DNA of 64,000 nt from Maribacter thermophilus (GTDB taxonomy: Bacteria; Bacteroidota; Bacteroidia; Flavobacteriales; Flavobacteriaceae), in NCBI RefSeq assembly GCF_001020565.1, contig NZ_LDAS01000001.1, positions 1,216,402 to 1,280,401 on the forward strand, given 5' to 3'. The notes beneath the pieces were generated by a model. It did no database searches and was not told the origin of the DNA. It was given only the letters and a program-made list of their open reading frames with translations. Positions 1 through 64,000 of the stretch are shown in pieces. A program made the translations under genes and the position numbers. Each line of letters opens with the position of its first letter. Within the stretch, counting starts at the first letter, position 1.

Positions 1-1
1 C

Positions 2-988
2 ATACTCAATTGGAACGGAGAAGTGCTGTTAGAGCGCTATCTTCCTTCTGTCCTTAAGTTTTCGGAGGACGATGTGGATATTTATGTAGCAGACAATGCA
101 TCGACCGATGGGTCCATTGATTTTTTAAGAACAAACCATCCTACTGTCAAAATAATTCAAAATACGGCCAACGAAGGTTTTGCCAAGGGCTATAACGATG
201 CTTTAAAACATGTTGAGGCAGATATCTTCTGTTTGCTCAATTCTGATGTAGAGGTTACTAAAAATTGGTTGGAACCCATAAAAAAAGCCTTTACGGAAAT
301 GCCCGAGGCAGCGGTGATCCAACCCAAAATATTAGACCTGTTAAAACAAGATCATTTTGAATATGCAGGTGCCGCTGGTGGCTTTATAGATCAGCTAGGG
401 TATCCTTTTTGCAGGGGAAGAATATTTCAAAGTCTCGAGAAAGATAAGGGCCAATACAATGACATAAAGGAGATTTTCTGGGCAACCGGAGCTTGTATGT
501 TCGTTCGCAGTGCCATTTTTAAAGAACTAAATGGTTTCGACGAAGATTATTTTGCCCATCAAGAAGAGGTTGATTTTTGTTGGAGAGCAAAAAACCAAGG
601 ACATAGAATTTATTACGTAGGACACTCAAAAGTATTTCATCTTGGCGGATCTACCTTAAGCAACATGAACCCCAAGAAAACTTATTTAAACTTCAGAAAC
701 ACCCTATTCTCCATAACCAAAAACTTACCTCGCAGAAAGGCATTTCTTATTATTGCCATACGCTTATTATTAGACGGTATTGCTGCCCTACGCTTTATAA
801 TGCAACTTAGGTTTAAGCATTGTTTTGCAATCTTAAGGGCCCATTTGAGCTTCTATAGACAGTTTAGAAAAATGTACAAGAAAAGGGAAAAAGCTAAATT
901 TATACTAAAGTACTATACAACGAAGTCCATTGTGTGGTCTTATTTCGTAAATGGAGTAAGAAATTTTAACATTTTAGTAAAAGATTAA
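2..988 (+). CDS. GT2-family glycosyltransferase (5' end outside window)
   Basis: A GT-A fold glycosyltransferase that moves a sugar from a nucleotide-sugar to a polysaccharide or lipid-linked acceptor. The reading frame is open to the left edge, and the first codons read ILNWNGEVLLERYLPSV, the usual start of family 2 enzymes of the WbbL/rhamnosyltransferase type. So the GTG at 23 is not the true start and a few N-terminal residues are missing. Visible motifs are VADNASTDGS (nucleotide binding), LLNSDVEV (the DxD-like metal site), WATGACMFVRS and the acceptor-side GFDEDYFAHQEEVDFCWRA. A hydrophobic stretch near residues 245-265 may dock it to the inner membrane. Acceptor and sugar cannot be read from sequence. 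It is followed by 94 bp and then an OmpA-like gene that appears to have its own promoter. Confidence 0.9.
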   Translation: MLNWNGEVLLERYLPSVLKFSEDDVDIYVADNASTDGSIDFLRTNHPTVKIIQNTANEGFAKGYNDALKHVEADIFCLLNSDVEVTKNWLEPIKKAFTEMPEAAVIQPKILDLLKQDHFEYAGAAGGFIDQLGYPFCRGRIFQSLEKDKGQYNDIKEIFWATGACMFVRSAIFKELNGFDEDYFAHQEEVDFCWRAKNQGHRIYYVGHSKVFHLGGSTLSNMNPKKTYLNFRNTLFSITKNLPRRKAFLIIAIRLLLDGIAALRFIMQLRFKHCFAILRAHLSFYRQFRKMYKKREKAKFILKYYTTKSIVWSYFVNGVRNFNILVKD

Positions 989-1021
989 CTAAGTACCAGA
1001 ATAAACGAATGACAAAATATA

Positions 1022-1029
1022 TAATTTTG
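1022..1029 (+). promoter_or_regulatory. Possible Bacteroidota -7 box before ompA-like gene
   Basis: TAATTTTG matches the Bacteroidota -7 consensus TAnnTTTG exactly and lies 53 bp before the ATG of the OmpA-like gene. I do not see a clear TTTG -33 element at the right spacing, so this is a weak call. Confidence 0.3.
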
Positions 1030-1082
1030 GTACTGATGTTTAAGAATAAGTAAACCACAATCAATAAATATAGAATACAACT

Positions 1083-1937
1083 ATGAAAAAAATCATTTTA
1101 GGGTGTCTTGGAGTAACTCTTTTATTATCTTCTTGTGTTTCACAGAAGAAATATTCAGATCTTGAGGCAAAACAAAAAGAAACACAAGATTTATTAAATT
1201 CAGCAACTGTTAAGCTTAACGATTGTTTAGAAGAAAAAGCAACTACCGCTTCTAGACTTCAAACTTTAGAGGATCAAAATGCTTTCTTGAAGGCTAATAA
1301 TCAAGAACTCATCAACAACATGGGCAACTTGACTACTTTGACTACCAAAGGAGCTGAAAACTTAGAAAAATCGTTGGAAAGTCTTCAAGAAAAAGACTTG
1401 ACTATTCGTAAGTTGAACGATGCTATTACAAGAAGAGATTCTGTTAACCTATCTTTAGTACAAAGCCTAAAAGGAGTTTTGGGCAATTTGGACGATGAGG
1501 ATATAGAGATCAGTGTTGAAAAAGGTGTGGTATTCGTTTCTATATCTGACAAATTATTGTTCAGCAGTGGTAGCTACAATGTAACCAGCAGAGCTAAAGA
1601 AGTACTAGGTAAAGTTGCAAAAGTCGTTAACAACAAACCTGATTTTGAGTTTATGGTAGAAGGCCATACAGATGACGTACCTTACAGAGGCAGAGGTGGT
1701 GTATTGTTAGATAACTGGGATTTGAGTGTAAAACGTGCAACAGCCGTGGTACGTATTTTACAAAACGATTTCAATGTTGATCCTAAGCGTATGACCGCAG
1801 CAGGTAGAGCAGAGTATGTTCCTGTATCGCAAACAGAAAAATCAAAGAACAGAAGAACAAGAATTGTAGTTCTTCCAAAAATTGATCAGTTCTACAGCAT
1901 GATCGAGGATGGAATGAAAGATCCTGCCATTAAATAA
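1083..1937 (+). CDS. OmpA/Pal-like outer-membrane lipoprotein
   Basis: A 284-residue envelope protein that should tether the outer membrane to peptidoglycan. The N-terminus is a lipoprotein signal (MKKIILGCLGVTLLLSSC, lipobox LSSC). Residues about 25-125 are a heptad-rich coiled coil, and the C-terminal 130 residues are an OmpA domain. The peptidoglycan-binding signature is intact: EGHTDDVPY, the DNWDLSVKRATAVVRIL helix, and KSKNRRTRIVV near the end. A strong hairpin terminator follows directly, so it is probably monocistronic. A paralogue with a degraded OmpA domain lies at 9458-10231. Confidence 0.92.
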   Translation: MKKIILGCLGVTLLLSSCVSQKKYSDLEAKQKETQDLLNSATVKLNDCLEEKATTASRLQTLEDQNAFLKANNQELINNMGNLTTLTTKGAENLEKSLESLQEKDLTIRKLNDAITRRDSVNLSLVQSLKGVLGNLDDEDIEISVEKGVVFVSISDKLLFSSGSYNVTSRAKEVLGKVAKVVNNKPDFEFMVEGHTDDVPYRGRGGVLLDNWDLSVKRATAVVRILQNDFNVDPKRMTAAGRAEYVPVSQTEKSKNRRTRIVVLPKIDQFYSMIEDGMKDPAIK

Positions 1938-1959
1938 TTTCCTATAATGGAGTAAATTA

Positions 1960-1987
1960 AAAGCGGCCTTTTAAGGCCGCTTTTTTT
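1960..1987 (+). terminator. Rho-independent terminator after ompA-like gene
   Basis: The stem GCGGCCTT/AAGGCCGC (1963-1980) has a 2-nt loop and is followed by a run of seven T. The A-run on the other side means it could also end transcripts from the convergent yciO-like gene. Confidence 0.9.
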
Positions 1988-2032
1988 ATGTTCTTACGAC
2001 AGACAGTTTATTAAAAAACTATGCTGAAAAGA

Positions 2033-2653
2033 TTAAAAAATGCTTAAATCACCTTTTCCTTCCCTTAAAACTTCGGGTTGCCCTGAAGATAGATCTATTA
2101 CGGTAGAGGCCACATTATCACCATATCCACCATCGATTACTATATCTACTAAGTTTTCCCATTTCTCGTAAATCAATTCTGGATCGGTCGTGTATTCGAG
2201 CACATCGTCTTCATCACGTATAGAAGTAGAAACAATAGGGTTGCCCAAACCTTCTACCAATGCCTTGGAAATAGTATTGTCCGGAACACGTATACCAACT
2301 GTTTTCTTCTTTTTAAAATCTTTAGGAAGATTGTTGTTGCCCGGAAGTATAAAGGTATATGGCCCAGGTAGAGCTCGTTTTAAAATTTTAAACGTGGCCG
2401 TATCAATTTGCCTAACATAATCAGAAAGATTACTTAGATCTGCACATACAAAAGACCAATTCGCTTTTGCCAACTTTACCCCTTTGATTCTAGCGATCTT
2501 TTCCAAGGCCCTAGAGTTGGTAATATCGCACCCTAATCCGTACACTGTATCGGTAGGGTATATTACGAGCCCCCCTTTTCTTAAAACCTGTACCACTTTA
2601 CCAATTTCCTTTGGGCTCGGGTTTTCTTCATATATTCTTATAAGTTCTGCCAT
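2033..2653 (-). CDS. YciO-type Sua5/YrdC family protein
   Basis: A 206-residue protein of the Sua5/YciO/YrdC fold, which binds ATP and, in TsaC/Sua5 members, makes threonylcarbamoyl-AMP for tRNA t6A. Seen here: GGLVIYPTDTVYGLGCD, PGPYTFILPG, KTVGIRVPD and NPIVSTSIRDED. The length and the sequence after the first domain (ARIKGVKLAKANWSFVCADL) resemble E. coli YciO rather than TsaC, whose corresponding segment is KGRP...PL. So the t6A role is possible but not secure. It lies 12 bp after the GH16 gene and probably shares its transcript. Confidence 0.85.
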   Translation of the reverse strand: MAELIRIYEENPSPKEIGKVVQVLRKGGLVIYPTDTVYGLGCDITNSRALEKIARIKGVKLAKANWSFVCADLSNLSDYVRQIDTATFKILKRALPGPYTFILPGNNNLPKDFKKKKTVGIRVPDNTISKALVEGLGNPIVSTSIRDEDDVLEYTTDPELIYEKWENLVDIVIDGGYGDNVASTVIDLSSGQPEVLREGKGDLSIF

Positions 2654-2665
2654 ATCATTAAAAAT

Positions 2666-3514
2666 TTACATTTTTTGATAAACCCTAACATAATCTATTT
2701 CCATTGTAGCGGGAAAAGTAGCAGCATCGACTCCTTCTAAACCTCCCCAGTTTCCGCCAACCGCAATATTCAATAAAAAATAGAACGGCTTTGAGAACGG
2801 CCAATTATCGGTATTTGCATCGGTCGGTCTTAAAAAACTGAGTTTTACATTTTCTTCTTCGTCTATGTAAAACTTTAAATATTCATCGGTCCACAAGAGA
2901 CCGTACACATGAAACTCTTCTTCGATAGTTTGCAATGGTACCGGCCCCGAGGTCACTTGTGTACCCTGTATATGGTTGTTGGCCGTACTATGAATAGAAA
3001 AATGTGTTTCGTTAGGACTATAACTAACATACTCCATAATATCTATTTCTCCACAAGCCGGCCATCCTACAGAATCTATATTGGAACCCAACATCCAGAT
3101 AGCGGGCCATATACCTTTACCTTTTAGCTCGGGAATCTTAGCACGTACCTCTATTTTTCCATACGTAAATTCTTTTCTACTATTAAGTCTTGCCGAGGTG
3201 TATTCACTACCCCCAACATTTTCTTTACGTGCCGTAATCTTAAGAGTACCCCCACTTACTTCTACATTCGAATTTTCCAGATAATTTTGAAGTTCGTTGT
3301 TTCCCCACCCGTGGTTACCAGTTTCAAAACGCCAATTATCAAGAGATAGGCTATCACCTTCAAACTCATCGGCCCAGACCAATACCGCATCTTTCCAATA
3401 ATCATTTGAAAAAACGTCCTTTTCTTTATTCCCGATGTTCAAAGTTTCTTGACAAGAAGAAATTGATACATAGAATAAACAAAACACAGTAAAAAACTTG
3501 TTTTTACCTATCAT
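2666..3514 (-). CDS. GH16 family glucanase lipoprotein (laminarinase type)
   Basis: A 282-residue surface or periplasmic lipoprotein with a single glycoside hydrolase family 16 domain, expected to cut beta-1,3 or mixed-linkage glucans such as laminarin. The signal ends in the lipobox SISSC. The catalytic signature ExDxxE is present as GEIDIMEY, and the fold markers WADEFEGDSLSLDNW, GIWPAIWMLG and the C-terminal MEIDYVRVYQK are all there. No carbohydrate-binding module follows. It sits 45 bp downstream of the UvrD gene and 12 bp before yciO-like; there is no SusCD pair beside it, so this is not a full polysaccharide-use locus. Exact substrate is not readable. Confidence 0.9.
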   Translation of the reverse strand: MIGKNKFFTVFCLFYVSISSCQETLNIGNKEKDVFSNDYWKDAVLVWADEFEGDSLSLDNWRFETGNHGWGNNELQNYLENSNVEVSGGTLKITARKENVGGSEYTSARLNSRKEFTYGKIEVRAKIPELKGKGIWPAIWMLGSNIDSVGWPACGEIDIMEYVSYSPNETHFSIHSTANNHIQGTQVTSGPVPLQTIEEEFHVYGLLWTDEYLKFYIDEEENVKLSFLRPTDANTDNWPFSKPFYFLLNIAVGGNWGGLEGVDAATFPATMEIDYVRVYQKM

Positions 3515-3559
3515 AACAATCGTTTTGATCGCCTAAAGAAACTTATATGATCACATCTC

Positions 3560-5884
3560 TTAAAGCACCTCTAATTTAGCAAACCTAAGTAGTAATTTTT
3601 TCACATCGCCTTGATCAAACTTAATTTCGGCTTTTCTATCGTTTCCTACCCCCTCTATCTTTAACACTTTACCCCTACCAAAACGGGTGTGGTTCACTAC
3701 CGAACCTTCCTTTAAGTTAGGGTCTATTGTATTTGAGTTTCCTATAGGCTGAGCTAGTTGAGGCTTAATTTTTCTCAATTTTTTCAGTTGGTTCAAGTTG
3801 GGCTTGTCTATAGTCGGAGGCGTCCCTTTTTTGGGTTTGTTTTGCCGAAGTTTGCTTTTGTCTACTTCCCCAAAAATATTGGCATTGATCATTGATTTAT
3901 AGCGGTACCCACCATCTACCGGAGTAAGGTTTTCCACATATTTTTCATCAATTTCCTCTAAAAACCTACTGGGCTCCGCATCTATCAACTTACCCCAACG
4001 GTATCTATTCTGCGTATAAGTGAGGTATGCCTGCTTTTCTGCCCGTGTTAGGGCCACATAAAAAAGTCGACGCTCTTCCTCAAGTTCGCTACGGGTGTTC
4101 ATGCTCATTCCCGAAGGAAAAAGGTCTTCTTCCATTCCCACAATATAGACAAAGGGAAACTCGAGTCCTTTTGCCAAGTGAATGGTCATTAAGGCTACAC
4201 GGTCATCATCTCCAGTATCTTTGTCCAAATCGGTTGCCAAGGCAACATCTTCCAGAAACTCGCTTAGTCCACCAGTGGCATCCGCTACTTCTTTTTGCCC
4301 CTCAACAAAATCCTTTATACCGTTAAGAAGTTCCTCTATATTCTCCATTCTGGCTATTCCCTCGGGTGTACCATCCTTTTTAAACTCCAGCAAAAGCCCT
4401 GTCTTTTTAGCAACTTGCTCTGCCAAGGCAAAGGCATCGGAAGTTTGGTTCATGATCTGAAAACTTTTGATCATTCGCACAAAGTCTTCCAACTTTCTTT
4501 TGGTTCCGGAATTTATCTTTAAATCTATTTTAGAGATATTTTCCATGACCTCGAACATAGAACGCCCATAATGGTTTGCCGCAACCACCAGTTTATCTAT
4601 GGTGGTTTGCCCTATTCCCCTTGCTGGGAAATTAATGACTCTTTTTAATGCCTCCTCATCTTTAGGGTTAATGATCAAGCGTAGGTATGACAATACATCT
4701 TTGATCTCTTTTCGTTGATAAAACGAGAGCCCTCCATATATTCTATAAGGTATATCCCTTTTTCTTAAGGCATCCTCTATGGCCCTTGATTGAGAGTTGG
4801 TACGGTATAGTACGGCAAACTCGCCATTGGACATCTGGTGCTGCATTTTATTTTCCCAAATAGAACCGGCTACAAACCTTCCCTCTTCTGCATCGGTAAT
4901 GCTTCTATGTATTTTAATGGGGCCTCCTTCATCATTATCCGTCCAAACCACCTTTTCCAATTGGTTCTTGTTCTTCTCAATGATAGAATTCGCGGCATTC
5001 ACAATGTTCTTTGTAGACCTATAATTCTGTTCTAGACGGTACATTCCAACATTTTCATAATCGCGTTGAAAATTAAGAATGTTGCTAATGTTCGCCCCTC
5101 TAAACGAATAGATACTTTGCGCATCGTCCCCTACCACACAAATATTCTGAAAACGATCCGCAAGAGCCTTTACTATCAGGTATTGTGAATGGTTGGTATC
5201 TTGATACTCATCTACCAAAATATACCTAAAACGGTCTTGATATTTCATTAAAACATCTGGGTAACGGGTCAATAACTCGTTCGTCCGCAAGAGCAGATCA
5301 TCAAAATCCATAGCCCCTGCCTTAAAACAACGTTCTACATAGTTTTGGTAGATATCGCCAATACGCGGCCTCTTTGCCATGGCATCGGCCTCCATAAGTT
5401 CTGGATTGTTAAAATATGCCTTTACGGTTATTAAACTGTTTTTGAACGAGGAAATTCTGTTCTGTACCTGCTTGTACTTATAAATATCCTTATCTAAGCC
5501 CATCTCTTTAATAATGGACGCTATTAAACGTTGAGAGTCTTGGGTATCATAAATGGTAAAGTTACTGGGGTAACCCAGTTTATCACCATCATACCTGAGC
5601 AATTTGGCAAATACCGAGTGAAAAGTACCCATCCATAGATTTTTGGCCTCTGAAGCACCCACGATACTGGCAATACGATCTTTCATTTCGCGTGCTGCCT
5701 TATTGGTGAATGTCAATGCCAAAATATTAAAAGAATCCACTCCTTGCTCCATTAGGTATGCTATTCTATATGTAAGCACCCTTGTCTTTCCGGACCCGGC
5801 TCCGGCTATTACCATTAGCGGTCCGTCTTTATGCAGTACCGGCGCCCTTTGGGCATCATTCAATTCATCTATAAAAGAACTCAA
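3560..5884 (-). CDS. UvrD/PcrA-type DNA helicase
   Basis: A 774-residue superfamily 1A 3'-5' helicase for nucleotide excision and mismatch repair and for removing recombination proteins. Motifs in order: Walker A AGAGSGKT near residue 30, ALTFTNKAAREMK (Ia), LVDEYQDTN (II), VGDDAQSIYSFRGA (III), EQNYRST (IV), MTIHLAKGLEFPFV (V) and FYVALTRAEKQAYLTY (VI). The C-terminal Tudor-like KOW domain (VNHTRFGRGKVLKIEG) that binds RNA polymerase in PcrA is present. The frame has no ATG near the conserved N-terminus; the start used is TTG at 5884, which gives the usual LNDAQRAPV start of the family. Confidence 0.93.
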   Translation of the reverse strand: MSSFIDELNDAQRAPVLHKDGPLMVIAGAGSGKTRVLTYRIAYLMEQGVDSFNILALTFTNKAAREMKDRIASIVGASEAKNLWMGTFHSVFAKLLRYDGDKLGYPSNFTIYDTQDSQRLIASIIKEMGLDKDIYKYKQVQNRISSFKNSLITVKAYFNNPELMEADAMAKRPRIGDIYQNYVERCFKAGAMDFDDLLLRTNELLTRYPDVLMKYQDRFRYILVDEYQDTNHSQYLIVKALADRFQNICVVGDDAQSIYSFRGANISNILNFQRDYENVGMYRLEQNYRSTKNIVNAANSIIEKNKNQLEKVVWTDNDEGGPIKIHRSITDAEEGRFVAGSIWENKMQHQMSNGEFAVLYRTNSQSRAIEDALRKRDIPYRIYGGLSFYQRKEIKDVLSYLRLIINPKDEEALKRVINFPARGIGQTTIDKLVVAANHYGRSMFEVMENISKIDLKINSGTKRKLEDFVRMIKSFQIMNQTSDAFALAEQVAKKTGLLLEFKKDGTPEGIARMENIEELLNGIKDFVEGQKEVADATGGLSEFLEDVALATDLDKDTGDDDRVALMTIHLAKGLEFPFVYIVGMEEDLFPSGMSMNTRSELEEERRLFYVALTRAEKQAYLTYTQNRYRWGKLIDAEPSRFLEEIDEKYVENLTPVDGGYRYKSMINANIFGEVDKSKLRQNKPKKGTPPTIDKPNLNQLKKLRKIKPQLAQPIGNSNTIDPNLKEGSVVNHTRFGRGKVLKIEGVGNDRKAEIKFDQGDVKKLLLRFAKLEVL

Positions 5885-6018
5885 GATATCATCAGTTTTA
5901 AAGTGTGAATTTAGCTATTATTAAGCGATACCAGAAAAGATGTTTTTTAGAATTATAAACAATATGCAATAATAATTTATCGCTTTTGAATATCTTTAAC
6001 CGCACAAACTCAATCTCC

Positions 6019-6567
6019 ATGGCAAGCTTCTCCATAAAACCAAATCTACTTGTAATTTTTATTCTTTTAATGAACGCTACGTTTGCCCAAGAGAAAAAGA
6101 GCGGACCGATAATTGAGAACTATGGTAAGGTTTGGACCGTAGAAAACCCCGATTTTAAAGTTAATAAGAATACCACTTTTAAAGCTGTCTTTGATATTAT
6201 GAATTCACCCGAAGATAGCTCTCAACTTAATACATCTATAGAAACAGCCGCAAGATTCTTAAATATGCACGCCCAAAGCGGTGTACCGTTAGCACAGTTG
6301 AAAGTCGCCTTGGTAGTGCACAACAAGGCCTCCAAAGATGTTATTACCTCTAAAGCCTACAAAGCAAAGTATGGAGTGGACAACCCAAACGAAGATTTGC
6401 TCAAGGTATTGATGGAAGCTGGCGCGCAGGTTATTTTTTGCGGACAGTCCTCCGCATCAAGAGGTTACCCAAAAGAAGATTTAATAGACGGCGTACAACT
6501 GTCATTATCTGCCATGACAGCGCTTATACAATTACAGGACGACAACTATAGACTGATCAAATTTTAA
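6019..6567 (+). CDS. Secreted DsrE-fold family protein
   Basis: A protein of 182 residues with a signal peptide (LLVIFILLMNATFAQ) and a DsrE/DsrF-like domain. Members of this fold include sulfur carriers, but many secreted ones have no known role. A Cys is present in VIFCGQSSASRG near the C-terminus, where DsrE-type proteins often have one. I chose the ATG at 6019 over an upstream TTG at 5986 because it places the signal peptide normally. It is 10 bp before the M20D amidohydrolase and so probably co-transcribed with it. Confidence 0.75.
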   Translation: MASFSIKPNLLVIFILLMNATFAQEKKSGPIIENYGKVWTVENPDFKVNKNTTFKAVFDIMNSPEDSSQLNTSIETAARFLNMHAQSGVPLAQLKVALVVHNKASKDVITSKAYKAKYGVDNPNEDLLKVLMEAGAQVIFCGQSSASRGYPKEDLIDGVQLSLSAMTALIQLQDDNYRLIKF

Positions 6568-6577
6568 TATATATAAT

Positions 6578-7885
6578 ATGAGAAAATTAGGAATATTGGC
6601 CATGCTTCTTTGTGGTATTGCCATACAGGCCCAAAGTCGTTTGGACAAAGATTACAAGGATATTGAAGACAAAGTAATCGAATGGAGAAGATATTTTCAC
6701 GAACACCCAGAACTCTCTAACCGCGAGTTTAAAACTGCTGAAAAAATAGCGGAACATCTAAAAAGTTTGGGCATAGAGGTAGAAACCGGCATAGCCCACA
6801 CAGGTGTTGTAGGTATTCTTAAAGGTAAAAAGCCCGGAAAAGTGGTCGCCTTACGTGCAGATATGGACGCCTTACCCGTCACAGAACGAAACGACCTTCC
6901 TTTTAAGAGCAATGCCACCTCTGAATATATGGGAGAAGAGGTCGGGGTGATGCACGCTTGTGGACATGACACGCATGTAGCCATACTTATGGGTGTCGCC
7001 GAGGTTTTGTCCAAAAACAAGGACAAGATAAAAGGTACGGTGAAATTTATTTTCCAACCTGCGGAAGAAGGTGCCCCTCCAGGAGAAGAAGGTGGTGCGG
7101 CCTTAATGGTGAAAGAAGGAGTCTTAAAAAATCCGGATGTTGATGCCATATTTGGCCTTCACATTAACTCACAAACCCCGGTCGGTATGATCAGGTATAA
7201 GTCTGGTGGCACCATGGCGGCCGCTCAGGTGTTTGAAATCAAGGTAAAGGGGAAACAAAGTCACGGCTCCCAACCTTGGTCCGGTGTAGACCCTATTTTA
7301 ATCAGTGCCAAGATTATAGACGGTCTGCAAACCATTGTCAGTAGAGAAATGAACTTGACCAATGAAGCCGCCGTTATTACCGTCGGTAAAATTTCCGCAG
7401 GGGTAAGAAGCAATATTATTCCTGAAAGTGCAGAAATGATAGGTACCATCAGAACCTTGGATTATGACATGAAAGACAAGTTGAACAAACGTATGGTCGA
7501 GATGGTCAGCACCATTGCCCAAGCATATGGGGGTGAAGCTACATGCACCATTACAGAGGCTACCGATATCACCTATAACCACCCAGAGCTTGTAGAACAA
7601 ATGTTGCCTACTATAAAAAGGGTTGCAGGGGCAGAAAATACCGTAGCACAAAAAGCCGTTACCGGTGCCGAGGATTTTTCTTATTTCCAAAGAGAAGTAC
7701 CCGGATTTTTCTTCTTTTTAGGAGGGATGACACCCGGAAACACGGAGTCTTACCCCCACCACACACCAGATTTCAGAGTAGATGACAGTGGTCTATTATT
7801 AGGTGTCAAAGCTTTAACTGAAATGAGTTTAGATTATTTAAACAGTAATAAAACCCCCAGATTGGACGTTAAACCCAAAGGTTAA
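6578..7885 (+). CDS. Secreted M20D amidohydrolase/peptidase
   Basis: A 435-residue zinc hydrolase of the hippuricase/IAA-amino-acid hydrolase group, which removes acyl groups from N-acyl amino acids or cuts dipeptides. A signal peptide (MRKLGILAMLLCGIAIQAQ) places it in the periplasm. Metal-site motifs are visible: HEHPELSNREF, ALRADMDALPV, HACGHDTHVA, FQPAEEG and the late TGAEDFSYF. The central dimerisation domain carries KGKQSHGSQPW. Substrate is unknown. It is followed after 4 bp by the FMN-binding glutamate-synthase-like gene. Confidence 0.9.
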   Translation: MRKLGILAMLLCGIAIQAQSRLDKDYKDIEDKVIEWRRYFHEHPELSNREFKTAEKIAEHLKSLGIEVETGIAHTGVVGILKGKKPGKVVALRADMDALPVTERNDLPFKSNATSEYMGEEVGVMHACGHDTHVAILMGVAEVLSKNKDKIKGTVKFIFQPAEEGAPPGEEGGAALMVKEGVLKNPDVDAIFGLHINSQTPVGMIRYKSGGTMAAAQVFEIKVKGKQSHGSQPWSGVDPILISAKIIDGLQTIVSREMNLTNEAAVITVGKISAGVRSNIIPESAEMIGTIRTLDYDMKDKLNKRMVEMVSTIAQAYGGEATCTITEATDITYNHPELVEQMLPTIKRVAGAENTVAQKAVTGAEDFSYFQREVPGFFFFLGGMTPGNTESYPHHTPDFRVDDSGLLLGVKALTEMSLDYLNSNKTPRLDVKPKG

Positions 7886-7889
7886 ATTC

Positions 7890-9443
7890 ATGATTTATTT
7901 TATGGCATTTTTAAACGGTTTTCCGTGGTGGGCTTGGATTGCCCTTATTCTTGCATTAGTTGCATTTTGGGATATTTTTATCCAAAGAAAACATACTATT
8001 AAACATAATTTTCCAATCGTTGGACATCTTAGGTATTGGTTGGAAAGTATTGGTCCGGAAATGCGGCAGTACTTTGTGGCCAACAACAGGGAAGAACTTC
8101 CCTTTAACCGTATTGAAAGAGGATGGATCTATGCCTCCGCAAAAAAAGAAAACAATTACGAAGGTTTTGGTAGTGATAGGGACCTCTATGCACATCAACA
8201 TGTTTTTATAAAAAATAGAATGATGGCCTACAAGGTACCTTCTGGCCACCCAAACGAATCCGACCCTACTTTTATGCCATGTGCCAAGGTCATAGGTGCC
8301 TATAATCAAAGAAAGCATCCTTTTAGGCCCGCGAGTATCATCAACGTTTCCGCTATGAGCTTTGGTTCCTTGTCAGCAGCTGCCGTTGAGGCAATGAACA
8401 AAGGCGTAAAAAAAGCAGGGGCTTATCATAATACTGGAGAAGGCGGTTTGTCTCCATACCATAAACAAGGAGGAGATGTAATCTTCCATTTTGGTACCGG
8501 TTATTTTGGGGTAAGAACTCCCGACGGTAATTTTTCTATGGAAAAAATGAAAAAACTGGTTTCTGAAAACCCTTGTATCAAAGCTATAGAAATTAAGTTA
8601 TCGCAAGGTGCAAAACCCGGAAAGGGAGGCGTTTTGCCCGGGGCTAAAATAACCCCCGAACTAGCGGAGATAAGAGGTGTAGAAGTTGGTAAAGATGTAC
8701 TATCACCCGCAACACATAAAGCTTTTTCCTCTGTTCCAGAATTGATGGAACTTATAGAAAACATTGCGGATGAAACTGGGTTGCCCGTTGGTATCAAAGG
8801 AGCCATTGGAAAATTGGACCAATGGGAAGAACTGGCCGATCTAATGTTGACCACAGGCAAGGGGCCAGACTTTATTACGGTAGATGGTGGCGAAGGTGGC
8901 ACGGGTGCCGCTCCCCCTTCATTTGCAGACCATGTGTCATTACCATGGGTATACGGTTTTTCTCGTTTGTACCGAGTATTCTTGGATAGAAAATTAACCG
9001 ACAGAATTGTTTTTATAGGAAGTGGCAAACTTGGATTTCCGGCAAAAGCGGCCATGGCCTTTGCCATGGGGGTAGACTGTATAAATGTGGCACGTGAGGC
9101 CATGATGAGCATAGGTTGCATTCAGGCACAAGTATGCCATACCAATCGATGCCCGACCGGAATCGCAACACAGAACAAATGGCTTCAGAAGGGAATAGAC
9201 GTTCCCTTAAAATCGGATCGCCTAGCCCAATACTTTAAAACCTTCAAGAAAGAATTTTTAGAAATTACCCATGCCGCAGGTTACGAGCACCCATGTCAAT
9301 TTACGATGGACGATGTACAGGTAAACGTAGATGACAACGACCTAAATAAGAGTCTTGCCTCTACTTATGGCTATAATAAAGCAAAAGTTGCTTTTAACGG
9401 TGTTCAAGAATTAAAAGACTGTTCGTATCTTGGCGGCAAATAA
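7890..9443 (+). CDS. FMN-binding glutamate synthase family protein, membrane anchored
   Basis: A 517-residue protein with one N-terminal membrane helix (WWAWIALILALVAFW) and then the FMN-binding domain of glutamate synthase. It lacks the glutamine amidotransferase domain, so it is a stand-alone GltS-like protein rather than classic GOGAT. The barrel motifs SAMSFGSLSAAAVEAMNKG, GEGGLSPYH, DFITVDGGEGGTGAAP and the iron-sulfur Cys motif CHTNRCPTGIATQN are intact. The physiological reaction of this group is not established; it may be an anchored flavin oxidoreductase. It is in a cluster with M20D and an OmpA-like gene (gaps 4 and 14 bp). Confidence 0.88.
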   Translation: MIYFMAFLNGFPWWAWIALILALVAFWDIFIQRKHTIKHNFPIVGHLRYWLESIGPEMRQYFVANNREELPFNRIERGWIYASAKKENNYEGFGSDRDLYAHQHVFIKNRMMAYKVPSGHPNESDPTFMPCAKVIGAYNQRKHPFRPASIINVSAMSFGSLSAAAVEAMNKGVKKAGAYHNTGEGGLSPYHKQGGDVIFHFGTGYFGVRTPDGNFSMEKMKKLVSENPCIKAIEIKLSQGAKPGKGGVLPGAKITPELAEIRGVEVGKDVLSPATHKAFSSVPELMELIENIADETGLPVGIKGAIGKLDQWEELADLMLTTGKGPDFITVDGGEGGTGAAPPSFADHVSLPWVYGFSRLYRVFLDRKLTDRIVFIGSGKLGFPAKAAMAFAMGVDCINVAREAMMSIGCIQAQVCHTNRCPTGIATQNKWLQKGIDVPLKSDRLAQYFKTFKKEFLEITHAAGYEHPCQFTMDDVQVNVDDNDLNKSLASTYGYNKAKVAFNGVQELKDCSYLGGK

Positions 9444-9457
9444 AAAGATGATTAAAT

Positions 9458-10231
9458 ATGAATAAATTTTTATCCTTTTTTATAGTTGTTTTATTAGCGT
9501 CCATTCATTTAAATGCGCAGAAGAAGAGCGAGTTAATATCTCAAAACCAAGAGCTGAAATTCCAATTAGATTCTATTACACGTTTAGTTTCGGATGCAAA
9601 GCACAATGAAAAAGTAAGTGTTTTAAAAGCTGATGAACTACAAAAACAGGTTACCGAGTTACAAGATGCGAATGCGACCTTGTTAAAAAACCTGAACAGT
9701 TTTGCTGCACTTTCTAGCAAAAACACCGAAAATATAAATAAGACCCTAGCTACTCTAGAACGAAAAGAGGCCCAGTTAAAGAGTATTGTTGACGGTGTAA
9801 CCAGTAACGACTCTACGGCGGTGGTCATCGTAACCAACTCAAAACAGGTTTTAGGTGAAAATGCAAAAGTTCAAGTAAATAATTATGGATCCGTAATTAT
9901 TTCTGAAAAGTTGGATTTCTATTTTGCCAATGGCATGGGAACCACGCTTCTGGCACCGGCCAAAGCCTATTTAGAAAATGTAGCTAAAGTAATCAACGCC
10001 AACCCAAAATCTATGGTCACCGTTTCTGGCCTAAGTATGACCGGCGAATTGGATATTGCCTTAGATCAGGCGGCTACCGTAGCCCAAGTACTTATTAAAG
10101 ATTATGGAGTGCCGGGAGATCGTATAAACGTAAAAGGTGTAGATGGCGGTTTAAAAGAATCGTTGCAAATAGAAATACATCCAGATTATAAAAGTTTTTA
10201 TATGACGGCAAAGGATGATGTAAAGAATTAA
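9458..10231 (+). CDS. OmpA-like paralogue with degenerate C-terminal domain
   Basis: A 257-residue exported protein with a signal peptide ending LNAQ, a coiled coil (about residues 25-110) and an OmpA-fold C-terminal domain. It matches the layout of the lipoprotein at 1083-1937, including the ENINKTLATLERKEAQLKSI segment. It has no lipobox, and the OmpA domain lacks the TDD and NRR residues that hold peptidoglycan (it reads VSGLSMTGELDIALDQAATVAQVL and ends GLKESLQIEIHPD). So peptidoglycan binding is doubtful. A terminator follows at once. Confidence 0.8.
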   Translation: MNKFLSFFIVVLLASIHLNAQKKSELISQNQELKFQLDSITRLVSDAKHNEKVSVLKADELQKQVTELQDANATLLKNLNSFAALSSKNTENINKTLATLERKEAQLKSIVDGVTSNDSTAVVIVTNSKQVLGENAKVQVNNYGSVIISEKLDFYFANGMGTTLLAPAKAYLENVAKVINANPKSMVTVSGLSMTGELDIALDQAATVAQVLIKDYGVPGDRINVKGVDGGLKESLQIEIHPDYKSFYMTAKDDVKN

Positions 10232-10257
10232 AAAAACCGCTATATGGCGGTTTTTTT
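10231..10257 (+). terminator. Hairpin terminator after OmpA-like paralogue
   Basis: A short stem ACCGC/GCGGT with a 6-nt loop, flanked by an A-run and seven T. The convergent lipoprotein gene ends at 10303, so it could act in both directions. Confidence 0.8.
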
Positions 10258-10302
10258 AATTTTATGCTATGGTATATAATGTCATATATTCTTTCGACCA
10301 TA

Positions 10303-11982
10303 TTAATGGTTCTTAAAAGAACTATATCTTTCCCAAGGAAAACGTTGTAACATAGATTTACCTTCTTCACTTACGAGGGGAAAAAGTAGCATTCTATATT
10401 TTTCCACATCGGTATAAGGGAAATAATCAAATGAAACGTTCTTGTTTATAATTTCGAAATAAGAATCATAAGCCTCATAGTCCATAGCCGAAATGGCTGT
10501 TAATTCAAAATTGCTAAAAGTTTTAAAAAAATTATCGGTCATCTGTTCTTTAATCTCTTCCGGAATCTCTAATTTAGGAAAACTCATATAATCTTCCCCT
10601 TCTTCAAAAGTCTCAATATACCAAGATTTTACATTAAATTTATTTCCCTCAGATTCTATTTTTTCAAAATATAGAGCGTATAAATCAACTTCAGGATTAT
10701 TTGCAATTATTTCATATCCAAGGTCTGTTTCGTTTACACTAGCTTGCCAATTGGGCATATTTATATCCAAATTATCGTCAGAGCCTTTGCTATAATAGAC
10801 CAAACCATTTTTGCGATAATTAACCTCATTTACATAATACTCGAACATTGGCAATACCGGCAAATCTATATAATCTAATTGCTTCGTTTTATCAAAATTA
10901 GATACATTATAGACATCAAAATACTCATTGTTTTCAAAGTCCTGTGTTTTTATATATCCTTTTCTATAGAAACTAATAACCCCTTGATCAGTTTCTGGTA
11001 GGGTTAGTTGAATATTGTCCTCTGCACCAACCAATTCATTTGCTTCTATTTGCAGTTCAGTTTCATTGGCCTTAGGGCTAATAACCGTGTACTTATAATT
11101 TTCTTTCTTACCATCAAAAAAAGGATTTCTTGATGCCAAAGCATTTGTTCTTATAAGAATAGGTGAATCCGATTCATGTTTTATAGATAACGTAGTTTGT
11201 TGATCATCTCCACTTACCTCAGTTATTCCGTAGTTATATCCTTTCGCGTCATAGCCAGAGGAACTGTTTTCAAAAGGCACCCCGTTAAGCTTAACCTCAA
11301 TTTCATATCTTGGTTCTGTAATATTGCTAGTGTTAAAACCAGGTTTTAAAATACCTAATGGCCTTCTTGTGGTGTGTAAAGTCAATTGTTTATCATCAAA
11401 ATCGCTCGATGAAGAACCATCATCGTAGATTACCTCGGTGAAAATGGCCTCTTCTTCCTCTACAATCTCATCGGTATATATTTTATTGACCCCCAAAGCT
11501 AATTGCTTAACTGCAAGTTGTTGTCCATCTCCGGAATTAACGAACACCCATTTACTATTATTTAAAACCGTTCTACCTTCGGTAACATCATAGATACTTA
11601 GTAAATGCTTTATTTCAACAGAGAAAGTCCGGGATGTTTCATTACCGAATTCATCTACCGAAGTAATTACAAACTCTGTAGCGCCGATTTCAATTTCATA
11701 TGGATTGATCGTCACATTAAATTGTTTTTCAGCACTAGTGACCAATTCTATTCCATTGTGCAATATTTTAGTACTTACACTTGATTCGTCTTCTATTTCT
11801 ACCGATACTTCAGTAAAGGTTTCGATAACATCTAAAAAACCATTGGCTTCTATTGTAGGGGCCTGTTCATCGTTGACAATAGTATCATCTTCATGTTGAT
11901 CTTCATTATTGGAATCATCATTTTTACTACACGAGTTGATAGCGATCAAAAGAAATAAAAAAGGAAATAATCTTGTTTTCAT
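10303..11982 (-). CDS. Large lipoprotein of unknown function with Ig-like N-terminal region
   Basis: A 559-residue lipoprotein (signal ending AINSCSKNDD, with an acidic stretch after the Cys as in surface-exported Bacteroidota lipoproteins). Residues about 45-125 read like a bacterial Ig-like beta-sandwich (VSVEIEDESSVS...EFVITSVDEFGNETSRTFSVEI). The remaining 430 residues are beta-rich with many acidic and aromatic residues and no motif I recognise. The SKNDDSNNEDQHEDD stretch fits a lipoprotein export signal for the cell surface. It is monocistronic. No function can be assigned. Confidence 0.75.
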   Translation of the reverse strand: MKTRLFPFLFLLIAINSCSKNDDSNNEDQHEDDTIVNDEQAPTIEANGFLDVIETFTEVSVEIEDESSVSTKILHNGIELVTSAEKQFNVTINPYEIEIGATEFVITSVDEFGNETSRTFSVEIKHLLSIYDVTEGRTVLNNSKWVFVNSGDGQQLAVKQLALGVNKIYTDEIVEEEEAIFTEVIYDDGSSSSDFDDKQLTLHTTRRPLGILKPGFNTSNITEPRYEIEVKLNGVPFENSSSGYDAKGYNYGITEVSGDDQQTTLSIKHESDSPILIRTNALASRNPFFDGKKENYKYTVISPKANETELQIEANELVGAEDNIQLTLPETDQGVISFYRKGYIKTQDFENNEYFDVYNVSNFDKTKQLDYIDLPVLPMFEYYVNEVNYRKNGLVYYSKGSDDNLDINMPNWQASVNETDLGYEIIANNPEVDLYALYFEKIESEGNKFNVKSWYIETFEEGEDYMSFPKLEIPEEIKEQMTDNFFKTFSNFELTAISAMDYEAYDSYFEIINKNVSFDYFPYTDVEKYRMLLFPLVSEEGKSMLQRFPWERYSSFKNH

Positions 11983-12234
11983 ATAATGGAACTTAATTTA
12001 AATTTTACAATATTCGTTGTTCTATACCACAACAAAATAGTACATAACCAACCTCCTATTACAAAGAGGGTTAGACGCTTAAAATAACAAATATATTCAT
12101 ATTTCTATCTGATTTGCCTTGATTATAAATAGTCTCTCTCGATAAAAAACAAGTTTCAAGTATTTCATCGATCAAATACTATACTAATTGAAAAATTTGC
12201 ACGTTCTTATTTCGTAAATAATAAATTAATATAA

Positions 12235-12753
12235 ATGACTTCTGACCAAATTTTCCAATTATTTGCTTATTTATTGCCATCTATCGTTACGGGTGTCATC
12301 GCTTTTTACTTTTTTAGGTTGCATACGAATAATGAAGAAGGTAGAAGGCGTTTTCTATTACACAAAGATTCGCAAAAAGACACTTTGCCCATTAGGTTAC
12401 AGGCTTACGAACGTATGGCCTTGTTTCTTGAGCGTATCTCAATACCCAGTTTAGTGGTTAGGGTAGCTCCCAACACTCAGGACAAGAATGCGTACGAAGC
12501 GCTGTTGACAAAGAGTATCGAAACGGAATTTGAGCACAATCTCTCACAACAGATCTACATGTCCGAAGAATGTTGGAACGTAATAAAGGCGGCAAAAAAC
12601 GCCACGGTACAGATGATTCGAAAAGCAGCTATGAGCGAGGCGGAAACTGCCGATAAATTACGTGAGGACATCTTGAACGAATCAATGGAAAAATCATCCC
12701 CATCTACCACCGCCCTATCTTTTGTAAAGAAAGAACTTGGGGAATTGTGGTAA
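12235..12753 (+). CDS. Conserved membrane-anchored protein (DUF7935-like)
   Basis: A 172-residue protein with one N-terminal membrane helix (LPSIVTGVIAFYFF) and a helical cytoplasmic part. The HTNNEEGRRRFLLHKDSQKDTLPIRLQAYERMALFLERI region is a pattern I associate with a conserved Bacteroidota family of unknown role. The ATG at 12235 is the only sensible start. A terminator shared with the convergent patatin gene follows. Function not known. Confidence 0.75.
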   Translation: MTSDQIFQLFAYLLPSIVTGVIAFYFFRLHTNNEEGRRRFLLHKDSQKDTLPIRLQAYERMALFLERISIPSLVVRVAPNTQDKNAYEALLTKSIETEFEHNLSQQIYMSEECWNVIKAAKNATVQMIRKAAMSEAETADKLREDILNESMEKSSPSTTALSFVKKELGELW

Positions 12754-12789
12754 AAACTACCCGTTAAAACTTATTTAATAAAAAATAAA

Positions 12790-12825
12790 AAAGGGCAACA
12801 GAAATAATTTTTGTTGCCCTTTTTA
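12790..12825. terminator. Bidirectional terminator between convergent genes
   Basis: The inverted repeat AAGGGCAACA/TGTTGCCCTT has A-runs on one side and T-runs on the other. It sits between the DUF7935-like gene and the patatin gene and can serve both. Confidence 0.85.
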
Positions 12826-13740
12826 TTATTCTTGCGCATTTGGCTCAATGGGATTAGTTTCCTCATTTTTGTTTTTAGCGTACAAATACCCTCTTTTCCA
12901 CCATTGTGTCATTTTTTTCTTATCAAAGATCAATGAATTAGTGGTCAATATAGTGGGTGTATAATACAGGTTGATGATTGCATTTTTTTGATTGGCGGCA
13001 AATTTCCCTATTCTTATGTTCTGTGTTTCTATACGATCAAGAATAAAACTCATCATCGTGGTCAATAGCTCAAAAGGGTTTCTAGAGGGCAATCTGTTTA
13101 AATAATTCACCTCTGTGTGTAAAACTACGACATCTACTTCCGTCGCCCCTCTTCTGATCGCTTCTTCTATGGGTACAATACTACCCAACCCCCCATCTGC
13201 ATATTCGCAGCCATTTTTTCTGGCCAAACTCATAAAGGGTGTATAATTCGCCGAAATCCATATCCAATCACAAAACTCCTCATAAGTACAATCTTTTATG
13301 GATTTGTATTCGACTTGATTTAAAGACAGGTTGCTTACGGTAATTACCACATCTGCCATTCCTTCTTTTAGCTTATAGAACTCATCTTCCGTTAAGCTCT
13401 CACCAATAAGGCGTCTAAGGTTCTCGCTCTCACCAAAAGTCTTTTTTCCGGCTATAAAATTTTTAATAACATTCCAATGGTTAATAGAAATTTCATCGCT
13501 ACCATGTTTCCTTCTAACAACAAAGGGGCAATTATTAAAAATACTTTTCTGGTTTACATTGGAATAGATCTCTTTTATCTTATCCAATTCGCCCAAGGCT
13601 AAATGTGATATTAAGAGGCTACCCGTAGAGGTTCCCACGAACAAATCGTAGGTTTTGCCCGCTTCTTGTATTAGAAACTGGGCCACACCTCCTGCAAAGG
13701 CACCTTTACTTCCACCACCTGAAATGACCAAAGCTTTCAT
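12826..13740 (-). CDS. Patatin-like phospholipase
   Basis: A 304-residue cytoplasmic acyl hydrolase of the patatin/RssA type with a Ser-Asp dyad. The oxyanion motif GGGSKGAFAGG is at residues 8-18, the nucleophile elbow is GTSTGS, and the partner Asp is in YADGGLGSIVPIEEA. There is no signal peptide. The start overlaps the stop of the upstream M1 peptidase gene (ATGA), so the two are translationally coupled. Natural lipid substrate is unknown. Confidence 0.92.
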   Translation of the reverse strand: MKALVISGGGSKGAFAGGVAQFLIQEAGKTYDLFVGTSTGSLLISHLALGELDKIKEIYSNVNQKSIFNNCPFVVRRKHGSDEISINHWNVIKNFIAGKKTFGESENLRRLIGESLTEDEFYKLKEGMADVVITVSNLSLNQVEYKSIKDCTYEEFCDWIWISANYTPFMSLARKNGCEYADGGLGSIVPIEEAIRRGATEVDVVVLHTEVNYLNRLPSRNPFELLTTMMSFILDRIETQNIRIGKFAANQKNAIINLYYTPTILTTNSLIFDKKKMTQWWKRGYLYAKNKNEETNPIEPNAQE

Positions 13741-15830
13741 GGTAATTCTATTTTAGTCTTAAGATAACGTAAATCGGACGGTTTTAGTTGCTTCGCTATC
13801 TTTTCAATTTGATTTTTTACCGAAACATCAACCAATTGTTGATCCAACAAATTTCTTGCGAAACTTCTAAACTGCCAAGAATGATGGTTGGTGGCAAGGA
13901 TCAATTGCTTTAAAACATCATTGTTAACGGCCCTTATCTCAAACAAATATTGAAAAGCTGTTTGCCGAACCTCTGTGTTATACTGTGACTTTGAATAGTT
14001 TATCAATTCGTTCAAATAATCAATTTTTTCATTATTGTCATACTCCGGTGTTACCAAAGCCAATGTTAGCCATAACAGCCTAACATTTTTGTTCGGCAAC
14101 CCAACAACTCCTTTCAATTTATCTAAATATACCTTTCTACTTTCTGGAAATGCCACCCACAACTTATACAGCATCGTTTCTTTGGTAATATAACTATCAT
14201 CTAAAAGTAGCGCTTCGTATGCTGTTTTCAAGACAGGGGAAATTTGGGTAGTCGCCAAGGCAATTGCTTGTCTGATCTCTAAAGAGGCTTCGTTCTCAAA
14301 TATTTTCTTTAGCGAAACATCGGAAATCTGCCCCAAATAATCCATCAATAATTGTTTTTTATATGGTGTTGGAGATTCCCGATCCCATAACCACATAAGT
14401 TTTTCGTCATCTAGAATAATTGTTGAATCTACCTTTTTTTGTATCTCAAAATACTGTTTCAAAGAAGCATTTTTGTTCATAAAAAAACCTTTGACCACCT
14501 CTGACGGAAAATCTTTGCCATGTAACCATGTGGCCTCAAAACCCTTTAGATCTTTATTTGAGGTTTTCTTTATTTCCTCTAAAAAATCGGAAACCATGAC
14601 ATTTTTAAATTGGTATTTTTTCAGGTAGTTTCGAATCCCTTTCTTAAATGCCTCGTCCCCTATTTCTTCCCGGAGCATTACCAAAGCCCATGCCCCTTTC
14701 TCATAAAAGGTAAGACTATTGGCCTTTGGATCCAAAAGGCTTTGCCCCTTCCCTTTTTCTGAACGCTCCGTTAATTCTTTTGCCGACTCGTATAGTTTCC
14801 AAAAAAAATAGTCCTCACCAAAAATTTCATTTTCACACAAATAGGCATAGTAGGTGGCAAAACCCTCGTGCAGCCAATGATGGCCTCCATCTTTCTCGGT
14901 GACCAGATTGCCAAACCATTGATGTGCCATTTCATGGGCATTAATTTTTACATAATTTCTGTCCATAAAAGAGGTGCTATCCACTACATAAGTGTCTGAA
15001 AAAATGGTAGTGGTCGTATTCTCCATACCGGCATACAAGAAATCATGCACAGGAACTTGTTTATAATTCTGCCATGGGTAAGGCACCCCGATCTCATTTT
15101 CTAAAAAGTCAAAAATCTTTTTAGTGTACCTATAAGTTGGTTCTACCTTAGCACTATCTTTTGGATAATAATAGTTTAGAATGGGTATACCACTGGATGA
15201 AACAATATTTTGCACTGCATATTCTCCTATGGCAAAAGCGAGTAAATAACTACTCATAGGTTGTTTCATATCAAAATACCATATCCTGTTATTATACGTT
15301 CCATTTGTTGCCTTGACCAAGTTTCCATTCGCTACCACCCAGTACTTTTTATGGGTCTCTATTTTCAGGTCAAACTCCACCTTTTCTTGCATATCATCAA
15401 AACTTGGCAACCAATAGCTTGTATATTTCCCCTGACCTTGGGTCCAGATCTGTTCGTTGCCCGCCACTTGATCGTCCCAACCCAAAAAATAAACGGTTTG
15501 TTTTGGTGTGGCCTCGTATACCACCCTAAGTGTATATGATTCTCCTTTTTTAAATTTGTTATAAACGGTTATTACCTTATTCGACCCTTTATACTTTGCC
15601 TGTTTTCCATTAAGCTCCACCTTATTGAAGGTCATGTTCTTTGCATCAAGAAAGACAGAATCTACCTTTTGTTTTATTTCAAAGTTATAGGTCACATCGC
15701 CCATAATCGTTTTTGTAACGCCCCTAGGCTTAATAAATATATTAGCATGCACAAAATCTACCTTATCTTGATGCTGACCATAAGTAAAACACAAGGTGCA
15801 AAAAACAATAACGTTTAATAATTTCTTCAT
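13737..15830 (-). CDS. Secreted M1 family metallopeptidase
   Basis: A 697-residue zinc aminopeptidase of the M1 family. The zinc site HEMAHQW with the third ligand Glu in WLHEGFATY is intact, and the exopeptidase signature reads YAGMENTTTTIF. A signal peptide (MKKLLNVIVFCTLCFTYGQ) fixes the start at the ATG at 15830; the longer frame from a TTG at 15884 would bury the signal. The N-terminal beta domain and a C-terminal helical HEAT-like region (from about residue 480) follow the usual order. It is coupled to the patatin gene by a 4-bp overlap. Confidence 0.93.
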   Translation of the reverse strand: MKKLLNVIVFCTLCFTYGQHQDKVDFVHANIFIKPRGVTKTIMGDVTYNFEIKQKVDSVFLDAKNMTFNKVELNGKQAKYKGSNKVITVYNKFKKGESYTLRVVYEATPKQTVYFLGWDDQVAGNEQIWTQGQGKYTSYWLPSFDDMQEKVEFDLKIETHKKYWVVANGNLVKATNGTYNNRIWYFDMKQPMSSYLLAFAIGEYAVQNIVSSSGIPILNYYYPKDSAKVEPTYRYTKKIFDFLENEIGVPYPWQNYKQVPVHDFLYAGMENTTTTIFSDTYVVDSTSFMDRNYVKINAHEMAHQWFGNLVTEKDGGHHWLHEGFATYYAYLCENEIFGEDYFFWKLYESAKELTERSEKGKGQSLLDPKANSLTFYEKGAWALVMLREEIGDEAFKKGIRNYLKKYQFKNVMVSDFLEEIKKTSNKDLKGFEATWLHGKDFPSEVVKGFFMNKNASLKQYFEIQKKVDSTIILDDEKLMWLWDRESPTPYKKQLLMDYLGQISDVSLKKIFENEASLEIRQAIALATTQISPVLKTAYEALLLDDSYITKETMLYKLWVAFPESRKVYLDKLKGVVGLPNKNVRLLWLTLALVTPEYDNNEKIDYLNELINYSKSQYNTEVRQTAFQYLFEIRAVNNDVLKQLILATNHHSWQFRSFARNLLDQQLVDVSVKNQIEKIAKQLKPSDLRYLKTKIELP

Positions 15831-15910
15831 AAAAAGCAGGGAAAACAGATAGCGTACCAAATTTAATATTTTAGTTTGTTGCAATTGTAGCTATAGCCTA
15901 TTTTAGTCCT

Positions 15911-18016
15911 ATGAATGCTAATTTTCTACAGACCCCCATTGCTTATTTAAAAGGTGTGGGCCCAAATAGGGCCGAAACCCTGCAATCTGAACTGGGCATT
16001 CATGTATATCAAGACTTATTGAACCTTTTTCCGAACAGGTATATAGATAAGACCCAGTATTACAAAATCTCCCAGCTTCAAAAAAGTAATGCCGATGTAC
16101 AGATCGTGGGTAAAATTGTACATATAAAAACGGTAGAACAAAAAAGGGGAAAAAGACTAGTTGCCAAGTTCATAGACGATACGGGAGAGATGGAATTGGT
16201 TTGGTTCAGAGGACAAAAGTGGATCCGCGATAATTTAAAACTAAATACACCTTATGTAATTTTTGGAAAATGCAATTGGTTCAATGGGTTGTTTTCTATG
16301 CCCCATCCAGAAATGGAGTTGTTGTCGGACCATAAAAAGGGCTTAAGGCTGCACATGCAACCGGTATACCCTTCTACAGAAAAGTTAAGTAATAAAGGAA
16401 TATCCAATCGGGTCATCAGCAAATTGATACAACAACTGTTTGTTGAGACAAAAGGTAAATTTTCAGAATCCTTATCAGACGGCTTACGCAATGAGCTAAA
16501 GCTTATCTCTAAAAGTGAGGCACTTTTTAACATTCATTTCCCCAAAAACCAAGAGTTGTTGGCGAAGGCTCAATTCCGTTTAAAATTCGAAGAGCTTTTT
16601 TACCTGCAAATGCAGCTTATAGCAAAGAATATGTTGCATAAGCAAAAGATCAAAGGGTTCAATTTTGATCAAGTGGGAGTGCTATTCAATGATTTTTATG
16701 CCAATAAACTGCCTTTTGAATTGACCAATGCCCAAAAAAGGGTCATTAAAGAAATTAGGGCCGATTTGGGAAGCAACGCCCAAATGAACAGGTTGCTACA
16801 AGGTGATGTCGGCTCTGGAAAGACCATCGTAGCGGTAATGACCATGCTATTAGCTATTGACAATGGGTTTCAGGCTTGCCTAATGGCCCCTACAGAAATT
16901 TTGGCGAACCAACATTTTAATGGAATTTCGGCACTTTTAAAAGATACGGGTATTACCTGTCAACTTCTTACCGGTTCGGTAAAGAAATCTGCAAGAAAGC
17001 CTATTCATGAACAACTTGAAAATGGAGAGCTACATATTTTAATAGGCACACATGCCCTATTGGAAGACAAGGTCAAATTCAAAAACCTTGGGTTGGCCAT
17101 TATTGATGAGCAACACCGCTTTGGCGTGGCCCAACGTTCTAAACTATGGCATAAGAACGAGTACCCCCCACATATTTTGGTAATGACGGCAACGCCCATT
17201 CCCAGAACCTTGGCCATGAGCCTGTATGGGGATTTGGATATATCCGTAATAGACGAACTTCCCCCTGGTAGAAAACCGATCAAGACCGTACATAGATATG
17301 ATACAAATCGTTTAAAAGTATTCCGATTTATAAGGGACGAGATTAAAAAGGGACGACAAGTTTATGTGGTATACCCATTAATTCAAGAATCGGAAGCACT
17401 GGACTACAAAGACTTAATGGACGGTTACGAAAGCATTGTGCGAGATTTTCCCCAACCGGAGTTCCAAATTTCTATAGTACACGGTAAAATGAAACCTGCG
17501 GACAAAGATTATGAAATGGAACGTTTTGTGAAGGGCGAAACCCAGATCATGGTAGCCACAACGGTTATAGAAGTAGGTGTAAACGTGCCTAATGCCTCTG
17601 TTATGATCATTGAAAGTGCCGAACGTTTTGGACTTTCGCAACTACATCAACTTCGCGGTCGTGTAGGCCGTGGTGCGGATCAAAGTTATTGCATTTTAAT
17701 GACCGGCCATAAGTTATCTTCCGAGGCCAAAACAAGAATGGAGACCATGGTCGCTACCAATGACGGATTTGAAATCGCAGAAGTTGATTTAAAATTAAGG
17801 GGACCGGGCGACCTTATGGGAACCCAACAGAGTGGAATGTTGAATCTGAAGATCGCCGACATCGTAAAGGACAACAACATACTAAAATCTGCGAGGTACC
17901 ATGCAATAAAGCTTTTAAAGGATGATCCTTCCCTGAAAAAACCTGAAAACCAAATTATCAGGCATACATATGCCCAGTTGACCAAGTATAAGAATATCTG
18001 GAATTATATAAGTTAA
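15911..18016 (+). CDS. recG: ATP-dependent DNA helicase RecG
   Basis: A 701-residue branch-migration helicase that remodels stalled forks and Holliday junctions. The wedge (OB) domain fills about residues 1-170. SF2 motifs follow: LQGDVGSGKTIVA (Walker A), IIDEQHRFGVAQR (DEQH), MTATPIPRTLAMSLYGD, MVATTVIEVGVNVPNAS and QLRGRVGRGADQSYC. The TRG hairpin region and C-terminal GDLMGTQQSG are present, and the length is normal. Its 3' end overlaps that of the convergent PPK2 gene by 4 bp. Confidence 0.96.
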   Translation: MNANFLQTPIAYLKGVGPNRAETLQSELGIHVYQDLLNLFPNRYIDKTQYYKISQLQKSNADVQIVGKIVHIKTVEQKRGKRLVAKFIDDTGEMELVWFRGQKWIRDNLKLNTPYVIFGKCNWFNGLFSMPHPEMELLSDHKKGLRLHMQPVYPSTEKLSNKGISNRVISKLIQQLFVETKGKFSESLSDGLRNELKLISKSEALFNIHFPKNQELLAKAQFRLKFEELFYLQMQLIAKNMLHKQKIKGFNFDQVGVLFNDFYANKLPFELTNAQKRVIKEIRADLGSNAQMNRLLQGDVGSGKTIVAVMTMLLAIDNGFQACLMAPTEILANQHFNGISALLKDTGITCQLLTGSVKKSARKPIHEQLENGELHILIGTHALLEDKVKFKNLGLAIIDEQHRFGVAQRSKLWHKNEYPPHILVMTATPIPRTLAMSLYGDLDISVIDELPPGRKPIKTVHRYDTNRLKVFRFIRDEIKKGRQVYVVYPLIQESEALDYKDLMDGYESIVRDFPQPEFQISIVHGKMKPADKDYEMERFVKGETQIMVATTVIEVGVNVPNASVMIIESAERFGLSQLHQLRGRVGRGADQSYCILMTGHKLSSEAKTRMETMVATNDGFEIAEVDLKLRGPGDLMGTQQSGMLNLKIADIVKDNNILKSARYHAIKLLKDDPSLKKPENQIIRHTYAQLTKYKNIWNYIS

Positions 18017-18801
18017 GCCTGATCCTCATAAGGTATAACATCCAATAAGTGATTAATAGCGGCAATTCTTGCTGTTAGTTTATGATTTCCCTCTATAACT
18101 ATCCAAGGCGCCATTTCTGTATTCGTTTCTTCAAACATTCTTTTTTTATAACGGGTATACTCATCCCACAATTCTTGCGCCTTACGATCAACATCGGTCA
18201 TTTTCCACCTTTTTAACGGACTCTTTTTTATTTCTTCAAATCGTCTTTTTTGCTCTTCTTTCGTTATGGAGAAATAAAACTTTACCAAGTAAGTACCCGA
18301 CTGTAAAAGCATTTTCTCAAAATCATTTACCTGAGACATAAATATCTCATACTCTTCTTGGGTACAAAAGTTGTTCACAGGTTCTACCACCGCCCGGTTA
18401 TACCAACTACGGTCAAAAAAAACCATTTCACCAGGTTTGGGCAAATGATTTATATAACGCTGAAAAAACCACTGTTCTTTTTCATCGCTGTTGGGTTTGT
18501 TCAAAGCCACTATCTTAAAATGCCTCGGATTTATATATTCCGTTATCCTTCTTATAGCCCCGCCTTTGCCCGCTGCATCCCTGCCTTCAAAAAGAACGAC
18601 CACTTTTTGATTGGTGTTGATCACCCAATTTTGAAGCTTAATAAGCTCTTCTTGCGCCTTCTTTAATTTAATGGTATGCTTAGTGTTCTCCAGAGCTTTG
18701 TCTACATTTACCTTTTTATTTTTCAATAAAGCATAAAGGCCTATTTTACTGTTCAAAAGATCTATCTCTTCCGTTGTGGGTATATTTTTTTTCTTCTCCA
18801 T
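18013..18801 (-). CDS. Polyphosphate kinase 2 family protein (copy 1)
   Basis: A 262-residue PPK2 kinase, which moves phosphate between polyphosphate and nucleotides. It has the Walker A FEGRDAAGKGGAIRR, the Walker B-like FFDRSWYNRAVVEPV and the lid module around RFEEIKKSPLKRWKMTDVD. The single-domain length fits class I or III. It follows the second copy by 3 bp, so the pair is one operon. Direction of reaction (NDP or NMP use) cannot be read. Confidence 0.93.
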   Translation of the reverse strand: MEKKKNIPTTEEIDLLNSKIGLYALLKNKKVNVDKALENTKHTIKLKKAQEELIKLQNWVINTNQKVVVLFEGRDAAGKGGAIRRITEYINPRHFKIVALNKPNSDEKEQWFFQRYINHLPKPGEMVFFDRSWYNRAVVEPVNNFCTQEEYEIFMSQVNDFEKMLLQSGTYLVKFYFSITKEEQKRRFEEIKKSPLKRWKMTDVDRKAQELWDEYTRYKKRMFEETNTEMAPWIVIEGNHKLTARIAAINHLLDVIPYEDQA

Positions 18802-18804
18802 TTT

Positions 18805-19653
18805 TTAAATATCAATTTGAACGGCACTTCGATGGTAACGTGTAACTATATCTGGATCTGGCAACAAATTTATGCCGGACTCTCCTTTACGATCGTAATC
18901 GAACTGAGATAGCACATAGCGCATACTTTCAAGTCTGGCCCGTTTTTTATTGTTAGCCTTTACAATTATCCATGGACAAAAATTTGTATGGGTCTTACTG
19001 AACATCTGTTCTTTGTAATAGGTATAATCGTCCCATAATTGTTGCCCCTTCATATCCACTGGACTAAATTTCCACCTTTTTAATGGATTGCCTAACCTAT
19101 CATCAAACCTTTTTTTCTGTTCTTCCTTAGATATTGAAAACCAAAATTTAATTATTTTCAAATCATCCTCATATAAAAGGTGCTCAAATTCAGGAACCTG
19201 AACCATAAACTTTTTATACTGTTTCTGGGTACAAAACCCCATTACCGGTTCTACCACGGCCCGATTATACCAACTACGATCAAAAAAGACTATTTCTTTT
19301 GGGTTGGGCAAGACCTTGATATACCGTCTAAAATACCACTGCCCCTTTTCTTCGTCGGTAGGTTTGGTCAAAGCCACCACTCTGGACGTACGAGGATTTA
19401 AATGTTCTTTAAAACGTTTAATAGACCCACCCTTGCCCGCTGCGTCCCTACCTTCAAAAATGATGGCTACTCGCATTTCATTTTTTGCTATCCACTTTTG
19501 TAAATTGACAAATTCGGACTGTAATTTTTCTAGTTCACTTTCGTACTTGATCTTGTTTATGACCTTGGATATGGATACTTTCTTCTTCTTCGCCAACTTG
19601 ATCAGCTCGCTCCTTGTCTTTATATTTTTTAAATCTTCATACTCTAATCTCAT
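18805..19653 (-). CDS. Polyphosphate kinase 2 family protein (copy 2)
   Basis: A 282-residue PPK2 paralogue of the downstream gene: FEGRDAAGKGGSIKR, FFDRSWYNRAVVEPVMGFC and RFDDRLGNPLKRWKFSPVD. It carries an extra C-terminal tail (GESGINLLPDPDIVTRYHRS) of the kind found in one PPK2 subgroup. The two copies differ at many positions and so are old paralogues that may use different nucleotides. First gene of a two-gene operon. Confidence 0.93.
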   Translation of the reverse strand: MRLEYEDLKNIKTRSELIKLAKKKKVSISKVINKIKYESELEKLQSEFVNLQKWIAKNEMRVAIIFEGRDAAGKGGSIKRFKEHLNPRTSRVVALTKPTDEEKGQWYFRRYIKVLPNPKEIVFFDRSWYNRAVVEPVMGFCTQKQYKKFMVQVPEFEHLLYEDDLKIIKFWFSISKEEQKKRFDDRLGNPLKRWKFSPVDMKGQQLWDDYTYYKEQMFSKTHTNFCPWIIVKANNKKRARLESMRYVLSQFDYDRKGESGINLLPDPDIVTRYHRSAVQIDI

Positions 19654-19822
19654 ATTTAAGTAATTTTAATTCTAAACAACAAACAATGCATGTAGATTTA
19701 ATTATTTGTAGGTTAGATATGTAAAAATCGCAACATCACGCAACAATAAAAATAATTTAAACCTATAGAACTACCATGTGATAGTTGTTCTAAATTTGAT
19801 TTTAGTGTTTTGAACATCGTAA

Positions 19823-19846
19823 TTTGGAAATGTGTACATTTCCAAA
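19823..19846. promoter_or_regulatory. 24-bp palindrome, probable operator of leuCDAB
   Basis: Two 11-bp arms, TTTGGAAATGT and ACATTTCCAAA, are exact reverse complements around a 2-bp centre. The site ends 16 bp before the probable -7 box of leuC, so it covers the -33 region. This is the size and symmetry of a dimeric repressor or activator site. No T-run follows, so it is not a terminator. The protein that binds it is unknown. Confidence 0.6.
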
Positions 19847-19862
19847 AAAGGGGTGTTTTTAA

Positions 19863-19870
19863 TAGATTTG
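19863..19870 (+). promoter_or_regulatory. Probable -7 box of leuCDAB promoter
   Basis: TAGATTTG fits the Bacteroidota TAnnTTTG consensus and lies 21 bp before the leuC ATG, which implies a very short leader. There is no clear TTTG at -33; that region is taken by the palindrome. Confidence 0.4.
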
Positions 19871-19891
19871 TTACTTTAGATAAGAAAGAAT

Positions 19892-21304
19892 ATGAGCGCA
19901 AAGAAAACTTTATTTGACAAAGTGTGGGATTCCCACGTAGTACATAAAATACAAGATGGGCCAGATGTCTTGTTTATTGATAGGCACATGGTACACGAAG
20001 TTACCAGTCCGGTAGCATTTTTAGGATTGAAAAACAGAAATATCCCTGTAATGCATCCTGAAAAAACATTTGCGACCGCTGACCATAATACACCTACCAT
20101 AAACCAACATTTACCTGTAAAAGACCCTCTTTCTGCCAACCAGTTGAAAATGCTCGAGGAAAATGCCAATGAATATGGTATTTCTTATTGGGGCTTGGGT
20201 CATGAAAAAAATGGAATCGTACATGTTGTCGGTCCTGAATATGGTATTACACAACCGGGTGCCACAATTGTTTGTGGAGACTCTCACACCTCTACCCATG
20301 GCGCTTTCGGTGCCATCGCTTTTGGTATAGGTACTTCTGAGGTAGAAATGGTTTTGGCCACCCAATGTATTATGCAGCCGAAACCAAAAAAAATGCGTAT
20401 CAATATTAATGGCTCACTAAGCAAAGGAGTTACCCCTAAAGATGTGGCATTGTTCATTATTTCTCAATTGACCACCTCTGGTGCTACGGGATATTTCGTA
20501 GAATATGCCGGAGAAATCTTTAGAAACATGAGCATGGAAGGCCGTATGACGGTTTGTAACCTAAGTATTGAAATGGGTGCCCGTGGTGGTATGATAGCCC
20601 CTGATGAAAAAACATTCGAATATGTGAAAGGTCGCGAATTTACACCTAAAGGTGCAGATTGGGACAAAGCAATGGCATATTGGGAAACCTTGTACACAGA
20701 TGAAGGTGCCGAGTTTGATAAAGAGTTGACTTTTGACGGTTCTAAGATAGAACCAATGATTACCTACGGTACAAACCCAGGAATGGGTATGGGAATTTCC
20801 AACGACATTCCCAAGGCCAATGAAATACAAGGAGGCGTTTCTTCTTATCAAAAATCCTTGAAATATATGGATTTCAACGAAGGCGAAAGTATGATGGGCA
20901 AACCTATCGATTTTGTTTTCTTGGGAAGTTGTACCAATGGTCGTATTGAAGACTTTAGAGCCTTTGCCTCTATTGTTAAAGGAAGAAAAAAGGCAGATAA
21001 TGTTACCGCGTGGTTGGTTCCTGGTTCTCATAAAGTAGAAGCGGCAATCAAGGAAGAAGGTATTCTGGATATTTTAACGGAAGCAGGATTTGAGTTGCGC
21101 GAACCAGGGTGCTCTGCTTGTTTGGCAATGAACGATGATAAGGTTCCTGCCGGAAAATTGGCCGTTAGTACCTCTAACAGAAACTTTGAAGGTAGACAAG
21201 GTCCTGGATCTAGAACCATTTTGGCAAGTCCGTTAGTGGCAGCAGCAGCAGCGGTTACTGGAAAAGTAACCGACCCTAGAGAACTAATGGTAGAGTTCGC
21301 ATAG
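19892..21304 (+). CDS. leuC: 3-isopropylmalate dehydratase large subunit
   Basis: The 470-residue large subunit of isopropylmalate isomerase, which with LeuD converts 2- to 3-isopropylmalate in leucine synthesis. The aconitase-type [4Fe-4S] ligands are visible: [27 protein letters not shown] and [16 protein letters not shown]. Length and start ([17 protein letters not shown]) are standard. First gene of leuCDAB. Confidence 0.97.
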
Positions 21305-21393
21305 ACGATTGTCCAAAAAAAGAAAAATCGCCTAAAGCATAACATTAAAACCAAAAGCTATTCGATCAATAGCGACAAGTAAAAAAGATAAAA

Positions 21394-21990
21394 ATGGCAT
21401 ACGATAAATTCAATATATTAACTTCTACAGCAGTTCCATTACCGATAGAAAATGTTGATACCGATCAAATAATACCGGCGCGTTTTCTTAAAGCCACCGA
21501 AAGAAAAGGTTTTGGAGACAATTTGTTCAGGGATTGGAGGTACAACCAAGACAATACCCTAAAAGAGGACTTTGTTCTAAACCAAGAAAAATACACCGGC
21601 AAAATATTGGTCGGCGGAAAGAACTTTGGTTCTGGATCTTCACGAGAACATGCCGCATGGGCCATATACGATTACGGATTCAGATGTGTGGTCTCCAGTT
21701 TTTTTGCAGATATATTCAGAAACAATTGTTTAAATATTGGAGTGCTTCCTGTACAGGTAAGTGCTGAATTTTTGCAAAAAATATTCGATGCGGTAGAAAC
21801 AGATCCAAAAACGGAATTGGAAGTTGATCTACCGGAACAAAAAATAACTTTATTGGCTACAGGGGAATCTGAATCCTTTGATATCAACAGTTATAAGAAA
21901 AACAATATGTTGAACGGTTTCGACGATATCGACTATTTACTGAACATAAAAAAAGATATCGAAACCTTTGCTTCTAACACTCCTTTATAA
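21394..21990 (+). CDS. leuD: 3-isopropylmalate dehydratase small subunit
   Basis: The 198-residue swivelling subunit that completes the LeuCD isomerase. The substrate loop NVDTDQIIPARFLK and the GGKNFGSGSSREHAAWA motif are intact. It lies 89 bp after leuC and 26 bp before leuA. Confidence 0.97.
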   Translation: MAYDKFNILTSTAVPLPIENVDTDQIIPARFLKATERKGFGDNLFRDWRYNQDNTLKEDFVLNQEKYTGKILVGGKNFGSGSSREHAAWAIYDYGFRCVVSSFFADIFRNNCLNIGVLPVQVSAEFLQKIFDAVETDPKTELEVDLPEQKITLLATGESESFDINSYKKNNMLNGFDDIDYLLNIKKDIETFASNTPL

Positions 21991-22016
21991 TCCTATTTCC
22001 GGTTTACGGCTATAAA

Positions 22017-23528
22017 ATGAAAAGAAAGTTGGAAATAATGGATACCACCCTTAGGGATGGTGAACAGACTTCTGGGGTATCGTTTTCAGCATCTGAAAAA
22101 TTGACGCTGGCGAAACTTCTATTAGAAGAATTGAAAGTAGACCGTATAGAAGTTGCTTCTGCCAGGGTATCGGAAGGTGAGCTACTGGCCGTGCAACAGA
22201 TTACCCAATGGGCCGAGGCGAACAATCACTTGGACAAGGTAGAGGTACTGACCTTTGTAGATGGTGGTGTTTCGTTGGAATGGATGGCCAAGGCCGGTGC
22301 CATTTCGCAAAATTTGCTAACAAAAGGTTCTTTGAACCATTTGACGCATCAATTAAAGAAAACTCCAGAACAGCATTTTAAGGAAATATCGGAAACCTTT
22401 AACGCCGCAGATAAACAAGGTATTATCAATAATATATATCTTGAGGACTGGAGCAATGGTATGCGTAATTCCAAAAGTTATGTTTTTGACTTCTTGGAGT
22501 TTCTTGCGACCCAACCTATAAAGAGAATACTTTTACCGGATACACTGGGGGTACTTACGTATCAAGAAACCTACGATTTTATATCTGAAATCGTAGAAAA
22601 ATATCCCCATTTGCATTTTGACTTTCATGGTCATAACGACTATGATCTAGGGGTTGCCAATATTATGGAAGCCGTAAAGGCCGGTTGCCATGGATTGCAC
22701 CTTACGGTAAATGGCATGGGAGAACGTGCAGGCAATGCCCCAATGGCCAGTGCCATTGCTGTTATTAACGACTTTTTGCCAGAAATAGAGATCAACCTTA
22801 ATGAAAAGGCACTATACAAAGTAAGCAAGTTGGTATCCGCTTTTACGGGAATAAGCATCCCCGCCAACAAACCAATTGTTGGTGAAAATGTGTTTACCCA
22901 AACTGCTGGTATTCATGCCGACGGTGACAACAAGAACAATCTATATTTCAGCAATCTAATGCCCGAACGTTTTGGTAGAAAACGTAAATATGCACTTGGC
23001 AAGATGTCCGGTAAAGCCAATATTCAAAAGAACCTTCAAGAGCTTGGTCTTACCCTTAACGATGACGAACTTAAAAAAGTAACCGCTAGGATCATTGAGC
23101 TTGGAGACAAAAAGGAAAGAGTCACCAAAGATGATCTACCCTATATTATTTCCGATGTTCTAGATACAGATTTTCAACAAAAGGTTTTTGTAAAGTCCTA
23201 TGTACTGACACATTCAAAGGGATTAAAACCTTCCACTACCCTATCTTTGGAAATAGATGGTAAAACTTATGAGGAAAATGCATCGGGAGACGGACAGTAC
23301 GATGCTTTTATGAACGCCTTGAGAAAAATATACAAATCCCAAAACATGACATTGCCACGTTTAACGGACTATGCAGTAAGAATTCCTCCCGGAAGTGCTT
23401 CAGACGCATTGTGCGAAACGGTAATTACCTGGGATATTGAGGGAAAGGAGTTTACATCTCGTGGATTGGATTCTGACCAAACGGTATCGGCCATAAAGGC
23501 CACCGAAAAAATGCTTAATATTATTTAG
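22017..23528 (+). CDS. leuA: 2-isopropylmalate synthase
   Basis: A 503-residue HMGL-like condensing enzyme, expected to join acetyl-CoA and 2-oxoisovalerate as the first step to leucine. Motifs: MDTTLRDGEQT, metal-binding HFDFHGHNDYDLGVAN and GMGERAGNAP. The last about 130 residues form a LeuA dimerisation/regulatory domain, the site of leucine feedback. Citramalate synthase is the main alternative, since the families are close. A threonine deaminase gene nearby already supplies 2-oxobutyrate, and the neighbours are leuCDB, so isopropylmalate synthase is more likely. Confidence 0.88.
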   Translation: MKRKLEIMDTTLRDGEQTSGVSFSASEKLTLAKLLLEELKVDRIEVASARVSEGELLAVQQITQWAEANNHLDKVEVLTFVDGGVSLEWMAKAGAISQNLLTKGSLNHLTHQLKKTPEQHFKEISETFNAADKQGIINNIYLEDWSNGMRNSKSYVFDFLEFLATQPIKRILLPDTLGVLTYQETYDFISEIVEKYPHLHFDFHGHNDYDLGVANIMEAVKAGCHGLHLTVNGMGERAGNAPMASAIAVINDFLPEIEINLNEKALYKVSKLVSAFTGISIPANKPIVGENVFTQTAGIHADGDNKNNLYFSNLMPERFGRKRKYALGKMSGKANIQKNLQELGLTLNDDELKKVTARIIELGDKKERVTKDDLPYIISDVLDTDFQQKVFVKSYVLTHSKGLKPSTTLSLEIDGKTYEENASGDGQYDAFMNALRKIYKSQNMTLPRLTDYAVRIPPGSASDALCETVITWDIEGKEFTSRGLDSDQTVSAIKATEKMLNII

Positions 23529-23544
23529 AAAATATAATACAATA

Positions 23545-24600
23545 ATGAAACTAAACATTGCACTTTTAGCAGGAGACGGAATAGGCCCTGAAGTAATTGA
23601 TCAAGCAGTTAAGGTCTGTGATGCAATTGCCAATAAATATAATCATGATATAACCTGGAAACCGGCCTTAACAGGTGCGGCCGCCATTGATGCCGTTGGA
23701 GAACCATACCCAGATGAAACACATGAGATTTGCGTAAATGCCGATGCCGTTCTTTTTGGGGCCATTGGTCACCCGAGGTTCGATAACGACCCTTCGGCAA
23801 AAGTACGCCCAGAACAAGGCTTGCTAAAAATGAGGCAAAAATTAGGTCTTTTTGCCAATGTGAGACCTACCTTTACCTTTCCTTCCTTAATAGATAAATC
23901 TCCTTTAAAACGTGAACGTATAGAAGGAACCGATTTAATTATTCTTCGTGAATTGACCGGTGGAGTATATTTTGGGGAACGCGGAAGAAAAGATGATGGC
24001 AATACAGCTTTTGATACCATGACCTACACCCGTACAGAAATACAACGTTTGGCAAAAAAAGGTTTTGAAATGGCTATGGGCCGTTCTAAACGTCTTTGCT
24101 GTGTAGATAAGGCCAATGTATTGGAATCTTCGCGCTTATGGAGAGAAACGGTACAGGCCATGGAAAAAGAATACCCAGAAGTAGAAGTTACCTATGAATT
24201 TGTAGATGCGGTAGCCATGAGATTGGTACAATGGCCAAAAGGATATGACGTAATCATCACCGAAAATCTTTTTGGAGATATCTTGACCGACGAGGCCTCG
24301 GTTATTTCTGGATCTATGGGGCTAATGCCTTCAGCTTCTATAGGCGAAAAAGCAAAATTATACGAACCTATTCACGGTTCTTACCCACAGGCCGCAGGAA
24401 AAGACATTGCCAACCCATTGGCCACCGTACTTTCGGCTGCTATGCTTTTTGAGGATTTTGGACTACAGAAAGAAGCGGATGACATTCGCCGAGTAGTAAA
24501 TAAATCTTTAGCAGAAGGCGTGGTTACAGAAGACCTTTCCGAAGATGCCAAATCATATAAGACCAGTGAGGTCGGTGATTGGTTGGCCAAAAATATATAA
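23545..24600 (+). CDS. leuB: 3-isopropylmalate dehydrogenase
   Basis: A 351-residue NAD-dependent decarboxylating dehydrogenase, the third leucine-specific step. Visible: LLAGDGIGPEVI, LRELTGGVYFGERG (substrate loop), DKANVLESSRLWRE and FGDILTDEASVISGSMGLMPSA. Last gene of leuCDAB, followed by a terminator. Confidence 0.97.
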   Translation: MKLNIALLAGDGIGPEVIDQAVKVCDAIANKYNHDITWKPALTGAAAIDAVGEPYPDETHEICVNADAVLFGAIGHPRFDNDPSAKVRPEQGLLKMRQKLGLFANVRPTFTFPSLIDKSPLKRERIEGTDLIILRELTGGVYFGERGRKDDGNTAFDTMTYTRTEIQRLAKKGFEMAMGRSKRLCCVDKANVLESSRLWRETVQAMEKEYPEVEVTYEFVDAVAMRLVQWPKGYDVIITENLFGDILTDEASVISGSMGLMPSASIGEKAKLYEPIHGSYPQAAGKDIANPLATVLSAAMLFEDFGLQKEADDIRRVVNKSLAEGVVTEDLSEDAKSYKTSEVGDWLAKNI

Positions 24601-24619
24601 TGGAACTTATTGGTCCGAA

Positions 24620-24650
24620 AAAAAGCCCGATGTAAAACATCGGGCTTTTT
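24620..24650. terminator. Bidirectional terminator of leuCDAB and MFS gene
   Basis: An 11-bp stem AAGCCCGATGT/ACATCGGGCTT with a 3-nt loop, an A-run on one side and a T-run on the other, placed between two convergent genes. Confidence 0.92.
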
Positions 24651-24669
24651 CTTATAATCATTTTAACAA

Positions 24670-25863
24670 CTAGAGAGCCAATTTTCTGTACTTGGCAGCC
24701 TTTTGCCTTCGGTACAACAAAATAGATATGGCAAGAACTACGCCACAACTAGCTAATACGGCCCCTGCCAAACTGGAGTATACCACATCGTACCCAAAAA
24801 CCATTGGCAATCCGGCCAAATAAGCTCCGGAAGCATTTCCCATATTAAATGCACTTTGGTTCATCGACGAGCCTAGCATTTCCGATCCCTTTGCCGTGTT
24901 TATAATTGCCATTTGAATAGGGGTTGAAACAGTAAACGAAACCACACCGATCACAAAGGTAAATGCCAACAATAAATAAGGATTGGTCGCAATAACAACA
25001 TTAAGCACCAAGATTACGGACATAACGGAAAGGCTTATGATAACAGCCTTGAGCGGGAAAAATATTTCGGCCATCTTGGCCCCTATAAAATTACCTACGA
25101 CCATCCCCAGACCGGCAAGCATCATAGCATAACTCACAAAATTCTCACTTAATCCGGCTACATCGGTGATTAATGGTGATATATAACTATACCAAGCAAA
25201 AAATCCACCCGTACCAATAGTCGTCAATGCGATCATGGCCCACAGTTCCTTATTCTTAAGTCCTTCTAATATTTTAACCTGTGGAGTTTCCTTGGAAGCT
25301 TCTATTCTTGGCATCCATAAATACACGGTCAGCATAGCCAATACACCTACGGCGCCCACCATAAAAAAGGATGTTCCCCAACTAAATTGTTGTCCAATAT
25401 AAGTACCGATTGGCACACCTATAACATTTGCTATCGTTAAACCTGAAAACATAATGGCAATAGCTTGTGCCGATTTTCCTTTTTTAGCAAGTTTCATAGC
25501 CACTACGGCACCAATACCAAAAAAGGCACCATGTGGAATTCCCGAAAAGAAACGCAACAGCAATAAACTGGTATAATTGGTCGCCAACCCAGAAAGGGTA
25601 TTAAAAACGGTAAACCATACCATTAGTAAGAACAACATTTTCTTTGGCGACAGTTTAGACCCCATACTTGTTAATAAAGGAGCTCCAACAACCACCCCAC
25701 AAGCATAGGCGGCAATAAAGTGCCCTGCTTCAGATATGCTAATTTGCAATGCATTTGAAACTTCGCTTAAAATGCCCATTATCACAAATTCAGTAAGACC
25801 AATTCCAAAACCTCCTATAGCCAAGGCCAGTAATGCTTTTTTATTTGATGGTTCTATTTTCAT
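24670..25863 (-). CDS. MFS transporter, DHA1 drug/metabolite exporter type
   Basis: A 397-residue major facilitator with about 12 membrane helices. The cytoplasmic loop motif between helices 2 and 3 reads GSKLSPKKML, and helix 5 has the antiporter-like GLTIANVIGVPIGTYIG. It resembles AraJ/PbuE-type exporters of sugars, purines or drugs. The substrate cannot be read. Standing alone and convergent with leuB, it has no functional link to leucine synthesis visible here. Confidence 0.85.
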   Translation of the reverse strand: MKIEPSNKKALLALAIGGFGIGLTEFVIMGILSEVSNALQISISEAGHFIAAYACGVVVGAPLLTSMGSKLSPKKMLFLLMVWFTVFNTLSGLATNYTSLLLLRFFSGIPHGAFFGIGAVVAMKLAKKGKSAQAIAIMFSGLTIANVIGVPIGTYIGQQFSWGTSFFMVGAVGVLAMLTVYLWMPRIEASKETPQVKILEGLKNKELWAMIALTTIGTGGFFAWYSYISPLITDVAGLSENFVSYAMMLAGLGMVVGNFIGAKMAEIFFPLKAVIISLSVMSVILVLNVVIATNPYLLLAFTFVIGVVSFTVSTPIQMAIINTAKGSEMLGSSMNQSAFNMGNASGAYLAGLPMVFGYDVVYSSLAGAVLASCGVVLAISILLYRRQKAAKYRKLAL

Positions 25864-26035
25864 AACATCTTATTTTATCATGGTATTATGTAACCATGTT
25901 GAAATACAGGGCAAAGTTATAGACGAATAATTGGATGTATAGTTCGTTTATTAACTAATTTATGTTGAATATTAACCTTAAGTGTTAGTTTTAGGTTAAT
26001 TATGGTTAAAATCACATATATAATAAAGTACCAAA

Positions 26036-26065
26036 CAAAAAGACCGAAACTAATCAGTTTCGGTC
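26036..26065 (-). terminator. Terminator after gapN-like gene
   Basis: The stem GACCGAAACT/AGTTTCGGTC (26042-26065) has a 4-nt loop and, on the - strand, is followed by TTTTTG. It lies 23 bp past the stop of the aldehyde dehydrogenase. Confidence 0.88.
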
Positions 26066-26088
26066 CCTATATATGAATTAAAGATCTA

Positions 26089-27669
26089 TTATAAAATATA
26101 ATCGGTACTTACAAAGTTCGACAATTTGGATTCCAACAACTGCTGTATCGTCTCGGTATTAAGGTCATTGTCCTTGAATGCAACAAAAGTTCGTATAGAA
26201 AATGATCGCAGGGCATCATGTACACTTAAAGTTGATTGTGCTGAATCTTTTCTACCAGTAAAAGGGTACACATCTGGACCACGTTGACATGAGCTGTTAA
26301 GGTTAACACGGCATACAAGATTCACCAATGTATCTATCAATGGAGACAACGTATACACATCTTTTCCAAAAAGACTTACCTGTTGGCCATAGTTACTTTC
26401 TGCCATATCGTCTAATGGCTCCTCTATATCAGAAAACGAAAGTATGGGTACCACGGGACCGAACTGTTCTTCTTGATATACACGCATCTCTTTGTTCACG
26501 GGATATAAGACTGCAGGCCATATGTAATTATCGTAACGTTGGCCACCCTTTTTATTCTTGATTTTCGCCCCTTTTTCCAATGCATCATCTATGAGCTCTT
26601 GAATATAATCCGGTTTTCCTGGCTCTGGAAGCGGTGTTAACTTTACGCCTTCATCCCATGGATTTCCAAATTTGAGCTCATCTACCCGTTTTGTATATCG
26701 TTTTATAAACTCATCTTTAATATCCTCATGCACATAGATTACTTTTAAAGCGGTACATCGTTGCCCATTAAAAGACAAGGTGCCTGCGATACACTCATCG
26801 ATGGTCAGGTCCAAATCGGCATCAGGAAGTACAATAGCCGGGTTTTTTGCCTCCAACCCCAAGACCAATCGCAACCTATTGCTTTTAGGGTGTTGTTCTT
26901 GTAATGCATTGGCCGATTTACTGTTTCCTATAAGGGCAAGTACGTCTACTTTACCTGTTTGCATAATAGGGGATGCCACGGCCCTTCCCCTACCAAAAAG
27001 AATATTCACTACCCCTTTTGGGAAACTACTTTTAAAAGCTTCCAATAAAGGCGTAATTAATAAAACACCATGCTTCGCAGGCTTAAAAATGGTAGTATTT
27101 CCCATAATAATGGCGGGAATAAGCAAGGCAAAAGTTTCGTTGAGGGGGTAATTATACGGACCAAGACAAAGAACCACCCCTAAAGGTCCTCTTTTTATAT
27201 GGGCATAGACACCATCGTTCTTTTGAAAGTTGGCCGAATTTCTATCCAATTGTTTATACTCCTCAATAGTATCATTGATATAATCTACGGTTCGATCAAA
27301 TTCCTTTTGGCTATCCGGCAATGATTTTCCAATTTCCCACATCAAAAGTTTTACGATTATTTCTCGCTTGGTCTTCATTTGACGTACAAAATTCTCCATA
27401 CATTCTATACGGTCCTTTACATGCATGGTCGGCCATAGCCCTTGGCCTCTGTTGTATGCGTTCATGGCGGCATCCAAGGCCTCCATAGCTTCTGGTTCTC
27501 CCATATCTGGAATACTACCAAGCAGTGTAGGTTGGTATTCCTCTGTAGAGGATATCGTTGAAAACACTTCTGTGGTGTTGCCCTTCCATGTTTTCAATTC
27601 ACCATTTACCAAGTATTGTCTTTGATCTATAGTTTCTTTTATTTGATATTCTTCAGGTATTGTCTTCAT
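26089..27669 (-). CDS. gapN: NADP-dependent glyceraldehyde-3-phosphate dehydrogenase (GapN type)
   Basis: A 526-residue aldehyde dehydrogenase family protein. Non-phosphorylating GapN oxidises glyceraldehyde 3-phosphate straight to 3-phosphoglycerate and makes NADPH. The catalytic Cys is in [10 protein letters not shown] and the general base Glu in [11 protein letters not shown]. The cofactor site GPYNYPLNE, and [15 protein letters not shown] near the C-terminus, match plant and bacterial GapN rather than ordinary ALDH. The glycine usual after the Glu (ELGGK) is replaced by EAKN, a variation to note. It stands alone, 146 bp downstream of ilvA. Confidence 0.82.
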
Positions 27670-27815
27670 TTTTAAAATGGTTTAGTGTCTTAGTTTACCC
27701 TAAGCCAACATAATTATAACTAAAATACATAATTAACGAATTAGTGTTGGTTACGGGAAAATTAAATAAAAGCGGTAAATCTATTTTTAATAAAAAAGGT
27801 GGAAAATGTGTGACA

Positions 27816-29066
27816 TTACACCAAATATTGAAACAAGTCCGGTTTATCGTTTAGGTAATCCCCATAAAAATTATTGTTTTTCATACGTTGGATCAATGGC
27901 CCAAGATCATCGGGAGTCTTTAATTCTACCCCAACAATGGCAGGGGCATTCTCCCTACTTGATTTTTTAGAGTACTCAAAATGTGTAATATCGTCGTCGG
28001 GGCCTAAAATTTCGGCCACGAATTGTTTTAATGCTCCAGGTCGTTGCGGAAATCGAACAATAAAATAATGTTTTAGTTTACCATAAAGCAATGCTCTTTC
28101 CTTTATTTCTGCCGTTCGCGTAATATCATTATTACTTCCACTAAGCACACAAACAACATTCTTCCCCTTAATTTCCTCAGAAAACATATCCAACGCCGTA
28201 ATGGTCAATGCACCTGCAGGTTCTACCACGATAGCATCTCTGTTATAAAGATCAAGAATTGTTTGGCATACTTTACCTTCGGCCACCGTTACCATATCAT
28301 GAAGCCCGCATTTACAGATTTCAAAAGTGAGGTCCCCTACTTTTTGGACAGCAGCACCATCGATAAACTTGTCTATTTTAGAAAGCTCGGTGTTCTTATT
28401 ATTATCTATAGAGGTTTTCATGGACGGAGCACCCGCCGGCTCTACCCCTATGATTTTGGTGTGGGGTGACAATTCTTTAATAACCCCTATAAGGCCAGAA
28501 GCCAATCCACCACCTCCAATGGCAACGAATATATAATCTATAGGTTCTTTAAATTGGCTCAAAAGTTCTAAACCTACCGTACCCTGCCCTTCTATCACCT
28601 TGGGATCGTCAAAAGGGTGAATAAAGGTTTTATGGTTGTCTTCGCAAAATCTTTTGGCACTTTTAGAGGAATCATCGAACGTATCTCCCTCCAATATAAC
28701 GCTCACCCATTCACCTCCAAACATTTTTGTCTGTTCCACTTTCTGTTTTGGAGTAACGGAAGGCATGTATACCGTACCTTTTATTTTTAAATGGTTACAG
28801 GCAAAAGCTACGCCTTGGGCATGGTTGCCAGCACTGGCACAGACAATTCCATTGGTACGTTCTTCTTCTGAAAGTGAGCTTATTTTATTAAAAGCTCCCC
28901 TAATTTTATAGGAGCGAACCCTGTGCAGGTCTTCCCTTTTAAGGAGTACGTTGGCACCATAGGTCTTAGATAGCCTAATACTGGGCATGAGCGGAGTTTC
29001 CTCAGCTACCTGAGCTATGGTTTTAGCCGCTTTTTTTATATCTTCTATGTTCGGAAAATAATTCAT
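27816..29066 (-). CDS. ilvA: Threonine ammonia-lyase
   Basis: A 416-residue PLP enzyme that deaminates threonine to 2-oxobutyrate, the isoleucine-specific entry step. The PLP lysine is in VRSYKIRGAFNK, with the Ser/Gly loops CASAGNHAQGVAFAC and GGGGLASG. The C-terminal 80 residues form one ACT-like domain (KHYFIVRFPQRPGALKQF), so it is probably feedback-controlled. Last gene of the ilv operon; a long inverted repeat lies directly before its start. Confidence 0.95.
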   Translation of the reverse strand: MNYFPNIEDIKKAAKTIAQVAEETPLMPSIRLSKTYGANVLLKREDLHRVRSYKIRGAFNKISSLSEEERTNGIVCASAGNHAQGVAFACNHLKIKGTVYMPSVTPKQKVEQTKMFGGEWVSVILEGDTFDDSSKSAKRFCEDNHKTFIHPFDDPKVIEGQGTVGLELLSQFKEPIDYIFVAIGGGGLASGLIGVIKELSPHTKIIGVEPAGAPSMKTSIDNNKNTELSKIDKFIDGAAVQKVGDLTFEICKCGLHDMVTVAEGKVCQTILDLYNRDAIVVEPAGALTITALDMFSEEIKGKNVVCVLSGSNNDITRTAEIKERALLYGKLKHYFIVRFPQRPGALKQFVAEILGPDDDITHFEYSKKSSRENAPAIVGVELKTPDDLGPLIQRMKNNNFYGDYLNDKPDLFQYLV

Positions 29067-29073
29067 AACAAAA

Positions 29074-29132
29074 GCCCTGTCGTGTATTTAGTGTTTTTTC
29101 ATCAAAACGTTCTAAAAAAAACCCGACAGGGC
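29074..29132 (-). promoter_or_regulatory. Alternative RNA structures between ilvC and ilvA
   Basis: On the - strand the order is GCCCTGTCG, GGTTTTTTTT, 40 further bases, then CGACAGGGC ending 7 bp before the ilvA ATG. The first arm can form a small CCC/GGG hairpin followed by eight T, which looks like a terminator, or a 9-bp long-range stem with the second arm, which would cover the ilvA ribosome site. The two folds exclude each other. Confidence 0.5.
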
Positions 29133-29148
29133 CAAATTTCTATAATAT

Positions 29149-30624
29149 TTATACAATAGGCTTCATAGCCGTCATGGAAGCACGAAGTCTTGCTCCGACT
29201 ATCTCTACAGGATGCTCGCGAAGTACTTTGTTCACGGCTATAAGTTTAGCGTTATCAACGCCGTTGTCTTTACCTTCACCATATTTTTTTCCAATAACGT
29301 CCGTATCTATTTTTTTCATGAAATCGGCCAATAGAGGCTTACAGGCATGATCGAACAAGTAACAACCATACTCTGCTGTATCGGAAATCACACGGTTCAT
29401 TTCAAACAATTTTTTTCTTGCGATCGTATTGGCGATCAACGGAGTCTCGTGCAATGATTCGTAGTAAGCAGACTCACCTATAATACCTGATTCCGTCATA
29501 CTTTCATAAGCCAATTCTACACCAGCTCTAACCATGGCTATCATTAAAACACCATTGTCATAAAATTCCTGTTCGGATATTTCCACATCGCCAGCTGGAG
29601 TTTTCTCAAAAGCGGTCTCTCCGGTCTCTGCACGCCATGTCAATAGATTTTTATCGTCATTGGCCCAGTCCTCCATCATTGTTTTAGAAAAATGACCGGT
29701 CATAATATCGTCCATATGCTTTTGAAAAAGTGGACGCATAATTTCCTTCAATTCTTCTGAAAGTTCAAATGCCTTTATTTTGGCAGGATTCGACAAACGA
29801 TCCATCATGTTGGTAATACCGCCATATTTCATTCCTTCCGTAATGGTTTCCCATCCATATTGGATCAGTTTTGAGGCATAACCTGGATCAATACCTTTTT
29901 CGATCATTTTATCGAAACAAAGGATACTTCCGGTTTGCAACAATCCACATAAAATGGTCTGTTCTCCCATTAAATCCGATTTTACCTCGGCCACAAAGGA
30001 AGATTCCAACACACCTGCTTTATGTCCGCCAGTACCTGCTGCATATGCTTTGGCCTGCTCCAACCCCTTGCCTTCGGGATCGTTCTCTGGATGCACGGCA
30101 ATCAATGTTGGTACCCCAAATCCTCTTTTATACTCCTCACGTACTTCAGAACCGGGACTCTTTGGTGCTACCATAATAACGGTAAGGTCTTTACGGATCT
30201 GTGTACCTTCTTCTACAATATTGAAACCGTGTGAGTAAGACAAGGTAGCTCCTTTTTTCATTAACGGCATAACCGCGCCTACTACGGCGGTATGCTGCTT
30301 GTCCGGTGTAAGGTTAATTACTAAATCGGCACTGGGTATCAATTCGTCGTATGTACCCACGGTAAACCCGTTCTCGGTAGCATTTATATAAGACTGCCTT
30401 TTTTCTTTAATTGCAGCGTCTCGCAAGGCATATGAAATATCAAGACCAGAATCTCTCATATTTAAACCTTGGTTTAAACCTTGAGCTCCACACCCTACGA
30501 TAACTATCTTCTTTCCTTTTAAGGCAGTCACACCATCAGAGAACTCCGAAGGGTCCATAAACCTACATTGTCCCAATTGCTTCAGTTTGTCTCTTAATGA
30601 TAGCGTATTAAAATAATTAGCCAT
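29149..30624 (-). CDS. ilvC: Ketol-acid reductoisomerase, class II
   Basis: A 491-residue NADPH and Mg-dependent enzyme that isomerises and reduces acetolactate and acetohydroxybutyrate. The length marks the long E. coli-type class II with a doubled C-terminal knotted domain. The Rossmann motif is [19 protein letters not shown], and the catalytic Glu/Asp/Lys region is in [13 protein letters not shown] and [12 protein letters not shown]. Part of ilvDB-OMT-ilvNCA. Confidence 0.96.
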
Positions 30625-30682
30625 TTTAAATTGTTTTTAAATGTTCTTTCCCGAAAGGGAATTGATTTAGTTATTTATTTAA

Positions 30683-31210
30683 TTAATTATGTTGAAACTC
30701 TTCGAGTAAGGCGGTTATCTGCATTACTTCTTTACTTACGGATATACGCCCCGATCTAACAAATTGCATAATTCCGAAAGGTTTTAGCATTTCGTACATC
30801 TCATCGATCTCATATCTTCTTCCACTCTTCGCTAGCACAAAAAAATCACGTGATACCGTCACAATTTGAGAATTGCTCTCTTTTATGATATTTTGAATCT
30901 GACGTTCATCGAACAATAGATTCGAGGCAATTTTAAACAAGGCCGATTCTTGATAGATGGTTTCGTCATCTATGTGATAAAAGGCCCTTATCACCTCAAT
31001 TTGTTTCTCTATTTGTCCCACAATGTTACGGACCCATTTTTCGGTCGTATGTACCACGATCGTAAATTTTGAAACATTGTCTATTTCAGATTTAGATACG
31101 TTTAAACTCTCTATATTGATATGTCTTTTTAAAAATATTCCCGAAATCCTATTTAACAAACCCACGTTGTTCTCAGAATAGACCGAAATAGTAAACCATT
31201 CTTTTTTCAT
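30683..31210 (-). CDS. ilvN: Acetolactate synthase small (regulatory) subunit
   Basis: A 175-residue ACT-domain protein (FTISVYSENNVGLLNRISGIFLKRHINIESL) that activates IlvB and gives feedback inhibition by valine. The C-terminal ALS-SS domain continues from about residue 85. It is separated from ilvB by the O-methyltransferase gene, whereas these two are normally adjacent. A small hairpin with a GAAA loop (TTCCC/GGGAA) lies between it and ilvC. Confidence 0.95.
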   Translation of the reverse strand: MKKEWFTISVYSENNVGLLNRISGIFLKRHINIESLNVSKSEIDNVSKFTIVVHTTEKWVRNIVGQIEKQIEVIRAFYHIDDETIYQESALFKIASNLLFDERQIQNIIKESNSQIVTVSRDFFVLAKSGRRYEIDEMYEMLKPFGIMQFVRSGRISVSKEVMQITALLEEFQHN

Positions 31211-31299
31211 AATTCATTTTCTAAAAATGCGCCACTCGTCGCGGTAGCCATAACTTATACTTATTTTATCTTATCCATTATCCCGAAAAACAACGGACC

Positions 31300-31878
31300 T
31301 TACTTTTTTACAACAATGACTATACCTGTTGACCAATTTAATTTGGTCAACACCAAATCTTCCCTTTTTTCCAGATACGCCATTAAACCATCAACATTTT
31401 TTTGATGTCCCTCTGGCCAATTGGGCTGTTCGGACATATCATCGACCACGTAGAACCCACCTGTTTTCAAAAGATCCAATACATCATCTATCTGCCCATA
31501 TTTACCTGGCCAAGCATCTGCAAAAATTACATCGAACTTGGCGTCTTTATAATTATCTATCCATTGTTCGCCGTCTTCGCAAATAATATCCACCCTACTG
31601 TCGTTACCGAAGTTGAACTTGGCAATATCCGTTAATTTGGGATCATTGTCCACTGTTGTCAACCTCGATTTTTCATCCATACCATCGATCATCCAAGATA
31701 AACTTAGGCCAATACCCGTACCCAACTCCAGAATATTGGCACTTGGCTTGGAACTTACCAAAGTTTTTAACAAGGTTCCTGTGTACAAATCGGACGGCAT
31801 ATTAAACCCCACCTCTTTAGACTTTCGTTGTAAGTTCCCATAAATTTTGGGCACATCCTGGATGTTCGTATCGTTCAT
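31300..31878 (-). CDS. SAM-dependent O-methyltransferase-like protein
   Basis: A 192-residue class I methyltransferase of the catechol O-methyltransferase-like group. The SAM site reads NILELGTGIGLSLSW, followed by LTTVDNDPKL and DVIFADAWPGKYGQ. Substrate is unknown. It starts 3 bp after the ilvB stop and lies inside the ilv operon, between the two subunits of acetolactate synthase. Whether it serves amino acid metabolism or is a passenger cannot be told. Confidence 0.82.
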   Translation of the reverse strand: MNDTNIQDVPKIYGNLQRKSKEVGFNMPSDLYTGTLLKTLVSSKPSANILELGTGIGLSLSWMIDGMDEKSRLTTVDNDPKLTDIAKFNFGNDSRVDIICEDGEQWIDNYKDAKFDVIFADAWPGKYGQIDDVLDLLKTGGFYVVDDMSEQPNWPEGHQKNVDGLMAYLEKREDLVLTKLNWSTGIVIVVKK

Positions 31879-31881
31879 CGA

Positions 31882-33615
31882 TTATTTTAATCTGATTTCA
31901 GAAACGGCCGCACCTGATGGAATCATAGGAAATACATTGTCTTCTTTCTCTACTTTTACTTCAAGGAAATATGGATTTTCGGAAGCTATCATTTCTTGAA
32001 TGCTCTTCTTTAAATCTTTTCGCTCACTTACCCTTTTGGCCTCTATGTGATAGCCTTCGGCTATTTTCACAAAGTCTGGATTGGTCATTACCGTTGAAGC
32101 ATAACGACGGTCAAAGAACAACTCTTGCCATTGTCTCACCATTCCTAAATGATCATTGTTAAGTACTACGATCTTAACCGGAACATTATGTTGAAAAATA
32201 ACGCCCAATTCTTGAATCGTCATCTGGTAACCACCGTCTCCTATAATCGCGACCACTTCCCTATCCATAGCGCCCATTTTGGCGCCAATGGCCGCGGGCA
32301 ATGCAAACCCCATGGTTCCTAATCCGCCAGAAGTAATATTACTTTTGGTTTCCTTGAACTTGGCATATCTACAACCTATCATTTGATGTTGCCCTACATC
32401 TGTTACGATAACAGCTTTTTGGTCAGAGGCTAAATTAATTTCTTCAATAACCTCCCCCATGGTCAACCCTTCCTTGGTAGGATGGATATCGTTCTTGATA
32501 ACCGTATCGAACTCTATTTGATACTTTTCTTTAAAAACATTATGCCAATCCACATGGGAATTTGATTTTACCATCGGCAACAATAATTCAAGAGTTTCTT
32601 TGGCATCCCCTAAAACAGGAACATCGGCATGTACATTTTTATTGATTTCGGCCGGGTCTATTTCAAAATGTATAACTTTTGCTTGTTTTGCATAATCTTC
32701 CAATCTACCTGTAACACGGTCATCGAATCGCATTCCTATGGCAATGAGCACATCGCACTCATTGGTAAGTAAATTAGGTCCGTAGTTACCGTGCATACCA
32801 ACCATACCAACATTTAAGGGATGGTCGGAGTCTAGAGCGGAGGCTCCCATAATGGTCCAAGCGGCAGGTATGCCCGTCTTTTCCACCAAAGTTTTAAGTT
32901 CATTTTCCGCTTTACCGAGTATAATACCCTGTCCCCAAACTATAAAGGGCTTTTTAGCATTGTTTATAAGTTCGGCAGCCGCTTCAATGGTTTTTATATC
33001 CGGTTTCGGAGTTGCTATATAACTTCTGACCGCAGTACATTTTGTATAACTAAAATCGAACTCTTCGAACTGAGCATTTTTGGTAATATCTACCAACACC
33101 GGTCCTGGGCGACCAGACCTTGCTATATAAAATGCCTTTGCCATGATTTCTGGTATCTCAGAGGCACTGGTAATTTGATAGTTCCATTTGGTTACGGGAG
33201 TAGATATACCGATAATATCGGTTTCTTGAAAAGCGTCAGACCCCAATAATTCCCTTGTCACCTGTCCGGTAATACATACCATTGGGGTAGAGTCTATTTG
33301 GGCATCTGCCAGGCCGGTAACCAAATTGGTAGCTCCGGGGCCAGAGGTCGCCATGGCCACCCCTACTTTGCCCGATACCCTTGCATACCCTTGGGCAGCA
33401 TGGGCTGCACCTTGCTCATGTCTTGTAAGTATATGGGTAAGTTTGTCTTGAAACTTATATAATTCGTCGTACACAGGCATAATAGCTCCTCCGGGGTAAC
33501 CATATAATATATCTACCCCTTCCTCTAGCAAGCAATGTATGATCGCTTCCGCTCCGCTAATCTTGATCGTTTTTTGGGTCGACTCTTTCACCTTTTTTTC
33601 TTTCAATGTTTCCAT
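31882..33615 (-). CDS. ilvB: Acetolactate synthase large subunit
   Basis: The 577-residue ThDP- and FAD-dependent catalytic subunit that condenses pyruvate with pyruvate or 2-oxobutyrate. Catalytic Glu is in LTRHEQGAAHAAQGYAR; the ThDP-binding stretch starts at IGDGGYQMTIQELG and ends at VLNNDHLGMVRQWQ. It follows ilvD by 27 bp. The N-terminal 20 residues (KEKKVKESTQKT) are charged and variable, and the ATG at 33615 is accepted as the start. Confidence 0.96.
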   Translation of the reverse strand: METLKEKKVKESTQKTIKISGAEAIIHCLLEEGVDILYGYPGGAIMPVYDELYKFQDKLTHILTRHEQGAAHAAQGYARVSGKVGVAMATSGPGATNLVTGLADAQIDSTPMVCITGQVTRELLGSDAFQETDIIGISTPVTKWNYQITSASEIPEIMAKAFYIARSGRPGPVLVDITKNAQFEEFDFSYTKCTAVRSYIATPKPDIKTIEAAAELINNAKKPFIVWGQGIILGKAENELKTLVEKTGIPAAWTIMGASALDSDHPLNVGMVGMHGNYGPNLLTNECDVLIAIGMRFDDRVTGRLEDYAKQAKVIHFEIDPAEINKNVHADVPVLGDAKETLELLLPMVKSNSHVDWHNVFKEKYQIEFDTVIKNDIHPTKEGLTMGEVIEEINLASDQKAVIVTDVGQHQMIGCRYAKFKETKSNITSGGLGTMGFALPAAIGAKMGAMDREVVAIIGDGGYQMTIQELGVIFQHNVPVKIVVLNNDHLGMVRQWQELFFDRRYASTVMTNPDFVKIAEGYHIEAKRVSERKDLKKSIQEMIASENPYFLEVKVEKEDNVFPMIPSGAAVSEIRLK

Positions 33616-33642
33616 ATCAAAGTATTAATAATATGCTTTGCC

Positions 33643-35325
33643 CTAAAACTCATCCGTTACACAACCTTTGGAAGCCGATGATACGGTTTTGGCATATTTG
33701 TATAAAATTCCTCTTTCAGCTTTTAATTTAGGAGCTACCCATTTCTCTCTTCTTTTTGTAAGTTCTTCTTCAGAGATTTCAATATTTATGGTATTGTTCA
33801 CTGCATCTATAGAGATAATGTCACCATTTTCGACCAAGGCTATATTACCACCAACCTGAGCTTCGGGCGCTACGTGCCCTACAACAAAACCATGAGAACC
33901 ACCAGAAAATCGGCCATCGGTAATCAGTGCAACATCTTTACCCAGACCTGCCCCCATAATGGAAGATGTGGGCTTCAACATTTCTGGCATACCCGGAGCA
34001 CCTTTAGGACCTTCATATCTAATAATAACTACGTCTCCTTTTTTAACCTTACCGTTTTTAATACCCTCGTTCACGGCTGTTTCACTATCAAAAACATTGG
34101 CCGTACCCCTGAAAGAAAGTCCTTCTTTTCCTGTAATTTTTGCCACGGCCCCTTCTGTAGCCAGGTTACCGAACAATATTCTGATATGTCCGGTTTCCTT
34201 AACTGGATTATCAAGAGTCTTAATAATTTGCTGACCATCTATTAGATTGGGGACATCTTTTAGGTTTTCGGCCAAAGTTTTACCTGTAACCGTTAGGCAA
34301 TCGCCATGAAGCATGCCATTGTCCAACATATATTTTAATACTCCCGGTATGCCTCCCACTCCATGTAAATCTTCCATAGAATATTTTCCACTAGGCTTTA
34401 AATCTGCCAATAAAGGGGTATTGTCACTTATTCTTTTAAAATCCTCTAAGGTAAATTCCAATTTTGCCGCTTTGGCTATTGCCAAAAAGTGGAGCACGGC
34501 ATTTGTAGATCCGCCTAGTACAGTTACCAATCTAAAGGCATTTTCTAAAGATTCTTTCGTAACGATATCTAAAGGCTTTAAGTCTTTTTCTAAAAGCAAA
34601 CGTAGGGCCTCACCCGCCTTTTTACTTTCTTCTTCCTTAATGTTTCCGTTGCTTACCGCAGGATTAGATGAGTTAAAGGGTAACGACATGCCCAAAGCCT
34701 CTATGGCCGAGGCCATGGTGTTTGCAGTGTACATACCACCACACGCACCCGCTCCCGGACAAGCTTTATGTACCACCTCTTTATATTCCGCTTCATCTAT
34801 GGTTCCGGCTACTTTTTGACCATAAGCCTCAAAAGCAGAGATTATATCCAATTTTTTACCATTATGGCAACCAGAGGCAATAGTACCTCCATAGACCAAA
34901 ATAGAAGGTCTGTTCAACCTTAACATTGCCATCAAGGCTCCCGGCATATTTTTATCACAACCTACAACCGTAACCAAACCATCATAACTCATGGCTTCTA
35001 CTACAGTTTCCATAGAATCGGCGATAATATCTCTTGATGGTAAGGAAAAACGCATACCAGGAGTACCATTTGATATACCATCACTGACCCCTATTGTGTT
35101 AAAAATCAGTCCGACCATATTGGCATTTTCAGCACCTTTTTTTACATGTAGGGCCAAATCGTTTAAGTGCATATTACAAGGGTTTCCCTCATAACCTGTA
35201 CTTGCTATACCGATCAATGGCTTTTGTAAGTCTTCATCTGTTAAACCAATAGCATGTAGCATTGCTTGCGCTGCCGGCAAGGTAGGATCTTGTGTTACAC
35301 TTTTACTGTATTTATTTAATTCCAT
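33643..35325 (-). CDS. ilvD: Dihydroxy-acid dehydratase
   Basis: A 560-residue iron-sulfur dehydratase giving 2-oxoisovalerate and 2-oxo-3-methylvalerate. The cluster Cys lie in [23 protein letters not shown] and [17 protein letters not shown]. The C-terminal [21 protein letters not shown] is intact. First structural gene of the operon, downstream of a leader peptide and hairpin. Confidence 0.97.
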
Positions 35326-35521
35326 ATTTATTCTAGTATGCTTATATCAATTTTATAATCGGTCTTAATCAAAGATAAAAGTTTAAAATCCGCCTTTTTT
35401 TTATCCATAACGACAGATCCAAATTCAATTTTACCAAAATCACATTAATTAATTGAAAATCAATTAGTTACATATTCTTTTTATATCATATCCAATAAAT
35501 CAAGATATTGGATATTACACC

Positions 35522-35560
35522 AAAAAAAAACCTGTATCGGAGTTTTCTGATACAGGTTTT
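35522..35560 (-). terminator. Attenuator-type terminator upstream of ilvD
   Basis: Arms AAAACCTGTATC and GATACAGGTTTT (plus-strand order, 35527-35538 and 35549-35560) form a 12-bp stem with a 10-nt loop. On the - strand the stem is followed by a U-run. It lies between the leader peptide and ilvD. The segment GATATAG at the leader stop region can pair with CTGTATC of the first RNA arm (7 bp with one G-U), giving an antiterminator. It could also simply end the pxp operon transcript, which stops at 35720. Confidence 0.7.
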
Positions 35561-35581
35561 TAAATCAATAAAAAATCTATA

Positions 35582-35638
35582 TCATTCCCGTTCAGGAATA
35601 ATAATGACCACATTGATTAGTATTTCGTTCAAATTCAT
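35582..35638 (-). CDS. ilv operon leader peptide, 18 residues
   Basis: The small frame reads MNLNEILINVVIIIPERE, with nine of 18 residues Ile, Val or Leu and an uninterrupted VVIII run. Its stop is 21 nt before the terminator hairpin and 256 bp before ilvD. The arrangement is that of ribosome-mediated attenuation: slow translation of the Ile/Val codons when charged tRNA is scarce would favour the antiterminator and let ilvD-ilvA be made. Confidence 0.72.
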   Translation of the reverse strand: MNLNEILINVVIIIPERE

Positions 35639-35719
35639 AAAACAATATTACATTAAAATATTCAAATTACCCGCACCATGTAAATAATTACTTTTAAAAT
35701 TTTGTTTATAATATAACAA

Positions 35720-36559
35720 CTATATCAATTTAAAGGACACATTGTTTCCTTCCCTTTTTTGAGCCAAAATTGAGATGGCCTTATCTGACAACTGGAGGAT
35801 TCGTGGATACCCACCCGTAGTCTGGCCGTCTTTCATAAGTACGATCAATCTGCCCGAAGGTGTTAGTTGCACCGTTCCCGGCAAAGTGGCAGAGGTCAAC
35901 ATACTATACTCCAACCCCACAATATTTTCTTTTAACTGATAGGCCATTCTATTGTTTTGTTTGGATATGGTGAAATCTTTAGAGAACAAACTTTCTAGCT
36001 GTCTATCGTCTAACAAATCAAATTCCGGAGCTTTATATACTTCCAAAATGGTTTCGTCCAGAAAACTATCTGTTTTTATTTCTGAGATCTTTGGTATAAA
36101 ATCGGCATATCCGTCATAAGGTATACTATCACCATCTTTTAACCTGTTCACTTGGGTTATAGGGATATAAAACGACCTACTGGACAGTACTTCGTTTGTG
36201 GTAAAACCACCCTTGATGGCAAGATAGGCCCTAAACCCTTTGTTCAATTTACCATAGGAAAGAATATCTCCTTCATGAACCTGATATATTTTATAGTTCC
36301 GAACCGGTTCGTTGTTTAACGTTACCGACATAGAGGCTCCTGCCATAACTATGGACGTGCTCTTTTCGAAAATCAATGTTGGTCCGGTCATCGTAATTTC
36401 CAGTACGGCATCCGTCACTTTATTTTCTAAAAGCGAATTTGCCTTTTTTACAGAAATATGATCCATAACCCCAGAGACGGGAACGCCTTTGTTTCTGTAA
36501 CCAAACCTTCCTAAATCTTGAACACTGGTATAAAACCCCGATTTTAAAACCTTAAGCAT
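35720..36559 (-). CDS. pxpC: 5-oxoprolinase subunit PxpC
   Basis: A 279-residue biotin-dependent carboxylase-like (KipA/AHS2) protein, one of three subunits of the ATP-dependent bacterial 5-oxoprolinase that opens 5-oxoproline to glutamate. Seen: GFYTSVQDLGRFGYRNKGVPVSGVMD at the start and the late SGRLIVLMKDGQTTGGYPRI. It overlaps pxpB by 8 bp. At 279 residues it is a little shorter than many homologues. Confidence 0.93.
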   Translation of the reverse strand: MLKVLKSGFYTSVQDLGRFGYRNKGVPVSGVMDHISVKKANSLLENKVTDAVLEITMTGPTLIFEKSTSIVMAGASMSVTLNNEPVRNYKIYQVHEGDILSYGKLNKGFRAYLAIKGGFTTNEVLSSRSFYIPITQVNRLKDGDSIPYDGYADFIPKISEIKTDSFLDETILEVYKAPEFDLLDDRQLESLFSKDFTISKQNNRMAYQLKENIVGLEYSMLTSATLPGTVQLTPSGRLIVLMKDGQTTGGYPRILQLSDKAISILAQKREGNNVSFKLI

Positions 36560-37289
36560 TTAAAACAATTTTTTCTGGTTTATAAATACCCACCTCGGTT
36601 TCTATTTTATGTAAGTTGTACTCTGCCAAGGTAATTTGTTGAAATTGGATTTTATCACCTACACTTACGAAACAGGGGTCCTCTTTATTGATATCGAAAA
36701 TAGGAATAGGGCAGCTTCCTATAATGTTCCACCCTCCGGGGGAGTCTTGTGGATAAATTCCCGTTTGTTTGCCCGCTATGCCCACAGATCCCTTTTTTAC
36801 CTGTAAGCGAGGTTCTGATTTTCTAGAAACCTCCAATTCTTTCGGGAGCCCGCCCAAATACATAAAGCCAGGCAAAAAGCCTATACCATACACGGTATAA
36901 ACATGACTTGTATGTAGCTCTATGACCTCGGACACTGTTTTTCCAGCCTTTTGCGCCACCTCTTCCAAATCTATTCCAAAATCCAGATCATACAATACCG
37001 GCAGTTTCCATAGCAGTTGTTCTCTTTTACTACCTTTTTCTATATTGGCATACCACTCCCCTATTTTCTTTTTATAGGTAATATAATCTACTTTTTCCAC
37101 TTGGTTTACCACTAATAGCGAGTTATAGGCCGTTACCGTTTCCCATATTCCTTTGGGCAAACAATGTGTTTTTAAATACTCATCAAACAAGATGATACTA
37201 TCGAGTATGTTTTCATCTACCATATTCGGCCACTCTATTAAAATGGCATGCTCTCCATAAGGTTTAATTTTAATAGGTGCGTGATTCAT
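36552..37289 (-). CDS. pxpB: 5-oxoprolinase subunit PxpB
   Basis: A 245-residue KipI/AHS1-domain protein. The signature GIGFLPGFMYLGGLP and the downstream VKKGSVGIAGKQTGIYPQDSPGGWNIIG are intact. In B. subtilis the same domain is known as the KinA inhibitor KipI, but beside pxpA and pxpC the 5-oxoprolinase role is favoured. Overlaps pxpA by 4 bp and pxpC by 8 bp. Confidence 0.94.
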   Translation of the reverse strand: MNHAPIKIKPYGEHAILIEWPNMVDENILDSIILFDEYLKTHCLPKGIWETVTAYNSLLVVNQVEKVDYITYKKKIGEWYANIEKGSKREQLLWKLPVLYDLDFGIDLEEVAQKAGKTVSEVIELHTSHVYTVYGIGFLPGFMYLGGLPKELEVSRKSEPRLQVKKGSVGIAGKQTGIYPQDSPGGWNIIGSCPIPIFDINKEDPCFVSVGDKIQFQQITLAEYNLHKIETEVGIYKPEKIVLNA

Positions 37290-38029
37290 TTTTTAAAGAA
37301 TATATGTTGATTGGGCATTTCTTCTGAAAGGTACATCAATATTTGTAATGCTTCGGGTGTATCGCCATGTACACAATAAGTATCTGCAAAAAGTGTTTTA
37401 ATGTCTTTAGAAACGGTACGTACCTTGTGTTCTTTAATGATAAGTATCAAATGTTCCATGACCTCTTTTGGGTTTCTAATAATGGCATTTTCGTTTCTTC
37501 TAGAAACCAAGCTCAGATCATTGTTATAATTTCTATCGGCAAAAGCTTCTCTCTTTACTTTAAAGCCCTCTGTCTCTGCCAAAGTTTCAATTTTAGAACC
37601 ATAGGGCACATATAAGAACAAACGAGACCTATAGGGCTCTATGGCTCTTAAAAATAAGGCCGCCAAAGATTCGTCTTTGGCAATATCGTTGTAAAGCGCA
37701 CCATGTGGCTTAATATGCACAAGCTCCGCTCCTTTATCCATACATACTTTATGTAGGTCTGCTATTTGCTCTTGAATACTTTTTACAAGTACACTCTCGG
37801 ATATCTCCATGGAGACCCTTCCGAAATTTAATTGATCCGGATAGGCCGGGTGTGCCCCAATCTTTACATTATTGGCTTTTGCCAATGTTACGGTTGCGGA
37901 CATAGACTCTGTATTGCCAATATGACCACCACATGCAACATTACAAGAAGAAATGAAGGGAAAAAGTTTGTCTTCATTTTTTACACCCTCACCAACATCA
38001 CAATTAATATCAATAAAATACTTGCTCAT
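37286..38029 (-). CDS. pxpA: 5-oxoprolinase subunit PxpA (LamB/YcsF family)
   Basis: A 247-residue YdjC-like barrel protein and the third 5-oxoprolinase subunit. The N-terminal IDINCDVGEGVKNEDKLFPFISSCNVACGGHIG and the HIKPHGALYNDIA motif are characteristic, and CVHGDTPEA closes the active site region. It directly follows the permease gene. Confidence 0.95.
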   Translation of the reverse strand: MSKYFIDINCDVGEGVKNEDKLFPFISSCNVACGGHIGNTESMSATVTLAKANNVKIGAHPAYPDQLNFGRVSMEISESVLVKSIQEQIADLHKVCMDKGAELVHIKPHGALYNDIAKDESLAALFLRAIEPYRSRLFLYVPYGSKIETLAETEGFKVKREAFADRNYNNDLSLVSRRNENAIIRNPKEVMEHLILIIKEHKVRTVSKDIKTLFADTYCVHGDTPEALQILMYLSEEMPNQHIFFKK

Positions 38030-39223
38030 CTACAATAAATCAAAAACCTTTAAAATACTCTTTACCCCTAATACTATGGATAAACATACGATAGTTATCC
38101 CCATCAAGTTTTGCAATAGATTATTCTTATAAATCCCCATTACAGAAGTCTTGTTCACGACCCATAATAGAAATATTGCTATTAAAGGTAACAGTATGCC
38201 ATTGGCAACCTGTGCAAACTTTATTACCTCTATGGGTTTAATACCGAAAAATAGGAAAAAGACGCCCAACCCAAGAATTGTCATCCAAACCATTCTGAAT
38301 TTATTGTTTTTAAATCCGTTCTCCCACCCAAAACAGCTAGCGGCAACATAAGCGGCGGCCAAAGGTGCGGTTATCGCAGAAGTAACCCCTGCAGCAAACA
38401 ACCCGACCCCCATAAAATATTTTGCCCCTGCACCATACAAAGGCTCCAACCCCTTAGCAAGGTCCATTACACTACGTACCTTAACGGCATCTATGGATGC
38501 AGCGGATATTATAATACACAGAGATACGAAACCTCCTACCGCTATAGAAACAAAAGTATCTCTCTTACAAGATTTCAAATCACTTTTTGATTTCCATTTC
38601 TCACTTACCAAAGAGGCATGAAGAAATAAGTTATATGGAACCACCGTAGTACCCACCAAGGCAATAATGGTGAGCAGGTTCTCATTGGTAACCTTTGGCA
38701 CAAACAAACCTTTTATTACTTCTATAATATCGGGTTTTGTAATGATGGCCGTTAATACAAATGAAAGGCTCATGATCAACACCAATACTACAAAAGCCTT
38801 TTCCAACACCTTATAATTGCCCAGATATAATAGACAGAAAGCCAAGCCGCCGATCAAAAAAGGGTAATACATTATATAGGTATCCCCAAAAACTGCTTCC
38901 AGCCCTAAACTCCCACCTCCAATATTGCCTGCCTCATAGGCCGCATTACCAATAACCACCGCCGCCAGAATTATAATAATGACAGTATTTCGTATCCATT
39001 TATTTTTAAATTCACTTTTTATGACCTCTGCCAAACCCTTTTGGGTAATTATACCCAATCTAGCGGACATCTCTTGAAGTACCATGGTCGCAACAATGGA
39101 TAAGAGCATTGCCCACAATAAAGAATAACCGAACTCAACTCCCGCTAGGGTACACGCAGTGACCGTTCCCGGACCAATAAAGGCTGCGGCAACTAAAACT
39201 CCCGGACCAATTTTCTTGAACAT
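38030..39223 (-). CDS. Nramp-like permease of the 5-oxoprolinase operon, non-canonical metal site
   Basis: A 397-residue protein with about 11 membrane helices of the Nramp (SLC11) fold. Canonical Nramp helix 1 has DPGN and helix 6 has MPH; here they read GPGT (FIGPGTVTA) and VPYN (TTVVPYNLFLHASLV). So the metal-binding Asp, Asn and Met are all replaced. It is the first gene of the pxp operon and ends immediately before pxpA. B. subtilis has the Nramp-like YcsG beside ycsF, so the family pairing is known. A role in uptake of 5-oxoproline or a related organic acid is my inference. Confidence 0.85.
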   Translation of the reverse strand: MFKKIGPGVLVAAAFIGPGTVTACTLAGVEFGYSLLWAMLLSIVATMVLQEMSARLGIITQKGLAEVIKSEFKNKWIRNTVIIIILAAVVIGNAAYEAGNIGGGSLGLEAVFGDTYIMYYPFLIGGLAFCLLYLGNYKVLEKAFVVLVLIMSLSFVLTAIITKPDIIEVIKGLFVPKVTNENLLTIIALVGTTVVPYNLFLHASLVSEKWKSKSDLKSCKRDTFVSIAVGGFVSLCIIISAASIDAVKVRSVMDLAKGLEPLYGAGAKYFMGVGLFAAGVTSAITAPLAAAYVAASCFGWENGFKNNKFRMVWMTILGLGVFFLFFGIKPIEVIKFAQVANGILLPLIAIFLLWVVNKTSVMGIYKNNLLQNLMGITIVCLSIVLGVKSILKVFDLL

Positions 39224-39442
39224 TTGTATAATTTATGGTTGAATGTAAAGATATATGTAAAAACCCCCAAAAATTTGCCTTCTCAAAAATTGAATTTCAC
39301 AACAGATTTAACATTTTAAAATGCCGTTCATCTAAAAAAAAGTCATTCGTCTAAAACTAAGATGTCATACATCGATTTTAAATAATAAACCTAAAATTTT
39401 GCTGTTATTAATAACCCCGAACCAAAAAACTTAACCTACTTA

Positions 39443-39889
39443 ATGACTTGTGTAGAATGTAAAAAGGAACTAGGATATTTAGACCATAAAAATGCGATTG
39501 ACAGTTTAGGAGTTGAGCTTTGCTCACATCATCATGGTCTTATGCTAGAACTTATAAGAAAAAAGAAAACACCATTAGAAGCTATTCAACTTTACTATGG
39601 ATTAAAGGAAGCCGGAATACAGGGAATGCTAGAATGGTGGGATGGTAAAAAGTCGATAGATATTGCCATATCAAGAGTAAAACTGAATATAGAAATAGAT
39701 TCTGAATATGACAAACTAACGGAAGACCAAGCTATTAACCAATTAGAAGAAGCTATGCATTCTTTTAAAAATGGTTTTACGACCATTCGAATTCCACATA
39801 TTTTAATCCGCAATTATTTAAACGAAACGGTACAAAATATAATAGGAATAATAGAAGGTCTAAAAGCAAACATCAAAGTAATCAATTAA
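39443..39889 (+). CDS. Small protein with zinc-ribbon-like N-terminus and Vsr/DUF559-like C-terminus
   Basis: A 148-residue protein. The N-terminus has MTCVECKKELGYLDH and LCSHHHG, which can form a zinc site (CxxC plus Cys/His). The C-terminal half, from about residue 70, reads DIAISRVKLNIEIDSEY, then NQLEEAMHSFKNGFTTIRIPHILIRN, then a final helix. This is the strand-strand-helix-strand order of the Vsr/DUF559 endonuclease-like fold, with a D...ExD active site pattern. I am fairly sure of the fold and unsure of nuclease activity. It is 11 bp before the next gene, outside the mobile element. Confidence 0.55.
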   Translation: MTCVECKKELGYLDHKNAIDSLGVELCSHHHGLMLELIRKKKTPLEAIQLYYGLKEAGIQGMLEWWDGKKSIDIAISRVKLNIEIDSEYDKLTEDQAINQLEEAMHSFKNGFTTIRIPHILIRNYLNETVQNIIGIIEGLKANIKVIN

Positions 39890-39900
39890 AACGCACTTCT

Positions 39901-40464
39901 ATGGACCGTTCCAATAAAACGCTTAAAACACCGATTAGATTGGCATTGGCAACTTTGTTGGTAGGTATAGTGATGCGAATATTAAACTGGCCATATGCCA
40001 AAATCGTAATATTTATATCTTTTTTGGCTATTGGCGTCCTATATGCCATACGTTTTAGCAAAAAGAAAAACAAGCGGCCCGTGTCTTATGTAAAAATGAT
40101 CTTGGTCTTGTTTTGGACCACTAACGGTATGCTCAGAATTTTAGACTTCCCCTACACCATAGTTTTTCAGATAGGAACAGCAATTACCTTTATCACATGG
40201 TTTGCCATGGAAGGTACCGCTTACTTTATGGATGATAACCGAAAACCAAAAAATTCCGTTACAGAAATAATATGGAATTTTGCCATGGTAATAGGGGTAC
40301 TTACCATTATATCCGGAGGCTTAATGCATCTTCTAGGTTGGGATTATGCTATTCCTACACTAACCGTAGGGCTTACCGTAGTAACGGCGTATATCTTAAA
40401 AGACATCTTTAATTCCTCAAAAAAGGAGAACAGCGATAACAATAACGAAGAATTATCGCTCTAA
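39901..40464 (+). CDS. Integral membrane protein, GldL-like helices, unknown function
   Basis: A 187-residue protein with about five or six membrane helices. The segments LNWPYAKIVIFISF, LDFPYTIVFQIGTAITF and LLGWDYAIPTLTVGLTVV repeat a theme of W/F-x-Y followed by a helix, reminiscent of GldL-like membrane proteins. The tail is polar (KKENSDNNNEE). Convergent with the comM fragment. Function not known. Confidence 0.6.
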   Translation: MDRSNKTLKTPIRLALATLLVGIVMRILNWPYAKIVIFISFLAIGVLYAIRFSKKKNKRPVSYVKMILVLFWTTNGMLRILDFPYTIVFQIGTAITFITWFAMEGTAYFMDDNRKPKNSVTEIIWNFAMVIGVLTIISGGLMHLLGWDYAIPTLTVGLTVVTAYILKDIFNSSKKENSDNNNEELSL

Positions 40465-40494
40465 AAAGCATTATAGCTAGTACAAAGTTATTTG

Positions 40495-41193
40495 TTAACC
40501 CAGCCAGCCTTCTCTATCCAGCGATCTATATTGTATGGCCTCGCTTATATGACTCCCATTTAATTCGGGTTCACCGGCCAGATCCGCAATGGTACGGGAA
40601 ACTTTTAAAATTCTATCGTAGGCCCTTGCGGATAGATTCAACCGTTCCATAGCATTTTTCAACAGCTCTTTTGATTTATTGTCAAGCCTACAGAACTCCC
40701 TTATCTGTTTGGTATTCATTTGGGCATTATAGTGAACATTTTCCAACCCTTTAAACCTTTTTGTCTGTATCTCTCTAGCGGCCGTCACTCTTTTTCTGAT
40801 CTCTACACTGCCCTCACCTTTCCGGTCTTCTGATAATTTTTCGAAAGGCACGGGGGTTACCTCTATATGAATATCTATACGATCCAAAAGAGGCCCTGAA
40901 ATCTTACCCAAATACCGTTGCATTTCTGCCGGTGAGGAGGTAACGGGAGCATCGGGATCATTAAAATACCCTCCAGGGCTTGGGTTCATACTGGCCACTA
41001 ACATAAAGCTACTTGGGTAGGTAACCGTGAAACGGGCCCTTGAAATGGTCACTTCCCTATCCTCCAAGGGTTGCCTCATAACTTCGAGTACACCGCGTTT
41101 AAACTCTGGTAATTCATCCAAAAATAGAACCCCGTTATGGGAAAGTGATATTTCTCCTGGTTGCGGGTAGGCCCCGCCGCCTACAAGGGCCAC
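40495..41193 (-). pseudogene. comM: comM (yifB family), C-terminal fragment
   Basis: The last 233 codons of the Mg-chelatase-like helicase ComM, from DVALVGGGAYPQPGEISLSH to the normal end REGWLG. It holds Walker B (GVLFLDELPEF), sensor and arginine-finger regions and the C-terminal lid domain, but lacks Walker A. A frame through the junction adds 21 residues of element sequence in front (from ATG at 41256), so a stub might be made but would be an incomplete ATPase. Its other half is at 57088-57924, and both join in frame at a Val codon. Confidence 0.95.
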
Positions 41194-41204
41194 GTCTGTT
41201 ATAT
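41184..41204 (-). other. Element/comM junction, attachment site near the C-terminal fragment
   Basis: On the - strand the element ends ATATAACAGACGT and comM resumes at GTGGCCCTTGTAGG (GTG being the Val codon of SDVALVGG). The bases shared with the other junction are GA-GT, with T or C between, so the crossover is at GA or at GT (41192-41193 if GT). Confidence 0.85.
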
Positions 41205-41256
41205 TATATATTGAGGGGGTAAAAAATATTATGAAGTATATGACTATCATTATCAA

Positions 41257-41669
41257 TATTTATCTCTTAAAAATAACCAAAATTTCCCAAAAAAACATAC
41301 CACACCCTTAATCAAATAAAATCTTAATCCCTACTGGATTTATAGGGTCAAAAAAAAAGAAAACTAAAAAAAGTAAGCGATTTTTATCTTTTAAGGGTTT
41401 AAACTCAGACTAACTTAAACCAGTCATTACCTTTGACCTATTAATCTTTTATAAGTTTAAAAAAAGTAAACTTTAAATTATTAAAAAGCTAGAATTTTTA
41501 AGATTTTAAGAAGGAAGCTCTTTGTTTTTAACTTAAAGAGTTAACGAAGTTAAATCTTTTTTTTTAGAAATGCAATTTGATAAAATTCTGTATTATTTTA
41601 TGTTAATAATCATTTAAATTATCGACGAATGGTTGATTTTGTTAAGAAACATTAACATAAAATAATAAT
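41257..41669. other. Non-coding left end of the element
   Basis: Very A+T-rich DNA with several A and T runs and no open frame that I would call a gene. The only structure I see is the 17-bp inverted repeat at 41591-41667. No terminator with a clear T-run was found here. Confidence 0.6.
41591..41667. repeat. 17-bp perfect inverted repeat with 43-bp spacer
   Basis: TATTATTTTATGTTAAT (41591-41607) and ATTAACATAAAATAATA (41651-41667) are exact reverse complements. The right arm lies 2 bp from the stop of the lipoprotein gene. It may form a weak end-of-operon hairpin, or be a recombinase or protein site. Its low complexity lowers its weight, but 17 matched positions including GTTAA/TTAAC are unlikely by chance. 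Confidence 0.65.
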
Positions 41670-42236
41670 TTAATTTATTATTTCAACTACTCCAGTATAA
41701 CTCCCATTAAATTGTCCTAAAGTTGTAACTGCATTAAAATTGAAATTAAAAGTGCCATCATTAAGTTCATTTACAATTATCCTTGCTTCTTCATTTACAA
41801 TATCATTTTGATTCATAACTGTATTATATGATTGAACCTCATTATTTGAAATTTGATATTGATTACTAAAACTTAATACTGATAAGTAGTTATTTGAGTT
41901 TCCATCCTCGTCATAGTTAAAAGTAATACTTGGTAAAATTGAAGCTTCTACTGGTACTCTAACCACAAACCCTAAACCATATTCAAAGTCATTAGAAAAT
42001 AATTGTGGATTTGAATTAAAATCTAATATTTCGCCTTTGGTTAAAAGGATTGTATAAAGACCACTATTACCTAAATTATCTCTTTTTATATAAGCATTAG
42101 TAATTTCATAACTATTATTAGCTATTGTAAAAGTGTTTTGATTATTTACATCATTCGTATTATTTTCATCAGATGATGAGCAACTAATTAATAAACCAGT
42201 CAAAAATAAAACTGTAATAAGTTTTGTAAATTTCAT
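41670..42236 (-). CDS. Small lipoprotein, unknown function (element cargo)
   Basis: A 188-residue lipoprotein (LTGLLISCSSSDENN). The mature part is Asn- and Ser-rich, mostly beta, with the periodic pattern seen in small Bacteroidota lipocalin-like lipoproteins, ending GQFNGSYTGVVEI. Its ATG overlaps the stop of the zinc-ribbon gene (ATGA), so it is the last gene of a coupled three-gene set. Function unknown. Confidence 0.7.
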   Translation of the reverse strand: MKFTKLITVLFLTGLLISCSSSDENNTNDVNNQNTFTIANNSYEITNAYIKRDNLGNSGLYTILLTKGEILDFNSNPQLFSNDFEYGLGFVVRVPVEASILPSITFNYDEDGNSNNYLSVLSFSNQYQISNNEVQSYNTVMNQNDIVNEEARIIVNELNDGTFNFNFNAVTTLGQFNGSYTGVVEIIN

Positions 42237-42715
42237 AAGACAGTAGTTTTAAATTCATTTTTTAAGTAATTCTTGATATTTGGGCTATCTACTTTTATTA
42301 ACTTTTCTTGTAATTCAGGATAAATTTTTGCACCTGTTATTCCTTTGATTTTAGTAGCTTTTATAACATCTGATTTTAATACAAAATCTAACACTAAAGG
42401 ATTGTCCAAATAAGGCTTTATAAGGCTTTTGAACAAAGTATTATAATGCCATCCTTTATCACACTCAATAAAATGTTTGAGGATATTTACCATTTGGGAT
42501 TTAATCTCATTGATAATTTTTTCCTGTTCCTCATCACTCATATTTTTCAAATTGTCAATAATTGATTTAAAATCTTCATTGGCAAAATCAATTTGTATTT
42601 GTTGCTTGTAAATTGTAGCCTTTTTACAAAAGGAACAACTCCATTTGAACTTTGGTTTATTCAGTTTATCAGGAATAAAAACTAAATTCATTGTATTTCC
42701 ACAAGAGCAATTCAT
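42233..42715 (-). CDS. Zinc-ribbon protein, unknown function (element cargo)
   Basis: A 160-residue protein that opens with MNCSCGNTMNL and WSCSFCKK, a CxC...CxxC zinc ribbon of about 35 residues. The rest is charged and helical (MSDEEQEKIINEIKSQMVN...). No signal peptide, so cytoplasmic. Overlaps both neighbours by 4 bp. I do not recognise the family. Confidence 0.65.
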   Translation of the reverse strand: MNCSCGNTMNLVFIPDKLNKPKFKWSCSFCKKATIYKQQIQIDFANEDFKSIIDNLKNMSDEEQEKIINEIKSQMVNILKHFIECDKGWHYNTLFKSLIKPYLDNPLVLDFVLKSDVIKATKIKGITGAKIYPELQEKLIKVDSPNIKNYLKNEFKTTVL

Positions 42716-42927
42716 TTTTTTCCTTTATTCATAGAATTCCCCCATATATATAGTGCTACTATAAAAATGATTATCATTACAATTAAAGCTCCAAACCCTA
42801 AACCTCCACCCCCTTTATGTGAATCATCAAATGCGTGAATTGCATCAGAATGAGCAGATGCTCCAGTTTGAGCCTTTATGTTAATTACATAAAGCATTAC
42901 AATTACAACTGATATACTTCTATTCAT
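42712..42927 (-). CDS. 71-residue exported membrane peptide (element cargo)
   Basis: A signal peptide (MNRSISVVIVMLYVINIKAQ), a short His/Asp/Gly-rich linker with GGGGLGFG, then a membrane helix (ALIVMIIIFIVALYIWG) and a basic tail. First gene of a coupled set with the zinc-ribbon and lipoprotein genes. Size and topology fit a small envelope effector or anchor; no homologue is recognised. Confidence 0.62.
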   Translation of the reverse strand: MNRSISVVIVMLYVINIKAQTGASAHSDAIHAFDDSHKGGGGLGFGALIVMIIIFIVALYIWGNSMNKGKK

Positions 42928-42978
42928 TTTATAATCTTTGTTTTAATCCATAACAATAATACAAATTAAAACTAAATA

Positions 42979-43010
42979 TAGGCAAGTTTGCCCATAGGTT
43001 TCTTTGCCTA
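42979..43010. promoter_or_regulatory. Repeated operator between divergent cargo operon and Xre gene
   Basis: GGCAA-GT-TTGCC (42981-42992) is a 12-bp dyad, and a third half-site TTGCCTA (43004-43010) is the reverse complement of TAGGCAA at 42979-42985. The group sits between the start of the three-gene cargo operon and the Xre gene, the place for an autoregulatory operator. Confidence 0.55.
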
Positions 43011-43027
43011 ATTGCACACTTTTGAGT

Positions 43028-43288
43028 GTGAAAAAATCTAATAAAACAAGAAAGCCTCCTGTAAGAAATGACAAGCTTTTAAAAGAGTTTGGTATTAATT
43101 TGCGTAAAATCCGAAAGCAAAAAGGGATTACTCAAGAACACCTAGCTTTTGAAATTGAATTGGAAATTTCACAAATAAGTAGAATTGAAAGAGGTATGTT
43201 AAACACTACCATAAGTACTGCTTATGAGATTGCTTCTGCATTAAATGTTGACTTAAAGGATTTATTTGATTTCTCTAAAAAAGATTGA
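43028..43288 (+). CDS. Xre-family transcriptional regulator
   Basis: An 86-residue helix-turn-helix protein: INLRKIRKQKGITQEHLAFEIELEISQISRIERGMLNTTI, then ASALNVDLKDLF. I chose the GTG at 43028 (VKKSNKTRKPP) because the longer frame from TTG at 43004 would run through the operator half-site. It probably represses itself and the divergent 71-residue/zinc-ribbon/lipoprotein operon. Confidence 0.82.
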   Translation: MKKSNKTRKPPVRNDKLLKEFGINLRKIRKQKGITQEHLAFEIELEISQISRIERGMLNTTISTAYEIASALNVDLKDLFDFSKKD

Positions 43289-43451
43289 GAAACAACCCTA
43301 TCTCTTAACCACTATTTTAGACCTATTTTACCCTGTTTTTTTCACAAGGGTTCTCAACTAGTACAACAATATAATCAAAGTTTGAGAAAATCATTTTGTC
43401 TAATCTTGGGAAAATGTGTTTAAAATTGTGAATTTTAAATAAAAATCTGAT

Positions 43452-43610
43452 TTATTGACCAAAGAAGTAAATATATGCTTTAAACAATCCAAAAATTACC
43501 AATAATATAATCAAAATCAAAAAACCACCCTTCATACTATCCAAAATTCTGTTAGAGTAATTATCGAAGTAATCATTATATCTTTTATCCTTTTTTTCCC
43601 TTTTTAACAT
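43452..43610 (-). CDS. 52-residue membrane peptide at the end of the restriction/repair operon
   Basis: The frame starts at the ATG at 43610 in a TAATG overlap with the SRAP stop, the same junction type as the two genes before it. The product has a charged N-terminus (MLKREKKDKRYNDYFDNYS), then one membrane helix (GGFLILIILLVIFGLF) and a short aromatic tail. The overlap and the clear helix support it as real. Role unknown; a membrane effector or anchor is a guess. Confidence 0.6.
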   Translation of the reverse strand: MLKREKKDKRYNDYFDNYSNRILDSMKGGFLILIILLVIFGLFKAYIYFFGQ

Positions 43611-44347
43611 TAAAATAAAGTATTCAATTCATCATAGTGAACTTGATTTACAATCTCTGAAATATTAGTATTTATTCTTGCATTGAATAAATCTCTACTT
43701 ACAGTAAAAGTTGATAATTGTGAATCATCAAATTTATGATTTACCAGTTCTTTGATTTCATTATCATTTAATGAATCTGATAACCAGCTTTCTTCATTTT
43801 CTTTAGATAGAATTACTGGTTGTCTTTTTCTTAAATTGTGAATATCAGCAAAAAGTGGAGATGCTGTTTTAGTTAGAATTGTGAAAGTAAAATATTCATC
43901 TATTGAAGTGTAAATTCCTGCTAGTCCAAAAACTTCATCATCAGTTCTTTTTATATGATAAGGATATTTCTTTCCTTTATAATCGTGAGGTTCATAAAAG
44001 CCTGTAACTGGAATTATACATCTTTTTGAACTGACTGACCTTTTATAAATGAAGTGTTCAAATAGCTTCTCTGATTGAGCATTAAGACCTCCACCAAATT
44101 GTACTGCTTTTTTATAATAGTCTCTTAAACCTTCTATTTTGGTGTTTGAGGGTGCAATTCCCCATGTTCCTATTGTTAGTACTGATGGTTCTTCTTGTGG
44201 TATAAATAGCATATTAGGATGTGAAAATCCATTTAGATGATATGAGGGTATGTCAAATGCATCCCTAGAATCTTCATCATATAGGCTTACTTTAAACCTA
44301 TTTTCTAATTTAACTACTTTCTTTGTCTGACTGGTATGGAAACACAT
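43610..44347 (-). CDS. SRAP domain protein (HMCES/YedK family)
   Basis: A 245-residue protein expected to form a covalent thiazolidine link with abasic sites in single-stranded DNA and protect them. The essential Cys2 is present once Met is removed (MCFHTSQ). The other conserved parts are visible: WGIAPSN, GLNAQSEK (for NARSE), TGFYEPHDY with the catalytic Glu, and DIHNLRKRQPVIL with the His. Coupled by TAATG to umuD upstream. Operon links of SRAP with SOS polymerases are established. Confidence 0.92.
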   Translation of the reverse strand: MCFHTSQTKKVVKLENRFKVSLYDEDSRDAFDIPSYHLNGFSHPNMLFIPQEEPSVLTIGTWGIAPSNTKIEGLRDYYKKAVQFGGGLNAQSEKLFEHFIYKRSVSSKRCIIPVTGFYEPHDYKGKKYPYHIKRTDDEVFGLAGIYTSIDEYFTFTILTKTASPLFADIHNLRKRQPVILSKENEESWLSDSLNDNEIKELVNHKFDDSQLSTFTVSRDLFNARINTNISEIVNQVHYDELNTLF

Positions 44348-44796
44348 TATAAATCTCTAATGAAATGTTGAACTATTCCTAAACATAAAATTGTATCATC
44401 TTCTCCAATTTCAATATTTGGAAATGATTTATTATCAGCAATTAAAATGTTTTTCTCCTTATCAAATCTTTTAACTGTAAATTCTGTATTATTTACTGAT
44501 AGAATTCCAATTTTATTATCTAATAACTCCTTATCTGACTTGACTATCAACAAATCTCCTATTTGTAAAGTTGGGTACATTGAATCTCCCTTTACTCTTA
44601 CTAAAAAAGTTGCATCAGGATTTGTTAAATATTTAGAATCCAAACTGATTCTTTGCTCTTTAAAATCGTCAGCAGGACTTGGAAACCCTGCTTGAACACC
44701 ATCTGAAAAATACTTAACCTTAATTTCATCTTCAAGTAATTCAAATGGCACAAATTCTAGTTCTGAACTTAACTTTGGTATTTTAACTATACTCAT
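44347..44796 (-). CDS. umuD: UmuD-like self-cleaving SOS protein
   Basis: A 149-residue S24 peptidase-type protein. The cleavage site is the Ala-Gly in GVQAGFPSPADD, the nucleophile Ser is in VKGDSMYPT and the Lys is in EFTVKRF. After RecA-aided self-cleavage it should form Pol V with UmuC. No DNA-binding domain is present, so it is UmuD rather than LexA. Start overlaps the umuC stop (TAATG). Confidence 0.94.
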   Translation of the reverse strand: MSIVKIPKLSSELEFVPFELLEDEIKVKYFSDGVQAGFPSPADDFKEQRISLDSKYLTNPDATFLVRVKGDSMYPTLQIGDLLIVKSDKELLDNKIGILSVNNTEFTVKRFDKEKNILIADNKSFPNIEIGEDDTILCLGIVQHFIRDL

Positions 44797-46052
44797 TATT
44801 CAACCTCTAATAATTCATTCCAGTCAGTAGTATATTTTTTTGAAAGTCTCTCTTGTCTCATCTTCCATGTTCTACCTAAATCCTGACTTCCTAATCTTAC
44901 CTTTTTTTGACCAGTAATTTTGTTCAACTTATCAATTGTTTTCATTAAAGATAAATGTTTTGGATTTTCCTCACAAAACATATTTAATTGCCTTTGATTT
45001 TCAGGAACAATTCCCATAACCATTACACCTGCCTTTTTATAATAATATCCCTCCTTGAAAATTGACTTTAAACCAATTTGAGCATATTTATTAATTGTCA
45101 ATGATGAGTTTGTAGGATAAGGTAATTTAACCACTATATTTTTTCCATATTGCCTATGGTCTTTTCTATGAGAATTAGTGTGTAAAAAAACTAAAATCAA
45201 ATTAGTACATGAGTTCTGTTTCCTCAATTTTTCAGCACATGATACTGCAAAAGTTGAAATCCTCTCTTTAACTTCATTTAAACTCGATAGGTTTTTTTCA
45301 AAAGAGCGAGTCGTTGCAATAGCTTTTTTGTTTTTGACTTCATCTAAATCTAAAGTCATTATTCCCATTAATTCTCTTTGTAGTCTTAAACCAACTATTG
45401 AAAACTCTTTTCTTACCCATTCACTAGGTAATTCAGTAAACTGATAAGCATTAAAAACATTATGTTTTTTAAGTCTATCTGAAATTCTTCTTCCAATTCC
45501 CCACACATCTTCAATTTTAGTCCATTTAAGAGCTTTTAAACGCTTTTCTTCTGTGTCGATAACATAAACCCCTTCTGTTAGGTTTTGATACTTCTTAGCT
45601 ATCTTATTTGCGATTTTAGACAAAGCTTTTGTAGGGGCTACTCCAATTGATACTGGAATTCCAGTCCACTTTTTAACTTTAGCTTTAATTTCTAAACAAT
45701 AAGAATTAAAATCATATTGGTCAAAACCTTCAAATTTCAAAAAAGCTTCATCAATTGAATAAATCTCAACATCAGGAGTATAGGTTGATAAGATATTCAT
45801 TACCCTGTTACTAATATCTCCGTATAAAGTATAGTTAGATGAAAATACATTTACACTATTTTTATTAAAAACCTCTTGGTATTGATAGGCAACTGCCCCC
45901 ATAGGTATTCCAATTTCTTTAGCTTCATTTGAACGTGCAATTACACACCCATCATTATTTGACAAAACCACAACTGGCTTTCCATTTAAGTCTGGACGAA
46001 ACACTCTTTCACAAGAGGCATAAAAGCTATTACAGTCAACTAAAGCAAACAT
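44796..46052 (-). CDS. umuC: UmuC-like Y-family DNA polymerase
   Basis: A 418-residue translesion polymerase. Catalytic carboxylates are in MFALVDCNSFYASCE and EIYSIDEAFLKF; the HhH region (DVWGIGRRISDRLKKH), the little-finger domain and a probable clamp-binding motif (RQLNMF, near residue 370) follow. I take the ATG at 46052, one base after the restriction subunit stop (TAA-A-ATG), over an upstream frame start at 46076. That places it in the same transcript as the restriction genes. Confidence 0.94.
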   Translation of the reverse strand: MFALVDCNSFYASCERVFRPDLNGKPVVVLSNNDGCVIARSNEAKEIGIPMGAVAYQYQEVFNKNSVNVFSSNYTLYGDISNRVMNILSTYTPDVEIYSIDEAFLKFEGFDQYDFNSYCLEIKAKVKKWTGIPVSIGVAPTKALSKIANKIAKKYQNLTEGVYVIDTEEKRLKALKWTKIEDVWGIGRRISDRLKKHNVFNAYQFTELPSEWVRKEFSIVGLRLQRELMGIMTLDLDEVKNKKAIATTRSFEKNLSSLNEVKERISTFAVSCAEKLRKQNSCTNLILVFLHTNSHRKDHRQYGKNIVVKLPYPTNSSLTINKYAQIGLKSIFKEGYYYKKAGVMVMGIVPENQRQLNMFCEENPKHLSLMKTIDKLNKITGQKKVRLGSQDLGRTWKMRQERLSKKYTTDWNELLEVE

Positions 46053-46053
46053 T

Positions 46054-49000
46054 TTACTCTTGGTATTCAACACCAATGACCTCTAACTGGTTTTCACTGG
46101 TAATATTGTCAATTGTCATTTTAGGAAATGCAGGATGTAAGGCTGATAATTCTAAAGTATAACTTCCAAATAAACTATCTCCTTTTTCTTGCTTTAAATT
46201 TAGCTTTCTTACAGTATATCCCTCTGGCTCATAATAATCCTTGATTGAATTATTATATATCAAACCTATCTTATCTTCTATTTGAGATAATTTGAAATCT
46301 GTATCAATTAAAATTAAATCATTAGCATTATACTTGGGATTTAGTAAACCTCCAATAACTTTTATTGCTATAACTGTATTAGGGTAATCTTTTTCAGGTA
46401 CTTTTACCCACCCTGATATTTTAACTTTAGATTGCTTTTTATAAAACCTTCTATGTGCGTTTTTAGGAGTGTAAAGAGGTAAATAAGTTTTATATTTAAG
46501 TTCCTCATCAACTGTACTCTCTACTTCAAGTGAGTTCTTAAATTTATCAAAAGTAGTTTTAGCATTTTCAACAAAATCATTCCATGAATCCCCTTCATCA
46601 AATACATCTGCATAACTATCAAGTACCATGATACCGTTGTATTTTTTTATTATATCATTCCCTTCTGCTTCATTAAGTTTTTCCAACAATTGACTTTTCT
46701 TGTTGTCAAAGAATTTTTCTCCTTTGCCCTCAACTACATAAAGCATATCTTTATACAATACGATGAAATCAGGGAAGTATTTTTTACTACCGTATGAGAA
46801 ATGAATTTGCCTATCATTTTTAATCCAAAAAGGAATTAGACCAACATTATTTTCATTAGTAATTATATCAAAATAATCAGCTAATTTCTTTTCAGTATAA
46901 GAATCGAATTTAGAATAGTCATAGATATTATTATCATATCCATAAAAATTATAACCCTCTTTAATTAGTTCGATAAGCTTTGTCTTATCTTTTAGCTTAA
47001 TCCCATCCTTGTTCTCAATTTGGTCAATCGGAATGGTAATGGTAGTCTCTGTAAATTGCTTCTTTAAGTTCCAACTATCTTCTGCAAATATTGGTTTAAA
47101 ATCTAATCGGAAATATCTTTTCTCAATGTAATTTCTGTAAAAGAATGAAAATGTATTTCTGAAATGGTTTCTAACAAGTTCTTCATCAGAATCTGAAATG
47201 TGATAATATTGCAATCCTATCTCGTTTAATTTATTCATATAAACCTGAAACTGTTTATTTATGAAATCCGTATCAGGAAGACAATACAATTGACTTGTTA
47301 CATGACCTAAAATTGATTTTGCATCTTTATTCCCTAGAATTAATTGTTTGGGTTTACCTCCTGCATTTTGAATTTGATGATGATATTCTTTTTTGTCTGC
47401 AAAAACATCAACTTCAACAAAAAAAGAGCTTGGTTTATATTTTACAAATCTTTTAATTTCATCACTTTCTCCTGAAAAGCAATTATCATCAGTAAAACTC
47501 TCAAGTATAGCATCAGTATTTGTAATTAAATCTACTAAACTTACTTTCTGACCATTTTCTTCTTTTACTTTAAAATCTGCCTTAATATGTGGCAAATACT
47601 TACCATCTAATAAATGAGATTTAACATTGTTATTAACCTGTTTCTTTTCTCTTTCATAAGAAAGATATTTATCAATCAAGCCAAATTCTTTTTGTATGGC
47701 TTGTATTTGTTCTTCAAAATTTTTCCCCTTATCACAAACTATATGTAATCTTTCTGCTTGTTGTAATAAAACATCATCAATATCATCAAATTCTCTCTTT
47801 TCTTTATTAAGCCGTACTCCTCTACCTATTATTTGTTTTACAGATGTTTTAAATTCTGTATCTGTATCATTGATTACTGCCATTGCATAGATATTAGGCA
47901 AATCAATACCTTCATCTAGCTTTTGCATATAAACTACCAGTTCAACTTCATTAGTTCTAATCTCATTAAACTTCTTTTCAGTTTCCTTATCTGACTTTCC
48001 ATGATAAAAAATTGAGGTTTCTGCAATATCCTGAATATCCTTGCTAATTTTTGATATATCATTTTGATATTCACTTTCCAATAAACCCTTTATCAAATTG
48101 ATTATTTCTAGGTCTTGAATCGCTATTTTATCCAATATGATGTTCAAGTTATCAATATCATTTGAAAGGTCATTTTTAATATAGTCAAATACAATTTGAG
48201 TATATTTTGTGTCATCTTTAACTTTTACAAAAGATATAGGCTTCAATCCTTTTGCTTTTTCATCCAATAAGACTGACTTCTTTTTAATTAAATGTATTAG
48301 GAAAAGTGTTATTAGTTTTAACCTCTCTGATTGTGGAACATCAGTTTTGGATTTTTCAACTTTTTCAGGAGTAGCTAATGCAATCGCTCTTACTAACTTT
48401 CCATGACCATCTTCTAATAAGCTTCTGATGTCATATTTGAAAGCAATAGTTTGATTCTTTTTTTCTTGGTCTCTATTGTTTTCTACTGCCGTTGCAGTAA
48501 ACTCAATAACCGATAAAGGATGAAAGTTTTTAATTATTTTACCAGACCCTCCTTTACTTTGAGCGTGATGGGCTTCATCTGTAATAATTACTAATTTCTT
48601 GTCTTGTAAAAATTGTTTTATCCCTATGGTATTTCCTTCTTCATCTTTCCATATAGCAGATTCCCACGCTTTTTCTGTATTTGTTGCATTTGCACCAAAC
48701 TTATCCATGTTAAAAATGAATATATTTGGAACATCTTTATCTGTAAAAAGATTCTGTTGATAATTATCCCCAGTAATTAAGTTATATTTAAACGGAGAAT
48801 CATCAGCCCAAACAGATTCAAAATTTCCACTTGTAAAATTCCTGACTGTTTTATGATATATATCCTTTTTTGCATGTGGAGTAATTATTAAAAAATTATC
48901 AATCCCATGCTTTTTATTTAATAAATATATGGAAGCCCCCATCAACATAGTTTTACCACTTCCTGTCGCCATTTCATAGCCTATATAAGGTGCTTTCTCC

Positions 49001-49299
49001 CCTTTGGCAGTCTTATCTAACAAATCTTTAATAAGTGGGCTTATTCTTCTACCAGTCTTTTTATTTAAGTCAAGCTCGGCTTGTGAAGTTGAAAACAAAT
49101 AATCTAAAACATATAAGGCATTCATTTGATAATACCTTAATTGGTGTTTAGTAATTCCATCTTCTAAACTATTGAATATCGAAAATTCAGAAGTTGAAAA
49201 TAAAGCAGTTTTGTTTACTTGATAGTCTGATACTATCTGTTTTAACTCCTTTTCGTACCTCTGATAATATGAGGCTATAAGTGTCTTTAATTTTGCCAT
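46054..49299 (-). CDS. Type III restriction subunit (Res)
   Basis: A 1081-residue SF2 helicase-nuclease that should translocate or slide on DNA and cut when two unmodified sites meet. Motif I is MATGSGKTML (about residue 115), motif II is IITDEAHHAQS, and motifs V/VI are MQKLDEGIDLPNIYAMAVIND and QIIGRGVRLNK. The C-terminal nuclease has KKYFPDFIVLYKDMLYVVEGKGEK, the PD...ExK pattern. I chose the ATG at 49299; a TTG at 49305 is also in frame. It starts 8 bp after the mod stop. Confidence 0.93.
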   Translation of the reverse strand: MAKLKTLIASYYQRYEKELKQIVSDYQVNKTALFSTSEFSIFNSLEDGITKHQLRYYQMNALYVLDYLFSTSQAELDLNKKTGRRISPLIKDLLDKTAKGEKAPYIGYEMATGSGKTMLMGASIYLLNKKHGIDNFLIITPHAKKDIYHKTVRNFTSGNFESVWADDSPFKYNLITGDNYQQNLFTDKDVPNIFIFNMDKFGANATNTEKAWESAIWKDEEGNTIGIKQFLQDKKLVIITDEAHHAQSKGGSGKIIKNFHPLSVIEFTATAVENNRDQEKKNQTIAFKYDIRSLLEDGHGKLVRAIALATPEKVEKSKTDVPQSERLKLITLFLIHLIKKKSVLLDEKAKGLKPISFVKVKDDTKYTQIVFDYIKNDLSNDIDNLNIILDKIAIQDLEIINLIKGLLESEYQNDISKISKDIQDIAETSIFYHGKSDKETEKKFNEIRTNEVELVVYMQKLDEGIDLPNIYAMAVINDTDTEFKTSVKQIIGRGVRLNKEKREFDDIDDVLLQQAERLHIVCDKGKNFEEQIQAIQKEFGLIDKYLSYEREKKQVNNNVKSHLLDGKYLPHIKADFKVKEENGQKVSLVDLITNTDAILESFTDDNCFSGESDEIKRFVKYKPSSFFVEVDVFADKKEYHHQIQNAGGKPKQLILGNKDAKSILGHVTSQLYCLPDTDFINKQFQVYMNKLNEIGLQYYHISDSDEELVRNHFRNTFSFFYRNYIEKRYFRLDFKPIFAEDSWNLKKQFTETTITIPIDQIENKDGIKLKDKTKLIELIKEGYNFYGYDNNIYDYSKFDSYTEKKLADYFDIITNENNVGLIPFWIKNDRQIHFSYGSKKYFPDFIVLYKDMLYVVEGKGEKFFDNKKSQLLEKLNEAEGNDIIKKYNGIMVLDSYADVFDEGDSWNDFVENAKTTFDKFKNSLEVESTVDEELKYKTYLPLYTPKNAHRRFYKKQSKVKISGWVKVPEKDYPNTVIAIKVIGGLLNPKYNANDLILIDTDFKLSQIEDKIGLIYNNSIKDYYEPEGYTVRKLNLKQEKGDSLFGSYTLELSALHPAFPKMTIDNITSENQLEVIGVEYQE

Positions 49300-49307
49300 A
49301 GCCAATA

Positions 49308-51161
49308 TTATTTTTCTAGTTCGGAAAAGATTGCTTTTGGCACTTTAATTACCTCTAAATCATCAGGCTTACTTTCATAGGCAATTTCAACTCCTCTGTT
49401 TGTGAATACGTTAATATATTGAGGGTTATAATGTCTTTTAACATGTTGGTATATATGAAAAATCTCATCATAAGCCATAAAATTATTGTTTTCATCAGGT
49501 GCATTTAATGAAATAATTGCAACCCTTTTTTTAGTTCCAACTTCTTGTAAGCCAATTAAAGGAATTTGATTATCAGGAAATATAAATCCATTTGATAAAT
49601 CAATACTATAATCTATAATGTAATCATAAGAAGCTAAAAAAGATTCTTCAATATATCTTCGTCCCAATCGCCAATTGAAATCGCCTGTACCATCTTGATT
49701 TAAAGTAATTATACTTTCTCCTAAATGATAATATTTAAAACTACCTCCTCCTTGCCAATTAACTTCCTCTGAAACACCAAGTTTATCTTCATTAGATATA
49801 ACTTTAAGCATTCTAGGTAAAATCACTTCATCAGCATGACCACCAATCTCTACACCTATCCATTTTCTATTCATTTTATGTGCAACTGAAAATGTAGTAC
49901 CACTACCACCAAAAGAATCGAATACTAAATCCCCTTCATTAGTACTTAAATGAATAATTTTCTTTAACAATTTTTCAGGCTTCGGTGTATCAAATATTTT
50001 ATGTCCGAATAAATCTTTAATTTCTTTATTAGCAGTCCTAGTAGTTCCTGATTCATCTCCATACCAAACACTTTCAGGCAAATCATCTAAGTCCTTGTCA
50101 AACCAAATTGATTCAGGTACTCTACCTTTTTGATTCTTCAAATATATTTTCCTAATTATTCTGGTTTCATCATCTGAAAAAATTATTTCGCCTGATTTTA
50201 TTTTCTCCTTTACAGTTTCTTTACTCCATCTCCAACCATTTTCAGGAGGAGAAATTACATTCCCTGATGGAGTTTTTATATCATATATTAAGTTTGGTCT
50301 ATATAATGAATTTCTAACATCCCCACTTCTCCAATCCCCATTCGGGTCATTATCTGGATTTGAATAATTAATATTATGTTTTTCTAATCTTTCATCTAAT
50401 CCCAATTTTATTTCATCATTTTTTCTGTAACATAAAATATAATTATGATGTATTGAAAATTTACCTTCATATCCTTTTCCTTGTAGTGAATGTTGCCATA
50501 TTATATTACCCATGAAATTCATCTTACCAAAAATATCATCCATCAATAATTTTGCATGAAATATTGCGTTGTCATCTAAAGTTACCCAAATGAACCCATC
50601 ATTTGCCATTAAATCATAGATTCCTACCAATCTATCTCGAAACATTGATAACCATTCAGACATTTCGAGATTATCATCATACTGCTCAAATGCATTACCA
50701 GTATTATATGGAGGGTCAATAAAAACACATTTTATTTTTTCTTCATCTGGCTTATTATCTAAAATCTTCTTTAATGTATTGAGAGCTAATAAATTATCTC
50801 CCTTTATCAACATATTGTCTATACTTGAGTCTTCTTTTTTACCTTCTTCAATAATCCACTCTTTTAATGTATCAGGTAAAGTTCCTTCAACATCGTTTTG
50901 AGTTCCCTTAAAAGTGTTTTGTAATACAAGTGGTCTAGCTTCCTTAACTCTTATATCATTTCTATCAACCCAATAAGGTGTTAATCCTTTTCCTTCTTCA
51001 TCATCAATTTCATAAAAAAGAGCATCTTCTTTATTTATCCAATTAATTTTTGGAGCAGGAATATCTGAATCCATTTTAATATCATCTTGATTTCTTACAA
51101 GAATAGATTTTTGTTTGTTATACCATTCTAGTGATAGCGAACCTTTGTATTTTTTAGCCAT
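49308..51161 (-). CDS. Type III modification methyltransferase (Mod)
   Basis: A 617-residue beta-class DNA methyltransferase. The catalytic motif IV DPPYNTG is at residues 149-155 and the SAM motif FGGSGTT at 417-423, with the target-recognition region between them (order IV, TRD, I as in type III). It is expected to methylate adenine N6 on one strand and to supply specificity to Res. I see no simple repeat tract that would suggest slipped-strand phase variation. It begins 2 bp after the helicase-nuclease stop. The recognition sequence cannot be read. Confidence 0.94.
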   Translation of the reverse strand: MAKKYKGSLSLEWYNKQKSILVRNQDDIKMDSDIPAPKINWINKEDALFYEIDDEEGKGLTPYWVDRNDIRVKEARPLVLQNTFKGTQNDVEGTLPDTLKEWIIEEGKKEDSSIDNMLIKGDNLLALNTLKKILDNKPDEEKIKCVFIDPPYNTGNAFEQYDDNLEMSEWLSMFRDRLVGIYDLMANDGFIWVTLDDNAIFHAKLLMDDIFGKMNFMGNIIWQHSLQGKGYEGKFSIHHNYILCYRKNDEIKLGLDERLEKHNINYSNPDNDPNGDWRSGDVRNSLYRPNLIYDIKTPSGNVISPPENGWRWSKETVKEKIKSGEIIFSDDETRIIRKIYLKNQKGRVPESIWFDKDLDDLPESVWYGDESGTTRTANKEIKDLFGHKIFDTPKPEKLLKKIIHLSTNEGDLVFDSFGGSGTTFSVAHKMNRKWIGVEIGGHADEVILPRMLKVISNEDKLGVSEEVNWQGGGSFKYYHLGESIITLNQDGTGDFNWRLGRRYIEESFLASYDYIIDYSIDLSNGFIFPDNQIPLIGLQEVGTKKRVAIISLNAPDENNNFMAYDEIFHIYQHVKRHYNPQYINVFTNRGVEIAYESKPDDLEVIKVPKAIFSELEK

Positions 51162-51163
51162 TT

Positions 51164-53878
51164 TTAATTTCTTTTTGATTTGAACCTACAAACACATTTT
51201 GGGTCATTACAAGTATGTTCTAATTCGTTATTTCTTATTTTGTTTGCAGCATCTATGATTCTGTTTTTCATATCATCTAAATCATTTGCTGTCAATTCGT
51301 TTTTATGTGAATCGTTTTTATCGAGATTGTAAATTTCTAAAAAGTCTGCATTATCCCCTGTTAATTCTTTATATCCTAAAGCGTAGAGTTGTAGTTGGTC
51401 AATTGTAGCATTATAGGCTTGGGCATCTTCTGTCGATTTAAAGTCAATAATTACCCTCTCCTCTGTTCCATCTAACTTTTTTCTTTTAATCAAATCCATT
51501 TGACCATTAACAATTATTCCATCCCCTAAATCTAACTGAATGTCCTTTTCAGCATATTCTATTGTTGGAAATTCATCTTGATTTTTATCGTGATAAACTT
51601 CTACTGATTTTATTGCTCGTTTGGTCATATCTCCCTCAACTACTGACAAAGCATAAGGAAAATTAGTATGCCTATCAACAAGTTCAGGAATTTCTGATTT
51701 ATCTAATACGTTTCCTTCAATTGCCTCTCTGTGCATTTCCATTAAAGACCTATGAATTGCACTACCATAACCAATTCTAGCCCCTAGAGGATTTTGAAAT
51801 CCATAAAATGACCAAAACTTAAATGAATATGGACAATCAAAAAATGCTTTTAACAATGTGAAGTTTAAAGATATATTAGCAAGTTCTCCTAAATATTGTG
51901 GAGTAGTTTTATTTCTTTCTGAATAATCTCTCCCTTTAGATGTGAACAAGTATTCCGATTGTCTTATTTCTTGACAAAATTCAGATTCTTTTCCTTGCAT
52001 TCTACCATCAGGAGACCTACTTATTAATAAAAACTTTTTAGCTCTAGTTATTGCAACGTAAAGAAGCCTTCTTTCATCTTCTGTACCTGTGGCATATCGC
52101 TCAACATCTCTTATTGGCAACGATAAAATAGATTTTAGAATAGTAGCGTTTTTTCCAGTAGGTTTAGATGAAGGTAGATAGTTTCTATTAAGACCAGGTA
52201 TAAAGACAACTGGAAATTCCAACCCTTTAGATTGAAATATTGTCATTATTTGGACTGCATTAGGTGTCTTAAAAGTATTGTTCAACCAACCTTCAGGATA
52301 ATAATTTTCAGCAGAATATTTTAAGAAGTTCATAAAACTACTTAACTTCCATTGTGGGTCTGTTTTAAAATAAATGGTTTCAAAGTCATTTATAATTTGA
52401 CTAAACATACCTAAATTGTAAAATACTATTTCTTCACTATTATAACCTAAAGAATTATCTTCATCATTTTCAAAAACATCTTCACTTATCCCTGCTTTCT
52501 CTATAAAGGTCATGTAAATATCCTGAATATTAAATGCTTCGTAATAAGTATCCCTATGAGGGATTTTTTTATCTAAATATGCAATAGCTTCCCTTAAATC
52601 ACTTGAATTAATTTTAGAACTTAAACCTTGCCAATATAATTCAAGAATTGTACTATCAATTTCTCCTTGTAAATAGGAAAAGATTGCCTTAGCAGACTGT
52701 ATTTCAGGTCTATTGAATAGTTCATTTACACCTGTAACAATGAAAGGAATATTGGCATCTGAAAGGGCTTCCATAATTGGTTTAGCTTTTTTCCACTTTC
52801 TTACTAATATTACCATATCTCCATAGTCTAAACCTCTTGATTTAGTTTCTAATTTATCTTTAAACTCAACCCCTATCAAGTTATTTATGCTATCAACTAT
52901 GGCTTGATTTTCACTACTAATATCTTCATATTGATTGAAAAGAATATCTCCTCTTTCATAGTCTTGATGTCCACTTGCATTCATTGACTTTTCAAGTCTT
53001 TTAGTATTATTTGTAATACAATTCAAGGCAACATCTATAATACCTTTAGAACATCTAAAATTATCCTCTAACTTTATATACTCAACATTATCATACCTAT
53101 TTTGAAAACCTTGAATATAATTTACATCACTACCCCTCCATTGAAAAATAGTTTGGTCATCATCCCCAACCACACATAAATTACAATTCATCTCATCAAA
53201 CAGTTTTACTATTTCTTCTTGAATTGGGTTTACATCTTGATATTCATCAACAATTAAATATTTAGTAGAATCTTTTAGTTTTTGATATAAGTTCTCATCA
53301 TTTCTTGCTTCCTCAATTAACTGGGTCATAATCATTGAGAAATCAAAGTAGTAGTGCCTATGCAAAAGTGATTCATATTTTCTTAATGCCTCAATATAGC
53401 TTTCATCAATATTTTCAAGAGTTTCAGATTCTCTTAATGCTGATATAAGTGATGTAAAATGTCCTGTGTCTTTAAACCTCTCAAAGTTTAAGTCCATCAT
53501 TCCACTTTCCTTAAAATATTTATCAATGAATAATTTAAGTTTTATCTCATCTAACACTCCATATTTTTGATACTTATACATGGAATCCTGTAATATCTTC
53601 AAACACCATGAATGTATTGTACCAACATACATTTCAGCAATACCAGTTTGTTCAGGTAATTGTTCTTTACATTTCTTTAATACCCTTGCTTGTAATTCCG
53701 AAGCAGCTTTTTCAGTATAGGTAAATGCTATTATTTCAGATGGATTTACTCCTGATTTAATTATTTCAACTATCCTTTGTGAAATAACTTCTGTTTTACC
53801 TGAACCTGCACAGGCTGTAATCAACAAGTTTTTATCTAATGTATGAATTGCTTTATATTGATTATCTGTATATTTCAT
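51164..53878 (-). CDS. UvrD-type helicase fused to PD-(D/E)XK nuclease
   Basis: A 904-residue SF1A helicase with a C-terminal RecB-like nuclease. Helicase motifs: TACAGSGKTEV (residues 21-31), AFTYTEKAASELQAR, LIVDEYQDVNPIQ, VGDDDQTIFQWRGSD, EDNFRCS, IMTIFQSKGLEFPVVF and YVAITRAKKFLL. The nuclease part, from about residue 680, has DCPYSFKFW, GQMDLI, VIIDFKSTEDA and QLQLYALG. A Cys in DCPY plus C-x4-C-x-C at the extreme C-terminus (CNDPKCVC) suggests an AddB/Cas4-like Fe-S cluster. Overlaps the Xre gene by 4 bp and precedes mod by 2 bp. Confidence 0.9.
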   Translation of the reverse strand: MKYTDNQYKAIHTLDKNLLITACAGSGKTEVISQRIVEIIKSGVNPSEIIAFTYTEKAASELQARVLKKCKEQLPEQTGIAEMYVGTIHSWCLKILQDSMYKYQKYGVLDEIKLKLFIDKYFKESGMMDLNFERFKDTGHFTSLISALRESETLENIDESYIEALRKYESLLHRHYYFDFSMIMTQLIEEARNDENLYQKLKDSTKYLIVDEYQDVNPIQEEIVKLFDEMNCNLCVVGDDDQTIFQWRGSDVNYIQGFQNRYDNVEYIKLEDNFRCSKGIIDVALNCITNNTKRLEKSMNASGHQDYERGDILFNQYEDISSENQAIVDSINNLIGVEFKDKLETKSRGLDYGDMVILVRKWKKAKPIMEALSDANIPFIVTGVNELFNRPEIQSAKAIFSYLQGEIDSTILELYWQGLSSKINSSDLREAIAYLDKKIPHRDTYYEAFNIQDIYMTFIEKAGISEDVFENDEDNSLGYNSEEIVFYNLGMFSQIINDFETIYFKTDPQWKLSSFMNFLKYSAENYYPEGWLNNTFKTPNAVQIMTIFQSKGLEFPVVFIPGLNRNYLPSSKPTGKNATILKSILSLPIRDVERYATGTEDERRLLYVAITRAKKFLLISRSPDGRMQGKESEFCQEIRQSEYLFTSKGRDYSERNKTTPQYLGELANISLNFTLLKAFFDCPYSFKFWSFYGFQNPLGARIGYGSAIHRSLMEMHREAIEGNVLDKSEIPELVDRHTNFPYALSVVEGDMTKRAIKSVEVYHDKNQDEFPTIEYAEKDIQLDLGDGIIVNGQMDLIKRKKLDGTEERVIIDFKSTEDAQAYNATIDQLQLYALGYKELTGDNADFLEIYNLDKNDSHKNELTANDLDDMKNRIIDAANKIRNNELEHTCNDPKCVCRFKSKRN

Positions 53879-54159
53879 TCTTTATCTTTCAATCTTCTTT
53901 TTGTTAGATTTATCGCTTTAATTCCAAATTCTTCTCCTTCTACTTCTTGAATTATTTTATCACTTAACCAATAAGTAAATACTTTTTCTTTATCTAATTC
54001 AAGAGCATCAATTAAGTTTATTAATTGCTCTTTAGTAGGCTTTCTTTCTCCATTTTCAATCCTGCTTATAGTTGCAACATCAACTCCAACAAGACTTGCC
54101 AAATCTTTCATTAAAAAACCTTTTTTCTCCCTATATGATTTTATTAATTCTGAAAGCAT
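53875..54159 (-). CDS. Xre-family regulator, first gene of the restriction/repair operon
   Basis: A 94-residue protein with an N-terminal helix-turn-helix (LIKSYREKKGFLMKDLASLVGVDVATISRIENGERKP) and a C-terminal tail (YWLSDKIIQEVEGEEFGIKAINL). This is the usual layout of control proteins in restriction systems. Its stop overlaps the start of the helicase-nuclease gene (ATGA). A dyad lies 17 bp upstream over the probable promoter, so autorepression is likely. Confidence 0.88.
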   Translation of the reverse strand: MLSELIKSYREKKGFLMKDLASLVGVDVATISRIENGERKPTKEQLINLIDALELDKEKVFTYWLSDKIIQEVEGEEFGIKAINLTKRRLKDKE

Positions 54160-54176
54160 TATGTAGAATTACTAAA

Positions 54177-54198
54177 TTGACATCTCTTGTCAAATCTA
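54177..54198 (-). promoter_or_regulatory. Operator dyad overlapping a -7 box for the restriction/repair operon
   Basis: TTGACA (54177-54182) and TGTCAA (54188-54193) are an inverted repeat with a 5-bp spacer. On the - strand TAGATTTG (54191-54198) is an exact TAnnTTTG box that overlaps one half-site. A protein on the dyad would block the promoter. The ATG of the Xre gene is 17 bp beyond the dyad. Confidence 0.6.
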
Positions 54199-54244
54199 AA
54201 AATAATAATCGACCTAATAATCATTTGTTTTGAGTAAGTTATAA

Positions 54245-54354
54245 ACATCTGATAAATAAATTTTTTATATATATCAGGTGTAAAGTAACCTCGTTGTAAA
54301 CCCCCACCCATATACTTTATTTGGGGGCATACGCCCCATAAAATTTAGAGGTTA
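54245..54354. repeat. Structured non-coding segment with nested inverted repeats
   Basis: The 380-bp gap 54160-54539 contains two consecutive foldable parts. ACATCTGATA (54245-54254) pairs with TATCAGGTGT (54272-54281). Then TAACCTC (54286-54292) pairs with GAGGTTA (54348-54354), enclosing CCCCC (54301-54305), which can pair with GGGGG at 54323-54327, and a GGGGC/GCCCC hairpin (54324-54337) that competes for the same G residues. These G/C blocks stand out in very A+T-rich DNA. It could be a small RNA, a leader, or an origin-type site. Confidence 0.55.
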
Positions 54355-54492
54355 AAATTACTGTATGAGAAAAAAAATTGAATTGAAAAGGATTGTATTA
54401 TATTTAGACTATGGTTTATTTTTAACACACTTTTAAAAAAATATAAAACTAAAACCTTGATAAAAAAATGTACTATATAAACCCACCCTTTT

Positions 54493-54524
54493 TTTGATAC
54501 ATTTAATTATATTTTGTATCTTTA
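54493..54524 (+). promoter_or_regulatory. Probable promoter and dyad before the small serine recombinase
   Basis: TTTG (54493-54496), 20 bp, then TATCTTTA (54517-54524) gives Bacteroidota -33 and -7 elements at standard spacing, 15 bp before the ATG. GATACA (54496-54501) and TGTATC (54515-54520) form a dyad over the same region, possibly an autoregulatory site. Confidence 0.55.
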
Positions 54525-54539
54525 TTTAAAATAAAAAAT

Positions 54540-55151
54540 ATGAATGCAAGGTATGTTAGAGTAAGTACATCTAATCAAAATTTAGAAAGACAATTGAGAG
54601 AAGATTATAAAAACGAAAATCTCTTTATTGACATAGTAAGTGGTGCAACTCCATTCTGTGAAAGGGAACAAGGTATAAAACTAATTGAAGCTGTTAAAAA
54701 GAAGGAAATAAACTATGTTAGTGTACACTCAATAGATAGACTAGGGAGAAATTTATTTGACATTCTTTCAACATTAGAAATATTCAATAAAAACAATGTT
54801 GTTTTAAAAGTAGATAATCTTGGTTTAGAAAGTTTAGTTAAAGGGAAACCTAATCAAGCTTTTAAGTTAATTATAAGTGTTATGGCTAACATAGCTGAAA
54901 TGGAAAGAGAGACAATGCTAGAAAGACAAAAAGAAGGCATTATGATAGCTAAAGCAAAAGGAACTTACAAAGGCAGAGTTAGAGGGTCAAAAGAATCTGA
55001 CAGTACAATCCTTTCAAAATATAAGAATGTAGTAAAACATTTAAAAAAGAATCAATCAATAAGAAATACTGCCAAATTATGTGAAGTTAGTGCAGGAACA
55101 GTTCAGAAAGTCCAGAAGATTCTAAAAAGAAATGAATCCATTCTTCAATAG
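54540..55151 (+). CDS. Small serine recombinase (resolvase/invertase)
   Basis: A 203-residue serine recombinase with the catalytic Ser9 in YVRVSTSNQNLERQ, the SIDRLGRN motif, the E-helix IAEMERETMLERQKEGI and a C-terminal Hin-like helix-turn-helix (IRNTAKLCEVSAGTVQKV). It would resolve or invert DNA between its own sites, or act on another plasmid or phage. Its 3' end overlaps that of the large recombinase by 65 bp, in the opposite direction. Confidence 0.92.
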   Translation: MNARYVRVSTSNQNLERQLREDYKNENLFIDIVSGATPFCEREQGIKLIEAVKKKEINYVSVHSIDRLGRNLFDILSTLEIFNKNNVVLKVDNLGLESLVKGKPNQAFKLIISVMANIAEMERETMLERQKEGIMIAKAKGTYKGRVRGSKESDSTILSKYKNVVKHLKKNQSIRNTAKLCEVSAGTVQKVQKILKRNESILQ

Positions 55152-57036
55152 ATTTCCCTTTGGATTTAAAATCTAAATATCCATTAGATTTATTGATATA
55201 ATCTTTAGCATTCTTGTCAACTGAAATCCTGCTTAATCCACATTCATTAGATAACCAATTCGGATTTTTTTTGTAAAAAGCTAAAATCTTTTTTTCTGTC
55301 CAATCAGAACAATTACCAAAAGGAATAATAGTGTTATGCAAGAAAAAAGCTTGATTCTTTTTATCAATATAAAAAGGAACTGAAACAGCTTTTCCTGATG
55401 GTTGTATGAAAAAATATTTTAATAAATCTTTATTATGTAATAAAGAAAGTTCATTTGTATTGGAGTTAAAAAACTTTGAAGTATAGAATTTCTCATCATT
55501 AATAGAAAGAAGAATGTCATTTCGAGTATCTATTACATAATGTTCATCTATCAAATTAATTTTAAATTTAAAGATTAAAGAATAAATACTAGTTTGATTA
55601 TCCCAACATTGAACATAAATCTCACTTATGTACTTATTTACAATTTTTTGCTTTTCTAAAAAAGATAATTTATCAGTATAAGATTCAAACTCCTTCTTTC
55701 TATTTTTTACTAACTCTTGACTATTTTTTGCATTTGCAAGTTGTAATTGAAAGTCTTTAATCAATCTATTTTTCTCAATAATAGAATTTTTAATTGATTC
55801 CATTTTTTTCTTTGCATCTTCTTTTGATATTACAGCATCAGTTATAGCCTCTATTAAGTTGTCTTTTTTATTTATTAAACTATTGAGTGATTTGTGTTCT
55901 ACTTTAATAATCTCCTCTATCTCATTAATCTTATTGTCATCTTTAACAATATCTTTTTCAATTAAATTCATCAACTCATCATCTCTAAAAAATCTTGACC
56001 AAACAGCACCTTCAATTTTATCAATATTTATACTTCTATTTCCACAACTGTTATTTTTAATTCTTTTAGAACTACATTGATAGTAGTGGTCTTTTTTACT
56101 TTGACGACTTCTCCCATACATGTTTCTACCACATTTATTACATTTTAAAATTCCTTTGAGTAAGTATTTATATGTAACTTTTTTACCTGAATTATTAGCG
56201 TTTTTAGGTATGTTATCATTAACTCTTTCCCAAAATTCAGTATCCAAAATTTGAGGCACATCTATTTCATTACCTTTCCATAATCTTTTTCCCTTATATA
56301 TTGGATTTTTTAAAATTGTTCTAATAGTATTACCTTTCCATAAGGCATCTTTTTTATTTAAGGTTTTATACGAACCGTTGTATTTATCTTTAACCTTATA
56401 TTGCCCCTTGCCTAATTTCTTATATCGAGTTGGAATATTTTTTTCATTAAGATAATTAGCTATGGAATCAGTACCCATACCTGAAAGAGATAAATCATAA
56501 ATTTGTTTAATAACTTTACTTTCTTCTTCATCGATTATTAAATATCCATTGTTGTCTTTTGTAAAACCGTAAGCTACCATTCCATGAACCTTACCTTCTT
56601 TAACGTTCCTATCTAAAACAGCTTTAATCTTTTTTTTAAGTATGTCAACGTATCTTTTGTTTATTAAAGATGAAATACTTCCAATGAACATCTCATCAAC
56701 ATCATATAAATCAAATTCTTTCCCTCCTTCAAAGTATAATTTAATATTCTCTTTTTTGAATAATTCACAAACATGAAACCAAACTTCTGGATTCCTTTCA
56801 AGTCTATCTTGATTTGTAACAAATACAGAAGTAATTACACCTTCAGTAATATCATCAAGAAGTATATTAAAGTTTGGTCGTTTATCAATTGTGAGAGTTC
56901 CTGACAAGCCATCATCTTTATAGATTTTATATTGCAAATTTTCTCTATTTGCGAAATCTATTCCTGATTTAACTTGATTTTCAATTGATTTCGCATCGTG
57001 GTCTTCCCTAGAAAGTCTTGCATAAATACCTAACAT
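55087..57036 (-). CDS. Large serine recombinase, the element integrase
   Basis: A 649-residue site-specific recombinase. Catalytic Ser9 is in IYARLSREDHD, with VTNQDRLERN in the catalytic domain. The recombinase domain (about 155-270, GMVAYGFTKDNNGYLIIDEEE...), a zinc ribbon (CNKCGRNMYG...YYQCSS...SCGN) and a coiled coil (about 370-455) follow. About 130 further residues after the usual end (from KAVSVPFYIDKK) form an extra domain with a possible helix-turn-helix (WTEKKILAFYKKNPNW). It starts 51 bp from the junction in comM and so is the likely enzyme of insertion. Confidence 0.93.
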   Translation of the reverse strand: MLGIYARLSREDHDAKSIENQVKSGIDFANRENLQYKIYKDDGLSGTLTIDKRPNFNILLDDITEGVITSVFVTNQDRLERNPEVWFHVCELFKKENIKLYFEGGKEFDLYDVDEMFIGSISSLINKRYVDILKKKIKAVLDRNVKEGKVHGMVAYGFTKDNNGYLIIDEEESKVIKQIYDLSLSGMGTDSIANYLNEKNIPTRYKKLGKGQYKVKDKYNGSYKTLNKKDALWKGNTIRTILKNPIYKGKRLWKGNEIDVPQILDTEFWERVNDNIPKNANNSGKKVTYKYLLKGILKCNKCGRNMYGRSRQSKKDHYYQCSSKRIKNNSCGNRSINIDKIEGAVWSRFFRDDELMNLIEKDIVKDDNKINEIEEIIKVEHKSLNSLINKKDNLIEAITDAVISKEDAKKKMESIKNSIIEKNRLIKDFQLQLANAKNSQELVKNRKKEFESYTDKLSFLEKQKIVNKYISEIYVQCWDNQTSIYSLIFKFKINLIDEHYVIDTRNDILLSINDEKFYTSKFFNSNTNELSLLHNKDLLKYFFIQPSGKAVSVPFYIDKKNQAFFLHNTIIPFGNCSDWTEKKILAFYKKNPNWLSNECGLSRISVDKNAKDYINKSNGYLDFKSKGKSIEEWIHFFLESSGLSELFLH

Positions 57037-57077
57037 ACAACTAATTTTAGGTAAATATAATAAAATGGTTACATTCT

Positions 57078-57098
57078 ACAATAAGACATCAGATATGG
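57078..57098 (-). other. comM/element junction, attachment site near the integrase
   Basis: On the - strand comM runs through ATATCTGATGT and the element continues CTTATTGTAG, which puts a stop codon three codons later. Joined to the other junction, the restored site is ATCTGATGTGGCCCTTGTAG and the free element site would be AACAGACGTCTTATTGTAG if the crossover is at GT (57086-57087). Confidence 0.85.
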
Positions 57099-57924
57099 TA
57101 TGATGAGGGCTACGAAAAGGTCTTTGGCTCATAAGCCCCATATTTTTTATCTTTCCCACTACACTATGAATTTTGGTGGTTTCCAAAGCTTCGTGCAAGG
57201 TCATGGGAGGCAATATGGAAGGGAGCCTTTTTGCAAGCATGGTCTTACCCGCCCCTGGCGGACCTATCAATATAATATTATGTCCACCGGCGGCAGCAAT
57301 TTCCATACACCGCTTTATGCTCTCTTGCCCCTTTACATCCGAAAAATCAAATTCTGGAAAATCCAGGCTTTTATAAAATTCCTCTCGTGTATCTATAATG
57401 GTCTGTTCTAATGGGGTACCCTTATCAAAAAATTCTATGACTTGTTCTATATTATCTACCCCGTATACTTTTAAATCACCTACAATAGCGGCTTCCTTGG
57501 CATTCTGTGTGGGCAATATAAAACCGGTAAAACCTTCTTCTTGGGCCTTTATGGCAATGGGCAGGGCTCCTTTTATGGGTTGTAAACTTCCATCTAACGA
57601 AAGCTCTCCCATGATAATATACTTATCTATATCCTCTGATTGTATTTGGCCAGATGCTGCCAATATGCCCAATGCCAATGTTAAATCGTAAGCAGAACCT
57701 TCTTTTCTAAGATCCGCAGGGGCCATATTTATTGTAATCTTTTTACCGGGAATTTTATAACCATTGTTTTGCAATGCCGCTGCAATACGATAATTACTTT
57801 CTTTAATGGCGTTATCGGGAAGACCTACCAAATGGTAACCTATTCCTTTATCAATATTTACCTCAACCGTAATCGTTGTCGCCTCTACGCCAAAAACGGC
57901 ACTACCATAAACTTTTGTGAGCAT
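57088..57924 (-). pseudogene. comM: comM (yifB family), N-terminal fragment
   Basis: The first 279 codons of ComM, a hexameric branch-migration helicase that extends heteroduplex in natural transformation. It has the LonC-like N-terminal domain (GSAVFGVEATTITVEV, KITINMAPADLRKEGSAYDL) and Walker A (ILIGPPGAGKTMLAKR), and it ends in FRSPHHTISDV plus LL and a stop from the element (frame ends at 57076). Walker B and all later parts are on the other side of the element. No active enzyme can be made while the element is in place. Confidence 0.95.
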
Positions 57925-57979
57925 ATTAGAATATTCAACGCTAAATGTAACCTTTTTTTATGGAAAGTACTGTGTTACA

Positions 57980-59722
57980 TTAATTTACCTCGAACCGTTT
58001 ATGTAATGAAACAGGCACTCCCTTTTCTGTAAAACCTTCAAAAGAAATTTCAAATTCGCCCGTAATATCAGAGCTGTAGAATTCTATTCGCTGCTCTTTA
58101 TGGTCCAATTTATAATTTGGGTACCATAGCAATTGATATCTGAAATCCGGTAAACGCTCGTATTTTTCCTTTAACGGACCTTCGTAAGATTGTCGATAGT
58201 AGTTCTTATCCTCGTTTGGTTTAAAGAGCTTTTGTACCTCGAGGTTCTCGGTATAATAATTCTTGTAATAATCTCCGTTGAACGTGGTAATATCCACAAC
58301 ACCCTGAAAGGTAGTCGTACCATAAAAATGTTGGTCTCTAGATATATTTATGGACTTAATCTGATTGGCCGATAAGCCAAGAACACGCTCGTGGTCCAAT
58401 ATTAAAATTCCGTCTACGAAGACCAAGGGCAATTTTCCAGATTCTACATAAGGAGCGATAGGTCTTACATGAAACTCGTTTTTACCGTTCTTGTTCTTCT
58501 GCAACCAAACATGCTCCACCACCTCAACAAAAGTTTCTTTAATGCTCGGAAACCTAGTATAATCATCCAGCAAATATTTAGTGGAACCCGGACCATAAAA
58601 GCGATCATTGGGTTTTCCAATCAATATGGTATCTGGTTTTGAACTATAATAGGCATTTTCAATTTGGTTATGGATACTGCGCTCTTTTATGGCGGACTCC
58701 ATACCCCTATCTAATATAAAACGACTGAAATCTAAATGGGAAAAATCCAATGCTTCTTCTGTAAACACAGTTACATCAGGTATCGTATCGGTCTGTGACA
58801 ACACTTGCAAATACATTTCCCCTACATCATAATCTTCATCTACATTTATATAAAAACGACCATCACGATCAGTAACGGCGATTTTAAACAAATAGTCCTC
58901 TCCTGGAAATGATACACCGATCGGAGTATTTTCAACGGTTGATGTGGCCATGTTACCCAACACCCCTTGAATAAGTTCTCCCCTTAACTCTGGCAGTATA
59001 AGCTTCTCTATTTTTCTTTTTTGTGGATATCCCTTTTGAAAATCGAATGATGTATTTCTGTCCTTTGACTCCAACTCATCCACTTTTCTAACAGAAATCG
59101 AATAATTGCCCAGTCCTTCCAATGTGTTTGAGGCTATTTTCATTGAAATTGCCGCTCGTTTGGTATAGCTTGTTTTGTCCAACTCTAACCGTAATGGTTG
59201 CTTTCGTTTTAAACTACTACTGGCCCCTGTTGAACTTGACTCAACCAAATCTGTAGTGTTCTTTTCCCTAAATACTGTTTGATTGCTAGTATATGGGTTT
59301 ATAACGGTCACATCCAGATCATAAAAGTAGTTTCTCCCGTTGTTGAGCATCCATTGGGTATAGGCTACTAATTTGTAATTTCCCGAGGGTACACTAGAGG
59401 GTATAAAAAAGTTGCTGTCACCTATACCATTGGTTAATTTTATTTTTTGATTTAAGACCACCTCTTTATTCTCATTGACCAATTTTAAGTAGGCGATCTT
59501 ACTTACATCACTTAATTGCCCTGTATTTTCCTTTAGACAATAAATGGTGTAGTACAGGTATTCTCCCACAAAAACCAATCTTGAATTAGTATGCACATAT
59601 ACCTGTTCTTGGTGGGGAACCTCAGCATAGTTATTTTGTACCTTCGTCGCAGTAACCTGAGAATTCATTTGCAAAAAAGTGAAATGAATTGTTAGCAGCA
59701 GTATTAAATAATGTTTTTTCAT
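57980..59722 (-). CDS. Exported MG2-like domain protein of TonB-receptor operon
   Basis: A 580-residue exported protein whose N-terminal region (QEQVYVHTNSRLVFVGEYLYYTIYCLKENTG...FFIPSSVPSGNYKLVAYTQW) is an alpha-2-macroglobulin MG2-like beta domain; such proteins often accompany TonB receptors in Bacteroidota. The late region (GKLPLVFVDGILILDHERVLGLSANQIKSINI) resembles a receptor plug segment. I use the ATG at 59722 (MKKHYLILLLTI) rather than 59746 to give a normal signal peptide. It follows the DUF4249 gene by 11 bp. Function unknown. Confidence 0.75.
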   Translation of the reverse strand: MKKHYLILLLTIHFTFLQMNSQVTATKVQNNYAEVPHQEQVYVHTNSRLVFVGEYLYYTIYCLKENTGQLSDVSKIAYLKLVNENKEVVLNQKIKLTNGIGDSNFFIPSSVPSGNYKLVAYTQWMLNNGRNYFYDLDVTVINPYTSNQTVFREKNTTDLVESSSTGASSSLKRKQPLRLELDKTSYTKRAAISMKIASNTLEGLGNYSISVRKVDELESKDRNTSFDFQKGYPQKRKIEKLILPELRGELIQGVLGNMATSTVENTPIGVSFPGEDYLFKIAVTDRDGRFYINVDEDYDVGEMYLQVLSQTDTIPDVTVFTEEALDFSHLDFSRFILDRGMESAIKERSIHNQIENAYYSSKPDTILIGKPNDRFYGPGSTKYLLDDYTRFPSIKETFVEVVEHVWLQKNKNGKNEFHVRPIAPYVESGKLPLVFVDGILILDHERVLGLSANQIKSINISRDQHFYGTTTFQGVVDITTFNGDYYKNYYTENLEVQKLFKPNEDKNYYRQSYEGPLKEKYERLPDFRYQLLWYPNYKLDHKEQRIEFYSSDITGEFEISFEGFTEKGVPVSLHKRFEVN

Positions 59723-59733
59723 ATCAAAATTGT

Positions 59734-60951
59734 TTATTCCACCCAAAAATCCGGAACTACATTATCACCCAGTGCCGTACAATCACCACAAACCCTATAT
59801 ACCATAAAATAAGGCCCAGGACCATCTGTAAACAACAAATCATCTTGTTGTGAGTATTCGCTATAATATTTTATTAAATTTTGTTCAATACCATCTATCA
59901 ATGGAGAACTACCCCCTTCTGTTATTAGTGCAGGGGCCAACAGTGGGCAATCACTTACATAAGAAGGCAAGTCTTCATCTGGAAAAAAATCATCGTAATC
60001 AAAAAATATACGTTCTTCGGAAACCGTGCTCACCTGAAAAAAGCCCACAACATCTTCATCGTCTGTTTGTGACCTAATGTTTCCTTCCAAGAATCCCGAT
60101 TGTATTTGCGAAAAGAGACTTTCAGAGCCGGATAAGGTCTCCAAGGTTTCGTAATAGGCATATGCAGCCCTACTCTGCACAAATTGCCTTACCAAGATGC
60201 TATAGCGATGAGACAAAATATAATTGTCCCTATTAATGAATCTTACAGGAAACTTACTCACCCTATCTTCACTATATTCGGTCGTATTCTCCATAATAAT
60301 ACCATTAGACAATTCTGTTCTATAACAAACTTGTTCTTCTTGTGTTCTTGCCCTAATATCTACTTCTGGGTTTGGAAGTGGCGAAACCACATAGGCATCC
60401 GCCGAGCTCCAATATGGAGCTATTATTTTATAAGTCTCCTCATATTCATACCTGTAATATTTTGATTGCCCCGTGGGGTCGTAACTATCTACATAAATGA
60501 ACATCCCCTCTTCGGCTCCATCATCTTTAAAATCTCTTTCCGCATATACCCTTTCGATAGGATTAACGGCGGGCACCTCCATCTCATCGGACACGTACGT
60601 ATTACCATCCGTTTGTATGGTCAAAGAGTATGTATTTCCGGAGACCGCCGCAAACGGACTGCTAGACTCATACACGCCCGAAGAGGTTTCCGTAAAGTTA
60701 TAAACGCCACCATTGCTATCCCTTACCGATACTTGTGCTCCACTAACCCCGGACATTAGAACGGTATCTAAAGGAAATGTCCTGGACACCAATACGCGCT
60801 GCGTTTCGCTATTGTTCGTAATGGTTGCCTCTACCACCAAGGCACTTTTAAACTCTGAGTTTTCAATTTCAAATGGCTCCACACAACTATCGACCACAAA
60901 GCCGAGGCCAATGATTATGACTACAATAATGCTTAATCTTAGTTTCTGCAT
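59734..60951 (-). CDS. DUF4249 family lipoprotein
   Basis: A 405-residue lipoprotein (signal FVVDSCVEPFEIE). The N-terminal beta domain (SALVVEATITNNSETQRVLVSRTFPLDT...ISGAQVSVRDSNGG) and the late CGDCTALGDNVVPDFWVE are typical of DUF4249, a Bacteroidota family found next to TonB-dependent receptors. Role is unproven; a surface partner of the receptor is likely. It lies 145 bp after the receptor gene. Confidence 0.88.
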   Translation of the reverse strand: MQKLRLSIIVVIIIGLGFVVDSCVEPFEIENSEFKSALVVEATITNNSETQRVLVSRTFPLDTVLMSGVSGAQVSVRDSNGGVYNFTETSSGVYESSSPFAAVSGNTYSLTIQTDGNTYVSDEMEVPAVNPIERVYAERDFKDDGAEEGMFIYVDSYDPTGQSKYYRYEYEETYKIIAPYWSSADAYVVSPLPNPEVDIRARTQEEQVCYRTELSNGIIMENTTEYSEDRVSKFPVRFINRDNYILSHRYSILVRQFVQSRAAYAYYETLETLSGSESLFSQIQSGFLEGNIRSQTDDEDVVGFFQVSTVSEERIFFDYDDFFPDEDLPSYVSDCPLLAPALITEGGSSPLIDGIEQNLIKYYSEYSQQDDLLFTDGPGPYFMVYRVCGDCTALGDNVVPDFWVE

Positions 60952-61096
60952 TTGCCTTTAGTTTATTTTTAAATCCAGCATAGCAACACTTCTACACTGA
61001 TGAATTATATTATTTGCCCGTACACCATATCTACTGTTACCAAATGACATGGATAGAAAACAAATCTTTAAAAACCTCATTTCCCTTTTCATGACA

Positions 61097-63865
61097 TTAA
61101 AATTTGAAATTATAGGTAATCGTAGGTACTGGAATAGAAAATATGGAGCTTTGATACGCTTTTAAATCTCCATTTTCCGTAACAAAGAATACGGAATATG
61201 GATTGTTTCTACCCAATACATTATAAACCGAAATATTCCAAAAACTATGGGCCAATTTATTTTTCTTATGGTTTCCCTCTATATTCAATCCAAGATCCAG
61301 TCTATAGTAATCCGGTATTCTAAACTCATTACGATCGCTATAGACCACATATTCAGAATTATTAAAGTTATACCGAGCTACCGGATAGGTCACCGGCCTA
61401 CCTGTTTGATATGCCAAGTTTGCGGACAGGCTAAATCTTTTTGTCAACTTATAATTTAAGACGGCACTAAAATCGTGCGGTTTGTCGTAATTGGTAGGAA
61501 AATATTCTCCATTGTTAACACGTTCCTCTGCAAATTCACTATCCAGTTTTAAGAAAGAACGCGAATACGTATACCCCAACCATCCATTCAGTTTGCCCGA
61601 ATTTTTACGAATTAAAAATTCTACTCCGTATGCCTGTCCATCACCTTGCAATGTTTCTGTCTCTATAGTTTCGTTCAATAAAAGTTCTGAGCCGACTTTA
61701 AAATCCAACAGATTGTCCGCTTCCTTGTAATACCCTTCCAAACTTATCTCATATTTGTTGCCATCAAGGTTTTTATACAACCCTAGTCCTACTTGCCTTC
61801 CCTTTTGTGGCTTTATATTATTGTCGGATAATTTCCAGGTATCTATAGGGCTAATGGTCGTTGTATTGGACAATCTATGAATGTATTGGTATGTAGTATT
61901 ATAGCTTGCCTTTACCGACAGGTCCGGCCCCAAGAAATACCTGGCCGAAAGCCTTATTTCGGGCCCACCGTAAGTTTCCACAATTTCATTATTATCATAA
62001 GAAACGGTTTCTGTCAATGTTTCTTCACTTTTAGGCATGTTTTCCTCATAAACACGGGCATTTGTAGGGCCTAAATATGCAAACATAGAATACCTCAGCC
62101 CAACATCTATGAGCAGCTTATCGTTTACTTCAAAATTATCGGAGAGATATATGGCGGCCTCAAAGGCCTTTTCTTTTGATATGATCTTAGGTTCAACTAT
62201 AGAGTTACTGCCATTTGGTTCTAAATTACCTGGTTGAACGTTATATAATTTTGCCGATAGCCCATAATCAAATTTATGTGCCTTGCTGTGCAAATAAGAG
62301 AATTTGAATTTAGCTTCGGTCTCGTCCACCACAAAACCTAAATCAAAATTGTTATCGGAATTACCTTCATAACCAATGTTAAATTTATAGTTACTGTTGG
62401 CGATCACCAAGCTTCCGGTATTCTTATCATTGAACTTATGGTCCCATTGAAAGGATAACAACCTGTTATTATAACCATATACAGAATCAGAGGTAATGCT
62501 AAAGGCATCACTACTATAATACCCCATTGCCTTCATTGTGTTTTTTTCATTGATAACATGGGTATATTTTGCAATGGCATCGTAAAACGATGCCTCGCTA
62601 TTACTTAAAGATTCATCGTCTAGAGACCTTAATATCCATCCAGAGTATGTTCCCCTACCACCAATGAGCAATCCAGATTTTCCTTTTACCACGGGTATTT
62701 CCAAGGCCACATTTGAAGTAACGGGACCAATGGCCGCTTCACCAGAAAATTTTTCGTTGTTGGCATCTTTAGAAGTGATATCAAAAACAGATGATAAACG
62801 ACCTCCGTATTGCGCGGGTATACCTCCTTTTAATATTTTAAGATCCTTGGTCGTAAATGGGTTCAAAGCCTGAAAAATCCCAAAAAAATGCGAGGGATTA
62901 TAAATAACGGCATTGTCCAACAAAATTAAATTCTGATCGGTACTACCACCTCTTACATTAAAGCCCGCAGCACCCTCACCAGCGGTAGAAATACCTGGAA
63001 GGGTCGTCGCTACTTTTAAAACATCGCGTTCCCCAAGTACCAGAGGAATGTTCTTGGTTTCTTCTACTACTAGATCCGTACTACCAGATAAGGCCTCCTC
63101 TACATTCTTGGCGGCATTTGCCTCTACGATAACCTCATCTAAAAACTCAACACTTTCATTTAAATCAAAATTTAACTGTCCGTCATTAAAAACTATGATT
63201 CTGGTAGTGCTCGATTCTATACCCAAGGAACTTGTTTTTAGAATGCTTGTTCCTGCCGGTACCTCCAGTTCATAATAACCATCATCATTAGTGGCCGTTC
63301 CCGTATTTTTCCCATTTAATATGATAGATAAATTGGAAATAGGTTGATTTCCTTCTGTTGTTCTTGCATAACCACTTATTTTAAACGTGGTTCTTGCATC
63401 CGACAAATTTTCTTTCCCGATTCTTACCGTTCTATCAATTGTATTTTTTTTAGAAGCCTCAATATTTGAAAACACGGGATTACTGGTTATTCTTGTATAA
63501 TTGGGATTTTCTGAAACAGAGTCCTCTTCCTTACCAAAAAAACCTTCCGGTAAATCTGCATAAATACTATTGTTTTGCGTCAATATTATTTTATCATCGG
63601 AATATTCAAAATAGTTTAAGCTTGTTTTCTCAAAAACCTTCTCTAGAATCTCACTTAAAGTGGCATTACCGAACTTTCCGGAAAAAGTTTCTCCAGAAAG
63701 CCATTTATCGTCATAAAGAAATACAACTTGGGATTCTTTTTCTATTACTGCCAATATATTGGCAAGGGGTTCATTTTCAAATTCGAAATTAAACTTCGAT
63801 TCATTTTCCTGACCAAAAATTAGGCTCCCGAAAAATAATACGAATAGCGGTAATAATCTTTTCAT
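61097..63865 (-). CDS. TonB-dependent receptor with STN and carboxypeptidase-like N-terminal domains
   Basis: A 922-residue outer-membrane receptor. Order: signal peptide (ending LIFGQ), an STN domain (FNFEFENEPLANILAVIEKESQVVFLYDD, about 25-100), a carboxypeptidase-like regulatory domain (ISGYARTTEGNQPISNLSIIL), the plug (PLVLGERDVLKVATTLPGIS, GFNVRGGSTDQNLILLDNAVIYNPSHFFG) and a beta barrel ending in VPTITYNFKF. STN domains usually mark receptors tied to a sigma/anti-sigma pair. No such pair is seen in this window, though the upstream gene is cut. Substrate unknown. Confidence 0.93.
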   Translation of the reverse strand: MKRLLPLFVLFFGSLIFGQENESKFNFEFENEPLANILAVIEKESQVVFLYDDKWLSGETFSGKFGNATLSEILEKVFEKTSLNYFEYSDDKIILTQNNSIYADLPEGFFGKEEDSVSENPNYTRITSNPVFSNIEASKKNTIDRTVRIGKENLSDARTTFKISGYARTTEGNQPISNLSIILNGKNTGTATNDDGYYELEVPAGTSILKTSSLGIESSTTRIIVFNDGQLNFDLNESVEFLDEVIVEANAAKNVEEALSGSTDLVVEETKNIPLVLGERDVLKVATTLPGISTAGEGAAGFNVRGGSTDQNLILLDNAVIYNPSHFFGIFQALNPFTTKDLKILKGGIPAQYGGRLSSVFDITSKDANNEKFSGEAAIGPVTSNVALEIPVVKGKSGLLIGGRGTYSGWILRSLDDESLSNSEASFYDAIAKYTHVINEKNTMKAMGYYSSDAFSITSDSVYGYNNRLLSFQWDHKFNDKNTGSLVIANSNYKFNIGYEGNSDNNFDLGFVVDETEAKFKFSYLHSKAHKFDYGLSAKLYNVQPGNLEPNGSNSIVEPKIISKEKAFEAAIYLSDNFEVNDKLLIDVGLRYSMFAYLGPTNARVYEENMPKSEETLTETVSYDNNEIVETYGGPEIRLSARYFLGPDLSVKASYNTTYQYIHRLSNTTTISPIDTWKLSDNNIKPQKGRQVGLGLYKNLDGNKYEISLEGYYKEADNLLDFKVGSELLLNETIETETLQGDGQAYGVEFLIRKNSGKLNGWLGYTYSRSFLKLDSEFAEERVNNGEYFPTNYDKPHDFSAVLNYKLTKRFSLSANLAYQTGRPVTYPVARYNFNNSEYVVYSDRNEFRIPDYYRLDLGLNIEGNHKKNKLAHSFWNISVYNVLGRNNPYSVFFVTENGDLKAYQSSIFSIPVPTITYNFKF

Positions 63866-64000
63866 AAATCTTGTGGCCTATTATTGATGTTAAAAGAATC
63901 GGAGAGTTTAGAAAAGAAGTTTTTCCAAAAAACATCTTCATTGTTCTTTTTTGATGCTTGATTATAATTTTCATTGATGAATTCCTTCATATCCGGCCAT
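63862..64000 (-). CDS. 3' end of a gene upstream of the TonB receptor (cut by window edge)
   Basis: An open frame runs in from the right edge and ends WPDMKEFINENYN...NINNRPQDL with a TGA that overlaps the receptor ATG (ATGA). So the receptor is translationally coupled to it. The visible 45 residues are polar and helical and do not identify a family. Given the STN domain in the receptor, a FecR-like gene is one option, but the tail does not show it. Confidence 0.6.
   Translation of the reverse strand, partial: WPDMKEFINENYNQASKKNNEDVFWKNFFSKLSDSFNINNRPQDL

Follow-up and report, generated by a model that had tools for sequence, protein, structure and literature searches.

A putative type III restriction module and an umuC-umuD-SRAP cassette lie together on a site-specific island in comM of Maribacter thermophilus

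A UvrD-Cas4-like fusion found with Mod and Res, sometimes accompanied by HTH proteins, has been proposed as a defence neighbourhood (Hudaiberdiev 2017; PMC5704561), and the UvrD-nuclease-Mod-Res set has been in print since 2017. SOS neighbourhoods of umuDC with SRAP have been described, as have operons in which SF1 helicases occur with SRAP and UmuCD (Aravind 2013; PMC3765255), and in several species mobile DNA is reported to interrupt comM at an orthologous site (Croucher 2016; PMC4774983). We compared these loci, as presented in the relevant sections of the three papers, with a locus in a 64,000-nucleotide stretch of Maribacter thermophilus DNA (the window). The window shares with the first a UvrD helicase that carries a pfam12705 nuclease and adjoins Mod and Res, but its module has umuC-umuD-SRAP behind it and lies on an island with a large serine recombinase (LSR); the main text of PMC5704561 uses none of the terms umuC, SRAP and integrase. 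As in the SOS neighbourhoods, UmuC, UmuD and SRAP are adjacent, whereas here the order is umuC-umuD-SRAP, the genes stand behind a restriction module, and the host has no LexA above the model cut-off. As in PMC4774983, comM is split by mobile DNA; the species named in that account are non-Bacteroidota, whereas the window belongs to the Flavobacteriaceae, and the integrase there is CF65_00446-like, whereas that of the window is of a serine recombinase family. EcoP15I-type type III systems share with the window a Mod (profile match to 4zcf) and a Res-like gene in tandem; unlike them, the window has a Res with no profile match to any solved structure chain, and extra UvrD-nuclease and Xre genes.

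Re-examination of the open reading frames confirmed eight intact, adjacent ORFs on the minus strand between positions 43452 and 54159, with junctions exactly as described in the initial annotation. In gene order, these are an Xre-type regulator (94 aa, 53875-54159; Pfam HTH_3), a UvrD helicase fused to a RecB/Cas4-like PD-(D/E)XK nuclease (904 aa, 51164-53878), Mod, a beta-class methyltransferase of type III restriction-modification (617 aa, 49308-51161), Res, a probable SF2 translocase with a C-terminal PD-ExK motif (1081 aa, 46054-49299), the Pol V catalytic subunit UmuC (418 aa, 44796-46052), UmuD (149 aa, 44347-44796), an SRAP/YedK-like protein (245 aa, 43610-44347), and a 52-aa peptide with one hydrophobic segment (43452-43610), described from sequence only. 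Pfam agreed with the families previously named for seven of the eight; the 52-aa peptide had no family in Pfam, PADLOC (E<=1e-5) or NCBIfam, and among the loci retrieved it had no relative but itself at E<=1e-3. The junctions are a 4-bp ATGA overlap, 2 bp, 8 bp, TAA-A-ATG, and three TAATG overlaps, with overlapping stop-start junctions from Res through the 52-aa gene, and the translationally tight layout that had been claimed is as written. The eight genes may well be co-transcribed, a single transcript being compatible with all observations. On sequence inspection, Mod, Res, the UvrD fusion, UmuC, UmuD, and SRAP all possess the motifs that we take to be required for catalysis.

The four upstream genes resemble a type III restriction-modification set. 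Mod (N6_N4_Mtase; PADLOC MTase_III, 3e-102; EcoP15I Mod by profile, 6e-29) carries DPPY at residue 149 and then FGGSG at 417, the order of the beta class, and its alignment with a relative (L021) is conserved at both ends and divergent in the middle, as for a variable target-recognition region. The UvrD fusion combines UvrD-helicase and UvrD_C domains with a pfam12705 nuclease (PDDEXK_1, PF12705; E 4.7e-16), an assignment with which motifs and relatives agree. Res scored above the cut-off for ResIII (4.7e-22) and has a Walker A motif, DEAH, and PDF-x13-EGK; motor and nuclease motifs are kept in four Res proteins. Since no solved structure matched, its assignment to type III relies on Pfam, these motifs, and the neighbouring Mod; the predicted structure was unusable (mean pLDDT 36.7). 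Mod and Res may together form a methylating and cutting type III complex. The order UvrD-nuclease-Mod-Res recurs at three other loci, all without umuDC-SRAP, in Maribacter antarcticus (L025), in genome G255 (L175), and in a Nitrospirae metagenome-assembled genome (L024; 63% identity in UvrD). Hence, the module is separable from the genes that follow it. In mobile DNA, the Res profile gave 58 pattern matches and no relatives among viral contigs, no phage site covered 80% of the UvrD fusion, and 2 of 804 matching plasmid records covered 80% of Mod, all below 60% identity.

The downstream genes have another history. UmuC (IMS, IMS_C, DUF4113) and UmuD (Peptidase_S24) have their closest relatives, at 82% and 80% identity, on a comM island of another genus (G123), and in the tree the UmuC proteins of the window and of the G123 island are sisters (99/96). 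The window SRAP (Pfam SRAP) falls in a different set of eight rows (100/99), with SRAPs of another umuDC lineage. As judged from these trees, the tail is a mosaic, with umuC and umuD falling in one lineage and SRAP in a different one. In G123 umuDC-SRAP lies near type I restriction-modification genes on an island of the same family, and in G180 near another type III set; within the G123 island, however, the ~300 bp upstream of umuC-umuD-SRAP hold no same-strand neighbour, and hsdM stands apart on the other strand.

The initial annotation had proposed a single system made up of all eight genes, a view to be abandoned if Mod-Res and umuDC-SRAP almost never occurred together. We found umuC, umuD, or SRAP at none of 47 UvrD-nuclease loci. 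Across 199 genomes of the family, a umuC lay within 10 kb of 2 of 25 Mod loci, one of them the window itself; leaving the window out, this is 1 of 24 with 0.09 expected, a single case with P about 0.09. In the other direction, a Mod or Res relative lay within 8 kb at 1 of the 25 umuC loci outside the window. The restriction and umuDC-SRAP modules are therefore apart far more often than together. With their differing histories, these counts weaken the one-system proposal, which keeps partial support from the proximity of umuDC-SRAP to restriction-modification genes in G123 and G180 and from an enrichment of SRAP on comM islands.

The surroundings of the operon give a different picture of how the eight genes came to lie together. 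They sit on an island of 15,894 bp (G+C 28.4%, against 38.7% in the rest of the window) inserted in comM/yifB. The 5' half of comM, 282 codons to a premature stop (57076-57924, minus; ChlI, N part of Mg_chelatase, TIGR00368), and its 3' half (40495-41191, minus; C part of Mg_chelatase, Mg_chelatase_C) are 98% and 97% identical to the intact comM of a genome of the same genus (G023); joining the flanks in silico restored a 511-codon comM, 499 of 511 identical to it. The ends of homology, virtual excision, and the position of other islands place the attL core GATGT at 57086-57090 and the attR core GACGT at 41192-41196 (both minus). The presumptive integrase is an LSR of 649 aa (55087-57036, minus; Resolvase, Recombinase, Zn_ribbon_recom, and relatives). 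An LSR at the island end, an att core at both ends, and an empty site in relatives point to an LSR integrative island. The split comM, the neighbouring LSR, and the low-G+C DNA around the operon had gone unnoticed in the initial annotation. The island also encodes a small serine recombinase of the resolvase/invertase type 'Pin' (54540-55151, plus; Pfam Resolvase), with relatives of 44-67% identity in the comM islands of G123, G366, G137, and G261; a search for inverted or direct repeats that could betray DNA inversion by this enzyme gave only imperfect pairs and no clear invertible segment. A second Xre-type regulator (43004-43288, plus; HTH_3) has a 42% relative in the comM island of G163, and three ORFs without a Pfam family complete the list: a 71-aa membrane ORF (42712-42927), a 160-aa ORF (42233-42715), and a 188-aa lipoprotein-like ORF (41670-42236), all minus. 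A Pfam scan of 16 ORFs of at least 45 aa (4 comM or recombinase, 8 operon, 4 others) recognised no relaxase or transfer domain and no replication genes.

The family contains eight complete islands, the window's included, that interrupt comM at the same place with a core [GA]A[TC]GT; the pattern was written after the first alignment and used to locate the core of the other islands, so it displays the core and is no test of it. Two islands cut by contig ends (G261 and G159) are left out of the eight; G159 has GCTGT at a comparable place, differing from this core. Also left out are the comM insert of G053, which lies ~45 bp past this place and has a divergent recombinase, and the short comM frames of G122 and G115. 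Short comM frames in G155 and G234 were rejected as interruptions because they are contig ends. Of the 13 genomes that have an LSR relative, 9 have it in or next to a comM island. Cargo differs from island to island, comprising type I, II, or III restriction-modification, DprA-PRTase-HAD, a GmrSD-like protein, or a prophage. SRAP is present on 3 of the 7 complete islands besides the window (~0.1 expected), and umuC-umuD on only 2 of the 8; the recurrence of SRAP on such islands, with or without Pol V, is a pattern open to testing. We suggest comM as an integration hotspot in Flavobacteriaceae, used by islands with a serine recombinase and, in at least one case, by a prophage-like insert, and as a place to look for more defence genes. 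comM is a DNA-uptake-related gene; whether defence islands go with a loss of transformation can be tested on its islands, which also supply a set of LSR/att pairs.

Taken together, it is likely that these genes make up the principal cargo operon of a modular, site-specific Maribacter island of 15.9 kb, in which two modules are coupled by co-residence; what looked like an eight-gene defence system becomes a mobile island whose defence cargo can be exchanged. The LSR would have inserted the island into comM at a GA(T/C)GT core, splitting the gene, with two modules joined head to tail as its cargo. In the first (Xre, UvrD-Cas4-like helicase-nuclease, Mod, and Res), Mod would methylate host sites, and Mod-Res would sense unmodified DNA, translocate, and cut; resection of the cut ends would probably fall to the UvrD-nuclease, which would turn restriction into destruction. 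The second, umuC-umuD-SRAP and the 52-aa gene, would be a mobile damage-tolerance cassette, with Pol V bypassing lesions and SRAP shielding abasic sites in single-stranded DNA, presumably to the benefit of island and host. Mild mutual benefit between the modules is possible; an obligate single system is unlikely.

Several observations count against this explanation. A co-evolved operon would have junctions no tighter than these, and inside the operon there is no terminator-like site on the minus strand. On the same side stand the earlier mention of SF1 helicases in operons with SRAP and UmuCD, the lack of a solved-structure match for Res, and the deviating core of G159. The overlapping junctions that run from Res down to the 52-aa gene, and the independent closeness of restriction-modification and umuDC-SRAP in G123 and G180, would fit a single restrict-and-repair system, in which nucleases cut the invader while Pol V and SRAP, made from one transcript, protect the host chromosome. 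We regard this as improbable, given how much more often the modules occur apart, the different histories of their genes, and the separation of the G123 run from hsdM. At the other extreme, the cassette may have landed behind Res by pure chance and be paired with it without benefit. The single case of Mod-umuC nearness outside the window agrees with such a neighbourhood, which we nevertheless consider somewhat less likely than not in view of the frame-perfect coupling and the SRAP enrichment on comM islands; this enrichment and the examples of G123 and G180 suggest that more than coincidence may lie behind the pairing.

A somewhat more attractive, still tentative reading is that the cassette serves the mobile element, helping an island that has just entered the cell, single-stranded or nicked, to withstand lesions and host nucleases, a role also ascribed to Pol V operons on plasmids. 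The nearest umuC and umuD are on a comM island of another genus, SRAP is enriched on such islands, and the window UmuC is the only one in its genome at E<=1e-60, all of which speaks for this reading; the scarcity of umuC-umuD on complete islands and the lack of recognised transfer or replication genes argue against it. Rather unlikely, in our estimate, is that restriction and damage tolerance are selected together on comM islands, with the cassette helping addictive restriction islands to become established. Pol V and SRAP would then let the host, and the island with it, tolerate the gaps and abasic sites arising from self-cutting and the UvrD-nuclease while a new restriction module still has unmethylated host sites before it, and the split in comM would also lower island loss by transformation.

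As to regulation, UmuD had been taken to imply RecA-dependent activation of part of the operon. Its cleavage-site and Ser/Lys motifs are indeed kept, but the host genome has no LexA above the model cut-off, the sole match being the island UmuD itself (49.7 bits against 110.95; the model was positive in 9 of 14 control genomes), and classical SOS induction is therefore doubtful. A crude dyad count in 31 stretches upstream of umu operons returned only A+T-rich dyads, and a promoter scan was uninformative (114 sigma-70-like sites against 99 in shuffles). The motif TAnnTTTG, which we take to be the -7 promoter consensus, has 8 matches on the minus strand of the island, about as many as expected by chance; one of them, TAGATTTG (54191-54198, minus), lies 39 bp before the Xre start and is a candidate -7 element of the operon promoter.

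The eight genes at 43452-54159 on the minus strand, their common orientation and their junctions are as the initial annotation described. Pfam families were matched by Xre (HTH_3), the UvrD-nuclease fusion (UvrD-helicase/UvrD_C/PDDEXK_1), Mod (N6_N4_Mtase), Res (ResIII), UmuC (IMS/IMS_C/DUF4113), UmuD (Peptidase_S24) and SRAP (SRAP); the 52-aa peptide had zero family matches in Pfam. The activity motifs of the operon enzymes are intact in sequence, no minus-strand terminator-like site was found inside the eight genes, and the junctions suggest that all eight may be co-transcribed. Judged by family, Mod-Res would methylate and cut DNA, the UvrD-nuclease would carry out resection, Pol V would bypass lesions, and SRAP would shield abasic sites. 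Three small overlapping ORFs, with no family and no relatives in the fetched loci, lie beyond the operon on the attR side of the island (41670-42927).

These genes are carried by a 15,894-bp island that interrupts comM/yifB, with the 5′ half at 57076-57924 and the 3′ half at 40495-41191 (Pfam and NCBIfam models). A 649-aa large serine recombinase (LSR; 55087-57036, minus strand) directly adjoins the 5′ half, and G+C is 28.4% between the halves versus 38.7% in the remaining window. Joining the flanks in silico after GATGT (57090-57086) and GACGT (41196-41192) restored an open comM of 511 codons, identical at 499/511 residues to the intact comM of a congener (G023). The 5′ part of comM was found in 33 of the 36 genomes of the genus and in at least 171 of 199 family genomes; within the genus, 30 frames of at least 511 codons are open, two are interrupted (the window's own genome, G000, and G002), and one lies at a contig edge (G031). 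This anatomy strongly supports LSR-driven integration at comM, whose function was presumably lost through the insertion. Another study argues that comM insertion blocks transformation (PMC4774983).

Counting the window's genome, 13 of the 299 family genomes have an LSR relative (E ≤ 1e-30). In nine of them the recombinase is next to comM or forms part of a comM island (G000, G113, G123, G159, G163, G228, G261, G366 and G137, the last at the far side of its island); in G273 and G302 it lies away from comM, and in G155 and G288 the flanks covered are short. Complete islands, flanked by both halves of comM, number eight (the window, G002, G113, G123, G137, G163, G228 and G366), and all eight share an identical break point with the core [GA]A[TC]GT, its first base being A in G366; the G159 island, truncated where its contig ends, reads GCTGT at the core position. 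The inner arms of the islands resemble an inverted repeat (in the clearer islands, CCACATTATA and TATAATGTGG), in line with what is expected of a serine integrase attP. Two inserts stood out: that of G113, one of the eight, which is prophage-like, ~33 kb long and lies in comM at the same core with a related recombinase (L170, L203, L208; G113:C36:363568-397996), and another, ~11 kb comM island ~45 bp beyond the common site, carrying a divergent serine recombinase and, by eye, a GHKL-ATPase-like ORF (L211, G053:C1:575800-595700, at 42-12838).

Cargo varies among the seven complete islands whose contents were classified. The G123 island holds HsdM, HsdS, HsdR and PDC-M01A/B (PADLOC) with umuC-umuD-SRAP; G002, a type II methyltransferase and restriction enzyme; G163, DprA, a phosphoribosyltransferase and HAD; G137, an EcoRI-type methyltransferase, a GmrSD_N-HNH protein, DprA, a DEAD helicase and SRAP; G366, a Schlafen-type helicase with GIY-YIG, and SRAP; and G113, phage head/tail-like ORFs judged by eye. 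The umuC-umuD pair is on 2/8 complete islands. A small serine recombinase like that at 54540-55151 is on 4/8 and recurs on comM islands at L171, L172, L200 and L165; no clear invertible segment was found in the window's island. Both modules, like comM insertion itself, are already in print; neither this LSR-comM island family of Flavobacteriaceae nor the cargo combination of the window's island turned up in searches of an open-access library.

Full-length relatives of the UvrD-nuclease fusion span many phyla (best 80 among the candidates listed). Among the nearest 30 (L024-L053, several on short contigs), the fetched DNA contains a Mod-like methyltransferase in 15 and a Res-profile match in five. 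Close relatives of all three genes in the exact order UvrD-nuclease-Mod-Res occur in the window, Maribacter antarcticus (L025), G255 (L175) and a Nitrospirae MAG (L024); no Xre was seen by similarity in the latter three loci, and a weak Xre match precedes the fusion in L051. This is a known, already published gene set: a 2017 study describes the neighbourhood as the setting in which UvrD-Cas4 fusions most often occur (PMC5704561).

The umuC-umuD-SRAP module has a different history. Outside the window, 25 umuC loci were opened: umuD lies no more than 3 kb away in 20, SRAP follows downstream in 11, and a relative of Mod or Res occurs no more than 8 kb away in one. In maximum-likelihood trees, the window UmuC and the UmuC of the G123 island are sisters (support 99/96; 28 rows) and UmuD clusters with those of G123 and G109 in a set of three rows (100/100; 21 rows), whereas SRAP is placed with SRAPs of other umuDC operons in a set of eight rows (100/99; 15 rows in the tree), apart from the one of G123. 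These differing placements indicate that umuC-umuD and SRAP were joined separately in the two islands, both of which keep the one-base TAATG junction. The host genome has no other UmuC at E ≤ 1e-60 and two additional SRAPs elsewhere. RecA-dependent activation through UmuD, as initially proposed, may hold in part: RecA-stimulated UmuD cleavage is possible, but LexA-type induction of the operon is unlikely because no LexA exceeded the model cut-off in the genome, the sole match being the island's UmuD. No clear operator was found for the operon.

The proposal that the eight genes form one system fared poorly. None of 47 UvrD-nuclease loci (843 kb, E ≤ 1e-3) contains umuC, umuD or SRAP. Distinct Mod loci number 25 at E ≤ 1e-20, spread over 20 of the 199 family genomes searched; two of them, those of the window and G180, have a umuC (E ≤ 1e-60) within 10 kb, which without the window leaves one observed versus 0.09 expected (P 0.09). 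One of 27 type I HsdM loci is near umuC, namely G123, the source of the query. Hence, pairing of the modules is rare. SRAP is on 4/8 complete islands, or 3/7 without the window, where 0.09 (G000 density) to 0.15 (assumed density) would be expected on seven (P ~1e-4 to 5e-4); given this enrichment, the pairing is not clearly pure chance. Two loci outside comM were also noted. In G180 (L185, G180:C8:63000-80000, at 7021-15822), another type III pair, Mod (36%) and Res (26%), is followed, after three small ORFs, by umuD-umuC-SRAP on the same strand, a stretch independent of the window's. In G273 (L178, G273:C17:126000-145999, at 8024-19337), a serine recombinase, a UvrD-like helicase, umuD, umuC and SRAP occur with other ORFs interspersed.
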